From assembly GCA_036872755.1 (NCBI GenBank), contig JAVHNS010000001.1:124001-188000 (forward strand): a DNA stretch of 64,000 nt. Reading direction: 5' to 3'. Both the position numbers and the translations under genes were made by a program. Each line of letters opens with the position of its first letter. Position 1 is the first letter of the stretch. This stretch comes from Orbilia blumenaviensis. Lineage: Eukaryota > Ascomycota > Orbiliomycetes > Orbiliales > Orbiliaceae. Below the pieces are notes generated by a model. That model did no database searches, had not been told where the DNA came from, and was given only the letters and a program-made list of their open reading frames with translations. Of the stretch, positions 1 to 64,000 are shown piece by piece.

Positions 1-614
1 CCTTGGAATGTTCGGCAATCGTCACTGTTGTCCTCCACCCCCTGGCACCGAAGCATTCTGTTTCTGAAGTTTATCCCAAATTTTTCGAATTGTACTCCCA
101 ATTGCTCAACGAGCTAACGCCAGGGGCAGAAATTGACCTTGGTGGTGACAGCTCAGGCGGTGGGATTTCGCTGTCGATTGCGCAACATCTGAAGGGGAGA
201 GGTTTGAGGCCTCCCAATCGACTGTTCCTCATGGCACCTAGTGTAGACTTCGTGCAGCCGAGGGTCGAAGATATGAAGAAAATTTCGGAATTAGATCCGC
301 TCCAACGAGTCGATGAAACTCGCTATGGCCACATTAAGTGGGTAAACGACGAGATGGGATTGGATGACCCCATAGTCAGTCCTATCAGAGGGGGTTTCCA
401 CTGTTTGAAGGGTATTAAAGTAGTAGGGTTGATCGGAACATATGATATTTTGGAGCCGGATTGTGTAAAACTTCGGGAAAGGCTGAGAGATGAAGGCGTT
501 GAAGTAGAGTGGTTGGTGGGACATAGAATGGTGCATTGTTGGCCGTTGATGCAGGCTTATCTTTTACCTGAAGCTCGTAGGGCAGTGAAGTGGATCAAGG
601 TTAAAATGAATTAG
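1..614 (+). CDS. alpha/beta hydrolase fold-3 esterase/lipase-like protein, 5' partial
   Basis: The frame is open from the left edge, so the N-terminus (with the HGG oxyanion region of this family) lies outside the window. What remains has the nucleophile elbow GDSSGG (Ser is the expected nucleophile), an Asp in GTYDILEPD and a His in HRMVHCW. These sit in the order and spacing expected for the Ser-Asp-His triad of hormone-sensitive-lipase-like hydrolases (Pfam Abhydrolase_3). The likely role is hydrolysis of a small ester or amide; the substrate cannot be told. No signal peptide can be judged because the start is missing. The stop is followed by about 1.7 kb without a convincing gene. The family call is firm; a more specific name such as steryl-acetyl hydrolase would be a guess. 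Confidence 0.85.
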   Translation, partial: LECSAIVTVVLHPLAPKHSVSEVYPKFFELYSQLLNELTPGAEIDLGGDSSGGGISLSIAQHLKGRGLRPPNRLFLMAPSVDFVQPRVEDMKKISELDPLQRVDETRYGHIKWVNDEMGLDDPIVSPIRGGFHCLKGIKVVGLIGTYDILEPDCVKLRERLRDEGVEVEWLVGHRMVHCWPLMQAYLLPEARRAVKWIKVKMN

Positions 615-2309
615 GTGAATTTATAACTAGAGTCAATATAATATCATCGCATTTGGATGTTGCCTTTCCATACTTGAAAATACTTTCAATGCTGCCCTTT
701 ATATACCCAAATACAAGATCCATGGAAACATACTTGAGGCAAATACACGCCAAACTCACTGTGGCCAAACTAGGGAGAACCATGGTCTGCCCAAGCAACC
801 ATGAGGATGAAATGCAGAGCTCCGCTTCTCCACAACAATGCCGGGGGATAGCGTACTTTCTCGGTCGGCACGCCCATGCGAACCCTATCACCTCCTCACA
901 TCTACCCGCCATTGAGAGGTTAGTTGCATGGGTGAGGAAAGCCAAGCCAGAACCGAGAAAGCTTAACTTTTAGCCAAGCCGTCCTCCCACCCCCGTTCTA
1001 GCCCACGGCCGGCTATCGAAGGCAAGAAGGGTTTGGATACTGATAGCAACTAATACAACAACCTTCTCGGGGCCATACCCGATATTTGGAGTCCGGTTTA
1101 TTTTCTGGATGGATTATCTCAGCGAGGCTGGAATACTGGCCAGCCAAAATGCTCACAATTAAATTTAGCCTTCAAAGTCAACCCAACGCCCGTATCATAG
1201 TCTTGATAGAAATTTATTCAAAGGAAATTACTAAATAGATCCTGAAGGCTCCAGAGTTGCCCCTTAAGGATATCGAGGGGGGGTCCAGGAGGGGAAAAAA
1301 AAGAAAAGATGGCTTTGGAAAGTACCACTAGAGCGGAACAAGTTGACACTTTTGGCCAATATGATCCTGTCCTTGCCTGCCGTGGTGGCCCACTTGGAAT
1401 TGTCCGGCTGCGGATGCGTCGATCGATCGTGGGACAACCACGGGGAACGCGATGCAATACGAGATTCTAATCTCGACCTGAAGGCAAAAAAATTTCCAGC
1501 TGCCTGTCCTCCCTTTTTTTAGCTGGTGAAACTTTTTTGTTGCTGTGCTGGCCAGCCTGGAGGAATCTCCTGACGCTGACATGAGAGCATTAACCCCCAG
1601 CCTTGCGAGGCATTTATATTGATTATATTAATATGCATTGCCCTCTTGCCTCCTTCTTGAAACATGTTATCGAAATCCCTCAATATCGATTTTCGGCAGC
1701 AGTATCTTGAAACAGTTCGAATACCGTTTCGATATACTTAGAGAGATCTTGTTAGCTCCCGCGCTACCCGGATTGGCGAGAGCATGGGTGGGGTTGCAGG
1801 TTGAAGAGATGTGGGATGCTAGTGGGAGTACCCCGCCGACGTCATTCGCTTTTGGGAAATGTTTGTAGGTGGCCGCCGGTCCCGCACTAGTATGAACCCA
1901 GCTGAAAGGATGAACCCAAATACGTAAACGTTACTTTCGTGGGAATTAAGGAGAAGGTAGGTTTGCGTGTACGGCCTGCGATGGTAAGACTGTGTTCGTG
2001 GCAGCCACCCCCCCCCGCTTGCATTCTTGTCGTGTATAAAAGTCGTTCCTGCGCAGCGAAGATCAATAAGTTCTGTTAGTTGCTCTGCTTCCATTGCTTA
2101 TATACCTTCTGTATCATTGGTTCTAACAGTATCAGAGAATCGCTATCGGCACATAGCTTCCATTCGAATCGCTTTCTGTGAGTCTAGCGCTTCGGTATTC
2201 TTTTCGCTCGTCCTAGGGAGCATGGAGTTAGGCCCTCGGGATTGCATGCTGACCAACATATTTGATTCTAACCAGATAGCTGTCTACCTGTACGTAGTCA
2301 ACCGTAAAA
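615..2309. other. intergenic stretch upstream of glutamate decarboxylase
   Basis: I see no supported gene. Open frames at 653-973 (plus) and 1218-1582 (minus) show no recognisable domain or splice pattern. There is a TATATA-like sequence near 2098, a plausible core promoter for the gene starting at 2310. Confidence 0.4.
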
Positions 2310-4800
2310 ATGGTCCACCTGAGCACTATCAGGAATGATGCGGAAACGGACACCCCCATGGCAAAACTTATGCGGATGTCCCTCGCCGACGAGGACACGC
2401 CTGGCGATACATTCTGCTCGTCTGTCTACGGTAGCCGATATGCGCTCGAGGCTCTCCCTATGCTCGAGATGCCGGAGGAGGAGATGCCGAAAGATATTGC
2501 TTATCGCCTTATAAAGTATAGTGAACCCCTTTCGCTGGAGCCTAGCTTCAAGGTACCGAGCAGCTCCAACAAGGCAATGTGCGATACTAATACCGTCGTT
2601 GAATTAATAATGAAGGGATGACCTCTCCCTGGATGGCAACCCAATGCTCAAGTAAGCACAACACAACTATAAATCGACAGAAGGAATGCTGTCGAGCTGT
2701 TATAAAATCCGGGACTGATGATGGCGATAAATAGCTTGGCCAGCTTTGTGACGACTTATATGGAAGATGAAGCCGAGAAGCTCATGCATGAAGGTTTGAG
2801 CAAAAACTTGTATGAAAATATTCCCTGGGGGCGACCCGTTATGTTATAACCCCCCTAACAAAACACACCAAATAGCATCGACTACGAAGAATATCCTCAA
2901 AGCGCAGAAATCGTATGCATTCCGATTCTTATACGAATAAATAAAGTCACGCTAACCTGTGCATAGCAAAATCGCTGCGTCAATATGGTATGTGGATTCG
3001 CGATCGGATATACAGGCCCTGGTTTACGGGTGGGTACCAATTACGAGTCGTCTATAGCCTAACGTAAAACTTGTATTGAATAGATCGGGAAACTTTTCCA
3101 CGCCCCTACACACGAGGAGGAAGAACATTCCATCGGGACAAGTACGGTGGGAAGCTCAGAGGTATCGCATTTAATTGCCATATATCTAAAATCAAGCATA
3201 ATCTGAATGGGTGTACGTATGTACCTAGGCAATCATGTTGGCAACCCTAGCCATGAAAAAGGTAAATATCCTACGTCTGGAGACGACCCTACCCAGATGG
3301 AAGATTTTGAGCTAACATTAGGTAATAGAAATGGGCAAATGAGAGAAAAGCTGCAGGAAAGCCTTTTGATAAGCCAAACCTTGTTATGAATGCTGCAGTT
3401 CAGGGTTAGTATATATATGCTAGTACTGCGAAGGGCGAGAGGCATACTTACTAACTTCTATCTTTGCGTGAGTAGTTTGTTGGGAGAAGGGTACGTTTCG
3501 AAATTTCCACACTAGCCTTAAATTCGCAATCAATTTCTCTAATGCATTTATTATTATGTGTAGCTGCACGTTATTTCGACGTTGAGGAGCGATTCGTCTT
3601 CTGTACCCAAGACAGATACGTTATCGACCCTGTTCAGGCTGTAGACCTTGTCGACGAGAATACCATTGGAATCTGCGCTATTTTGGGTACCACGTACACT
3701 GGTGAATATGAGGATGTCAAGGCCATCAATGACCTCTTGGTTGAGAAAGGGCTAGAGACACCAATCCATGTCGACGCCGCCAGTGGTGGATTCGTAGCGC
3801 CCTTTGTTAAGTATGCAGATTGTGTTCCTATAGTGGTTAAAATCTATACTAATTATCAATTGATAACAGGCCCGACTTAGAGTGGGATTTCCGTCTTCCA
3901 AGGGTTGTCAGCATCAATGTTTCAGGCCATAAATATGGCCTTGTCTACCCGGGTGTTGGTTGGATAGTTTGGCGATCCCCGGAGTACCTTCCAAAGGAGC
4001 TTGTCTTCAACATTAATTACCTGGGGGCTGACCAAGCATCATTCACACTCAACTTTTCAAAAGGAGCGAGCCAGGTCATTGGACAGTATTACCAGATGAT
4101 CAGGCTGGGTAAGAGAGGTTACAGAAATATTATGACAAACCTGACAAGGATCGCGGATTACTTCTCCACAGTTCTATCCAAGCGATTAGGGTTCATCATA
4201 ATGTCTAAAGGAGGCGGTAAGTTTTCCCAAGTACACACATATGTGTTATAATTTTTATGGGGGAGACAATACTTATAAGTCGCTATAGGCGAGGGTTTAC
4301 CTCTTGTTGCGTTCCGTCTAGACTCTGAAAAGAAAAAACACTACGACGAGGTGACACTCCAAACCCATCAATATAAATCCATAGAACAATTTACTGATCT
4401 TGGACATATAGTTCGCAATCGCTCATCATCTCCGAGAGCGTGGCTGGATCATCCCTGCATATACTATGGCGCCTCACAGTGAAAAGCTTAAACTCATGCG
4501 TGTCGTCATTCGTGAGGATTTTACCAAGCCGAGATGTGACCAGCTGTAAGTTGTCCCAAATTTACAAACAAATGTTTCCAAAGACCTGTCACGACTCCTA
4601 ACTCGGTAACACCTAGGCTTCTTGATATCAAACATGCAATCGACGCCCTCGACTCTATGGCCCCCAAAGAGATTGAAAAACATGCCGAGTTGGTGAAGAG
4701 GACTGTGACGCATACCGGACGTAAGAAGAGTCATAACAGGCACTATAAGGGCGAGAAACATTCTTTAGCGAAACATGGGAAATCTCAAGCTATCTGTTAG
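2310..4800 (+). CDS. glutamate decarboxylase (PLP-dependent), 14 exons
   Basis: Converts L-glutamate to GABA and CO2 (EC 4.1.1.15), in the cytosol at the head of the GABA shunt. Exons I read: 2310-2515, 2616-2651, 2735-2809, 2876-2912, 2967-2987, 3084-3161, 3229-3261, 3329-3404, 3476-3490, 3564-3810, 3870-4216, 4289-4350, 4412-4545, 4617-4800, giving 516 residues, normal for the family. Family hallmarks are VYGSRYA near the start, [30 protein letters not shown], and VSGHKYG, whose Lys (codon about 3931) is the expected Schiff-base residue. The short Lys/His-rich C-terminus lacks an obvious plant-like calmodulin site. An apparent stop at 2619 is inside intron 1 and is not a lesion. Exons 5 and 9 are only 21 and 15 bp, which automatic predictors may miss. 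The gene looks intact. Confidence 0.93.
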
Positions 4801-5184
4801 ACGGTGCCTAATTAGGCGCACGTAGCTGGAGTCTGATGGACACTATGTCAATTATCATGCATGGCATGAATACGGTCTTGTTTACTAAGTAATTACTCTC
4901 GGTGTTTTATATTATTACTGTATCTAATATTATTATTCACGACGATATGAGTCCACCAATTTTATCAACAATTCTGTTGGTCCGAGAAAAAAAGTATAAG
5001 CATGGTATATGAATACATTTTCATTATCGACATCATAATCTGGGTATAAAACTATCTGACAAAGTATGTGTACAGCTACCCACTTTAAGGTGGAGTAGTA
5101 AACCGAAAGAAGAAAAACAAATTGGTATCTTAGCATATGCGTTCTTCAAAAATCTTGTTCACCTCTAGACAGCAGCGGCTTCAG

Positions 5185-7578
5185 TCAAACCATCGCGCGT
5201 CCCCTGACTTCGGACTCAACGATCTTAGTAATCGAGTCCTTATCTCTCGCTAGCTTCATGAAGACCTCAAGCATATGACCACCGCATTGCATGGTTCCAT
5301 GCTGGGTTCTTGGTCCTCGATGAAGATATTCATCTATAACTTCCAAGGCTTCACCTGTGGCAATTGGCGGCATTTCTAATTCAAATGTATCTCGCTTCTT
5401 CAGCAACCCGCCGAGACTAGGCTTATAGCAAGTAAGATCGGCGCTGGAGGCCCTCATTTGACAAATCTCCTTCTGTTTGCAGTCAGCGTCGCAGTTTTCA
5501 GTAGTTCGGAAGTCAGCGATCTTTCGGTCGAACCAAGCTTGGAAAGCACCATCGTTTTTCTCGAAGGCGATTGTGAGATTGTGCCAGAAAGCTGGGCTAA
5601 GCGGGGCATTCGCAGCTAATGGTGGGGAGACCAAGGATCCAAGAGCAGCCTTTGCATTGTAAAGCTTCTTCCACTCTGGCTTCTTAGTGGAGCCGTAGGG
5701 GATATCTGTAATAGAAGTGTAGTAGTGGTCGTAATCTAGAACCTGGTAGGAGGTTGGGTCGATAGTATACACTCGGAAAACGGGGTTGGCGTTGCGAGGA
5801 GTAACGCAAGAGGTAACATAAGAGGTGATAACAGCATTACTATGGGAGCGAGCTGCCTTATCCTTATAGGTTATTTCGAATTCGGCCTAGATACCTAATG
5901 GTTAGCGTACGTTGGATGTGGTATTTTAAGAAGACTGTGTAACATACGCTGTGTGTATGACCCCAGAACATGCCCTTGATGGTGCTGCTGTACCTAGTGG
6001 CGACCCGGTTAAAGTAGTTGGAGTAGTCTGGCAAGGCATCGACCACACCCTATATTAATCAAGTACACATAATATTAGAACCCTTTCTTTATATTCGGTG
6101 GCTAAATCGGCAGGAAGTTTACTTACGGGAGGCATGTGTCCAATAATGAAGGCTGACTGGCCAGCGGCTTCGGCAGATTGAAGCTCTCCAGTGAGCCACT
6201 TGAGGACGTTTCCTGGGTCTCGAGCGCGATCCATGCCGTTATTGTCGTAGACCCAGACATTCAAACTGTACCAGAAGTTTGTGCTGATGCTGATAACCTT
6301 TAGATTAGTACCTGGGTGGATAACAGAGTAACATCCGTAATTGTCCTTAATGGATTTGGCCTAAGCGGATTTAGGGTTAGCCAGGCTATCCCACAACTGG
6401 GGATTCAAATATCAGGAGCAAGACTTACGGCAGCAGCCCCAATCCACTTTTGTAACTCGACGCTGTTCTGAGTATAGTAGGGTATAGCACTTTCATAGTC
6501 TGACTCTGGCTCGACGATGGGAAACAAATTTACTGGAGCAGTATCATGGTTTCCAATGACACCATAGACTTTGGCAGAAATGCCACTCTTAGAGATGTCA
6601 CCATACATGCCTTTAATGCCGTTGACAGTGTGCTCCTGACTCTGCAGCCACAAAGCGGCATCAAGAATGTCACCAGTGAAAATCATAAAGTCCGCATCAC
6701 CCGCGCGCTCTTTAATGGCTTGGAACATGCTCTGTTCAAGTGAAACCGGCGTATCACAACCTGTGCTCCCAAAAGGACCGGCTGGATTTGATGTCTTACC
6801 AACATCGTCACCCGGGGTGTACGGTCTGCAACAGATTGGTTTGTTACATTTGGTATTGGTGCCATTCTTGTAAAGTCTATCGATGTGAGTGTCGCTGATG
6901 TGAATAAACTTAAGGGGCTTTGTAGCAGCGACCTTCGGTGCGGTTTTACGGTTTGCAACCGGTGCAGGGAGTGTGCCAGGGTAGGGAAGGAGGTCGGGGG
7001 CCTCACAGAGGCCGAACAAGGTTGAGCAGAGGACTTTATTGGTTCGGCTTCCGATGGATAAGCTACGCAGGGTTTTGGCAATAACTGGCCCCTCTGTTCC
7101 AACGACGCCTGTGCAAACGTCTTTATCCTGGATCTAATTTATATTCAATCGTTAATATTTGTTGTCATTTACAACTGAAGCTGGTATTAGAAAAATAACC
7201 TTTAATCCGGAGCAAATGGCAGTGATAACTTTGATAAAAACGGTGTCACCAAGGTGAGCCACGCCCTTAAGAGCAGTTGTCAATGCCTATATCGTATATT
7301 TATTTCATTAGTTTTGGCTCAAATTGGCTTCGGAACTCTTCAGCTGAATGCTCAGTTACCTCGCATCCTACACATGTAACAGCATTTTCAATTTTATCAA
7401 TTATACCGTTGACAATATTGTCAATAAGACCTCGCTTCTCAAGCTCCTCCCAATTTGGATCTGGGAAGGCCTTCCTGGGGGTGATAGGAGCAGTAACGGA
7501 ACTCCCCACTGGGACAGCAGCAGAAGTAGCCGAGGCCAGGAACGAGACCGCTAGTAGAGCAGAAGCGTTAAACTTCAT
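5185..7578 (-). CDS. acid sphingomyelinase-like phosphodiesterase, secreted
   Basis: Predicted secreted metallophosphoesterase of the acid sphingomyelinase group, expected to cleave sphingomyelin-like or related phosphodiesters. Exons on the minus strand: 7578-7360, 7286-7200, 7133-6429, 6360-6127, 6049-5948, 5886-5185, giving 682 residues. An N-terminal signal peptide (about 1-20) is followed by a Cys-rich saposin-B-like segment (CVGCE... to GLCEAPD, about 65-146). The calcineurin-like core has metal-ligand motifs in the right order: ISDTHID (D183, H185), FTGDILD, VIGNHD, IIGHMPP and WGHTHS. All motif residues are present, so it is probably active. A continuous-frame reading would end exon 1 early at 7300; the donor at 7359 and acceptor at 7287 restore the saposin segment. 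The exact substrate is uncertain. Confidence 0.92.
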
Positions 7579-10500
7579 TGTTGCGGCGGATTAAGGAAGT
7601 AAAGAGGGGGGGCTTGATTATATCCTATCGCAAGATATGAACAATCTCGAAGAGTGTCCCTCGAGCCTTTAGGCGATTTGCACTTGTCAGAATAGATCCA
7701 CAAGTACCAACTTTTAGCGGGCGACGAGCCAGGAATATATATACACGGTCATTGATGAGTATGGACTTCCTCCGCTCACCTTTGCGCCAGCGCGCACGCT
7801 ACTATTGTAACGATACCCTTACCCTTGCACAACATCAGTCACATTGACTGTCATAAACTTTCGTAACATATTATAAATTGTATACTTTCAAAATTATAAT
7901 ACGTCAGCTAACGCAATGAGCGCAGCCGTTGTAAACCTACCTTCGGATTATTCATTTCCCCACCACAGATGTCTGACCTTACCATCAGCCGCTGCGTGGA
8001 CTGACTAGGGACTCTCTTGCATGTCATGTCATGGCCTGGAAAAGGTAACATCGAAAGTCGTCGACAGCATTGTCACTTCCGGGAAAACCAACCACGAACT
8101 CTTGTGAAAGCCTGTTATTGGTTCTGAAGCCGTATTCATATTTCCCTCCATCCAATCAGAGATATATTAGCGAGATATTGAGGAAGGGTTATACAGGTCT
8201 GGGAAGTTGGCATTATAGATCGTGCAAAGATAAGTCCTAAGCCGTACCCCGCCCCGTGGCGCCTTGATCTACCAGAAACATGGCAACTTTCGACGCAACG
8301 ATTGAGACAGCGGGTAGCAGGGGAAGCCAGGCAGCCAGTCCGCCGTTTGCGCATGATTAGCTTCGCTTGAGTCTTGTGCGCTTGGCTATAGCTGTCTCTA
8401 CCAAAGGTATATGAACCATTCCGACCCGTTGAAAGGGCAAAGCTTAACGCCATTAACTTGGGCAGCAGTATGACATAATATAATTGCAACTTCAAATCAA
8501 AACTTAAATGCAAACTGGTATTATATTGTCTTACTTGGTTTTCCCGCTGTTAAAATGTTCCTGACAAGAGAGACATGCATTGCATGGGAATTCTAGGACA
8601 AGAAAACCAATAGGACGATCCCATGGCGAACATGCAAGTGGAGCATCAAGAAGCGGGGTCGGCTTACAACAGGCGAGGTCTAGCCCAAAAGCGGGTGAAC
8701 GTTGGTGAGCAGGTAAGACATCTCGATGCAATTCCATGCGTATGCACGTAGACCAACTTGTATAGAAGGAAAGTCGACATTCCAGACGAAACGGTGAAGG
8801 ATATGCGTGTATCGGCGGACTCCATCTGCCCATCCTTCAAAGTTAAATACTAAACATAGTCGTATTAACAATTAGGTAGTACACACGTGCAACTCGAAAC
8901 AGGGCCCACCCCAGCCAATATCAACACTCTTACCTATTGGGGCAGCTACGAATTCGATAGGAAGAAAAAGGGTTGACAGGACTGCCTACCGGATTGCAAA
9001 GGGTGATTTCGTGTTTCAAGGATATGACTAAATCAATCAATAAAAATGGCAGGGGGCCCTCCGAGCATGCCCTAGTATTGCCCAAATCTATTCGTCTATA
9101 CTTCTATTAGCGAGAGCCCACCAAAGATCTAAAATCAAGTGCCTTGGTAGACCAGTTGATAGCTCTTGACAACTATTCCCACCTTCCTAGTCCACCCAGA
9201 TATTCGAGCTCAGATCAACATAGCCGGGCCCCTAGTATAGATATATGCCTATCTTAGTGCGAAGGTTAGATATCGGGTTGATAACCTTCTTTCCTGATCA
9301 CAACTAGCCGTGTTGTCGTTTCGGAGAAAATTCGAAGAAATGCGATATTCACCATGGCTTCATTCAAAGAGTCTCCCTCAAAAGGCAACCGTTTCATAAG
9401 ATTCATACCTCAAGCGCCCAGAAGTGCGCTAAAGCTCTATCTGCTGCTGGGTAATAAGTATGCGAGCGATATATATAATTTACACACCACACAAAATAGC
9501 TGCAAATTCTAATTCAAGTACTTTACAATTGGGCGATAGACCATAGTAGCGTTTTTATATTAGTACAGATAATAAAATTAAGAAGAGCTTTAGTCGGCTA
9601 CGAGCAACCGATCGCGATCGAAAACCAAATAAATGAGCTAGATTTGCCAAGTTATGCGAAGCTTTAGAGCCCCTTTCTGTTACTTTTACAAAAGGAAGCT
9701 GCCATCAGCGAAGGCAGACATCAGGGTCCCGATAACCCGATATTTGAACTTCTTTATCACATTCCAGCTCGACTAGCTGTAGTATCGATCGACACGCTTC
9801 ACCCAGGAATAACTCATCGGTTGAGGAACCGAAAGTGTCCAGCTGATCTTTCACAAGTAAAATATTACGTTAAATAATCTGTGACATATGAAACCCCAGC
9901 ACTTGTTGCGGGCTGAGCTGGAGCGGTATTTAAAACTAAAAACGTTTACTACATTCTTAGCCCGGGTTGGCCTATTCGGCATTCAAGATGAGCAGCATTA
10001 CATGCCCGATTTCACATATCCGACGTGGGGTTGCCAAGCTCGCAAGGCCTCGGATGCATGTACATATACCCCAGGTGCATATGCATATTAAATACGTTTA
10101 TACCTTGAGTTTGTGACATTTAGGATGCTAATATTCGAATATCATGGTCAAGAAACAAGACACAAGGCACAAGCCATGTCACGCTGCAACTTCGTTCTAC
10201 CACATTGGTCCGGATTATAGGCCAGATTCAGCATATTTCCCGCACCCAGTAAGGCAGAAGTCTCTGAGACCTCATCGAAGCTTAAGCCTGGATACTTGTG
10301 TGAGTTCTACCGCATGAGTTTATGGATTTCGACCTGGGTAGAAACACCACCGCATTTATGAATATCCCTTGCAAGCTTAAGCTAGGGAAATTCCGACATC
10401 ATATATGTCAGCCATGATAGTCCGTAGGTTAGTCGAATATAATACTGGTTGGGTCCCTACCTCATGGCGCATATATCTTTCGACGATGGTTCCATAACTT

Positions 10501-11178
10501 CCTTGGTATCTTCGACGTCCGTGCCTATCAATAACAAAGGTTTTCCTGCAAGGGCAGGAATGTTGAAACATGACCTTCTGGGGCGATGTATGTGTATGCA
10601 GCAGATTTTATTGTTTTTGGGTCCTACTCTTTGGTTGGGGCCATGTTTTGGCGGTATATCTCTAGATCGGGTATGGTCTGTGTATGAACCCTCTGGCTTT
10701 GAACTATCTAATGTGGATGAATATTGCATTGCCTGTCTTTAATAGTCTGACAAGGATTTTATTTTGGGCGGATTTCTTCCCAGTGGGTTATGAGGATGTT
10801 CCGAGGAATACAGGTGCGAGGAAAGTCGAATAGGCGGTGGAGAAGAAATCGGTAGAACCAATCTATCGAGGGCATAAGCATGTCTCTAGGAATAATAATG
10901 AAACTGATTTCGAAGCAGGAGGGGGGTTCAAGGTACTATCGCAAGATAACAGCGACATCATGACTCCACAAGAGGTAATTTTTTCTTCATGCCTTTTGTG
11001 ATAGTATCTTTTAGATCCTCCCTTGAGAGTGGCAGTTCTGTATCCCCTCTACATCCGACAGGAACGTCTTCGCCCCCCACAGCTCCCCTAACGTGATCAC
11101 TAGGTCTCTCTCTTCGTCTAAAGTGTCCGGGAAACCCACCTCAGCTGACATTTTAGCAAGAGCTTTGCTGTAAAAAAT
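7579..11178. other. long gene-poor intergenic region
   Basis: Only short frames without domains, for example 8136-8513 and 8531-8833 (minus) and 9888-10091 (plus). A short frame starting with ATG at 9355 reads through basic residues and stops quickly. I see no repeats, tRNAs or element ends that I can support. Confidence 0.4.
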
Positions 11179-11472
11179 TTAAACACCTACCACCCTGGTA
11201 ACGCCTGATTTTCTCCACAGTTCCATGTAGTAGGTGTGCTGGTGCTCCGGGTTGGAGGGACACTTGCTTTTAATGATAACAACCTTGGTAGCTCTTCTCG
11301 ATCCGTCTATCCAAACATCCTTGTCTCTAAGCAGAGCTGGGCTGGATTCCGATGGTCCTGTTTCGAAAGCTACCGAAGGGAAGATTGCTCCGGCCGGGGC
11401 GAGAAAGAAAACAGGTTCTTTCGAGGTTCCTGCATATGGACCAATGAAGGAGTCTACCCTAAACCGCGGCAC
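11179..11472 (-). pseudogene. C-terminal fragment of a fungal restriction-nuclease-like (Uma2-like) hypothetical protein
   Basis: The reading SFIGPYAGTSKEP, a later VAFETGPSES, DKDVWIDGS and KVVIIKSK resembles a large family of fungal hypothetical proteins with a PD-(D/E)XK-like core. In these, an acidic E-T/S-G stretch and a later Lys follow a P-D/V-x-F-x-x-P segment. The frame opens with GTG rather than ATG and extends upstream only to a stop near 11540. No N-terminal half is readable before the 34-base T run at 11706-11739. I therefore treat it as a truncated or decayed copy. The family link is from memory of typical sequences, not from a search. Confidence 0.45.
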
Positions 11473-11703
11473 TTTAGCTTGGAGCCCTATTTGTGATTGA
11501 ATTAGAGGGCGCCTTACTTGGACTTGCCTGGCGACATATCAAGCACTTGGCTCCTTACGGGAGGAGTCCGACAGCTGGCTAGTTTCTCCATATAGATATG
11601 ATGAAGTCTGCAGTACACTCGTGAATCGAATGTGGCATTTTTATGTACAGGGAATTAGAAAACCCATAGAATATGATCCTGCCAGCCCAGGGTTCATCGG
11701 CTC

Positions 11704-11705
<2 letters not shown>

Positions 11706-11739
<34 letters not shown>
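11706..11739. repeat. homopolymer run, 34 T
   Basis: An uninterrupted run of 34 T on the plus strand, that is, poly(A) on the minus strand. It could be a simple mononucleotide repeat or the tail of a reverse-transcribed insertion on the minus strand. I could not see flanking target-site duplications. Confidence 0.9.
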
Positions 11740-11742
<3 letters not shown>

Positions 11743-12708
11743 GCGAAATGATTGGGGATATCTATACCGCAAATATTTTTGTTCAAATCTTCCACTGGAA
11801 GCGAACGCTATCAAGTCGTCCGCCAAAGTACGGTCGATATTATCCCATTCAAGGGATACCGGTTATTACAATAGGAGGGCGTCTTCCACAGCGCTTTTTG
11901 TTGCGTTTTTTATGCCTGAACTGATCTCCACTATATGTCTGACACTTTTGAGGGCACGGAAGGTTGGTTTCGACATTTTCGGGATGGTCTGGTGAGGTTT
12001 GCTCCTTTGATGATGGGCTAGGTTAGGAATTGGGATGTAATATGAGATACGGGAAGTATTCAGAGGCTATCAAGAGATGTTGTGATCTATCCCTTGTTTG
12101 TCTTTGGGGCTGCGGTAGATCTCGGTACCTTGAGTCAGTATCGTCTAGTCTGTTGCCTCGTGGGACTGATTGTCGATCGGAATGCTAAGTATTAACAGAT
12201 TTGTGTTGTAGCTTGTTGCATCTCGAGGGCCGAAACAGAAAAGTTCTGGGTGCAAACGTCGGCAAATGGTGTTAGGGCAACGCAATTCAGCCTGGCATCA
12301 GCCGAGGCAGTTCGGGCGTGGCTAGCTTGAACGAGGCCGGAATAGTTCTGGAACGCCTGGACTCAACGAGACCAGCCCTGGACTAGGAATATCTAAGTTG
12401 AAAGGAGCGAATTGTCGTGTGTGAAGACTTTCGGGGAGCCTTTGGGGAGGCGGCCGGGTGGTAAATGGGAATGAAAGTATTTACAACGCTAATTCTACAG
12501 GTCTGCTAAATCAGAAGTGTCGTAGCCAATAGTGTGGCAGAAGGTGGAAATTTCTTTCTAGTTTACAATCCATCTACGCATAGCGGGCTTGTGTATATAC
12601 TAATTTCGTTACCCATCAGTACAAACATACCTGAGGCCTAGTCTCGGTCCCAGACGTTGTTGACAACAACTGTGCCCGAGTCCCATGTATGTGTCCTCCA
12701 AGGTTTAT
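11740..12708. other. intergenic, downstream of the aldo-keto reductase
   Basis: No supported gene. Open frames reading into the T run (11621-11995 plus, 11641-11826 minus) are artefacts of the homopolymer. Confidence 0.4.
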
Positions 12709-14187
12709 TTATCTTTGAGTCCATATTTGCTGCTTAACTTCTGGCTTATTTTGTAAGACCTCCTCTATTTCATTCATAATCGCATCTGTAAGTTTTGGAA
12801 TAACTTCCAAGGCCTTGCAGTTCTCCACCAACTGCTCAACCTTTGTTGCACCCAATATTACTGTGGTAACGTTCTTGTTTTTGGCACACCATGCAAGAGC
12901 CAAGGCCGACATCGTGGTTCCCAATTTCTCAGCAATATTTGTTAGCTTCTTAACCTTTTCAATCTTCTCCTGTCCCTCTGGGCTTCGAAGGCGGGTAATT
13001 GTGTCTTTGAAGAACTCTCCTTCTTTTGCGAAACGAGAGTCCTCGGGGATACCATCATTATATTTTCCGGTCAGAATGCCGTAATTGAGAGGAGACCAGA
13101 TCGTTGTGCCGTAGGAGAAGCTGGAGTACAGGGGTGCATATTCATTTTCAAATCGCTCACGGGCGAACATATTGTACTGGGGCCTGGGTTGAGTTATATC
13201 GGTGAGCTGGACAGCCCACAACTGTGAGAAGGGTGGTAAATCTACTTACTGTTCTACAACAGGCGCTATTAGGTTGTATTTTTCGGCAATAGTGGTAGCC
13301 TCCTGAATTTGAGCTGCTGTCCATTCAGACTGGGTTTCAAACATCAGCTCAGACCCCTCGAAGCGATAGAGTTGAATATGGTCACACATACGGTGCCCCA
13401 ATAATATGCGAGATTCAAATGCCTGATTACTTGGGTGAAACTTTCAACAATCTCCTTCATTGGAACATTTGGGTCCATTCGATGGGCAAAAACGACATCA
13501 ACATAGTCGAGCTGTAATCGCTTTAGGGATTGTTTGAGGCCCTCGACAATGTGCTTTTTGGAGAGGCCACGAGTATTTGGCTCTTTCCGGCCCGTTCCAA
13601 AGAAGATCTTCAAATTGAGTTAATTAATAAGGGCACAGAGGTGAGTAAATGATTCAGTGGTAGGTTCCGAACCTTAGTTGAGATTACATATCTGGGGATA
13701 CCGTTAGCTATACCATAATAATATACATTCTTTGCATATAGCATTTGCAAGGTGCATGGGCTTACTCTTCTCTTGGCCAATCTAACTCTTTCAGAGCTTG
13801 ACCCTGCGTATTTATTCGCCATTAGTTCTGGTCCTGAATTGGGGAGCGTCGCCATACCATCGCAATCTCAGATTCTCCCTTGAAATAGCTTTCAGCAGTA
13901 TCGAAATAATTGATGCCATGGTCCCAGGCAGCCTGTAGGCATTCCTTAACTGGATTCCCAGTAACGTGTTTTCCATATGACATCCACCCGCCTATATAAA
14001 AGGTTTGGAGGCATGGTAATCTCAATTAGCGAACGCTGGATGCCATAGCGGTCCGCACGTTTGTTACTGCTTGCGTATGGAACATACCGAGCGAGAAGAT
14101 AGACACCTTCAATCCAGTGGGCCCAAGGTACCGAAATTCCATATTTTTGGGGTCATATTTTGAAACAGGAGATAGTGAGGAAGCCAT
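12709..14187 (-). CDS. aldo-keto reductase, Kv-channel beta-subunit type (AKR6-like)
   Basis: NAD(P)H-dependent oxidoreductase of the aldo-keto reductase superfamily, closest in character to voltage-gated K+ channel beta subunits; soluble, with no signal peptide. Exons on the minus strand: 14187-14088, 13991-13858, 13803-13766, 13691-13673, 13607-13392, 13329-13250, 13183-12709, giving 353 residues, the usual size. The catalytic tetrad is visible: Asp and Tyr in FDTAESY, Lys in VISTK and His in FAHRMD. The C-terminal cofactor region has [12 protein letters not shown] chose the ATG at 14187 ([14 protein letters not shown]) because homologs start close to the [10 protein letters not shown] strand. 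An in-frame ATG at 14289 would add 34 basic, Ser-rich residues and could encode an organellar form. Exon 4 is a 19-bp microexon. The physiological substrate is unknown. Confidence 0.9.
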
Positions 14188-14289
14188 TGCAATTGATTGC
14201 CAGTTCGTTCGCGAAAGGCTCTGGATTTTGATATGTTGTCGGGCCCGCGATGATAGTTGGAGTATTCCTCTGGCAGATGAGAGATTCAT

Positions 14290-16786
14290 ACAGCCACGGT
14301 GCCAGTTAATGTGGTTTCGTTGTGTCGTCCTCTCGCTCGAAATTCAATTCTGCAATCAGTCTTTAGATTTATAATAGAAAAGTGGAGTCTTCGGTTGTCG
14401 GCTTTTGCAAGATTCTGTTTAGTCAGCAACAATGCCAGCGGTTGCTCGTACTCCATAGTCAGCGTGCTTTATTGGGCATGGTGTATTATTTTTCCGGTGC
14501 TCTGGCGGGTTGGATTGCGCCGGCAGCGCGGTTGGTGTTTGACAAGGTTGACATCATCTCAAATCGAATTAGTCAGCTATATTGTCCCGGTTGTTGACGG
14601 TTCCCAGCGCATAGTTAAACCAAGCTGGCGGACCTTAGTCTTGTAAGCTGAAAACCGCAAAATCCTAATGGCGATTCCTTCAAAATTTTGCCTGCGTGGG
14701 GCCACATATTCTCTTTTTATTAAGATTAATTAATATAAATAGGGTGCTGTCGGCGACGCGACCATGTCAACCGAAGATCGGAGTTGTTGTTGGAATAAAT
14801 ATATATGTTTCCCGTGGCGCATGGCCATGGTGTAATATTATATATTATGCAATGCCGTGCGGCCGTGGCATTGGCTTGAAGGTGTCCTCATTGGCTTGCA
14901 AAATGGAAATACCTATAAGGGGCAGTTCCTCTGCATTTGATGATGATTTTGTAGAACCTATTTAATGGATCATTTTGGTTGCGTACAGTCCAAATTTTCG
15001 TGGCTCGCCCGGTTGGTAACTGGTTAGGCGTTAACCGACCACGGATCAATCCAGATAACCAACCCTGTTATTGTGCAGGCAAAGTTAACGGGGTGATTTA
15101 CTCAACTGCACGTCTAGTGATGACTTTGAGGATAGGAATATAACGATCTAGGAGCCATGACCGGATTCTGCACTGACACGCCAACGACTTCATTTGATAG
15201 CGTCCGGATTAAAATGACAGTTGTTGTATGGGTAGGGTTCCCAGAATCAACCACATGGCAAATTGATGACAGCTCAAGAGCTCTAGTAGTTGTGTAAATG
15301 TGGAGCCTTATGCTTGCAAATCCAATAACTTGACCGACTTTCGAAGGAGCATGCTTCTTTGTGCTACCGAGACACAAACCATGTGGATTGAGACAGACAC
15401 ACAAGTGGTCTAGGTAACTCTAACCAAACAGAGTGTCTGACCTGCGGCTGAGGGGCAAGCTGGATACATGTAGTTATACCTCGAATGGTGCAGAGGCAGG
15501 TTCTCAAGATAAGCGTCTCTGAATACTGCAACGTTGGACTGGTTTTAGTGGCTCTAGAATAGAGAAGCCATTTGTGCGAAAAGTTGCATATCTGCATCTG
15601 GGCGGGATATTCCCAGTAACTCAGAACGAGTAGGAGTGCTTGGGTGCGCTTGACTCCATGCATGCGCTGATGTTCTAATATGCCGTGTATTCTCGCGTTC
15701 TTATCTTTTGTTCTGTCCGATTGCGATTTCTCTCCTCTTTCTCTTCTGTTATTATTATTATTATTTTTTTATTTTTTTTGCACGGGACAGATATGCCCAG
15801 GCCTTGGGTGCAAGTGGCTCTAGCGCTAGTGTATGCCAAACCTTTCTTGTAATTCCAGCTTGACTTAACTTTGATCGGGAATATCTGGATTTTGGAGTTT
15901 TCTGGCCCGCCTTCGGCTAGTTGGTGGACCTTTTTTCAGGGACCTAAGTCTTAGGGAAGCTTCTTTCGACACGACGCCGCACTCTAAACTAAAACTCAGA
16001 ATCCTTTGGACCGCGGGCTTTGAGCGTATGTTACACTGACCCAGCTTTAATCAAACGTTATTTGTAGTCGGAATCCGGAAACCCCAGTTTTTTTTTTTTT
16101 CCTTCGGGATTGGACAATTGGCTTGGAATGGACGCGAAAACCCAGGCAACTGGGCGTAAATTTCCGTTGATGGTGTGTTTGGAGATTGAGCCGGCGGTCA
16201 GGGGAATCGGCTGCAGATGCAGTGCGATATTTTTGTTCACAGCCTGGGCCATATTCCGGAAAGCCTGCCATGTGGTGTTTGTCATGCAACCCCATTTGGT
16301 AGAAAAAGCTAGGTTGCTGCCATTGAGATCCACATGGCAGATGGGATGGGTGTAAGTATGCCGGGTTGACTACATGCTTTTGGGATATGAACCACTTCGA
16401 AATCATGGCTGACGAGATGGGCTCCTACGTATGTACTTAGCGCCATGATCATTTTGAGCGGGATTTTGCGAAGTGATCGAGATTGCTAATCTGTATGCTA
16501 AAATACTTGATTGGATCCATGGAGCCTGGCGTAATCGGCAACTTTGAAAACTGGCAGGAAGGCACGCGTGGGGGCGCTCCATATGCGCCCCGAGCGAAGT
16601 AATCTCTCTTTATGCATATATATAAAAGGGAATACTAGTATGCTGGAGGCTGAGCTGTTCACTTTTGTCCGACGGAATCGCAAGGTCTGTATATATAATA
16701 TCGCAGGAACGATAACAGATGGCGGGTAGCTGCAATGTTATCAGGACATATCACATTAATGCATTGTGTCCTGCGATCAATCCAGG
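14290..16786. other. intergenic region without supported genes
   Basis: Only short overlapping frames on both strands, none with domains or convincing splice structure. T-rich runs occur near 15753-15780 and 16090-16102. Confidence 0.4.
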
Positions 16787-17682
16787 TTATCCTGCGCCCA
16801 CATATAATATTTGGCGCATAGGGATTTTCATATCGAGGAAGTGCGTGTGGGCGTCAACATATATGCATAGTCTCTCAATGGCGATGTTGAGCTTTTCGAG
16901 CTCCGCGATCCGTGACTGTACCTGGAACCCCTTACTTTCTCGACGCAAGCGGCAAAGGAGTCCCTCGCCAAGTACAGTGCGCGAAAATTTATGATACTCA
17001 GCGGCTGATTTATATCCAGCCTGCAATCACCAAGATCACCTTCAAGCCCTTGGCCGACCTTGGGCAGAGAAATCATAGGTAGTGCTTTGAACTGCTGATC
17101 TCCCGTCCCTTGGCGAATGTCCTGTGCAACAGTGAGCGACAGGTATCCTGGAAGTTTTATTTGCACCATCGGACCGTATCTTCCAAAATTTAAAACTTAA
17201 CCTGGTGGTGTCGACAACTCACGATCTGAGACTCGATTCTCGTGTCTACAGATATAGGGCTTGACCCTTGCTTGATAAGTAAATTTTCGCTTGATATGAG
17301 CCTCAACAGATCTCTTTGTGGGCTCAGTTATTACCTGTGATGCGATTGTGACATGACATGTGCGTCCCATGTCAAAACGTATCCCAAAAATGATGTATGC
17401 AAACTTTGTGCTCTCGGTACATGTTGCCCGGTCCAAACCAGGAAGGGGTACGACTAATGCAGTCTCAAAATTTTGAGCGTTGATACCAAATCTTGCAGAA
17501 AGCACCAAATTTGGAATCATTGGTGACTTAAGCTGCTTCACCCGATTGAACAATTTTGTACGGCTGATATCAACATCTTTTCCACACTTGGGCTCGGCGT
17601 TCTGGGCAAGGTTACTCTTTGGTCCCGCCCCTAACAAAGGCATGGGTGCGCTGGTCCAGGACCCCGGGCGCATGTCAACCAA
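16787..17682 (-). CDS. tentative hypothetical protein, possibly three exons
   Basis: Weakly supported. A frame from 17682 encodes about 153 residues. A GTGAGT donor at 17222 can be joined to an acceptor before 17147, keeping a frame rich in ordinary residues (YLSLTVAQDIRQG). A third segment, 17020-16787, follows a TTGCAG acceptor and reads AGYKSAAEYHKF to a natural stop. It includes a Leu/Glu-rich stretch (RIAELEKLNIAIERL) that could be helical. The second intron would be only 38 bp, short for a fungus, so the model may be wrong. No signal peptide, membrane segment or known motif is seen. It could be a real lineage-specific gene, a decayed one or chance. Confidence 0.25.
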
Positions 17683-17943
17683 AGATGCAGCAGCCCCATA
17701 AACACATTACTTTTTCATCATGCCTTTGCCTATATTCCATTGACACAATCGTTTAATTTGGTTTTGGGAATGGCTCTTTTCGGAAAGCCCTAGTAGACTC
17801 GCCAAGGGTATGCATCTAAAATCTACCCTTTCCCTATCGCCTTTCATCAGCTCTCTTTGTTGAGCATCTTTCACCATTCGTTCGTTCAGGTGGATTAGCC
17901 ATCAGTGGAGGACTGGAGCGTCAATTGGCTGTCAGTTTCTTTC

Positions 17944-17961
17944 TTTTTTTTTTTTTTTTTT
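17944..17961. repeat. T homopolymer (18 T) upstream of the WSC gene
   Basis: The run lies in a pyrimidine-rich stretch about 290 bp before the start codon at 18248. Such CT-rich leaders are common upstream of well-expressed fungal genes, so it may belong to the promoter or 5' UTR. Confidence 0.6.
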
Positions 17962-18247
17962 CCCTTCTAATCTGCGGCTGAGGTGTTTGTATAAACCTTT
18001 AGTGTTCCCATCCTTTCTTAATATTCCTTCTCCGACTTTCCAGACTTTTACTCAGGGCTTTGGTCAGGTGGAATCACAACTACCTGCACGGTCAGATCTA
18101 CGGATCTCGAGGTTGTAGTCGCACGAAGGTATTCTTAGATATATATTCTTATATATCCGGCACACTCGTTACCGATCTCCAACATTCGCTTTTTTTTCCC
18201 CTTGGTTTTACCAACTTTCGCCTTTCAGGCGTCGATATCCGGTCAAT

Positions 18248-21200
18248 ATGTTCTCTCTTAAGAGGCTTGCCTTGCTGGCGACATGCCTCCTACCTTACCT
18301 GGTCAATGCGGGCGGCGCACCGACAGATTCCTACCGAGATGCGGACGAGATGCAGTCAAGTTATTTGGACAACCACAACATGGACCCGGCAATTGTTGGT
18401 AGTGCGGCATTTGGTATGCTGTGGTCGAAGAACTACAAGCCTGGAGAAAAGTTCTTTGCGAAGCCTCTCATTTTCACGTCCAGCAAAGGATTGAATGGCA
18501 ATAAACCGGTCGTCATCCTGTGCTCTGCACTGAATAACATTTACATCGAGGATGCAAAGAATGGTGGAACAATTCCCACTCTAAAGCAACGAAACGTGGG
18601 TGCAGCATTCACTCAGGCTGATGCCGACAATTGCCCCGATCTTGGAGGCCCCGCTGGTATTATTGGAACGCCGGTTCTCGAACCAAACTCGGAGATCATG
18701 TACTTCTTCAGCAAATCGTATGCCGATATTAGTGGTGCAACTCAAGGCACGGCTAACGGAAAATATCGATTCCATGCCGTTGACATCAACAGTCCCACGC
18801 TGGATGATTTGCCGGGCTACCCAATTATGATTGATGGCTCGACTGCTGACAACGACCCGGGGATCCACTTCTTTGGTGGGGTACAATTGCAGCGACCTTC
18901 TTTACTCATGAAGAACGGTATAGTATACGGTGGTTTTGGATCGGTGAGTCCCATCATTCTCTAGTCTGGGGGTTTTGACTTGGGGAAGGAGGAATTAGAT
19001 GTTCCTGCGCGATCAGATCGATGGCCTGATTTCGGACTTGGGGTGCCGAAACATTGCGCGTCGTTAGCGTGTAATGCAAGGGCAGTTCGATGCCGAGGCC
19101 TAGGAACTACCATTTAGGCTGAAATTTGGAACTCAGACTTGGCCCACTAAATGGCTGATAGCCTCCTCCCCACTTTGGAAATGCCACCTTCTCAACGCAA
19201 CATCTATGCATTTTTGACTAACGAATTACAATTGTCTAGCACTGTGACAAATGGAACTTCACCGGAGCTGTCATCGGCATCAACGTTGCAGAAAAACGTA
19301 TTGTAACGTACTTCTCCACAGAGATCAGACCATGGTTACTTCCAGGCGGCCTCAATGATTGGGCTCAAAGTTCCGGACAAGGCGGTATTTGGATGGGTGG
19401 TTGTGGCCTTTCCTCAGACAGTGGCAGTAGATTCTTCTTCACCACCGGTAACGGAAAGGGGAAACAGGCACAGAAGGGGCAAAGCCTCAACGGTAAATCT
19501 GTTAAGCTAGCCACTTTGGGAGAAGCCGTCGTCAATCTTAGAATCGGTAGCGATGGCCAACTCGAACTCCAAGATTGGTTTCAACCGTACGACTACGCCT
19601 TGTTCGACAACAATGATGAAGATTTGGGTTCTGCCGGTCTTATGTTACTTGACACTAATACTTTCAAAGGTACTGGCGTGAGCAAAATGGCCATTACTTA
19701 CGGCAAGAACGCATATGTGAGTATTAATTAACTGCTCGCCCAGTCAATGTTTTAATTAAACTTGTAAGGGCACCTATTAACGTTGTAATGAATCATTTTG
19801 CATAGATGTATGTCCTAAATGCCGATAACCTAGGTGGTTATGGTAATGGTCCTGGCGGTGGCGATGGCGTCATCCAGACCATCAATACTGGTGCCTCGAC
19901 TTTTGGAGGATCAGGGTCCTATCCTCTCGATGGTGGTTACATTTATTTTGTTCCATCAACAACCCCCATCCAAGCCTACAAACTTGGCTTCAAGGCAGAT
20001 GGCACACCACAGTTTTCATTCGCTGGCGCTAGCGTAGATAAAATCAGTGGTCGTATTGGACCTCCAACCATCACTTCCTACAAAGGTCAACCAGGTACCG
20101 GTATTGTCTGGGTCGCTGATAACAATGCGGGTCTAGTTGCATTCAAAGCTGTTCCTGAAAACGGTGTCTTGGTTAAACTTAACACCCCAGCCACGGGCGG
20201 CTTGAACAAGTTCCAGCGTCCAGCTTTTGGAGACGGTACAGTTTACGTTTCCACCTCGGGCGGAAAGGTCATGTGCTTGGGTAGCCCGGTCAATTTGCCC
20301 CTGAACTGCACAGGTATCGACTTTGGAGACGTCCCCTTCGGTAACACAAAGGTTGGAACTGTTACTTGCCAGACCACGACCAGTTTGAAGGTCAACCATA
20401 TTGTGCTTGGAGACGGTCCATACACAGCCGACAATGGCACATTGCCAACAGCTCAGCTTGCTGCTGGAGCGTCGTTCTCCTTCCAAGTGACCTGGAACGT
20501 CCCACATGATTCTCCTGGGATCAGGACATCCACGGTTACGATCAATGTTACCCCGGCTGTCGTAAACCAGTTCACAAACAACGTTCCCGTTGGCCTCAAA
20601 GGCAACGTAGTGAGTGAGGGAGCATTTGTCACGATTTCCCCGGTTCATTATTCATTCAGTCCCATCATTGTCGGAACTCCTTCTGAACCCGAGGGCCAAG
20701 CCGGTACGTTCCAACTCGGAAACGCTGGTCTCGAGTCGCTCCAAATCCTTGGCTATTACTATTCGGAAGATGGTGAAACATATCACAACATCACCACCAA
20801 CAGTACGAATCCGACTTACAAGATTGTCGGAACGGGATTCAATGTCGAAGCGGACTCATTGCCTTCGATTGGAAGTACTGTGGCCCCAGGCTCACAAACA
20901 ACAATCGCTATGCACTTTTATGCGGTAAATGGACAGTCTTCCGATTATGGGACTGCCTTCTTTATCTCAACCAATGGTGGTATCGGTCGTATTACATTGT
21001 CGGGAACCGCCTCCGCATCGCCAAAGGCCGAAGTCGCGGTTGCTACACCCGAAGGTTTCTGGAATCTAAATTGGCGTGACACACACGATTTCCATGAACT
21101 TGAAGCTGTTGCAGGAAATGTTGCCATTCGCACTATGAGGGTTTGCAATAGAGGTGGCAGCGCCTTGGCCGTCACTAAATCTAAGCCCGTCTCCACTACC

Positions 21201-22955
21201 TATCTCTACGCGGATATTGAAACCGTTTTCCCCGAAGGTTTACAAATCGCACCAAACGAGTGTGCATACGGAAATGTTAGCTTCACACCTGGTATTTCCT
21301 ACATTAACACCCAGCCTAGGGTAGTCACTGGCGCATTTGTTCTCAACTTCAACGATGAGACCTGGGGCGGTGAAAACTTTGTCAACTTCCAGGGAACTAT
21401 CATGCCCCGACAGCTTGGTCCTCTTAACGGTGTCTTAGCTCTCTACCAATTCGCAGGTTGCTATAAAGATTCCACTTGCGGTGCGTCGGGTACTTCTCGT
21501 TGCTTCCAGCAAGCCGGCAGCTCGGACACGAACGATGCTTCAGAATGCATTGCTAAGTGTAAAGCCCTCGGAAAACCCATCGCTGCGACTCAATATACAA
21601 GAGAGTGCTGGTGTGGATTTACCATGCCGCCGCGATCTGCTCCAAGTTTCATCGATGCCAATGGGTTCCAGTCCAAGTGCAACTATGTCTGCCCCGCGGA
21701 CAGGACCAATCCGCTTCAGTTCTGTGGTGGTACAGGGACACTTATGAACGTCTATTACGACATGACTCAGATTTCCATTACAACTTCAAGTACCACTACC
21801 ACAATGAGTTCAACTACATCATCTTCGCAAACCACAACTTCTTCGGTTGTCGTTACCACTACAACGTCGTCAGTCGTTACTACTACTGCCACTACCACCA
21901 CTACGACGACTACTACTACAACAGCACCCCCACCGCCAGCTTCGACTGTACACAATCCTGGAAATGTCAACTATACTTGGGTTGGTTGTGTTAGTGAGCC
22001 CGCTACCGGGCGCGCTATGGCTGGTGGCCAAGTTCTTGGAAGCGAGTCCTCCACAATGACTGTCAAGCGCTGCCTCGAGTTTTGTTATCCTAAGGTGTGG
22101 GTGGGTCTACAGTATGGAGGTGAATGCTGGTGTTCTTCAGGCCCAGTCAATTTCGGCGATACGCTTCCTACGACTCAATGCAGCACTCTCTGCAAGGGAA
22201 ATACAACTGAATACTGTGGTGCTGGTAGGAAGTTCGATCTTTACCAGTTGAAAGCCAGCCTGTCATCGAGCTCTACTACTACAACGACCACCACGACAAC
22301 CACCACGACAACCACCCCTGTGGTTGTGACGACTCCTTCCACGACTCCTTCCACTACTCTTTCCACGACTCCTTCCACTACTCCTTCCACTACTCCTTCC
22401 ACTACTCCTTCCACTACCCCATCAACGACACCATCTACTACACCATCTACTACACCGTCTACCACCCCATCAACAACCCCATCGACGACGCCGTCTACTA
22501 CCCCATCGACGACTCCTCCAACAACCGTCCCTAGTACAACATTTATCTCCACGACGATATCATCAGTTTCAGCTTCCACTACTTACGCATTTGGTTACTA
22601 TTCCCTTGGCTGTTACACCGAATTCCCAGCCCCTACTAAGCACGAGCTTCTGAAACTCGTGGCCAATGACACTATGAACGTTGAAGTTTGTCTCCAGGTC
22701 GCCAAGGCCAAAAACTACAACTATGCTGGTTTGGAATACGGCCGAGAATGTTGGGGCACCAGCATGTCGACTACACCTCTTATTGCACCCACTAGTGGAA
22801 CAGCTGCCTGCACCATCAAGTGCGTGGGTAATACAACCCAATCTTGCGGTGGCCGAAACATGTTAAATCTGTACTATTCCCCTTCTGCTACGGCTACTCC
22901 GCTCCGAAAGAAGCGTGCCCCAAGGCAGTACGGTGATTATGGAGCCGATGACTAG
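18248..22955 (+). CDS. large secreted WSC-domain protein with N-terminal propeller-like region
   Basis: Exons 18248-18943, 19240-19716 and 19806-22955, giving 1440 residues. A signal peptide (about 1-21, ending LVNA) precedes about 500 residues with beta-propeller/PQQ-like character (repeated GGTV/GIVW-type strands, for example TGIVWVADNNAGLVAF). Next come Ig-like segments of the ASPM/choice-of-anchor-D type (IDFGDVPFGNTKVGTVTC). Three WSC modules follow, starting near FAGCYKDSTC, WVGCVSEPATG and LGCYTEFPAP; each has the RECWC/GECWC/RECWG-type core, the third with Gly for Cys. Thr/Ser-rich linkers separate them. The C-terminus is short and basic with no GPI signal, so the product is probably wall-bound or extracellular, binding glucan. 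The layout resembles fungal WSC proteins with sugar-oxidase-like heads; catalytic function is not evident. Confidence 0.88.
22329..22520 (+). repeat. 12-bp minisatellite encoding Thr-Thr-Pro-Ser, 16 units
   Basis: Sixteen 12-base units encode TTPS (one TTLS, last TTPP) in the linker between WSC modules 2 and 3. Synonymous changes between units (tcc/tca/tct for Ser, act/acg/aca for Thr) show the array is not freshly amplified throughout. The product is a stiff, probably O-mannosylated spacer whose length may vary between strains. Confidence 0.9.
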
Positions 22956-23454
22956 ACGATTTCTGTAATAAAGTGTTCTTTTCTCGTTTGGAGTTTGGCC
23001 TTTGGTTGTTTTGACCTTTATACCCTTATAATATCTTTGGAATATCATATTATCGCTGTTCGAAAACTCTCTTAATGTTTGGTCAACATCACCTTAATCC
23101 CCATAACCTGTATTGATTTTATTATGCACCTTTCCCGGGGCTACTGTCAGTGAGTTTTTAATGAGTTTAGATTCTGTTGAAGGCCCTTCCGTCGGGGTTA
23201 ATTGGTTTTGGAAGCCCTTGCAATCTGGGCCTATTCAGGGTGGATAATGTATCGACGAAATGATAAACGTATTCAAATTTCAAACTAAATGTAATTCTTT
23301 TCCCATCGGAATTCCAATTTGGCATATGAATCTCAAATTAATCGGCGAGTCCTTCGTATCGGGTGAATATATTAAGCAGCTTGCCCACATCAAATCTCCG
23401 AATTTTGAGTTAATTACAAGATACAAAGATTGTAATCCAGAAGTTCTATACCAC
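22956..23454. other. convergent intergenic spacer
   Basis: Separates the 3' ends of the WSC gene (plus) and the secreted hypothetical gene (minus). Nothing beyond likely 3' UTR sequence is seen; an AATAAA-like TAATAAAG occurs just after the WSC stop, near 22966. Confidence 0.4.
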
Positions 23455-24410
23455 TTAACCACCGGTGAGAGCCCCTCCTATACCTCCTATGAGTAACGAA
23501 GCTGTGAGCTCGGCAAGAAGGCTGACGCATTCTTGTGCTCCTGTTGTCACGGACTGAAGATCATTAATCGCTCCCAGCATAGTAAATAGGGCTTTTGTTC
23601 TGAATATCTTTTGAAAGCCGTCCTCAGTAAGGTCTTGCGCTCTTCCGTCAAATGCCCTCGGGGCAATACCGCCTTCGAGAATACGATCGAGGTCCTAAGA
23701 TTAAGGATGCCCATTATTAGCGGGAGCCCAGCTATGGTTGTCCAGCAAACTAAGAAACAATAATAAATATATACGTGGACCACATCGACATAATTCCAGG
23801 AATAGCGTACCACCCATGAGTCCAGTATACTCGTGACTGTAAGTTCGATACCTTGGACTGCTGCTGGCGTCATAGTACCGCCATAGACTGCATCATAGGT
23901 TTTACTATTGGTATCCGCGAGAATAAAGCATGCCTGCTTCCTAATTTCCTTTAGCGCGAAAGATAATGCGTTGTTGAGTTTGAAATAATTGTCGTTAAAA
24001 GCATCCCATGAAACCGGCGACACTCCATTGGGCGGAGTTGCGGTGATTCCTGAGCGCAGTTGGGGATACCGGATAGAAAGTTGTCGGAACGATTCCTGTA
24101 TAAGATCAACCATAATCTTGTCTCTTGCAGGGCAAACAGAACCTGATCCTTCGAGTTTATCAGTAGCCATTGAGATACATCCCAGTTTGATGTTGTTCAG
24201 TTTTGCCCCGATCTGATACCCTAGCTCATCGAACGCGGCCCTAACGAGAGTCAAATCTTCAAGATTTCTGGGGTAGAAGGGAGACAGGGTATTCTGGCGA
24301 GGCAATATCTGAGTAGTATTAATATTTCCGATGTCCCTGGAAGTGCCCGCTTTGAAGAGAGCTACTCCACTAAGGATAGCATAATGTACAGTAGTTAGGA
24401 GTTTCATCAT
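23455..24410 (-). CDS. secreted hypothetical protein, family not recognised
   Basis: Exons on the minus strand: 24410-23811 and 23694-23455, giving 279 residues. The second exon joins cleanly in frame after a GTACGC donor and a TTAG acceptor. The start MMKLLTTVHYAIL gives a good signal peptide (to about residue 24). The mature part is alpha-helical in character, with two Cys near each other (LGCISM..., GSVCPARDK), a later KQACFILAD, and a Cys in the final exon (GAQECVSLLAELTAS). It ends in a Gly-rich hydrophobic tail (LLIGGIGGALTGG). Four Cys could make two disulfides. I cannot name a family; a secreted helical protein or effector candidate is possible. An upstream in-frame ATG at 24440 would spoil the signal peptide. 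Confidence 0.7.
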
Positions 24411-26767
24411 ATGAAAAATAGTACAGTGCCGCGGGCTCAACCTAATAGGGTAGGGGAATTATTCAATCTATATACGTATATAAGTTCTGCTATGCATGGG
24501 GAGTTGGGACTTAAATATTTGGCCCAGGGTGGTAGATTTGCGACGCTTAATGATAAATTCTAGGGAGCGCTACGCCAAAACTCCCATTCTCACTTATTAT
24601 AGACGCATAGCCCACCAGCACTGCGGCATATATCGTAATATATTAATATAGGGGGCAAGTCTTGCAAGATGATCGCGATTGCAACACCGCAGGCTTCATG
24701 TTGGTTCAACAAGATTCCTGATTCAGTCCTCGAAGAAAAAATAGGTCACTTGATTAAAGATCATGGTCGTACAAGAACTAACTGAGAGGCTGCCACCAAT
24801 CCCGAATCAAAGAGCGTTAAGCAAGGCTCTAGGCCTCTTTATAGATTTACATGTATACATGTACGTGTACACTTGCGACAGAAATTTACGAATCTGTGAC
24901 ACGGGAGATCGATACGTTTCGTGCATGCAATTGCCTTGCTCTCGGACTCGAATAGTAGGATTAGCCCCGAATTGCACGAAAAAGTTCGAGGCTATACTAA
25001 TATAGTCGAATAAAACTAATCTAGATATGCGATTGTTGGCTATAGAGGAAATGTCTTGGCTTGACGAAGTATGTCTAATTCGTAGTGGCTTTGAGGACTT
25101 CAAACCAAGTAGAAACCAGATCTAGACGGTGCCGTGTGTGTTTACTAAAGATCATTCGAGGCCGGTTACTTTTTAGTACTACTAGTCTCGATCGGGCTTT
25201 CTTGAATCTATGAAATATCTGTATAACAGTATCTGCATTAATATGCATGCATAATATTAGGTTACACCTCTCATCGCCGTCACAGACTAGCCCAGCCGTG
25301 CCGTTCTCGCTAGCTTCTGTTAACACATGCTTGACCTAGAACAGATAATTATTAGTTAGCTTGGTTATATCCTTCATCAGTCTCTATCCTTTATTAGGTG
25401 TGAGAGCAACGCTTAGTTTTAACCGGTCTTGCAACATTGATACTGATCCGTAGCTTAAATAAACTTATGCACGGTTTATGCATGTGATGTCACAGGTACG
25501 CCGAGCTTTAGAGTGAAGGATTCCGAAAACCAGGTCGGGAGGCTCCACCTGCGTATTACGAGCAAATCGGTTCGCAGGTAGCTGCTAAATACTTAGTTAT
25601 TGAATTCATGAAGATGCATGCTTTTTTGTTCATCGGGAAGCATACTTATTAGGCTTAGTGAGGGAAATTCAGATGCGGACTAAGCAATGTAACTGGTAAG
25701 TAACACGTAGTTGGATCTAGAACTTTTATAGAACCCTACCCTTTTCCCTTATGAGACAGTCCTCGAAAACCTTGTGCACCCAATGAGACCATGTCCCTCA
25801 AATGCCAGATCAAGCCAGAAACCAAAACAACGCAAGGTGTTGACCATTTTCCAACATTTCGACTTTGTGTTGTCTGGTTACAACGAGACTAGGGTTGGCG
25901 CGTTAATTAGCGGTACCAATAACAAGATTTGACATGTTTCGCGACAGAAAACAATCTGCGACGGTATTGGGATGCATTGCCTAGAGGAAAAACGCCAGTC
26001 GATGGCTGGAGCTTACTGAACTGACATGGCTCGGAGTTCGGTATGCTCCCCTCATCCTAGCCGTGAACATGACGACATGTCTGGGCCTTTGCTGGAGCAT
26101 CGACTTTGGATGAACCTGAAACGGCCCTCAGGAACACCGGGCCGTATCCAACACCAAGGCATATCCTTGCCTTGTTCGGGGTATTTCTACTTTCTGATAT
26201 AGGGATTTCATCTGCCAGGTATCTATCCAACTATGCATCACTATTAGCCGTTATAGTATCCTGCAAGCCTTCCAGTTCAGATCTGGGTTTCTAATATCTA
26301 GGCGAATAATCACAAGACCGGCTCCCCCACCCGGTCCGTTCTCCGACCAGATATTAACTTCATCTAGGGCCAAGGTTCCTAGCGGAATCACGATTAAAGC
26401 ACATGATAACCCCGTTTTATGATTCTTTCTAGGCAATTGAAGACCTTCTTTTCCAGTCGTACCGTAGGGCCGACGATAGTGTAATTAGGGCTTAGGATAT
26501 GGGTTTTGAGGGAGTTTTTGATACCTGCCAACTATCTTGGATCAAGCTTGGGGAAGACCGAGATATAATGCCTGAAGCTAGGCGGACAATGTGGCCAGGG
26601 AGGCATATCGAGTCCTTAGTCATGGTTTACTTGAAACGTGGAGCTCGGATGGGAAGATAATAGTTTAAATAAGCTGTCGTCGCCTCCAGGAAGATGAAAG
26701 AGTAGTTTTCAGGAAATCGAATTACGGAACTACTGGACTCCCGATATCATATCTGTCAATTGGCAAG
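24411..26767. other. intergenic region upstream of the GH3 gene
   Basis: No supported gene. Short frames at 24763-25005 and 25075-25326 lack features. The last 300 bp before 26768 presumably hold the beta-glucosidase promoter; no regulator site could be assigned with confidence. Confidence 0.4.
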
Positions 26768-29710
26768 ATGTTGTCGTCAACTCTATTTTTGACTGCGCTG
26801 GCTATGCCAGCGGCCTACGCCCAGTCCAATCTTGACTGGGATGCGGCCCACACAAAAGCTTCGACCATGTTGGGTAAACTGACACTGCAACAGAAAATCA
26901 ATATGGTCACTGGTGTGGGTTGGCAGAAAGGTCCTTGTGTCGGAAACATTGCAGCTATCAGCAGCGCTAACTTTCCAGGTAGGTCCCATGTGCATATTTA
27001 AGGCGTATGAACTACACCGTGCTTGTCGCTAATGTCATTTACCAGGACTGTGCCTTCAGGATGGACCTGTGGGAGTTAGATATGCAAGTGGTATCACGGC
27101 TTTCCCAGCAGCCATCCATTTGGTTAGTTAATGACATACTATGACTTCATGTACATCAACACCTTCTGACAGCAAAATATCACAGGGTGCTACATGGGAC
27201 AAAGACCTTATGAGAGCACAAGGAGTTGCCATGGGTGAAGAATTCCGGGGTAAAGGTATCAACATTGCCCTTGCACCAGTATCTGGTGCTTTGGGAAAGA
27301 TTCCACAGGTAAGTTTACCTATATTTGGGGGTTTTGGGTTTTTATTTTAACATTAAATCTTGGGTTAGGCTGGGAGAAACTGGGAAGGCTTTAGCAATGA
27401 CCCATACCTTGCTGGGGCTGGTATGACGGAAGTTATCAGCGGGATGCAGAGCGTCGGCGTTCAGGCTTGTGCCAAGCATTACATCGGCAATGAACAGGAA
27501 AGAAACAGAGAGACTATGAGCAGCAATATCGACGACAGGACCATGCACGAACTGTATCTATGGCCTTTCGCAGACGCTGTAAAGGCAAACGTTGCCACTT
27601 TCATGTGCAGCTACAATAGACTTAACAGCAGCTGGGCCTGCGACAACGACTATGCCTTGAACACCCTTCTAAAGGGGGAACTTGGTAAGTGATTCATTAA
27701 CCCACTTGATGAACCAAGTCTTGGAAATCCAGCTATCTCTAACCAACAAACGCAATTGTAGGTTTCAGAGGACAGGTCCTATCTGACTGGAACGCCAAAA
27801 CATCCACTGGTGGCGCTACTCGTGGCCTCGACATGACCATGCCTGGTGATAACTTCGGAGATAATAACTTTGTCTGGGGGCAGAATCTCCTAAATGCCGT
27901 CAACCAAGGTAGTGTGTCAACTTCCCGCCTAGACGACATGGTAAAGCGTATCTTTGCCTCTTGGTACCTTGTTGGCCAGGACCAGAACTACCCAGCCGTT
28001 AGCTTCAATTCTTGGAACAACAATGGAGGTGGTGATGTCTCAGGCAACCACAAAGTACATGCTAGAACAGTTGCAGGCGATGGTATTGTTTTGTTGAAGA
28101 ACGTAAACAATGCGCTTCCCTTAAAGAATCCAGCATCATTGGCCATTATTGGTAGGGATGCCATCAATAATCCTTCCGGAATTAACGCCTGCACTGATAG
28201 AGCTTGCAACGACGGGACACTCGCAATGGTACGCTAGTCTCACCCTTACAACATTAATCAATTACTAAAGATAGTTCATAGGGATGGGGATCTGGGACTG
28301 CCAACTTCCCTTACTTGATTGACCCCCTCACTGCAATCCGCGCCCAGGCCCAAACCGATGGTACCACTGTCGTCACCTCCACTACAGACAATGCATCCCA
28401 GGGTGCCTCTGCTGCACAGTCTGCTTCTACAGCTATTGTCTTCATTAACGCCAACTCCGGAGAGGGGTATCTCACTGTCCAAGGCCATAATGGAGACAGA
28501 AACAATCTCGACCCATGGAACAACGGTAACGATCTCGTAAAGGCAGTTGCTGCAGTCAACTCCAAGACAATTGTCGTGATTCATTCCGTTGGGCCAATCA
28601 TCATGGAACAGTTTGTTGACCTTCCAAACGTCATTGCTGTCGTTTGGGCTGGTCTTCCCGGGCAAGAGAGTGGAAATGGACTTGTCGATGTTCTTTATGG
28701 CAGCAAGGCCCCAGGCGGAAAACTTCCATTCACCATTGCTAAGACACCATCGGATTACGGTACCAGCGTCGTCAACGGCGATGATAACTTCTCAGAGGGT
28801 CTTTTCATCGACTACCGCCGATTTGACGCTCAAGGAATCACCCCAAGATATGAATTCGGCTTTGGTCTTTGTAAGTGCAGGATCAGCACCTGGAGTTTGT
28901 GTTCATATAAACTAACCGAAAATAGCCTACACTACCTTTTCGTTCACCAACCTTGAGATTTCTTACACCAGCACCACAACTGGGCCAATTTCTTCAACCC
29001 AAAATGCTCCCGGTGGCTACCCGGCTCTCTATGAGCCCGTTGCAACAATCACCGCCCGTGTCACAAACACTGGCGATGTTGCTGGCGCCGAAGTCGCACA
29101 GCTTTACATCGGCCTCCCAGCGGGTTCCCCATCCACACCACCAAAGCAGCTCCGTGGCTTCCAGAAGCTCAAGTTGGCTGCCGGAGCTTCAGGTACTGCC
29201 ACATTCGTTCTTAAGAGGAAGGATCTCGCATACTGGAATACTGCCTCGCAACGTTGGGTCGTCCCTACTGGAAACTTCAACATCTTCATCGGAGCCAGCT
29301 CCCGTGATATCAGACTTCAGGGTACCATGGGACCTAGTGGAAGCACCACAACTACAATCGGCGGCTCTACTTCCACCACAACCGCCCGAACATCCACAAC
29401 TACGCGCGTCACTACTACTCCCTCAACTACTATCACGACTACTCGCACAACTACACCACCCACTACTACAAGAACTACTACCGCAACGACAACGCGCACT
29501 ACCACCGCGATTATTACCACCACAGCACCAACTGGTGGCCCGCTCCAGAGCAAATGGGGACAATGTGGTGGAGTCGGTTATACCGTAAGTTCCAATGCCT
29601 AGAGAATCAGGGAAGACATATACTAACGATAATCATAATAGGGCGCAAGCGTCTGCTCTCCAACTGCTACTTGCTCGACATTGAACCCATACTACGCCCA
29701 ATGTCTGTAG
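26768..29710 (+). CDS. GH3 beta-glucosidase with C-terminal CBM1
   Basis: Secreted beta-glucosidase expected to release glucose from cellobiose and oligosaccharides. Exons: 26768-26978, 27046-27122, 27186-27308, 27369-27684, 27762-28228, 28282-28870, 28926-29584, 29642-29710, giving 836 residues. A signal peptide (1-19, ending AYA) is followed by the GH3 N-terminal domain with [19 protein letters not shown] (Lys-His substrate site) and VLSDWNA, whose Asp251 is the expected nucleophile. The C-terminal GH3 domain (IVLLKN, then [10 protein letters not shown]) leads to a fibronectin-III-like domain ([14 protein letters not shown]). A Thr-rich linker (29338-29540) and a cellulose-binding CBM1 ([14 protein letters not shown]...YYAQCL) end the protein. 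The last intron splits the CBM1. It looks complete and functional, and suited to acting on cellulose surfaces. Confidence 0.95.
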
Positions 29711-30923
29711 TTTTCTGGGTTCGAATAATTTCTTGTATATATCTTTCAATGTTCTATCCCATGATGTACATATATATTTTTTAGCGGCGAGTTGTATATA
29801 CAATACCGGTTTTGACTGTGGGCTATATAAAGCCAACCTTCAATCAAGACTCAAGGACCTGTTGTTGGGCCAATAGGGTCTTTGTGTAATGACTTTCTTT
29901 TTATTAAAGCTATTTTTCCAAACTACGCGAATACCTAGGCCCCAAGTGGCATGCAACTGAAAATAATATAGGTTCGTACCCTCAAAGAAGGGACTGAGGG
30001 CCAAATAAGATCGGTTGTGGTTTAATGTATGCATGTAGTACTAATACCCTCATTTACTCTCTCCGCCCCGGCATGGCGCCATGGTTGCATAGGGCCCGAA
30101 ATCCAAATAAACCGCCAGAATTCTATCTATCAGTATTGAGTGGCTCATCCTGCGCTCCAGCAAAAAAAAAAAAAAAAACATCACTTCCCTGATAAACGTA
30201 GCTATCTATAGTCAGACTGTTTCTCCAGTGGAAGACTCTCAAGCTTGCAAGGCTTGAACTTGATAGCGTTGATATCATTTTGATGTTTACATATATCCCT
30301 GAGCCTTTCTATAGGCCTATTACTTCGTACAGAGATTTGTATTGCCTAACCATCTATTTATTCTCGACCCACTAACGTGATACGATCAGCTGTGCATCCC
30401 CTTCAAGCTTCAGCCTCCTTCCGAGGATGTCTTTAGGGCTATTCGATTACAAATATAGATTCTTGGCAGATATTGTCACCGTATCAGAATGGTCCCAGAC
30501 TGCACATGGCCGCCAATCCCTGCCAAGGGAGCAGTTCGGGCCGCCCGCTGTCTTCCTTTTCCAAATCAACGGCAGTAACGTTGATAAGATTAGGGTGGCC
30601 CATAGTTATAACGCAAAACAAATAGTTTCTCTTAGACCGGGAGAAGTTTGATAATACGAACCTTCCAGGGCCCTAAGGTGCGCGTGCAGATATGGGTATT
30701 TATATTAATATATATCAATCTAGGATGGAAAGGAACCCTAACTAGGCTTCATTTCATTAGTAACAGGCACCGTTATTCTAACAAAGAGATTATAAATAGG
30801 CGAGGCGCGCAAAGCAATGTTCTTTCTAATGACCAAATTCTATGATTCGGTTTGTTTGTTATTATTGAAGCGCCTACAAGCTTGTGCATGGAGATATAAA
30901 AGTCTCCTATAGCTGGTATCCAT
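29711..30923. other. intergenic region with an A17 run
   Basis: A 17-base A run lies at 30162-30178. A 74-codon frame at 30427-30651 has no recognisable feature and is probably chance. No other gene seen. Confidence 0.4.
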
Positions 30924-32818
30924 ATGCGGGTTTCTCCGACACCTGGAAAGCTGTTACGGTTATCGGTTGTGATAACTATCTTCTTTATTATTCTGGTTTC
31001 ATTAGACATTGTTTCTGCCTCCGACCACGATCCAAGATGCTCGAACCAGCCAACCCCCATAGCTATTCGATTCGGAGATGTGTCTCTTAGTTCCAGGAAC
31101 GACAAACCAGAAGAACCTACGGTTTTTGGACTTGAAACGATACTCGGCGAACATTTCTTTGGGTGCCATATAAAGTACACTACCCCAGCCGGTTCTTGAC
31201 ACGTACAGACTTAACCTGATAACAATTAACATAGCATTCTCGAGCCCGATATCGGTGTTAGTATGGGTACTAGGACATGTACCGGGATTGAGGATAAACC
31301 AAGAAACTGCTACTTGAACACGACCCGATATCAATACGATATCCGCACGAATATTATCTCGGCTGGCGTTTTCGACGAACAGAATTCTGCTACGTTTCGA
31401 GAAATCAATTCTACGGCCAGGCCATCTGACGAAACTCAACTGGGAGAAGATACTGTGAGAATTGGACAAAGGAGCCTTGAAGACTTTCCTTTTCGCCTTA
31501 AGAGAATATCGGGTCTCGCGAGCGTTCTTCCGGCATACATTGGGTTAAACAATGAGTCAAGGCTCTTGGAAGCACTATTCACGAAGTCATTAATTTCAGC
31601 AAAAGCATGGTCCTTCTTCTCGGGATGGCTTGGTCCTGGGGGTTCTGTGGACATGATTCGGGACGGCTCCCTTGTTCTTGGCGGCTATGACTCCGAAGTT
31701 CTTGCACCACGTGGTAAATTCACAGAATTCCCAATGTTCAAATCATCTAAGAGATCTTGCCCACTTTCCCTGGAAATAAGTGGTGTCAAATGGCTGGGCG
31801 GGAACGTTTCAATTTCAACATTCGGCCCGTATTTTACAGCATGTGTTAATCCAGGGAGTAGCCGGTTGGAATTCCCCTTCGATATTTGGATACAGCTGAG
31901 AGATTTGCATAAGAGTTCGACGGTTGCAAGTTTTGGGTCGGGCCCTATATGGGCTAATGCAGCGACGGATAACATTATTGAAAACCAGCGGCCACAAAAC
32001 CCTATAGCCCCCATTGACCAACAGGGCATTATTCGGGATTTTGGAGCACCCGAGCGTATCCCACCGACGTATGTCAAATATCAGTCCATACACGGTAGTT
32101 TAAACGGTCGCTGATATCACAGTCTTCCAATCCCAGGTTTGAGAGGTATAACATGGAAATACAGTTGAAGGATGGACCGAGCATTCTAGTTCCAGGACAT
32201 CAGATATTTCAAAGAAGACGAGAAATTAATAACACTGGATTCATTCAGGCCCGAAGTGGGGGAGACGGGGTCCCTGAAGACCCCACTAGGGTTGCTGTCC
32301 TAACCTATTCCAACAAAAACGGAGATAGCGATCCAGTATTTGGGCTACCATTTCTAGCGGGCGCCTATTTGATGGTGAACTATGAAAACTCGACATTTGG
32401 GATAGCACCAATTCCTACAGAAGGTTCTAATAAAACTTCTCTTGTCCCTATCAACCATCCTTCCTGTTATGCTCAAGCTCGAGGCGATTCCAAGCCGGAT
32501 GCCAAGGTTATTGCACCAGCTACCATCGGCTCTGTGATTGGGGTGGCTTTGATTGTACTAGGAGGCTCTATTCTATGGAGGAAATATGGAACCTCAGGGT
32601 ATAGCGAGCAGCCAATAATCCCCCTTGGAGAAGTGGGACCTGAAAAGGATGGGAGCCAACGGTTCGAAGCTGGGGGCAGAGAGGTGGATGTTCCTTTGTC
32701 TGACAGCACTCAAATCTACCAGACTGATGGAAACCCCGTTCACCAATTCCCAGACGACTATGGGAGTGCTACTACAAGTTGGAATAGGTCTACTCGGTCT
32801 ATATACGAGCTATCATGA
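30924..32818 (+). CDS. membrane-anchored pepsin-like (A1 family) protein, probably inactive
   Basis: Exons 30924-31174, 31235-32068 and 32137-32818, giving 588 residues. A signal sequence or anchor (LSVVITIFFIILVSL) is followed by an ectodomain with aspartic-protease strand motifs: FSGWLGPGGSVDMIRDGSLVLGGYDSE (a common A1 segment), ERIPPTFERYNMEIQLKDG and DPVFGLPFLAGAYLMVNYE. A single membrane helix lies near residues 486-509, then a cytoplasmic tail of about 80 residues. At the two expected catalytic positions I do not see DTG or DSG: the first region reads LEPDIGVSMG and the second ACVNPGSS. I therefore infer a non-catalytic receptor-like paralog. Many NxS/T sites suggest glycosylation. The splice choice at 32069 (GTATGT) is the only one that preserves the frame. 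Confidence 0.82.
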
Positions 32819-34359
32819 CGGACCAGCTGTGGATACTATTTAGCCTCGTAGGTACTAATAAGCCCGTGCCTTACTCGACATCATTGTACATCTAAATGCC
32901 TTTTTTCAAATATTTGGTTCGGCTTTGCCACTTTTGTACATCTTTCGGTATATTCTTAGCAGCTAGCGGCGTCTAGGTAGAGCTTCGAAATTAATAAAAA
33001 GTTGCGCTTTAACTCTCATGAGATCTAGATAATCGATACATTAGTGTAATATGACTGTATTTAATACTGGGATCAAACATGGATGTATGTAACTTGTGGT
33101 ATTTTCCAGTGGTCTCATAATGGACCCGAGGCCTTTCTACAAGCATCATGGTATTAGAAGCGTTTGAGAACACCAAAGAGGGTTGGCCTTGGCAGACTCG
33201 CGAACAATATCAAAGAGGGGGGCAGATAGTATCTATGTAGCTACTTCTCCATGAGCTTCAAGACAACTGAGATAATTGATCGTAAATCAAAGGATTTGCC
33301 TTTGGTCGCTACCTCTAATAAACGCTCCATGAAATCGCCGGGCCCCTCGCCTTCGTCTACTAAAGGCACTGCCGTTAACTCCCCCCCGAATATATCCCTA
33401 GATGATAATCCTAACTACTTCAAATCTAGTAAAGAATGGGTAGTTTGTATAGCCCCATTTAGGGTACCTTTAGCTATTTCATACATCGCAAATCTCAGAC
33501 TAAATAATGATACTCTCTAGTATCGTATAAATAGCATTAAAAAAATGGAAACGGAATTCGAAAGCTCGATGATTTTGTGACTGAGCTCATTATAGAAGGT
33601 AAGTCCGAATTCATCTTGACCTTGCGATTTCAAATCCACTGCATCGGAATAGATATCGAGTACTCGAGTCACAGGTCACTAAGCTACATTCGATTAGCTA
33701 GTTAGTGAAAGTGCGGCGAAGATCAAGCGTCTTGAACAGCAGGGTAGGGAAGCTGGCCCCTGATATACTCACGAGCAGGCATAATCCACTAATTCCTACC
33801 CGATTACATAGCTCGGACTGACATCGAGACTAAGAAATCCGAGGAATAATAATATTGCAATGAGGGCTCAAATCTAGCATCTCTAACAGGAGCTCAAGGG
33901 CAGAGATGTGTATTTTCTTGGTTGCAAAGTGGACTCGCAAACAGACCTATCTGCCACAAAACCCATCAAGGCTATATCTAGATCTATCATTATTCCAGGC
34001 GGCCCCGTTTCGGAATTCCACCCAATCTTATTGATGCTACGTAGCTATGGGGAACGATTTCGCACCAATAAATTACTGAGAAAGATCAATTCTAGTCGAT
34101 ACCAAAATTTTAATGTGCTGCATTAATTTTGGTTTATCTATCAAGTAAAACGTCCGAGGCGTTCAGCCGTTCGCAAGCTCACCAGTTAAGATCCAGGTAT
34201 CTGCAGAGTTGTGGTTGAAGATAGTTGGCCAACGTAAAAATGCAACATTGCGAGTCCAAACCCACGAAGGCGAATGTTAAAGACACCTCGAAATAAAAAG
34301 AAGGAAAGGGAACTGACAAAGAGGAAAAGACAAGAAAGCACTCTTGAAGGACAATGAAG
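32819..34359. other. intergenic region
   Basis: Small frames at 33251-33520 and 33908-34126 have no domain and poor coding character; they may be relics. No supported gene. Confidence 0.35.
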
Positions 34360-35514
34360 TCAGGCTGGTTGGTTCGTCCCGGGTGCTGGTTGGTCATCTT
34401 CCCCCTTTCCATATCCTCTTCCACCTCTCCCACCTCTCCCACGAGCTCCTCTACGCTTTCCAGCAGTCCTTCCACCTCTCTCGCCGACAATTTGCTCGCC
34501 ACTCTTTTCAGTACCCGCAGCAGCCTTCACATCATTTTCTTCAGCACCATTTTCAATGTTACCCCCGCCTTGCTTTATCCCGCTCCCTTTGCCCCTCCTG
34601 CGATGGAACCTCCTTCTTCCGCGTTGGTGACCTTGTGGATCAATAGCCTTCATTAAGTCATCCTGAGAAGGTTCTTGAGCAACCTCTTCAGCTGCGTTGT
34701 CCGTGAATTCGGCGGTAACCAGGCGACCCATGTCCCCCTCGCCTTTATCACCTGCGTACTTAGAGATGTCCTCTGATTCCGTATCCTTCGAAGATTCGAT
34801 CATTTCATCTGCATCTTTCAGACTTTGAATCAAGTTCTGCATGGAATACCCCTTAACATCTTCCTTATCTTTTTCACTTGCAGCTTGTTCCATCCGGATC
34901 CTGAGTTTCTGAATGGCGACTTCTAACAAAGTCGCTTCTCCCATGAAGAGGGCGGCAGCAGCCACTTTTTTATCTAAGGCATCGTTCTCCCGATTGACTT
35001 TCCCATCGTCAACATAAGGGCCACTCTTGTAGTTACCAGTGTAGGCACACTCAACAACGAGATCGAAAACCTTCGGGGATAGCTGGCCATTGCTGCTAGG
35101 GACAATTTCGAATCGTTTGATTCTGCCAGCAGAAATCGGCGTCCCAGTTATATTTTCGAGTTGAAACTTAGCTCCACCAATGGTAGCGGTTTCAATGGTG
35201 TCTGCATTGGCAATGAAAATTGGGAATTTCTCGTGGTGAAGGAGGTATGTGACTTTCGGAAGCTCTGGCTTCGTGATTGGGTCGAAAAGAACCGAGAGGG
35301 AATTGTTACGCATGATCCTGCGGAAGCTGCTAGGGATGCCCGACGCGTCCTCAAGTTCAAACCATTTCTCGTAAACTATGACCTTTAAGTCGGCGGTATT
35401 GACATCGTATTCAGGGTAGTCAGGGACCTTAAGGCCGGCATAACCCTTTTTCAGGATAAAACGGGGCTCGCTTTTTATCTCTGTCAAGCGGGGGGCTCTC
35501 TCCATACTATGCAT
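34360..35514 (-). CDS. BTB/POZ-like protein with C-terminal RGG-rich tail
   Basis: Single-exon gene of about 384 residues. I prefer the ATG at 35514 (MHSMERAP) over 35538, which adds a hydrophobic stub; 35505 is also possible. The N-terminal half carries an SFRRIMRNNSLSVLFDP stretch, then KVFDLVVECAYTGNYKSGP. This matches the region of fungal BTB-type proteins where VV-x-x-A-Y-TG-x-Y precedes the terminal helices, but the classical DV.. opening of BTB is not seen. The middle is acidic (about 240-300). The C-terminal 80 residues are basic and rich in Arg-Gly, including RGRGGRGGRGYGKG, a typical RNA- or arginine-methyltransferase-interaction tail. The combination suggests a nuclear or RNP-associated adaptor; function is unknown. 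Confidence 0.7.
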   Translation of the reverse strand: MHSMERAPRLTEIKSEPRFILKKGYAGLKVPDYPEYDVNTADLKVIVYEKWFELEDASGIPSSFRRIMRNNSLSVLFDPITKPELPKVTYLLHHEKFPIFIANADTIETATIGGAKFQLENITGTPISAGRIKRFEIVPSSNGQLSPKVFDLVVECAYTGNYKSGPYVDDGKVNRENDALDKKVAAAALFMGEATLLEVAIQKLRIRMEQAASEKDKEDVKGYSMQNLIQSLKDADEMIESSKDTESEDISKYAGDKGEGDMGRLVTAEFTDNAAEEVAQEPSQDDLMKAIDPQGHQRGRRRFHRRRGKGSGIKQGGGNIENGAEENDVKAAAGTEKSGEQIVGERGGRTAGKRRGARGRGGRGGRGYGKGEDDQPAPGTNQPA

Positions 35515-35856
35515 TGTGAAGATATGAAGGTAATACAAGAAATCAAAGAGAGGGGAAAGTTCTTGAAGGGTCGTGGCAATAAGTTGATATCAGACTTTCG
35601 AAGAGGTGGATAGTAAGTTGTCGTCGGGAGATGGTTGATGTTAAGATTCAAAATTGAAAAGATGAAGGTATGAGGTTTGAATTCATGAAGAGCATAATGA
35701 GAAGCAGAAATTAAAAGAAGGAATATACAGAATCTCAGGAAAGTCTCTCCGCCGTAGAGCCCATGGACGTTGAGAAGATCTTGAGCCGTTCAGGTCAGCC
35801 CTGTGGGATTTTTATTTCACAATGGGGTCTTCCGGTGGGGATGATATGTAGGAGTA

Positions 35857-36141
35857 TCAACATTCTGCTTCCGCTTCGACTTCTTCAACGACGATAAGAG
35901 TCCCAAGAACCAACTTGCTGAAACTCTCAAGGTTCCTGGCCATAACGCAGGGTTCGCAGTCTTTTTCCTCTGGGATTTCGATTTCCTGTTGATATTCGGA
36001 ACATATGGTTTCTGAAAAGCTGCCCGTTATCGATTCCTCTTTGCCCCCAGTTTGAGCGTTGCAAGAGATGTGGCTGTGGAATGTCGTATGCCCACAGGCG
36101 TATACGAAATGAGTTCGTTGACACATTTCGTTGGCCTTCAA
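35857..36141 (-). CDS. small Cys/His-rich hypothetical protein (94 aa)
   Basis: Intronless. It opens MKANEMCQRTHFVYACGHTTFHSHISC and later has CSEY and CEPC. The spacing C-x8-CGH-x7-C, then C and C-x2-C, looks like a compact zinc-binding module of the kind common in fungal hypothetical proteins with a CxxxxxxxCGH opening. The C-terminus is acidic (VVEEVEAEAEC). No signal peptide. The gene lies downstream of a CT-rich stretch and is transcribed in the same direction as the BTB-like gene. Function is not known. Confidence 0.6.
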   Translation of the reverse strand: MKANEMCQRTHFVYACGHTTFHSHISCNAQTGGKEESITGSFSETICSEYQQEIEIPEEKDCEPCVMARNLESFSKLVLGTLIVVEEVEAEAEC

Positions 36142-37689
36142 GCAGTGTCTGGAGGACGAGACGTCGAAGATAAGATTAGATAAAGGTCTTTTGTGAAGTC
36201 AAGGGAACTATCCCAAATGCAGGTTTTGGTATATGCAGGAACGAAGTTATGTCTGGGTACAGACTGCCTTGATCCTTGTGCGTAGATTTGTACAGAGTGG
36301 GAGTTTGGTAGCTGTCTAAGACAAATGTGAGGTCGAAATTGCCCTACATAATTAAGCAACATGCAGCGACCGTCCCTGCTGCTAAGCAGAAACATGTTAA
36401 CACATGTGCGCACGCTAGTAGCGGAGCCTCAGCTATTTCAAAGCGCACCATGAGGTTACTAGCCTGTTGACATGCTTGTCAATTGTCTCTTCAGTCTTAG
36501 CAATCCGCGCTTCTTGTTTCCGAGCCGGAACAAGTATACACCTGCGCGCAAGCTGCTTTCTTCCTTTAGGGATATTTAGAGCTTTTTATAAGCTTCATAG
36601 CTTGGATACATAAAAACGCTAATTGCCTGCCAGCCCACTCTTTGCCACGGCGTTGCATTTGCCTGAGCCGAGACTGACTTGGCCTGTACCGTATGTATCA
36701 GAGCACCCATTCGTGGCATGTATATACTCTGCAGCTACCGGTATACCGAGTGATACCAAACAAAAGTGCATGAATGAGAACTCGCCTGGTCAAGCAGTTG
36801 CCGCGATCCAGTTAACGTCAATAATGGTACTTAACGTTATACCCTCAAATTTTCGAACGTTTTGATAAATTTATAGCGCGCAGGGTGAGAATGTATTCCT
36901 TTCGTTGAAACCGTAGCGTTGCATTCCTAAATAGTATCAACAGTTCCTATGTTCCATGCATGGCACCACAATCGACATTAATAATTTCCAGATTCTAAAA
37001 TCTACAGCCTCGGAAAAAGTAATCCGCCCTATGAAAAGCAGCGGATTGACGTAGCCCGAGCCGACCCCGCTTGCAATGCAGAATTGCCACCGACATGACG
37101 TCTTCCCAACACACAAAATACCACATCACCCGTTCCGTCTGTCAACCGCAACAAAACGAATACTGAGACACTCTGAAATATCATCAATGTACCAGTACCC
37201 CGGGCTTCTGCGACCTTGTTTAGGGCTAGAAGCTGTTTCACTTCGGTACTTAAGACTACTTTCTGCAAATAATATGGTATCATGTTATTTCATTACCAAT
37301 ACACCTAAAAAAAAAAAGGAACCAAAGCTATACACATGAATTTCCTTTTCATTCCCAAATAGAAATTATTAAACCTCCCAGTACTGTGCCTATCAATGGA
37401 AAGCCTTAATATGCTAAAAATCAAATCATGCGCCGCAAGGAGTGACAGTGATCGAAAACGCTTTTTGCCGTTGAACCAAACCCCAAGAAACCATACGATA
37501 AGGGGTATAAAGGAATGTGTGTCGTGTCTCGTAACCATTCGGTCATGCCGAGGAGGTAGGAAAAGGGGGAAATCAAATAGAACATAACCAACCGCTCAAA
37601 TGATAATTTTGCATTAGATTAAGAATTATCTACCCTCAAAGAGGGAGATAGGGGAAATAAAAAAAGGACCAAGGATATTATCAACTCGA
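36142..37689. other. intergenic region
   Basis: No supported gene; several overlapping short frames (36138-36413, 37029-37339, 37305-37587) on both strands. The right end is the 3' flank of the mucin-like gene. Confidence 0.4.
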
Positions 37690-39675
37690 TCAGAAGAGGG
37701 CAGCGAAAGCAATTGCGACCGCAGCGAATGCTCCCGGTGCGCTGGAGAGCTTGCTTGCGGCACCAGTGTAGGCTGGTGGAGGAGTGTAAGTAACTGATGG
37801 GGCAATGTATGTTGGAGTGGTGGTGGGGGTAGTCTCCTGTGGGACTGGGTATGGGGATGGCTGAGTAACGGTATATGGAACTGGAGATGGGTATGGCTTC
37901 TCCTCAATAACTGTCTTGACGACAGTGTCGATGCTGGTGACAGTGTATCCACGGACGTCAGTGTAGGTGACTGGCTTTTCCTCAGTAACAGTCTTGTAGA
38001 TCTTCTCATAGACTGGGTATGGGGATGGCTGAACGACGGTGTGGACCTTGGTCTCATAGACTGGGTAAGGAGATTGCTCGACAACGGTGTGAACCTTGGT
38101 GTGGTAGACTGGGTAGGGGGTGCTCTCGGTGATAGTGTGGACCTTGGTCTCCACATCAGTGACGGTGTAACCGCGGATGTCGGTGTAAGTGACTGGTGTG
38201 ACTTCTGTAATGGTCTTGCAGATAGTGGTGTAGTCGGTGACGGTGTCAACCTCGGTGACAGTCTTGTAGATCTTCTTGTAGTCGGTGACAGTGGCGGTGT
38301 AGACCTCCTCGACAGTGATGTAAGCTGTCTTGTGGATGTACTTGGTCTTATCCTCAACCTCAGTGATGTAGTGGGTGGCACCTGGAAGAGTGATGGTCTG
38401 GACCTCGTACTTCTTCTTCCAGATAGTGGTTGGGACGTATTCAGTCTTGACATCATATTTGTTCGAGTAGATGGTAGTTCTGGAATAGTTGTTAGCGCTG
38501 CGCAAATAGCCCATTATAGAAAAGTAGCAAACTTACGGGACTGGAACCTCAGTAGTGATGGTCTTAACAACGTTGTTGTAGTCGGTGGTGGTGATAGTCT
38601 TAGTTTCGTAGCAGGTGGTCGTGACTGGCTGGTAGATTGTGGTTGTTCTGTACTTCTTGATATAGACAGTAGTTGGAACAATCTGAGTCTCAGTGCAAGT
38701 AACAGTGGCACCACCCTCAGTGACAGTCTTAACTTCACCGGCCTCAGTAATGGTCTTGACCTCGCCAGCCTCAGTGATAGTCTTAACCTCACCGGCTTCA
38801 GTGACAGTCTTGATTTCACCGGCTTCGGTAATAGTCTTTGTCTTCTTCTTGTAGATTGTCTGGGTTGGGCCGACGATGGAGATGGTTTCTGTGCCACCTG
38901 GAAGAGTGATTGTTTCTCCCGGAAGCTTAACAGTCTCGGTCTCTCCTGGGAGAGTGACAGTTTCTCCTGGAAGCTTAACGGTTTCGGTTCCACCTGGGAG
39001 AGTGACAGTCTCCTCAATTGTTTCCGTGTTAACAAGTGTCTCAGTATTGACAATAGTCTCTGTTGGTCCTGGGATCTTGATAGTCTCTGTGGGTCCGACA
39101 ACAGTCTCTGTTGGTCCTACAACGGTCTCGGTATTGACAATGGTCTCGGTATTGACGATAGTTTCAGTGGGCCCAGGAATCTTGACAGTTTCGGTATTGA
39201 CAATTGTCTCGGTGTTAACGAGTGTTTCAGTATTAACGAGAGTCTCGGTAGGCCCAGGAACCTCGACGGTCTCTGTCGGTCCCGGAACGGTCTCTGTGGC
39301 GGTTTCATAGATGGTGCCTTTTTCACGAGAACATTAGTATATGATGTCAACATCTTTCCTTTGATTAGACCATATATATCAACTTACAATAAGAAACCTC
39401 AACCTTTGTGGAGATGTAAGTCTCAGTAATGGTGGTCGGTTGACCCTCCACGGTTTTAGTGTAACAGCTGGTGGTGGTAATTGTTTTTGTCTCGGTGACC
39501 TATTATTGAAGCTGGGATTAGAATACATATAATATAAAATTTAAAACTACAGAATCAATATACGAACCGGCTGGATGATAGTAGTAGTTATGGTCTTTGG
39601 GTGAGTTGCAGACACATAACCGGCAAGCAGCGGTATGGCCCAGAGGGACCGGACAAGAGAGGATGCGGCAACCAT
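37690..39675 (-). CDS. GPI-anchored Thr-rich mucin-like cell wall protein
   Basis: Exons on the minus strand: 39675-39568, 39499-39388, 39317-38537, 38479-37690, giving 596 residues. A signal peptide (MVAASSLVRSLWAIPLLAG..., cleavage near VSA) leads to a protein dominated by Thr, Val, Glu and Pro. Short repeats include GPTETIVNTET and five TEAGE-type units of nine residues. These are followed by a Tyr-rich section with YPVYETKVHTVV-type repeats and paired RGYTVTDV/RGYTVTSI blocks. The C-terminus GAASKLSSAPGAFAAVAIAFAALF is a good GPI-attachment signal. Expected to be heavily O-mannosylated and covalently linked to the wall; a role in adhesion or wall structure is inferred. The strong codon periodicity produces a 462-codon antisense frame (38041-39429) that is not a gene. 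Confidence 0.85.
38700..38850 (-). repeat. 27-bp in-frame repeats (TEAGE units) in the mucin-like gene
   Basis: Consecutive nine-residue units TEAGE(I/V)KT(V/I) with synonymous differences, ending in TEGGATVT. Part of a wider set of related Thr-Glu-rich units in the same exon. Confidence 0.75.
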
Positions 39676-42600
39676 ATTCGCAAATATGTAGAGCGTATAG
39701 AAGTCTCTATAACGAATCTAGAGTCTTCGATATTGAAGGGGTTGAGGTTGAGCGAATGATTGGGGGAAAGGACGTCTCGGAACGAGGTGAAACGTGCTTT
39801 GCTTGACGAAGAGCGAATGGTAGATATCAATACTATTATATTGACCGTGATACGTTCTTCTTCCTCTCAGAAGCTTGACTAGCGCAAACGAATGGCAAGT
39901 CAATTGAGTGTAGGATGGGATAGGAAGTGAGTGAGGATGAAGAAGTCTCTCCAAGATGTAGCAAGATGTATCGTATTATATATCGATACAACCTCATGGG
40001 CAGCCTAAAGCCTAAAAGAATTGGAGAGGTTGTGAGCTCTATCAGTTTTCCTCCCCTCCCCTCCCTTGTTCCCTTGCCTTGTCACTCCCGCCAGTTTTCG
40101 TTTGGGGATAATGCAGTCATTGAAGGCCAAGCTTCAAGTGGTGCAAGTTATGCAAGTGCAAGTCCGGTGGTGCACCGTGGGAATCGAACCACCAGATGTC
40201 CCTGGACCTGCAATCGATCGAGCTCGCTCGAGAAAGCTCTATGGGTCGGGTGGAAGAATCATCCTCGTGGACAAGGGTGTGTGGACGGGCATGGCTTCCT
40301 CCGTGTGACAACTTGATATGGACAGTATTTCCATAAAAATCACGAAATCGACGCCCAAAAAAAGCGAGAGGTTGTATCCCGTCGGTGAAGCTTGGGGGTG
40401 TGGGAGAGAGCCAGTCAAAGGCTGACAAAGGATCGGCTACAGAGATGGTTGTCCAAGCACAACATGGTTGGAAAAGCAATAGCTGCACGTGCAGGGTACA
40501 AGGGTCTCGCACCCCACTATGATGTCTCTCTTGAACCTCACTCCATTCAGCCCTTTTTTCTTCTTTCGTTCTCTTGTCCTCCTCGAGCTTCTGGGGTTAC
40601 CATATGCACTATGTTCATGTACATGTAGGTATACCATTGACATGACAGCGCCGTCGTATCGCGGCAGTGAAATAAATGCCGCTTGATCGAAGGACGTCAA
40701 AGAGAATTCGGATTGCGATGCAGAAAACTACCGGTTTGGTTAGAACCTTTCGTCCCGCGTCGTGTCTCTCCTCTCCTCTCCTCTGACTTAGGCCGAACAG
40801 GAAGTGCTGCACTGCAGCTGCGATTGCATGATCGATAAAACAAAACAAAAAAGGGTTTGAATCAACCTATAGTATACTACGGGCATATTCATGAACTCAT
40901 GACTATGCTAGGCAAGTAGGTATGTACATTACATGTATGTACTGCGTACAACAACAACAAAAACAACAACTACAACCCTAAGAAGTCCCCAATCATCCGG
41001 CCCCTTTGCTTCTTTGTCTCGATGCATCGATGATGTGGTAGGTGTGCAGACGGTAACATGGGTTTGCTAATGGAGAAACTCTGTACCTGGTGTGACTATA
41101 ATTGGCATCGATTTTTCTTGGTATGGAGCAGGCGATGTGAAAGACGCACTAAAAACCGGGTGGTTGACAGGGTACATGTATCGATGGCCTGGGCCATAAC
41201 TACTGATTGCTGTGGGTATGGCCATATGGGGACACAACAGCCACTCAAACCGCAGACCGCCACGAAGTCTTTGCAGGGAAGAGAAACTGCACCAGCCCAT
41301 CTTTTACTCTCTTTGAACAAGAATTTTTATTTTTTTTTACTTTAATTTACTTTTTTATTTTTATATTTTATTTTTTATGATGATACCTTGTAAATTGGTG
41401 GTATACGATTATGTCGGTATCGGAACAATCGCCGGTCTGAGACCTTCATGACACCGCACTGGCAACCTAGCCGGCCTGGACTGGGCATCGAGACTAAGAA
41501 AAATTAAAAGAAGGAAAAAATGTTGGTGTCTCTCCGGGTCTCCGTGTTGAGGGAGCACTACCATGACATTATGATATGATCATGAACATGAACGTCCGTG
41601 ATACTGTTGAATTGCTTGCTAGCAATCTTCGTTGAAAAAACATGGCACCACCGCCGCGCTGCACCCCTCCTTCCAATTTACCCCATGCACGGATGATGCG
41701 TTGATACTGGCTACTAGTTAGCTTGCAAGCTTGGATACTCTCCTAACGGGGGTTATTCCATCGATCAATTGATCAAACGATCGGTACCGTCTTTCCGAAC
41801 CCAAATCTAAAGTACCTGTGGCCCCGGATCCCTTGCAATGCCTCGCAACAACCTTCGGCCGCGGGACCGCACATCTTTCTTTCTTTCAGAATTCAAGCAT
41901 TAGTGCTTCATGTCCTAGACAGCCTGCACCACTTGGATTTGATGTTTTGCAAAAGGTGAACAACGAGTTGCGCTTGCCTGCCTGCTTGCATGCATGCAGC
42001 GCAGCGCAAACAAAAGACAAAGAAAACTATGCCGACAGAAAGTTCGAATTGAATCGAAACAAATCTTGCCTACCTGCATTTGCCGTCCCGTTGCAGTAAA
42101 CTGATTGATTCATGAAGCTAATAAGGATCTTGCAGCATAGGACCAATCCGTACTAATGGCATGCCTGTGGAGTATACACAACGGCCAATAGCTAACGGTT
42201 TGCAACGTCTGCCAGCACAAAGATACCCCACCGGGCTTTTCTTCCGCCCGGATTTTAGATACAACACGACCCTCTTCGAGTCGAGGCTGCCGTCTAGTCT
42301 ACATTGGTATGAACCTCGGGTAGATGCCATTCGCATTGGCAGGTTGCTTCAAAAAGCGAGCCTTGTCGTGGGGCGCGGGCACTTTGCAAGCCGAACCAAA
42401 AAAGCATCCTTTTCGCTGCATGATGCAATGGCTGCAATGACACTCCTAATTTTTGACCGTTGCCCTATCAGAACCCAGTGATCTCATACCATTAGCAGAA
42501 ACGCGGGTAAGGAAGTGCATGCTTGGCGAGGTAACCTTAGAGGCTGGGCATGCATGGAAGACTAGTTTTTTGTTTCTGGGGTGATGCAAAACGCAAGGAC

Positions 42601-42702
42601 ACTTATCTCCAGAGTCTATCGACATTTTCGCATTTCACATAGAAGTCTAGGAGCCCAGAAGACAGTATTGGTTTGACGCAGCTGCAAGGTCTCGCCAAGC
42701 TT

Positions 42703-42737
<35 letters not shown>

Positions 42738-45700
42738 TCTTTCTTTTTCGTTCCTGCTTGCCCCCCGGAGTTTCCACAATCGTCCTAAGTCACGAAAATT
42801 CTTTTTCTGTCTATACTTTTCTCTAAGTCCCCAGAGCTCCGGAATACTTTATTTTTGGGTTTGCTGCCTTTAACATCAACGTGGTTCCTGTTGTTATCTT
42901 TAATCCTCCTAATCCTAATCTTTCAACAAAAAACTTTTCCAACACTAAAGAAAATAGCCTGTCGATGGGTGACCCGAGGAAGAAAAACACTTTGACCCTT
43001 GTACCGTGCTTCTAAGCGAAGGCTGAAAACGAGATGCCCATTGGTTCATGGCTGAATGCCGGTCTGAGGGAGTTATGCAAAAGGGCATCACACCTCTATA
43101 CCTATTCTAAGCGAGGTCTGTGAATGTCTGTGAACTGAACGTTCGCATTTACATCATTGTGAGAAGCCTACATCTGGACGGATATTCGGTTCAAGGCGAA
43201 CACCGGCATGGGATTACTGTGGAGATGCACCGTAAGATCTGTCGTTTTTAATTAAAATTTTAACTTGGCGTCCTAGTTCAAGGCAACTACGGATCGGCTG
43301 CAAGACCTAAGGTATCTTCCTTAAAAAAAATTCGGAGATCCAGAATTTTCTAAGTACATGTACATATGTACCCCGTCAGTCGATCGCTCGGCGCGGAGCT
43401 ATTAGCCTGGGTCGTTGTGTCGGTGGTATGATTCGAGACTGGCCCAAGACCTACTGAAAGTATCAATTGCAACCGTAACTTAGTTCGTTGTCACAGAAGT
43501 TGGGTTATAGTATCTGACTCGTATAGGCACAATTACTTAGAAGTAAATTATAAATTTCTTAAATACAGTATACTTGCTCTCGATATTGGTTGAAAAGTTG
43601 AGTGCAACCGCGGAATATTATTTTTGTAATCTAACGTTATAGCCATCGGGATATACTCCACAATAATATCGTTGAGGACGAACACGAGGCCGCCCTCACG
43701 GCAAGCAAGGGGGGACCAGCAGGGCTAACAAGATCGTGAAAGCGAGTGCAGGCCATATGGCGCCATGAGAATCGCGCGCACCGACCACGGTCACAAAATC
43801 CAACACGTTGGGAGTCGGTCTAGCACAACTTAACTATCGATTAAGCAAGGCACTGCTGTTCGAGAACCCGCCCTGGCATGGGAGCTGAACCGGTTCATCA
43901 ACAGGAGGACTAACATTCCAATGCATCCTACATCCGTATGCGGGGGCTTTCTCCAGGCCTCGGCTCGCCCTTGATATAGACTTTGTTGCTATCCGACCTA
44001 CTCTAGACTACAATTGCAACTGTTGGGTTGCCGACCATCTACACGCCAGCTATCGATATCGGCCCAGCTATAAACCCAGCTAATCGCCGTAGGATCATGG
44101 CCATCCACCTTTCGATAAATTAATGGGATGGCGGGTTCTATTATTAACAATCAAGGTCCGGCACTCGATGCTTCCAGATGTGTCCTCTTACGATTCGGCT
44201 CCGTCCAGCCAGTATAATACACCCCCAACAAAAGAAAGAGCTCTCCGAGAAAGGATAGCCGTGTCCGGATGGGTTTTTATCCCTCGAGATTTTCACGACA
44301 ACTCAGCTTGATGGTCATATGAAAAAAATTTTGTTCGAAAAACGCGAGCGCGGGACGGTCATACATGCCTGATTTCGATTGGCGCGATTTGTGCTCGCGA
44401 GTAGATCTTTTCCGGCCATGGCGCAGAAGCAGAAAAAAAAAGAAGAAGAAGCGGGACAACTATCCAGGTCAAGTTTTGAAACAGAAACCCAGAATGCAAT
44501 GTGATCATGACAACCCAGGTGAACCCCCTGCGCCCTGCGTCTTCCCTATATTCCGTCCAGGCAAGTTCCCCTTCGATCCCAGCGACAGATCAGCCTTCGG
44601 AATTATCCTTGTGGGCAACGAAGTATCTCCTAGCCTTGCGGCGGGCACGAACCTGACTTCACAACGTCGCATCTCGACGTCCGGCTTGATAATTGACGGC
44701 TCGCAATGCATATGATCCTCAGGATTCCTAAACACGGCATTATCATCCTAGGAATATTTGATTATGATTTGCCAAGTTGCAAGCCTCGATCTCATTAATA
44801 CGAATAGCCTTGATACGCATAGCCTGTTCGCGCCGGTACGCTATGGCGTCTGATACAAATACAATCCCCAGCTGTGACGTATGCGCAGATATGCAAGCAA
44901 GGATTTCTAATACACGGCACTCTAAGATTTTTGGGACAGGATGAACTATCCGCTACTGGTATTCTCAAATTTCGATCCAGGTAATGAAATCAATTGCGGA
45001 CAAGGAGGTCATCTGGTCGAATCCGCTGCTTTCCCGAGGTCGCCTCTGTTCTAGAGTTTGAGACTCTAATATATTGTAATATCCCTGGTCGCTAGGTTTT
45101 CATTAACGTCTTGCAAATGGCTTCGATACCAGCGTTGTTGTGATTCTCGTCCCTCTATCATTCTATGCATTATTCATGAACCCATCTTAAGGCTTTCTTT
45201 CTGGTTGTAGTGTAGAGCTTATTTGATAATATTAAACTCAGCGCCAGCCTGGCGAGCTAGGCCATTCTATTATATACTATCCCATTCTGTGTTACTCATC
45301 CTTTGGAAATATAATTGTGAAAACGCCATGGTCCATGAGTAACGCCGGTTATGCGATATAGATTAGACTACTTGGTAGGCAGGCTCTACGATACTCCAAT
45401 ACTGATGTCTTCATGATATGGTAGGTACTCAGCAGACTACAATAACACAATGACGTCATTAAACTCTATCTCTGGGCCGGATTGGCCTTGTGAACCGGAT
45501 CTACACATAGACGCGAGATGTCCACATCCGTTCCTCACTGTACCCGCATCGATATCGCTAACTACTGTATTCGATGCATTAGGCCCTGCGCTAATGTAAT
45601 TCAGCTTACACGCTTATGATCTTAGGGGGGAACTACCTTATCCTTCAGACCATGATCCGACCCCGCGTTTGGTCACTGCCAAACCTTATTATCAGACACA

Positions 45701-46730
45701 TATACATGCATGTAGGCGTATGTCTGTATAGCATATCCATAGTTATAACCCTATAAAATAATCCGTGTATTTTAGTTTCGCCCTAATATTATAGCGATAC
45801 TAACCTTCCTCCATTTCGGCGATAATTAAGTTGGCTCTAAGAAGGCTTCCTAACAGATGATGCGTCTAACTGCGTTAATATGTATACCTGTGCCGCATAC
45901 CCCGCAGCTTGAGTTTGTGGGCCAAATTTTCAAAATCCAACAATTGCAATTCAAGGGCCAAGGAATTTCCTACAACCTGTCCATATTCATATATAATAAC
46001 ATCATTTTAAAGTATGGACTGCCCACCTGAGATTTGGTTCCTGATATTTTGAAGGTCTAGTCTACCCACTCAAAGTTTTCTCGCTCTGCTCTAGATACCT
46101 TCGCGGGGTTGTTCTCTCACTGGTATTTCGGAATCTTCGGTTATGTCCCGCTTCTATATATCGACGGACTTCAAGGTGATCAGACCACAAATCTTATATC
46201 AGATACCCGGTAGCTATAGGTTTAGATCAGCTTCTGCACATGCCCAATTGCCGTCGAAACGCTCGTAATATAGCTAGTATAGGGCGTTGCTATGCGGATA
46301 ATAAAATGCATATATACATACCTAGGTACCTACATACATAGAGCATCTAGCATCTGCACCGTGCACGATTCATTTATCTGGATAAGGACTCTGGGCACCC
46401 CTTCGCTTGCCCACCCTGGAATGTACCGTAGGTGAAAGGGATGCGTTTTAAAGGGACTTTAAGGCGTCTTCGAGGCACAAGAGGGTCACTAAAAAACCCA
46501 CCAAGCTCCCTACAGTAATATAATAATCCTCCACAAAATAAAAAACTAGCATCGGAAGCTATCGCAATACGAATATATATCGAATTTGGTAGCCACTCGG
46601 CATGCCACGCCAAATACCCTGCGATATACCTATCCACACATCTGACCTCCTATATGCGCAGTGCTCTGATGAATCAAAAGATTCCTCTCCCCCAAACCTT
46701 AAAGGACAAAAAAGACCGCCCTCTCCGATG
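39676..46730. other. seven-kilobase gene desert
   Basis: I find no supported gene. It contains a CT-rich leader region upstream of the mucin-like gene, a T32 run at 42705-42736, a T-rich patch near 41328-41375, and scattered short frames without domains (for example 42161-42481, 44365-44715). An isolated tRNA B-box-like sequence occurs on the minus strand near 40183 but without the rest of a tRNA. Confidence 0.45.
42705..42736. repeat. homopolymer run, 32 T
   Basis: Uninterrupted T run followed by a CT-rich stretch; similar in size to the run at 11706. No target-site duplication could be recognised. Confidence 0.9.
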
Positions 46731-47370
46731 CGATGGCAAAATTTGCACCTCCCTCACCTCCCGGAGCAGCCGCCGCCATACTTCAGGATGGCGAAAATGA
46801 GTACGCCAATCTTACTGGCCCGTATGCTTCATTTCTCTAATCTTCGATTGCAACTCTCAAAACACTTTACCTAACAGCTCAAGCACTCTCCGAATCATAC
46901 GCCACCCGTCCATTGGGTTTGCTCCGGATTCCCGGCCACTACTCTATCCGATGGTGGACGACCTCTAGATCACATTCGACGGATCAACTGGTGTGCCGGC
47001 AGCGGGATACGATGAAATTGCTCGTCGGTTCTCAAATGCCCGACATCCCAGAGTTGATGAAGCTATCACTGCCAGGGGTTGGGGATCACTATCTCCAACC
47101 CATATTTATCACTGCCTTAGATGGCATTTAAAGACAGTATGTGTGCCGTGGCCTAGAGGTAGTGGGGGATACGAGCCATCCGGGTATCAACTAGTCGGGG
47201 ATATCGGTTCTGTTATTCGAACTTGGGTGCGATGGGCGAATATGTATAACGGTACCCCTTCGGAATATGTCTGGTATAGTCTCAAATATGTCTTTTTTGT
47301 AAGTAGCCAGTCACATAAGCTGCCATCAGGCGGTTGGCAGAGAAAGGTCTTAAGATTGGAGAATGGTTAA
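46731..47370 (+). pseudogene. possible decayed or mis-read hypothetical gene
   Basis: From ATG 46731 a frame reads MAKFAPPSPPGAAAAILQ and continues to LTGP. A GTATGC donor near 46820 and a TAACAG acceptor near 46879 allow splicing to SSTLRIIRHPSIGFAP and on to PMVDDL, where it meets a TAG near 46962. Beyond that stop the same frame stays open for about 130 codons (ITFDGSTGVPAAGYDE..., EAITARGW). One stop in an otherwise long continuous frame suggests a disabled gene or an unrecognised intron. No family recognised. Confidence 0.3.
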
Positions 47371-47618
47371 GTTAAGACGACCCGGCGCTCGATGATCTAG
47401 AAGGAATAGGATATTAGGAGAAGGGCAGGAAGATGTACCACAATGACTAAGAGGACTTATATCAACCATTAACTATAAGTGAATGTACAACTTGGGCTCA
47501 TTGGTTATAGGATCCGTTGCCTAATTATGAATATATCTAACATGTTAAAGTAGTATAGTCTGCAAAATACTCGATACCCTTAGCTATAGATTCCCCTAAC
47601 TCGTATGTTCGCCCTAGT

Positions 47619-49320
47619 TTATCCGTATCTAACATTACCGTCACCCTCACGAAACCAATCATCAGCTACCATATCATCCGCAGACGCATAGTTCACGATA
47701 GTGCTCTTGGTCTTTGTATACGCATAGTATGCATCAACCCCATTCTCACTTCCCACGCCACTAGCGCTCTTTGTCCCACCCCAAGGACTACTAGGATCAT
47801 TTCTATGATGGGTATTGATCCACACAATCCCTGAATCAATTTTCTCGGATATTCTGAAGGCCTGGCTCAAGTCTTTCGTCCATATTGCGGCTCCAAGACC
47901 AAATTCGCTATCATTTGCATATTTTATAGCGCTGTGTTCGGCCTCGAATCCCATTATTACTATAACAGGCCCAAATGCTTCTTTGGACCAGATCTGAGTT
48001 TCGAGGATGCTGGAATTGTCGGTAGAGACGAGTATCGTGGGAGGATAGAAGTATCCATTCGCCAGATTGAACCCATCAAGTTGGCTCTCACCCCCCATTC
48101 TTTCTCCCCCAATCAGCGCCTGTGCTTTCCCACTATGTATGGCTTCGGATACAAGGTCTGAAACATTCGCTAACTGTCGAGCAGAGACTAGAGGCCCCAT
48201 CATTGACTCCGGATTTTTCGGGTCTCCCATTCGTCGCATTATCGACGCAGCCTTTGCAGTAAGTGCTTCCTTGAAAGTTTCCAGGATGCTGTTTTCCACA
48301 ATGATTCTCGTGGCGGCTACACAAGTCTGTCCACTTGCGACGAACGCTCCAAACGCAACCCCATTGACCGCTGCTGCAATATCTGCTTTTTCAAACACTA
48401 CTACCGGTGCCTTGCCTCCAAGCTCGGCCGTGTACTTGGCTAAATTGCCACCTACAGTTTGGCCTATTTTCCTCCCCGCTTCCGTCCCGCCCGTTACATC
48501 GACTTTGCGAACTAGGGGATCGGAGACAAGTGCTTTCCCCGTAATAGCACCATAGCCGGGAAGCACCGAAAAGACGCCATCCGGAATACCTGCCTCCTTT
48601 AAAATACTGCCAAGAATTAGAGAAGTCAATGGCGTAAGTTCGCTCGGCTTCAATATAACACTATTGCCAGCCGCCAGAGCGGGAGCTAATTTCTTAACCG
48701 CGATGAGAAGCGGATGGTTAAACGGTGTTATCTGTACAACCACCCCTAGCGGCATTCTATCGATCCAATTGTGTAGTTTGCCCGAAGTTGGAAGAACAGA
48801 CCGTTCCTCGGTGCGAAGGAGGGCGGCGTAATATTTAAACCAACGAACGAGTGATGGGACTTGGGCGTTCATTTCGCGGATCGTACGGCCAGTCTGGCGA
48901 ACTTCGAGTGGGATAAGAACAGGCAGGTTCTTCGTAAGGAGTTCGGCAGCATTTTCGAGAACATCGGCGCGCTCATGACGAGATTTCCGAGACCAGACAC
49001 CGGATTCAAATGCTTTCTGGGCCAGCCGGATTGTATCGGAGACGTCATCAGGGGAGGCAGAGTGACACCTGTCCGTCGATTAGAAAAATACGTTTGAACA
49101 AGGTGATATTCAGGAACTAACTGTGCAAATATTTCGCTCGTAGCCGGGTCTTCAACTGGGAGACTATTTTGGAGATATGCGATGTTAGAAAAGGACCTCT
49201 GCATGTACATGTATATATGCATATATGTATATTTTACAGTGGGTTGAATGCTTACAGATCCCCTCTACCGTCCTGCAGCCTGCCAGCGACCCACAGCCTG
49301 TATGTTGTGTCGGAAGCCAT
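47619..49320 (-). CDS. aldehyde dehydrogenase (ALDH superfamily)
   Basis: NAD(P)+-dependent aldehyde or semialdehyde oxidation, soluble. Exons on the minus strand: 49320-49256, 49163-49122, 49068-47619, giving 518 residues. The first two small exons encode MASDTTYRLWVAGRL and LLPVEDPATSEIFAQ, the usual N-terminal strand pair. The core has the cofactor segment TPFNHPLLIAVKKLAPALAAGN and LKPSELTPLTS. The catalytic Glu lies in AELGGKAP and the nucleophilic Cys in SGQTCVAATR. KEAFGPV and WGGTKSASGVG complete the signature. All key residues are present. ASGVGSENG near the end is like succinate-semialdehyde or salicylaldehyde-type ALDHs, but the substrate is uncertain. It faces away from a small family gene starting at 49737; the 416-bp spacer may serve both promoters. 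Confidence 0.92.
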
Positions 49321-49736
49321 TGTGATCGCAGAATTAGCTGCTCATTTGATAGAGATCACGGTGTTATAAAATGTGCGTGCGAATGTCGACGTCGTAATAA
49401 AAACAATAAAAATAAAAAAAAATAAGATACAGAAATTGGCAGGCGGAGGCTTGTCGTAGTTGTCAGACGGCCGACTCCGTGTTCCGAAGCGTCGCCATGA
49501 GCGCTACTTCTTAGCGCCCATGTTGCCCTCCTGTCGCGGGGTCGTTTTCACGTGCTTATCGATGCATCATCGTTAATGGAGAAGGTCACTGTCAAATCGA
49601 CAGGCCGATTTGGGGGGGGGTGGTTCTTAGTTTGTCGCACAACTTATCTTATCTTAGCCTCCCGTGCGACCTTAACATCACCACATAGCATCCCGGTCTC
49701 CAACACATCCACAAACACCCTATTACTGAATCAGCG

Positions 49737-49967
49737 ATGCCATACAAAGGCCATGCTTTCTGGCCACGCGATTCCAGATTCCGTAGGATATTCGACTTGC
49801 CTATTAACTTAGAACGGACCACAAGCCGCTGGTACCGTGCTGTAACCTTCCAGCGAAAACTCGAACGCCGGCACGCCGCTCGGACAGCAGCATTCGAAGC
49901 CCAGGCAACGCATGGAATAAGCTTGGCTAGAAGGATTTCCCTAGCGCAAGATCCAACCAAACAGTAG
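49737..49967 (+). CDS. small protein of the MxC / SxxW / LIxRI family, copy H
   Basis: 76 residues, intronless, no signal peptide, strongly basic. It starts MPYKGHAF, with Tyr where other copies have Cys3. The central block is TTSRWYRAV (Trp32) followed by a charged helix-like stretch (QRKLERRHAARTAAFEA). The C-terminal block is ISLARRISLA (Leu63, Ile67). The middle most resembles the copy at 63535 (IWHHMTRWERRVAARREELEIA). It sits with a broken copy (50040) between the aldehyde dehydrogenase and the NLR. Function unknown; the assignment rests on the three shared blocks and on size, strand and location. Confidence 0.6.
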   Translation: MPYKGHAFWPRDSRFRRIFDLPINLERTTSRWYRAVTFQRKLERRHAARTAAFEAQATHGISLARRISLAQDPTKQ

Positions 49968-50039
49968 CGACCTTTACTACCATCCTAGCTATCGAAAGGA
50001 CTATAAAATGCAAATAAACACCTTATCTGTATCTCTAAA

Positions 50040-50318
50040 ATGGCTTGCGGCCCTTATGGGTTTCCGTCGAAGAATGGGCTCGAGGGCAAAACACGGATTG
50101 CTTTCCGATTCGCTTTCCCTGACTACTTGAGACACAGTCGTTAGGAGGCACAACGTCTACTTTCCCGTCAATGGCAGAAGCATATCACCATGGTAAAACT
50201 GCGGAGAGAACGTAACGAAAGACGTCGCATCATCATGAGACAATCGCTAGGTTCCCATCCAAGTTTGCTACAGAAAATCCAGGAAGCGCAAAGGTTGTGC
50301 AGGAAAGTTCAGGATTAG
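50040..50318 (+). pseudogene. small MxC / SxxW / LIxRI family copy I, interrupted by one TAG
   Basis: Starting ATG-GCT-TGC (Met-Ala-Cys), the frame runs 34 codons (ending YLRHSR), hits TAG at 50142-50144, then continues in the same frame for 57 codons to TAG at 50316. The second part has the family's central block LSRQW (Trp45), a very basic stretch (KLRRERNERRR) and the terminal block PSLLQKIQEAQ. Both blocks lie at family spacing, so this is one ancestral gene with a nonsense change and no frameshift. No splice pair removes the stop. It could also be a stop that is read through, or an assembly error; I give the break only as seen. Confidence 0.6.
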
Positions 50319-51387
50319 TTGCTTGGAGGTCGATACCAGGCAGGTAATACGAGAGTCGAGGGACAAGCTAGGCATATGCAGTCAACAACCACTTGCTTAG
50401 TAAACAGCTCTAATGGGTCGAGTTAATAAAGGTATAAGCTTTGTAGTTATGAAGCTAAAGTCTCGTTTGGATAATCAATAGCTTCATCCTCCCTTTCTTC
50501 CAAGTTCTTTTGCACAGCGCTAGTTCCAGCATCATGGGTTTACATATAAAATCTGGAGGTCAGTGTGAGCGCGGAAGAATATCGGGCTATAATTACATAC
50601 CACTCAAATACTAACTAACCGCAGATGTTAATTTTTGAATTCTGCATGCGCGCTTTGATCGAGTCGGGGTGAATCGATCAATCACTTAGCCTACCCCATA
50701 CTATGTGCATATTCTATCTGACAGCTGCACTCTTAAAAATGGCATGCAAAGGCACCCTGCCTACAAGCGCCCCGGAAAACCGATGAACCTTAATTAGCTT
50801 AACTGCGTAAAGTCTGAAATGAACAGTTAAGTAACCAGATGTGTTAACCAAAAACCACCTACGCCAATTCTAAAACCCAGAGTTATCGAATTTGGAATGC
50901 TGCATCCCGGTCCTTTGTGGAAACTACTGTCTACTAAGTCAGGACCTTACAACCACAATGGCTATAATAGACTGCCGATAACGAGTCAGAGTAAATTGAT
51001 CTCATAGACCGTATTATCTCTTGGCGCTACACCCGCATTATTTTGATCTGCATCGTAGCTTATCACTATCTGGTGTAGATAATCTGTTAAGGCATGCATG
51101 CTCACATTCCCGTCCCTGATCGTCTGCATTGCACCAGTAGCTACACCTGGTATGCATCGTTCAACTGGAGTACCCTAGTTTATGCGTTTTTGTTAAAAAG
51201 CCGACAGCCAATTGAGCCGCGCGGTTATTTTTAGTGTTTCAAACGCTGGGAAGGCTGTTCATTTTAATATAAGATGCAAACGACTACCCCTCACCTGATT
51301 TACCTCGTAACACTATCACTGATTCCCTATTCTTAAAGCGCTACTGTTCGATCTACATAAAGCTTATATATTCTTTCGAAAGCAATT
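50319..51387. other. intergenic region before the NLR
   Basis: No supported gene. A 15-codon frame at 50739 starts Met-Ala-Cys-Lys-Gly like the neighbouring family but stops at once and lacks the other blocks. Confidence 0.35.
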
Positions 51388-54300
51388 ATGGCGCAAGTCC
51401 GTCGGCAAGGAGTCACTCTGCTCTCCGCGGGTGACGGCACTAGTCAGGACGCACATGTTCCGAAGTACGACTTCTAACCATCCTTTACCTCTTGAGTATA
51501 GTGTTCTGACTGCGCGCAGCATTATTTTTGTCCATGGCCTCAGAGGACATCCAAAAACGACATGGTCACATCCAAGGTCCACTTCCACCACTAGTCGCAA
51601 CGGGGAGACTGATGCGAGCACCAAGCGCAAGCCCAATAAACTCAGATCATTTTTTTCTCCAAAGAAAGACGAGAAAAGGGAGAATGGAAAGGTACAAACG
51701 AGCACGTCTACACCTTCGGATATCTTCTGGCCAGAAGAGTACCTTGTGCCCGACCTCCCCGATGCTCTAATATGGACATACGGTTACAACGCAGATGTCA
51801 TTGGTGGCATCTTCCAGGCAAACAACCAGAACAGCGTGTCGCAGCATGGTCGGGACTTTGCCGTCAAACTAGAAAGAGAAATCAATAATGAGGTATTCTA
51901 CTTTAGAACCCTTGATACTTTCATGCGAGCCTAACAACTATATGTACAGGGTCCAATAGTGTTCGTGGCGCATAGTCTTGGTGGGGTCATTGTCAAAGAT
52001 GTAGGATTGTAACTATACCTTTGAAGCGGCCGTCTCTCCTAACGCATCAGCATAGGCACTCCACAGATCAGAAATCATCTGCAAACGAACAAAGTTTATT
52101 ATCTTCCTTGGGACGCCCCATCGAGGAAGCGCATTCGCAGATTGGGCGCAGATTGCATCAAATTTGGCGAGATTAGTGCTGCAAGACTCGAACAAACGGA
52201 TTATACAAGCGCTCGAAGTCAATGGCGAGGTGCTGGATAATATTCACGAGCAGTTCAAAACAATACTCCATGAGAATCGCGCAATTAAAGTTCACTCATT
52301 TCAAGAAGCAATGGCAGTTTCTGGCATAAAAGGGCTGCACGACAAGGTACGGTAATCCGCATATAACTAAATTGTGAAGCTTAAAACATTATAGAAGCTA
52401 ATATGTAGTATAGGTTGTAAACGACTTCTCCTCGAAGCTTGATCTCTCTCGTGAACAAGAAACGGTAGAAAGTATCGACGCGAATCATATGGAGATGGCT
52501 AGGTGTAGTAGTAAAGACGATGAGCGTTACCGCCAGATACATGGGGTTTTAAAGCGTTTTTTAAGGACTGGATTGTTGAAGAGCGACACGAACTTAGTGG
52601 ATGCTAGTCCAACGAGACCAGCCGATGCCGACCTTGCCAACGAAGCATCGCATACTACGAGACTAGTCGATACCACAGATACATCTTGTACGTAATTAAA
52701 CACTCAGATCAATTTATTATGCATTGCGCATTTTGAGGCTTATTTTCCGTTTTATCTAGCATCTAAAAGGCCATTCATGGTTCCCTTCCCTCAGGACGAT
52801 AAATTTATTGGCCGGGAAGATATACTCGATAAGTTAGATCTAGGAGACCGACAAACTGCGCCGATAAAACATAGGAGAGATGCACTAGTTGGTCTCGGGG
52901 GGGTAGGGTATGTTTCCGACCTCGCTTGTTCTCGCAATGGCTAAACGTCTATAGGAAATCTCAAATCGCCATCGAGTATGCGTATCGAGTGCGAGACCAC
53001 AGCCCACAGACGGCAGTGTTCTGGATCCATGCAAGTACAAAGGCCCGTTTCGGGCAAGCGTATCAAGAGATGGCAGAGAAGCTTAAGATTCCCGGGCGAT
53101 CTGATCCGAAAGTTAACATTCTACCTCTGGTGTACGATTGGCTCTCAGGTGAAGCCAGCGGGCGATGGCTTATAATTCTGGACAATGTCGACGACGGCAA
53201 CGTGTTTCTTGAGAAGAATGATGATGCAGAGGCTGTCTCATCACAAGACCAAGCAGTTAGCTCGCAGCCACCACTCGCAAATTTTCTTCCTCACTCGCCA
53301 AATGGCTCAATCCTCATCACATCACGTAATTCGCTCGCAGCTAAGAACCTTGTCGATACATTCGGAGAGTCTATTCAAGTGGAGCCAATGGAAGAGGCGG
53401 ATTCACTAGAAATGTTCAAGACAAAAATTTCAGGAGATGTTTCTTCGGAATCGGACCTGAAGGAGCTGGTTCACCTACTTGAAGGTATTCCGCTAGCAAT
53501 AACACACGCAGCAGCATATATACGGTCAAAGCCGCGGGTTACTGTGTCTACATACCTACGCCTCTTCAAAGAAAGTGAAAATAACCAAGTCAGGCTGCTA
53601 GATTGCAATGAAATGAAAGACCTTCGACGCGATCACAGCATTAGACATGCCGTGGCAAAAACGTGGCAAATCTCGTTCCATCAGATTAAAGAAATGAAGA
53701 CCGAGGCTGCGGACATGCTTGCACTCATGAGCATGTTCAATCGACAGGGTATTCCAGAGAAGCTTCTCATCAAGGACATGGACCAGCTGCAGTTCGAAGA
53801 TGCTATATCGCCACTACTTAATTTTTCGCTGATCCGGGAGCAAGCCGGAGGTAGCATGTTCGAAATGCACCGACTGGTGCAACTGTCGACTAAGACGTGG
53901 CTAGAACAGAATCAAACACTACAGAAGTGGCAGAGTGAGGCGACTGAGATTATAGCAAGCTTATTTCCTAAGGGAAATTACGAGACGTGGTCTGAATGCC
54001 AAGTTCAACTTCCTCACGCGAGCGAAATTATGTTGTTTGGACTTACAGATTCGCAAGATCTACTGAATCTTGCATCGCTCAAAAGTAAACTAGGTTGTTT
54101 TTATATGGAAAAGGGAAATTCCAGAACGGCAGAGACTATGCTTCGAGAAGCAGTAATGATCAGGGAGGAATCGCTTGGGGCTAATCATCTAGATACACTT
54201 AACAGTGTTAGTAACCTTGGGTTGGTGCTAAGAACACAGGGGGAATATAAGAAAGCAGAATTATTACACCGACGAGCACTAAAAGGAAAAGAGCGACAGC

Positions 54301-54920
54301 TTGGAACTGATCATTTAAGTACACTTATTAGTGTCGATAACCTTGGATTAGTGTTAAAAAGACAAGGGAAATACGAGGAAGCAGAATTATTACACCGACG
54401 AGCATTAAAAGGAAAAGAGCGACAGCTTGGAACTGATCATCCAGATACACTTATTAGTGTTAACAACCTTGGATTAGTGCTAGAAAAACAAGGAAAATAC
54501 GAGGAAGCAGAATTATTACACCGACGAGCACTAAAAAGAAAAGAGCGACAGCTTGGAACTGATCATCCAGATACACTTATTAGTGTTGGTAACCTTGGAT
54601 TAGTGTTAAAAAAACAAGGAAAATACGAGGAAGCAGAATTATTACACCGACGAGCATTAAAAGGAAAAGAGCGACAGCTTGGAACTGATCATCCAGATAC
54701 ACTTATTAGTGTTATCAACCTTGGATTAGTGCTAGAAAAACAAGGAAAATACGAGGAAGCAGAATTATTACACCGACGAGCACTAGAAGGAAGGAAGAAA
54801 GTACTTGGGAATAATCACCCATTTACACTTGGTAGCGCCAGAACTCTTGCTTATCTTCTACAGAAGCAAGGGAAATATGAAGAAGCAGAATCATTATTTC
54901 GGGAGCATTCGACGGGATGA
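51388..54920 (+). CDS. NOD-like receptor: SesB-like hydrolase, NB-ARC, TPR repeats
   Basis: Fungal STAND/NLR protein of 1059 residues. Exons: 51388-51464, 51520-51892, 51950-52000, 52056-52346, 52414-52687, 52760-52907, 52955-54920. The N-terminal alpha/beta hydrolase head (about 25-264) has FVHGLRGHPKTTW and the nucleophile elbow VAHSLGG (Ser about 159), then FLGTPHRGS, as in SesB/PGAP1-like domains of fungal NLRs. NB-ARC motifs are the P-loop GLGGVGKS (400-407, split by an intron), Walker B LIILD (477-481), ILITSRN and GIPLAITHAA. From about 790 to the end are six full 42-residue TPR units and a partial one. Known members of this architecture are thought to act in non-self recognition and regulated cell death, with the hydrolase as effector. 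The gene appears intact. Central TPR units are nearly identical in DNA. Confidence 0.9.
54108..54917 (+). repeat. 126-bp tandem TPR-coding repeats
   Basis: Units start at 54108, 54234, 54360, 54486, 54612, 54738 and 54864 (partial). The units at 54360 and 54612 differ at 3 of 126 bases; those at 54486 and 54612 at 7 of 126. Consensus features are KQGKYEEAELLHRRAL and LGTDHPDTLISV-x-NLGLVL. Codon 35 (x) is Ser, Asp, Asn, Gly and Ile in successive units. The outer units (54108, 54738) are clearly more diverged. Confidence 0.92.
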
Positions 54921-56621
54921 AGAAAGAGGTTGAGGCTAGAATAGTAGAGGGAATATAAGGAAAGGCCTCGAACAGTTGGTAAATCGATGAGAATATATAG
55001 TAAAGGAATGAGAAGGAGCCTGGAGCCAAGAACTCGTACACAAATATTGGGTCACATCAAGAGAAGCGCCACTTTCAGTCTCTCTACTTGGTATTTTATA
55101 GAGTATGGACTTATACCAATGGTTTCAAATTAGGGGTTCTGCTAGGAACTCAGCCTTGGTACACGATTGGCCAATCTCATGGCGTGCGTTCTGAAGCTGA
55201 CATTAGCTAGGGCCCATGGGGGAAAGCTAAATTGAGATGGATTATATTTTCGTTTCCCGCAAATCTGCAGTGTGTAATTAGCATTCAAAAATAATATGAT
55301 TATGGTACATTCCTGGCTTCACGCGCGTACGCACTTTGAACTTCAAAAACTTAAGGCTGAACTTGTGGTACCACCGCTCTAGCCATAGTTTTGCCAATAA
55401 ATGTGCCGATCAATTAGAGCCATGTGCTGCCCATTATATATTTCCCTCTTCTGCCCTCTCAGAATCTCTAAAATGGGCAAACTTCCGGGTGAATTCCGAA
55501 ACTCCGCAGTTGGTTTATCGCATTCTACATATGTATAGTCCCCATTATTCTCTTTTTTCTTCTTGTTCAATATCAGGGATAGATCTGGAGGCTTCCATAG
55601 CTTTACGAAGTCAAAACACTAAAACTTCGGTTTCAAACTTATGACAAAATCAGCGCGTACGAATTTGTCTACGGTACGGCGTTGCAAGGTACAAGAAAGA
55701 AACGATTGCCATAGGTATGCAGATAATTCGCCTCGTCTCGTCTCAGCTTATATGCGCTTGGAGTGCTGTAGTCCTCAGTTTTATAACGTTATAATTTCAA
55801 ATATATCTAGAGGCTGACCAACTTAACTCTTAGGGTGCCCCAAATTTCCTGAGGCGACAGATGGACCGAGTAATCCCAAATGAACCATACGATTATCGTA
55901 GATGGGAGATCCGGTCTAAGTCTTTACATGATATCCGGTGCCTTGGACGTCTCTAGTTCGATATATCGCGCTATTTTCCGGGATAATATGATATCTGAAG
56001 CCAGTGGCTGAAGCGAAATCCATAATTTCTCTAGTTTTTGTAATGACTATTCTGTATCCTAGCTTCGGAGCCGTGTAGATCCGCTGACCAGTGGGCTAAC
56101 GGTTAAAAGTCATAAAGATTGGAATCCAGCCCAAATAGGTTCGTAATGGACATTGCCACGTCTGAGTTTGGTGGTGAAAAGGGGGTTAGGTAACATGAAG
56201 TCGAATTTCCAGTATTGCGAACTACTAGTGGCTATGAACTCAATGAGTCCAATCTAACCTTTCCGCTCTCGAATGATATCAAGGAAAAACTTCAGTTTTT
56301 TTAGTTCCAAATATTAGTTAGGGAATATTCAGAGAATGGCTTACATGATGTCAAATCTAATAATAAAATCGTATTTTTCACTAACTCAATTACTCTCACC
56401 AGAGGTGGGTAATCATACTGCTCATATCGAAAATTATTAGGGGACTTCATATATGTGGCACAATATATCATCGGCCCCACTTCGGAATTCTAATTATTGA
56501 GCTACTACGAATCGCGCCCTCGTAACATTATCATTGAGCACACCGAACATGGCTAGGCACAAGCCTTACCTAGGGGCCCGGTACTGATACTGTAGTTTTG
56601 AAGATCTCTGAAAGTAGGTTT
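54921..56621. other. intergenic region downstream of the NLR
   Basis: No supported gene; frames at 55336-55644 and 55379-55570 overlap on opposite strands and have no features. Confidence 0.35.
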
Positions 56622-56735
56622 ATGGGGTGTGAGCATAAGGCAAGTACTGTTAAGTCGCAATTTTCGGATTTCATATTGAAGTCTCAAACCCCGCTCAGCT
56701 GGTATGACTATGTACAGATTGCCTCACGGATGTGA
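56622..56735 (+). pseudogene. possible truncated relative of the MxC / SxxW / LIxRI family
   Basis: A 37-codon frame reads MGCEHKASTVKS... and PLSWYDYVQIASRM before TGA. It combines a Met-x-Cys start, a Lys-Ala-Ser-Thr-Val stretch like the Lys-Ser-Ala-Thr-Val of the copy at 58086, and a Ser-Trp block. The C-terminal block is missing. It lies on the same strand between the NLR and the main array. It could be a decayed copy or chance. Confidence 0.25.
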
Positions 56736-58085
56736 TCCGGAATCGTTTATTATGTCTCGATAAAAGGCGTCAGGACGGAATTCAATAGTCTCCCTAGAGA
56801 TGTCAGGCTTTTTATATAGGCCCACCTAACTCGTCTTGTGCTTTTATTCGCTGCAGATAATGCTTGCAGATGTTCCGTATGCTCAGAGTTTTTATTCCGA
56901 GAAGAAACCAGCGTTTCTGTCTTTATATATAAATGCTCTCTATGTCTGTTTATCCCACCTAGCCCCTTTTCCTGTGAATATACATCATATATATTTTATC
57001 TATGACGAAGAGCTACCGGCTAAGTCTCCGCTGTGGATTAGAAGTGGGTGAAGTGTTATATTTTTCAGATAATGAGATGCCTGCTAGATACCTATTATAC
57101 TGGACTTGAATGAAGGTATACGATCGCCATCCCGAGCTAACGGGATTGCACGTTGGTTGAAAGCACTTCCGTGTATAAGTCTTCTTACACCAGCCGAGTG
57201 GTATCACGGTGGTCGATGGTTTCTTTGGATTAATACTTGTATATAGGTGAAGGACACACGCCAAAGGGCACTCAGACGTTGTTTGTCGCCGAGGACCAGG
57301 TTCCTCTTAAATCTGTTGCATTTAGAGTAAAACTAATGTCAAAGACAAGGTCTACCATCTAGATTAATTAAATTTAGGAGTCTTATCAGCAGCTGGTCGT
57401 ATGAAACGCTTGTGTAGTCTAACGTCAGTCCATCAGAGTCAGATATATGGGCTTGGGCATATATAATATATAGATACGCTTGTTCACCCTATTTTTGAGA
57501 GGTTTCGCGGGTAGTTAGGACGATTCCGTTACCGATTTACTGTGCATGTGCCTTGGACAAGAGATCGGGTAGCCGAGCCCTTTGATCGCCTTTCATTCTC
57601 AGAACCGAAAAATCGAGGCGACAATTTCGATCGTAATCGCCAGCTCTCCTTTGTCGGCTGTCAACTAATCCTATGTTGGCTTCTCTTGAGCCAATCCTCG
57701 ATTCAAACCCCCATCAGAGCATCTAAGAAAAAAAAAATCTTCGACAGAATATCTGTCAGCAGGCAGAATCTTGTCGTACCTCGAGAAAGAATACAACAAG
57801 TATCTGCCTGTGAAATAGAAGGTTGGAATCTCTTCCGCAGATCTGATAGGATTGGGGTATTCGGACGGCAGGTTAGTGGTGTCTCGCTCTGGGACTAAAT
57901 TCTGGTCATATTTTGAACGGTCGGAAAATACATGTATCCAAAGTGAGTAGGTAGCCGCCTCGGCCACGAACAAAACCCCGGTTTCTTTTATTGTCAGAAT
58001 CCAGTCCCGAAACCAAAGCTAAGAACCCTCGGACGACCTAGTATATCTTGGTTTCACAGAGTATAGGCTCTAATATTATCTCACG
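56736..58085. other. intergenic region
   Basis: No supported gene. The 118-codon frame 57542-57898 overlaps a 100-codon minus frame and has no recognisable motif. Confidence 0.35.
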
Positions 58086-58316
58086 ATGCCTTGCAAAGAC
58101 CTCAAATCAGCCACGGTGATGGCGTGGTTAGCCAACAATCCCGGATACGAAAACACACCAGAAAGGATGTCAAGATTCTGGGACACAATTAGACAGATGG
58201 GAACTCAGGGGTTCTTGGGATCAAATTTTCAAACGGGCGGAGGATCGGAACAGCTACCAAGACCCACGTCGACGCCGCTGATAAACAGAATCCATGGGCT
58301 CAATACAACGGCATAG
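58086..58316 (+). CDS. small protein of the MxC / SxxW / LIxRI family, copy A
   Basis: 76 residues, intronless, no signal peptide or membrane segment. The N-terminus is MPCKDLKSATVMAW. The central block is RMSRFWDTIRQMG (Ser29, Trp32). A Gly/Ser-rich linker (about 44-60) precedes the C-terminal block TPLINRIHGLN (Leu65, Arg68, Ile69). First of seven plus-strand copies lying 0.6-1.2 kb apart. I do not recognise the family. The start is chosen because every copy begins within three residues of Cys3. Cytosolic by default; Cys3 next to the start Met could be acylated (inference). Confidence 0.65.
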   Translation: MPCKDLKSATVMAWLANNPGYENTPERMSRFWDTIRQMGTQGFLGSNFQTGGGSEQLPRPTSTPLINRIHGLNTTA

Positions 58317-58791
58317 CTTAATCCTGCTAAAATCATGTCGCTTACACATTGATCCCGAGAAATGCGGCCCCGCAGCCGACGCGAGTCAGTAGCAAAATTC
58401 GGTCAAAGGAGCCCGCCGTTCGACCTAGCCGAGCGCATGGGCTCCTCCTATAAGGTCAGCAAAATCAAATATATGTACTTATATATTATTCAGGATCAGT
58501 ATCGCTTTATGGGTAGATTTAGAGAATATATTACCAATTCTACGAAGCGGAATATTGGGGGTTCTGCCTCGCATAAAAAGAGGCAAACCCCTCCCTTGAG
58601 GCAGAGAACTGAAGCTTGACATTTCGACCGAAGTCACATTGATTTTTAGTTTCAAGATATTTCCTATTAGCCCATGTTGGACCTAGATACTACAACCAAA
58701 CGTGAAAATCAGGCATCTGGTCGGTCGCACGGGTACTTGGTCTATCTTTTATACTGCGTATTCGAAGACAAACCCCCACGGTCTGACCAGA
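58317..58791. other. spacer between array copies A and B
   Basis: A frame at 58362-58619 is open for 85 codons but lacks the family blocks; its first part is Arg-rich. Not supported as a gene. Confidence 0.35.
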
Positions 58792-59085
58792 ATGCCGTGC
58801 GAAAGTTACCACAGCGATCTTATGAATCTTATGGGAGACGAATACACCTATCTTATCTTTAGCTTTCGCTCAAGGCCCATCTCGATGCTTTGGGATCAAC
58901 TATTCAAATACTATCAAGAAGAAATCTTACTCGGAAATGCCGAACATGAATCATTACCCGTTCCAATCGCGTTAAACGCCAAAGACCCCAACAATAGCAC
59001 CTCTTTGATTAATCGAATTCGCGCGCAATCTAAACCTAATAAGAGATTCGGCTTCTGGAGCCGACTCTCGATACCCCGTTTATAA
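58792..59085 (+). CDS. small protein of the MxC / SxxW / LIxRI family, copy B
   Basis: 97 residues. The same frame is open upstream to 58702, but I start at the ATG giving MPCESYHS to match the other copies. A hydrophobic stretch YTYLIFSF (residues 18-25) precedes the central block ISMLWDQLFKYY (Ser31, Trp34, Asp35). The C-terminal block is TSLINRIRAQS (Leu72, Arg75, Ile76), followed by an extra basic tail (NKRFGFWSRLSIPRL) that other copies lack. LINRI is identical to copy A although the rest is not alignable by eye, which supports common descent. Confidence 0.65.
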   Translation: MPCESYHSDLMNLMGDEYTYLIFSFRSRPISMLWDQLFKYYQEEILLGNAEHESLPVPIALNAKDPNNSTSLINRIRAQSKPNKRFGFWSRLSIPRL

Positions 59086-59399
59086 ACCAGCACCAACAGT
59101 ATTATCGAGGTCTGGTACCTTCGGGCCACCTACATCACCCTCGGTTGTTTAAGAGATCCTGTAAAGGGGCATATAGGTCTTACTTTGTCTGTTGTCTCAT
59201 GATTGAAACGGTTTCTCTTATTCTCTGAGCTTATGATCATACTTGATCTGGCGCTGAATCACTGGCAATTAATACACTCTAAAACCACTATATCCGGTAA
59301 TCGGTCAACCTCTAAAGTCAGCACTTTCAACAAACCCCGCCTCTGTTGATAGTATCCAATACCAGAACCAATAAAACGATCGATAAACACCAGAGAACA
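59086..59399. other. spacer between array copies B and C
   Basis: About 310 bp with no gene seen; presumably 3' flank of copy B and promoter of copy C. Confidence 0.4.
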
Positions 59400-59621
59400 A
59401 TGGTTTGCTCCAATACGTACAGCCTAAGGGGGAAACGGGAGGTTGTATTTGTTCTTGGGTTCTCTGGGGACGCTACAGGGAAGGCAATCTCTGGAGCATG
59501 GGATTTACATCATTGGTTCAATCGACTCCTCCGTGTTCATCCCCCAGAAATGTTTCTAGCTGGGTTGGGGGAAGAGGCCGAGATATCATTGATAAGGAAG
59601 ATTCGGGCTCGGAATAATTGA
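59400..59621 (+). CDS. small protein of the MxC / SxxW / LIxRI family, copy C
   Basis: 73 residues starting MVCSNTYS. The frame is also open upstream to 59346, but those 18 codons are Thr/Lys-rich and absent in paralogs. It has a hydrophobic strand REVVFVLGF (13-20), the central block AISGAWDLHHWF (Ser31, Trp34, Asp35) and the terminal block ISLIRKIRARNN (Leu64, Lys67, Ile68), with the stop right after. No signal peptide. This is the shortest copy and the one ending closest to the terminal block. Confidence 0.65.
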   Translation: MVCSNTYSLRGKREVVFVLGFSGDATGKAISGAWDLHHWFNRLLRVHPPEMFLAGLGEEAEISLIRKIRARNN

Positions 59622-59974
59622 AGAATGCTTGTTGTATGGGCCTTAGCCTGTCAAGTGCGATAGCTCGAGGGCATCTAGGTCCATGTGCATGTAAGGTCAT
59701 TATAATCATAATTAACAATTCCAAGGACCGGTGTGCAGTGTATAGCCTGTATGACGACTATTGTTACGGAGTGCATTTCGCATGAGGCACAGGCATAAGT
59801 TCTTCTGAGGTCGTGGTGAGCATGCAGGCCGTGACGTTGGGTGGGTGGTTAGTGCGAGTCGTGCTAACGGTAGTTAGCGGGAGCTCGATCTGGGCATTAA
59901 TCGGATCTAAACACTTAAGTACAACCCACCAAACTGGATCTAGTTACTCACCTGTGCCGTGACCCGAAACAAAA

Positions 59975-60006
<32 letters not shown>

Positions 60007-60555
60007 GAGAAAGAAAGAAAGAGAGAAAAGGAAACCTTTGTAGAACTTGTATATTAATTTGTGGATTAATTAAGCATCTTCGTTCCAGCTAAATATTGTT
60101 ATTCAAATTAATAACGGCTGCTTCAAATCCACAGGGCCTATAACACCTTATGCTATAGCTTATAACCATCTATCTCCAGTTCCCTCCCCCCTTTCAGACC
60201 ACAAACGTATGACCGAAACCTGCGACATAGAAAGGCCATCTCATCAAGCACGACTTCTACCTTCTCACCAAATCCGATATCAAAGCAGCTGGACTAGTCT
60301 ACCGCCGCCGTCATACCTACGAAAACTCGCGTTCGCAAACAAAAGAATCCGGGGACCGACTATAGTATAAACGTCGCAGACTGGCTATAATCAACGCCCT
60401 GACAGAATCGTCGAAAACCGATCCTGTAGAAGGATATGTAAACGCAACGCTTAGCCCTATGCGTCGCGAGACCTAAGCTTCCATCATCATCATCACGAGG
60501 TTCTGGCATTACTCAAACAGCCACGTCTACGCCCACTATAGCTACATCTCATGCA
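59622..60555. other. spacer between array copies C and D
   Basis: Contains the GAAA microsatellite (59971-60030). A frame starting near 60210 (MTETCDIERPS) with SSW and KRIRGP resembles the family loosely but is not secure. Confidence 0.4.
59971..60030 (+). repeat. (GAAA)n microsatellite
   Basis: About 60 bases of GAAA units interrupted by GAGA variants, in the spacer between copies C and D. Such tracts are prone to length change and could serve as breakpoints in the tandem array. Confidence 0.85.
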
Positions 60556-60858
60556 ATGCCATGCAAAAGCACCAAGAACATCGCCGGCATACAGTACACC
60601 ACTCGGATTGTCGAACGCGGTCGCCCTCCCGTTTCTCCAGCGCTACTACGATTGCACTTAGATGTATTTTTCCTGCAGTTCTTCCCGACAGCCCGCAGTT
60701 CCCAAGTATCGCAATTTCAAGAGAAAAATTGGAATAACGGGTGTACGATGATTGGCAGGATTCGGGCGACTCGAAAAAGCGCGACCCGCGATTTAGAGTC
60801 CGCCTCAGCGCTGATATCAAGTCTAGAGGCAATCTTAGTTCTACCAGACCACCGCTAG
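60556..60858 (+). CDS. small protein of the MxC / SxxW / LIxRI family, divergent copy D
   Basis: 100 residues, starting MPCKSTKN. At the position of the central block it reads PPVSPALLRLHLDVFF (Ser27, Leu where Trp is usual). The terminal block is CTMIGRIRATRKS (Ile66, Arg68, Ile69), followed by about 30 further residues rich in Ser and Leu. Two of three blocks are good, the central one weaker. Overlapping frames of similar length exist on both strands (60542-60880 minus, 60741-61148 plus) but show no family features. Confidence 0.5.
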   Translation: MPCKSTKNIAGIQYTTRIVERGRPPVSPALLRLHLDVFFLQFFPTARSSQVSQFQEKNWNNGCTMIGRIRATRKSATRDLESASALISSLEAILVLPDHR

Positions 60859-61251
60859 TCTCTCGGCATACCGTCGCCAAACAAATTGTATCCAGCCTGC
60901 CCTATTCCTGCAAACGGTACACTCCGCGAGTCAACAAGTCACCTGTACACAAACACAAACGACTCCAAACACTCGTCCTTGTAGCTCGACAAAAGCTTCG
61001 AGGGCTTAACCTCAAAAAGGCAACACCTCGACAGGATCTAGCTAGGAAGCTCCAAAGCATTGCTGCATTATGTTTCTGCATCATATACGTGGCATTACAT
61101 AATTCGGATCGAGACATCGAAAACGGCATTTACTCCCAAATAGACTAGAGCGATCGAGCAGGGTCTACCCCGAACGGCACTGGCCAGCATTCAGATCGAT
61201 ATACCCCAGTCGTTATGCTTTCATCGATACAAGAAAGCCTCGAACGCAAAA
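60859..61251. other. spacer between array copies D and E
   Basis: Overlapped by a basic 135-codon plus frame (60741-61148) and a minus frame (60902-61129). Neither has recognisable features and I leave both out. Confidence 0.35.
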
Positions 61252-61488
61252 ATGCCCTGCGGAGGGGCATTTCACCACAACATCCTCGAAGATGTTTTCA
61301 AGTACGGGAAGATAAGGCCGCAATATTTGTCTATAACCTTAGATCGAATTGTACGTCGGTACATCAGGCTTAGCCGGATGGGAGCTGAAGGAGCTGGTTT
61401 CGAGGGGTTGCAACTGAGGCCCCATGACGAATCGAATCTTTCATCATGGCGGCGGATTCGGATCGCAAACAACGACCCTAGGCTGTAA
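61252..61488 (+). CDS. small protein of the MxC / SxxW / LIxRI family, divergent copy E
   Basis: 78 residues starting MPCGGAFHHNILEDVFKYG, which parallels copy G (MTCKGIHNAVIMEKSILWYG) in the spacing of Gly, His-Asn and Tyr-Gly. The central block is YLSITLDRIVRRY (Ser27, Leu30 in the Trp position, Asp31). The terminal block is SSWRRIRIANN (Arg68, Ile69), with Trp-Arg where Leu-Ile is usual. Membership is probable from the N-terminus, length, strand and place in the array; the terminal blocks alone would not prove it. Confidence 0.5.
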   Translation: MPCGGAFHHNILEDVFKYGKIRPQYLSITLDRIVRRYIRLSRMGAEGAGFEGLQLRPHDESNLSSWRRIRIANNDPRL

Positions 61489-62347
61489 TCCAAAGGCCTC
61501 ATAGACATTGAACCGCCTTACCCTGGTCAATCTACGAATCGACATGGAACATTACACCTCGTCCGAAGTCAATCTCAGCCGGCGCCCCACAGATCCAAAC
61601 TGTCGTCAATGGTTGTAGCAGTACAAAACACCGCAAACCAGGGACCTCAGGAGCAAGACACCTTGACAAATTCCCCCATTCCCATCCAACCGCCTTCTTG
61701 GACATTTAGATTTTTGGTACTCTTGCGCTGGAACTCACATGCAATATTCCGGTGCAACACCTCTGAATTCATCCGAAATGGGCTTGTAAAGCAAGCCTTT
61801 GTTGCAAGAAAATTTTTTTTTTCGCAAAAACGCCAGAACCGACGGCAGGCCATGAAATCCATAACAAAACGGTATTTTATACTAGACAGGATGCCCCACC
61901 GCTCGTGGCTTTTGCGGCAGGATGGGACTCTTTTTGTAGAAAAACACCGCAAGATGGCTTGAAGTGCACAAGTGTGAAGTCCAAGAAATAACGGTTTGCA
62001 AGGGATAGGTGAAATACCCTTGATGGAAAATGTTCCAGCACAGACCGTCGACCTAAAAGATGACCGTACGAGGAAAGTTAAAACTTCTAGAAAAGAACAG
62101 TGGCGTGACACGTTTTGAACACTTGAGAACATATTTAAGTATCTGGAAATATACAACTTGTAGTTTTTTGAAAATTATTCCCCCAAGGCTCTAAAGAAAC
62201 CCTCCTGAAGAAAACACTCCCTTTGCTGTTACGTTTTATATTTCCAATTTTCTCTTCCGTTTGCCCCCCTTAGAAAGAAGGAAAGAGAGAAAAAAATCGG
62301 CGTCAAACATCACACACAACTCAAAGAAGAAAATTCCGACCGGAAAA
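61489..62347. other. spacer between array copies E and F
   Basis: A 117-codon plus frame (61609-61962) overlaps a 169-codon minus frame (61647-62156); neither shows a domain. The last 100 bp before 62348 are CT- then A-rich, consistent with a promoter and leader. Confidence 0.35.
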
Positions 62348-62587
62348 ATGACTTGCGCGAAAGCCTACCACAACATTGCAATGAATTGCATGACCAGCAT
62401 ATACACAAACGCCGATGCGAAGGTTCCGCCCAAGGAAGTCTCCGAAACGTGGAATTGCTTCGTTAAAGAACACCGTTGTGCCATTTCAAGACGAGATTGG
62501 AAAGCCTTCGTCGATCTTCGAGCCAGAGAATCTCACAGCATCGGAGTCCCACTGCTGGAGCGAATCCAGGCCAGCCAAAGGCAGTAG
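62348..62587 (+). CDS. small protein of the MxC / SxxW / LIxRI family, copy F
   Basis: 79 residues starting MTCAKAYHNIAM in a good start context (AAAAATGA). The frame is open to 62261 but the extra 29 codons are Lys/Ser-rich leader-like sequence. The central block is KEVSETWNCFVKEH (Ser32, Trp35, Asn36). A basic stretch (RRDWKAFVDLRARE) precedes the terminal block VPLLERIQASQRQ (Leu69, Arg72, Ile73) and the stop. Three Cys besides Cys3, but no secretion signal, so disulfides are not expected. Confidence 0.65.
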   Translation: MTCAKAYHNIAMNCMTSIYTNADAKVPPKEVSETWNCFVKEHRCAISRRDWKAFVDLRARESHSIGVPLLERIQASQRQ

Positions 62588-63534
62588 ATGGGAGGGTTTT
62601 CTTTCAGGGTCATGACCGAGAATTTCGAGCCTCGATTCTAGGTTACGGGAATCTTTTCATTCATTTTGTATCTTTTCTTTCTGTAAATAGACCGATTCCT
62701 TGGGCCTCATCCGCCATTCATCCTTCTGGGACATCCTTATACCCGACAGATGTCCTCGATATTGGGCCGAAGCAAGGCACCAGAACAACTGTCTCCCGAA
62801 AAAAATTCTTTAGCATAGCACCGGCGTACCTTTTTCATTAGAAGGATTCGGGTGCATTTGGGAGTTATTACTGGTGTATTGGTTTACTACAAATAATAAT
62901 AATATTTTTTTCTGTCTTCATTTAACATTTGTGAATGTGAAGTTCCATTTCCGCCTATATTATCTTTGAAAATACAACTCACATGCATAAAACGGAATAT
63001 TGCCACTCCTGGCGCACCTCGGGTATTTGAAACATGGCCACACTTCACTAATTAGTTCACAGGCTTGCAGGCTAGTTATGAGGAAAGGGTAGCACGAACG
63101 GATAGCAAGTTCGCTCGTGTGCTCCTTAACCCAAGGGAGTTCGTTCTAGCGTTATATTGCTATGATCTAGTATGTCGCCATATGCATGGCTGCAGTTCAG
63201 ATATTTTGACATCGGAAATTTAAAATTGTTGCAATCGCAATACCGTTGGCCCGTGTTTATTATTTATAGTCTTCTCGGGCACCAGGGATTTCTCGAGTCC
63301 ATCCGGGCCAAGGAGCCGGCTGGGCCAATGAATTAAAAAGCGGCTTCATGGGTCAGTCCTTTTGTGAATACCAGTTTGTTGCCGCGCCGGACACAAGCCA
63401 AGGCTATATCAAGGGTATTATTATAATAATCCAATAGCACCTTCTGAAGTTTCGACGTTTTCATTAATTCGTAGACTGGGCTAGACAACCTGATCGCAAC
63501 AATCTAAGCAGGACAAATCCCACCCCTCGATAAT
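62588..63534. other. spacer between array copies F and G
   Basis: About 950 bp without a supported gene. A frame reading from 62476 overlaps the end of copy F and is a shadow. Confidence 0.4.
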
Positions 63535-63792
63535 ATGACTTGCAAAGGCATTCACAACGCTGTCATCATGGAAAAGTCCATCCTTTGGTACGGTCCGAAT
63601 TATGTCCACGAACTTGATAGCGAATCCGTTGGCGACATCTGGCACCATATGACACGTTGGGAGCGCCGTGTGGCGGCAAGAAGGGAAGAACTCGAGATAG
63701 CTCGAACACAACGGGATGGTTTCCAACCTCTCGAATTTGAGAAGACTAAAGTCCCACTGATAATCAGAATCAAGGGATCAAATTCAACATAA
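63535..63792 (+). CDS. small protein of the MxC / SxxW / LIxRI family, copy G
   Basis: 85 residues starting MTCKGIHNAVIMEKS, with WYGPNY at 18-23. The central block is ESVGDIWHHMTRW (Gly33 in the Ser position, Trp36). A long charged helix-like stretch ERRVAARREELEIARTQRD follows; copy H has a matching one. The terminal block is VPLIIRIKGSNST (Leu75, Arg78, Ile79), stopping right after, as in copies C and F. No signal peptide. Last complete copy in the window; more may follow beyond the right edge. Confidence 0.65.
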   Translation: MTCKGIHNAVIMEKSILWYGPNYVHELDSESVGDIWHHMTRWERRVAARREELEIARTQRDGFQPLEFEKTKVPLIIRIKGSNST

Positions 63793-63969
63793 GGACGTCG
63801 CTCACATAAACCCGAACCGCCTGGCTGGCTTTCCGGCTTCGCAGGCGCTGGCTGGCCGCGTAAATTATACACAAACATGAGATTTATATACCTCATCCTC
63901 CTATAATCTCAACATTTATTGGCACACCCATTTCCACCAACTGCAAATCCCTCCAAAGCCGCCGATATA

Positions 63970-64000
63970 ATGTGGTTGTCTACGCTCTTGGGACCATGGG
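63970..64000 (+). CDS. possible start of a further gene, 3' partial
   Basis: Ten codons, MWLSTLLGPW, are open to the window edge after a leader-like CA/CT-rich stretch. The hydrophobic start could be a signal peptide. Too short to support more. Confidence 0.2.
   Translation, partial: MWLSTLLGPW

Follow-up and report, generated by a model that had tools for sequence, protein, structure and literature searches.

The locus raises the question of whether a row of small, barely similar open reading frames on contig JAVHNS010000001.1 of Orbilia blumenaviensis represents one gene family and, if so, what kind of evolution has driven its members so far apart. The original prediction described seven frames as a tandem array of one lineage-specific family expanding under strong diversifying pressure. 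In the window analysed here (the whole 64,000-nucleotide stretch of that contig), all seven proved real, each being a plus-strand frame of 73–100 codons that begins with ATG at the position given in Table 1 and ends in a stop codon, with starts 608–1187 bases apart (0.6–1.2 kb had been claimed). The array itself was larger than described: an intact copy at 49737, a stop-broken copy at 50040 and two doubtful fragments were added, giving eight intact frames and one broken frame within 49737–63792 (approximately 14 kb), all on the plus strand. The two upstream copies, absent from the earlier seven, are both separated from copies 1–7 by an NLR-like TPR gene.

Table 1. Copies of the small-protein family, possible fragments and the neighbouring gene, in order of position in the window. 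Ranks are those of the four-line profile among 507 non-training starts.
Feature	Position	Strand	Description
Copy 8 (c8)	49737..49967	+	76 aa, MPYKG...TSRW...SLARRI; Tyr replaces Cys; alignable to c7 along W...ERR.AAR; rank 4th/507, E 1.7
Copy 9 (c9), broken	50040..50318	+	MAC..., in-frame TAG 50142-50144, same frame resumes ...LSRQW...SLLQKIQEAQ; rank 8th/507, E 6.7 (stop scored as X)
Possible start fragment	50739..50786	+	MACKGT..., 15 codons; rank only 161st/507; weak
NLR-like gene	51323..54920	+	Neighbour, not a family member; between copies 8/9 and 1-7; TPR array + DUF7779; hydrolase-like and NB-ARC-like parts by eye
Possible C-terminal fragment	57987..58022	+	FIVRIQSRNQS then stop; motif match only; weak
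Copy 1 (c1)	58086..58316	+	76 aa, MPCK...MSRFWD...PLINRI; counterpart P0005, 60% identity; leave-one-out E 2.1e-4
Copy 2 (c2)	58792..59085	+	97 aa, MPCESYH...ISMLWD...SLINRIRA, FWSRLS in tail; counterparts P0003 53%, P0004 54%; leave-one-out E 9.3e-4
Copy 3 (c3)	59400..59621	+	73 aa, MVC...ISGAWD...SLIRKIRA; leave-one-out E 6.1 (missed); rank 3rd/507, E 1.2; no counterpart found
Copy 4 (c4)	60556..60858	+	100 aa, MPCK...VSPALL...TMIGRIRA; leave-one-out E 0.57 (missed); rank 1st/507, E 0.08; no counterpart found
Copy 5 (c5)	61252..61488	+	78 aa, MPCGG...LSITLD...SSWRRIRI; leave-one-out E 27 (missed); rank 2nd/507, E 0.18; no counterpart found
Copy 6 (c6)	62348..62587	+	79 aa, MTCAKAYHN...VSETWN...PLLERIQA; counterparts P0001 94%, P0002 88%; leave-one-out E 2.5e-6; most conserved copy
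Copy 7 (c7)	63535..63792	+	85 aa, MTCKGIH...VGDIWHHMTRWERRVAARR...PLIIRIKG; counterparts P0007-P0010 66-67%; leave-one-out E 2.2e-5

The sequence blocks on which the family had been proposed were largely as described. All seven frames begin with M-[P/T/V]-C, and the broken copy also has Cys after a small residue, as does the 15-codon fragment at 50739; with these two counted, residue 2 was P, T, V or A in 10/10 starts, while copy 8 carries Tyr for Cys. The central block (hydrophobic-[S/G]-x-x-W-[D/N/H]) was found in the frames at 58086, 58792, 59400, 62348 and 63535, with Leu for Trp in those at 60556 and 61252, but its claimed placement from residue 32 needed correction, as the Trp lies at 33–36 and the block begins a few residues earlier. 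The C-terminal blocks of all seven matched those listed. By eye, neither a signal peptide-like start nor an intron was seen in these frames, their starts being charged or polar and lacking a hydrophobic run. Chance expectation was estimated from 300 first-order Markov sequences with the dinucleotide make-up of window positions 58001–64000. M[PTV]C frames of 60–130 codons numbered seven, vs. 0.05 per 6 kb simulated, and the full motif, observed five times in its strict and six times in a looser form, appeared in 0/300 simulated sequences in either form; the rate in randomised sequence was thus far from equal to that observed, equality being what the original prediction had named as telling against a family. 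Because the motif was derived from the same data, a profile test was added.

Leave-one-out profile searches against 2797 open frames from 264 kb recovered the copies at 58086, 58792, 62348 and 63535 (all E < 1e-3) and missed those at 59400, 60556 and 61252. A profile built from the four solid lines only (four own copies and eight homologs) was then scanned against 507 non-training M-x-[C/Y] starts, where the first four ranks were taken by 60556, 61252, 59400 and 49737, in that order, and the eighth by the broken copy.

Homologs in related genomes, whose absence had likewise been named as a refutation, were found for the same four solid copies, at 53–94% identity in other proteomes. No counterpart of the copies at 59400, 60556 and 61252 was found in this protein database search, from which copy 8 was left out. 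All named homologs came from Arthrobotrys or Orbilia, and the two of their species that were looked up are Orbiliaceae. They comprised TWF281_000048 and TWF281_000050 of Arthrobotrys megalospora (counterparts of copies 2 and 6, respectively), TWF192_003724, TWF217_004280, EYR41_002554 and TWF191_010172 of Orbilia oligospora, and DFL_008047 of Arthrobotrys flagrans, all annotated as hypothetical proteins; direct matches of the named proteins to copies 2, 6 and 7 were at 53–88% identity. These counterparts stand in the databases as single, hypothetical or uncharacterised entries, some of which extend further at their ends, perhaps through gene-model errors, and no mention of six of the locus tags was found in the literature searched. 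The two A. megalospora genes lie on one contig and, judging by their tag numbers, their order would fit that seen here. Identity to that species was 88% for 62348 and only 53% for 58792.

In a phylogenetic tree, from which copy 9 was omitted, each solid copy grouped with its own counterparts (ultrafast bootstrap/SH-aLRT): c1 with P0005 (98/98), c6 with P0001 and P0002 (97/98), c7 with P0007–P0010 (82/98), and c2 (with c3) with P0003 and P0004 (90/96). The same four groups were obtained in a second tree without c3, c4, c5, c8 and P0008 (96/91, 96/94, 84/87 and 84/86), those of c2 and c7 being moderately supported. Since each solid copy groups with its own counterparts, the duplications likely preceded those species splits. 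The copies at 59400, 60556, 61252 and 49737 formed very long branches.

The evidence for 59400, 60556 and 61252 is accordingly weaker, as they were missed by the leave-one-out profiles and no counterpart was found. It is conceivable, though on balance doubtful, that genes are limited to the four copies with counterparts, these three as well as 49737 and 50040 being either dead or chance open frames. The long branches of c3, c4, c5 and c8 (c9 being outside the tree), the stop in 50040 and the E values of 0.08–6.7 that all five obtained with the four-line profile fit such a reading. Against it, four of the five were the top-scoring starts for a profile made without them, on the same strand and inside the array, and frames of 73–100 codons are still open in four of the five.

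A lineage-restricted family in tandem arrangement was supported by the named homologs and by searches elsewhere in the genome. Genome searches with single proteins (c1, c2, c6, c7 and c8) returned self matches only, plus a match on contig C15 to copy 7 (E 0.37); this match was absent from the family-profile hits at E ≤ 1 and was rejected. A DNA pattern for the C-terminal block, covering only copies of the LIxRI-[R/K/H/Q/N/S]-[G/A] type, occurred at 74 places in the genome, three of them in the array, and its reversed control likewise at 74. Of the 71 non-array places, 70 were retrieved and showed no family-like frame; M-x-C stood in the motif's frame at two of them but not arranged as in the family, and a scan of all frames of these 70 stretches with the family profile yielded one match (E 0.66). 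The remaining place (C1:250689) falls in sequence that the profile scans also took in. No relative was found in viral contigs (query c7) or in bacterial and archaeal contigs (query c6).

The claim of a present expansion under strong diversifying pressure was not supported. The solid copies group across species rather than together, copy 6 is 88–94% identical to its counterparts, one copy is broken, and the units share no DNA similarity beyond two 19-base chance matches (E 0.066–0.078) and overlaps of the unit borders as drawn. Repeat-induced point mutation (RIP) was rejected as a present cause of the divergence: the composite index exceeded zero in 0/10 one-kb windows of the main array vs. 49/527 in the region. 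The TpA/ApT index was raised at the upstream copies (0.95–1.02). Codon usage did not separate the eight intact copies (percentiles 0.32–0.89) from 356 other frames of 60–110 codons in the region; the training set for this comparison was small and likely included antisense frames. No shared promoter word emerged: the best 7-mer was present in 3/8 upstream regions, and at least three was reached by 195/200 randomised sets.

These results bear on comparison with small proteins that nematode-trapping fungi secrete and express during infection, for which tandem duplication and then divergence through RIP have been proposed (PMC3828140). The array proteins resemble those tandem orphans in being small, class-restricted, tandem and highly diverged. 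By analogy, they could be predation effectors exported without a signal peptide and diverging through host pressure or RIP, but we consider this very unlikely: no signal-peptide-like start was seen by eye, the main array lacks a RIP signature, despite the raised TpA/ApT index upstream, and most copies contain one Cys (range 0–4), in contrast to Cys-rich secreted effectors. The proteins described in PMC3828140 are secreted and include a cluster with 12 conserved Cys.

The products of the eight intact copies have a predicted pI of 7.9–11.7. Structure models of copy 7 (helices 4–17, 29–61 and 75–84) and copy 6 (helices 3–23, 28–45, 48–62 and 69–78) were all helical, both at low confidence (mean pLDDT 65.0 and 64.6, pTM 0.36 and 0.27). 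In each, the Trp falls within helix two and the final helix opens with the LIxRI block. No Pfam family scored above its curated cut-off in 12 and 17 members (best FERM_F1, E 0.11, 13 bits vs. 26.1; BRK, E 0.16), and an F-box, prompted by the S-x-x-W block, was discarded as no F-box match appeared up to E 10 in the same members. The best hits in the PDB sequence search reached only E 0.69 and 0.95, and those of Foldseek against the PDB (E 5.6 and 2.0) were counted as no match. Scanning the window for Rfam families and tRNAs returned nothing.

Another possibility is suggested by the NLR-like gene, which lies within the array and in the same orientation as the copies. Matches to Pfam TPR families and to DUF7779 fell within 52875–54917; there was no Pfam match for 51401–51934 and no NB-ARC among the listed matches. 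Its TPR units (4.9 copies of 126 bases) are approximately 90% alike in DNA, and highly alike TPR-type repeats are a feature of fungal recognition genes. The small proteins could therefore be partners of this gene in an allorecognition or cell-death cluster, with the receptor reading their variation. We regard this as unlikely, since the cross-species conservation of 62348 is unlike allele-like variation, none of the nine plus-strand matches to the LIxRI-type motif in 49–64 kb falls between 51.3 and 55.0 kb, and the two other DUF7779 places in the genome (contigs C2 and C3) had no relative of c1, c2, c6, c7 or c8 in the single-protein search, a search of low sensitivity. More speculative still, and improbable as a whole, would be an unnamed family of nematode-trapping fungi with at most ten ancient, non-interchangeable paralogs that share a small C-terminal docking helix for a single cellular hub, this hub being guarded by the immune-type receptor in the cluster.

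The best explanation, to which we give about an even chance, is a single old small-protein family confined to Orbiliomycetes and evolving by birth and death, with products predicted to serve as small helical adaptors inside the cell. Such a family was likely kept for distinct jobs rather than racing to diversify. Tandem duplication would have preceded the species split, after which some copies may have stayed constrained (62348), others drifted faster (58792) and others decayed (50040). As residue 2 is small, the start Met would probably be removed, leaving Cys as the second residue. The N-terminal and Trp-bearing helices may form the protein body, the C-terminal PLIxRI helix a docking piece common to the copies, and the variable middle may direct each copy to its own partner or site; the adaptor and docking roles are both predicted from conservation.

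In two nematode-trapping fungi, approximately 20% of genes are common to both alone and as many as 16% occur in just one of them, with orphans making up over 70% of these unique genes (PMC3828140). The array is a clear example of such orphans, which appear in the databases searched only one at a time and as hypothetical proteins. With a nearly frozen, a drifting and a broken copy all within 14 kb, it is a compact setting in which to test whether orphan paralogs in tandem are retained for different functions or just decay.

Counterparts of the small frames in the array were sought in other species. The homolog search matched profiles against a database of 5.8 billion proteins and required shared five-residue words, so that distant relatives outside the Orbiliomycetes may be missed. 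The original prediction had tied the reality of the family to homologs in related genomes, and these were found in other proteomes, the named ones all from Arthrobotrys/Orbilia, for the first, second, sixth and seventh copies (c1, c2, c6, and c7). Counterparts were named from Arthrobotrys megalospora, Orbilia oligospora (both Orbiliomycetes, Orbiliaceae, according to the taxonomy look-up), and A. flagrans; two further sources and the window's own c7 were also matched. These relatives likely place the window's organism among the Orbiliomycetes as well. Protein identity to counterparts was 94% and 88% for c6, 66–67% for c7, 60% for c1, and 53% and 54% for c2. No counterpart of c3, c4, or c5 was found in this word-dependent search, which covered c1–c7. 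The case that the frames are coding comes from conservation of the proteins across species; codon usage was uninformative on this point.

All seven frames were present as originally described (Table). The block around Trp that had been noted in the middle of the proteins was also present, but it begins a few residues before residue 32, where it had been placed. The array is larger than these seven frames, with an intact eighth (c8) and a ninth broken by a stop (c9) lying upstream. The upstream copies are separated from c1–c7 by an NLR-like gene with a DUF7779 domain and a TPR array (Pfam); its putative NB-ARC and hydrolase parts were recognized by eye and were absent from the Pfam listing. The tandem repeat coding for the TPRs suggests recent repeat turnover. 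No additional members were found in about 80 kb downstream or about 170 kb upstream of the array (contig positions 4001–268000). The contig opens with CCCTAA telomere-type repeats (positions 1–200) and its start looks like a chromosome end, which would place the array approximately 174–188 kb from that apparent end. Other features of the window are listed alongside.

Table. Positions of the array frames and of other features in the window.
Feature	Position	Strand	Description
c8	49737–49967	+	intact frame
c9	50040–50318	+	one in-frame TAG
Fragment	50739		possible member, weak
NLR-like gene	51323–54920	+	between c8/c9 and c1–c7
TPR-coding tandem repeat	54173–54896		end of NLR-like gene; 126-base unit, 4.9 copies, ~90% matches
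Fragment	57987		possible member, weak
c1	58086 (start)	+
c2	58792 (start)	+
c3	59400 (start)	+
GAAA microsatellite	59966–60028		16 copies, between c3 and c4
c4	60556 (start)	+
c5	61252 (start)	+
c6	62348 (start)	+
c7	63535 (start)	+
Large frame	19806–22955		three WSC-domain stretches; Thr/Ser-rich linkers built of 12-base repeats
Frames	27743–29602		by-eye likeness to a glycoside hydrolase family 3 enzyme, then Thr-rich linker and CBM1-like start
Two adjacent frames	37690–39333	−	T/E/V-rich, tandem repeats of 18–48 bases; long antisense frames also open

The chance rate of such frames was assessed with 300 first-order Markov sequences built on the array's 6 kb. Frames of 60–130 codons starting with M[PTV]C numbered seven in the array vs. 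0.05 per 6 kb in the simulated sequences, none of which contained a motif-bearing frame. Because the motif had been derived from the same sequences, profile tests were added. Among 2797 open frames in 264 kb, leave-one-out profiles recovered c1, c2, c6, and c7, and did not recover c3, c4, and c5. A profile of these four solid lines and eight homologs was then applied to 512 M-x-[C/Y] starts, any stop being treated as X; five were training starts (the four copies and one inner start of c6), leaving 507. Directly below the training starts, c4, c5, c3, and c8 were the top four of the 507, with E-values of 0.08, 0.18, 1.2, and 1.7, respectively; c9 (E-value 6.7) was eighth, and the fragment at 50739 was 161st. 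Taken singly, these five E-values are weak, and the support for the five frames comes from the fact that all of them share a strand and lie together in one 14-kb stretch.

In the trees, every solid copy clustered with its own counterparts, with good support for the c1 and c6 groups and moderate support for those of c2 and c7. The positions of c3 (beside c2), c4, c5, and c8 were unsure because of their very long branches. The duplications are likely older than the species splits sampled, and no DNA similarity is left between the array units. In one paper, RIP is proposed as a driver of divergence in small secreted orphans of nematode-trapping fungi (PMC3828140). A composite RIP signature was present in none of the 10 one-kb windows of the main array, compared to 49 of 527 in the region. 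Against the same species, A. megalospora, c6 was 88% identical and c2 53%, indicating that constraint is very unequal among the copies. This inequality and the broken copy fit birth-and-death evolution, and they make a uniform form of the strong diversifying pressure proposed originally a poor fit.

Structure prediction, also proposed at the outset, gave two all-helical AlphaFold models of low confidence, built from shallow alignments and without fold matches. In these models, helix two contains the Trp, and a short last helix starts with the LIxRI block. Since the ends are conserved and the middle is variable, a shared C-terminal docking helix with a copy-specific body is suggested. Removal of the start Met is expected when residue 2 is small; as this residue is small in all starts listed, removal would leave the Cys second, where lipidation or metal binding may occur. 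All three sequences of the c2 line bear an additional W-[K/S]-R-[L/F]-S tail.

Literature searches, with most subscription papers, preprints, and supplements outside their scope, gave no paper for six locus tags, and the listings and abstract openings on Arthrobotrys/Orbilia gene families (tandem, orphan, or small) held no account of this one. The small-protein family is real and old, and apparently undescribed so far. In kind it is ordinary, a lineage-specific tandem orphan family with a putative function; its interest lies in its age, the unequal constraint among its copies, and its NLR-like neighbor.
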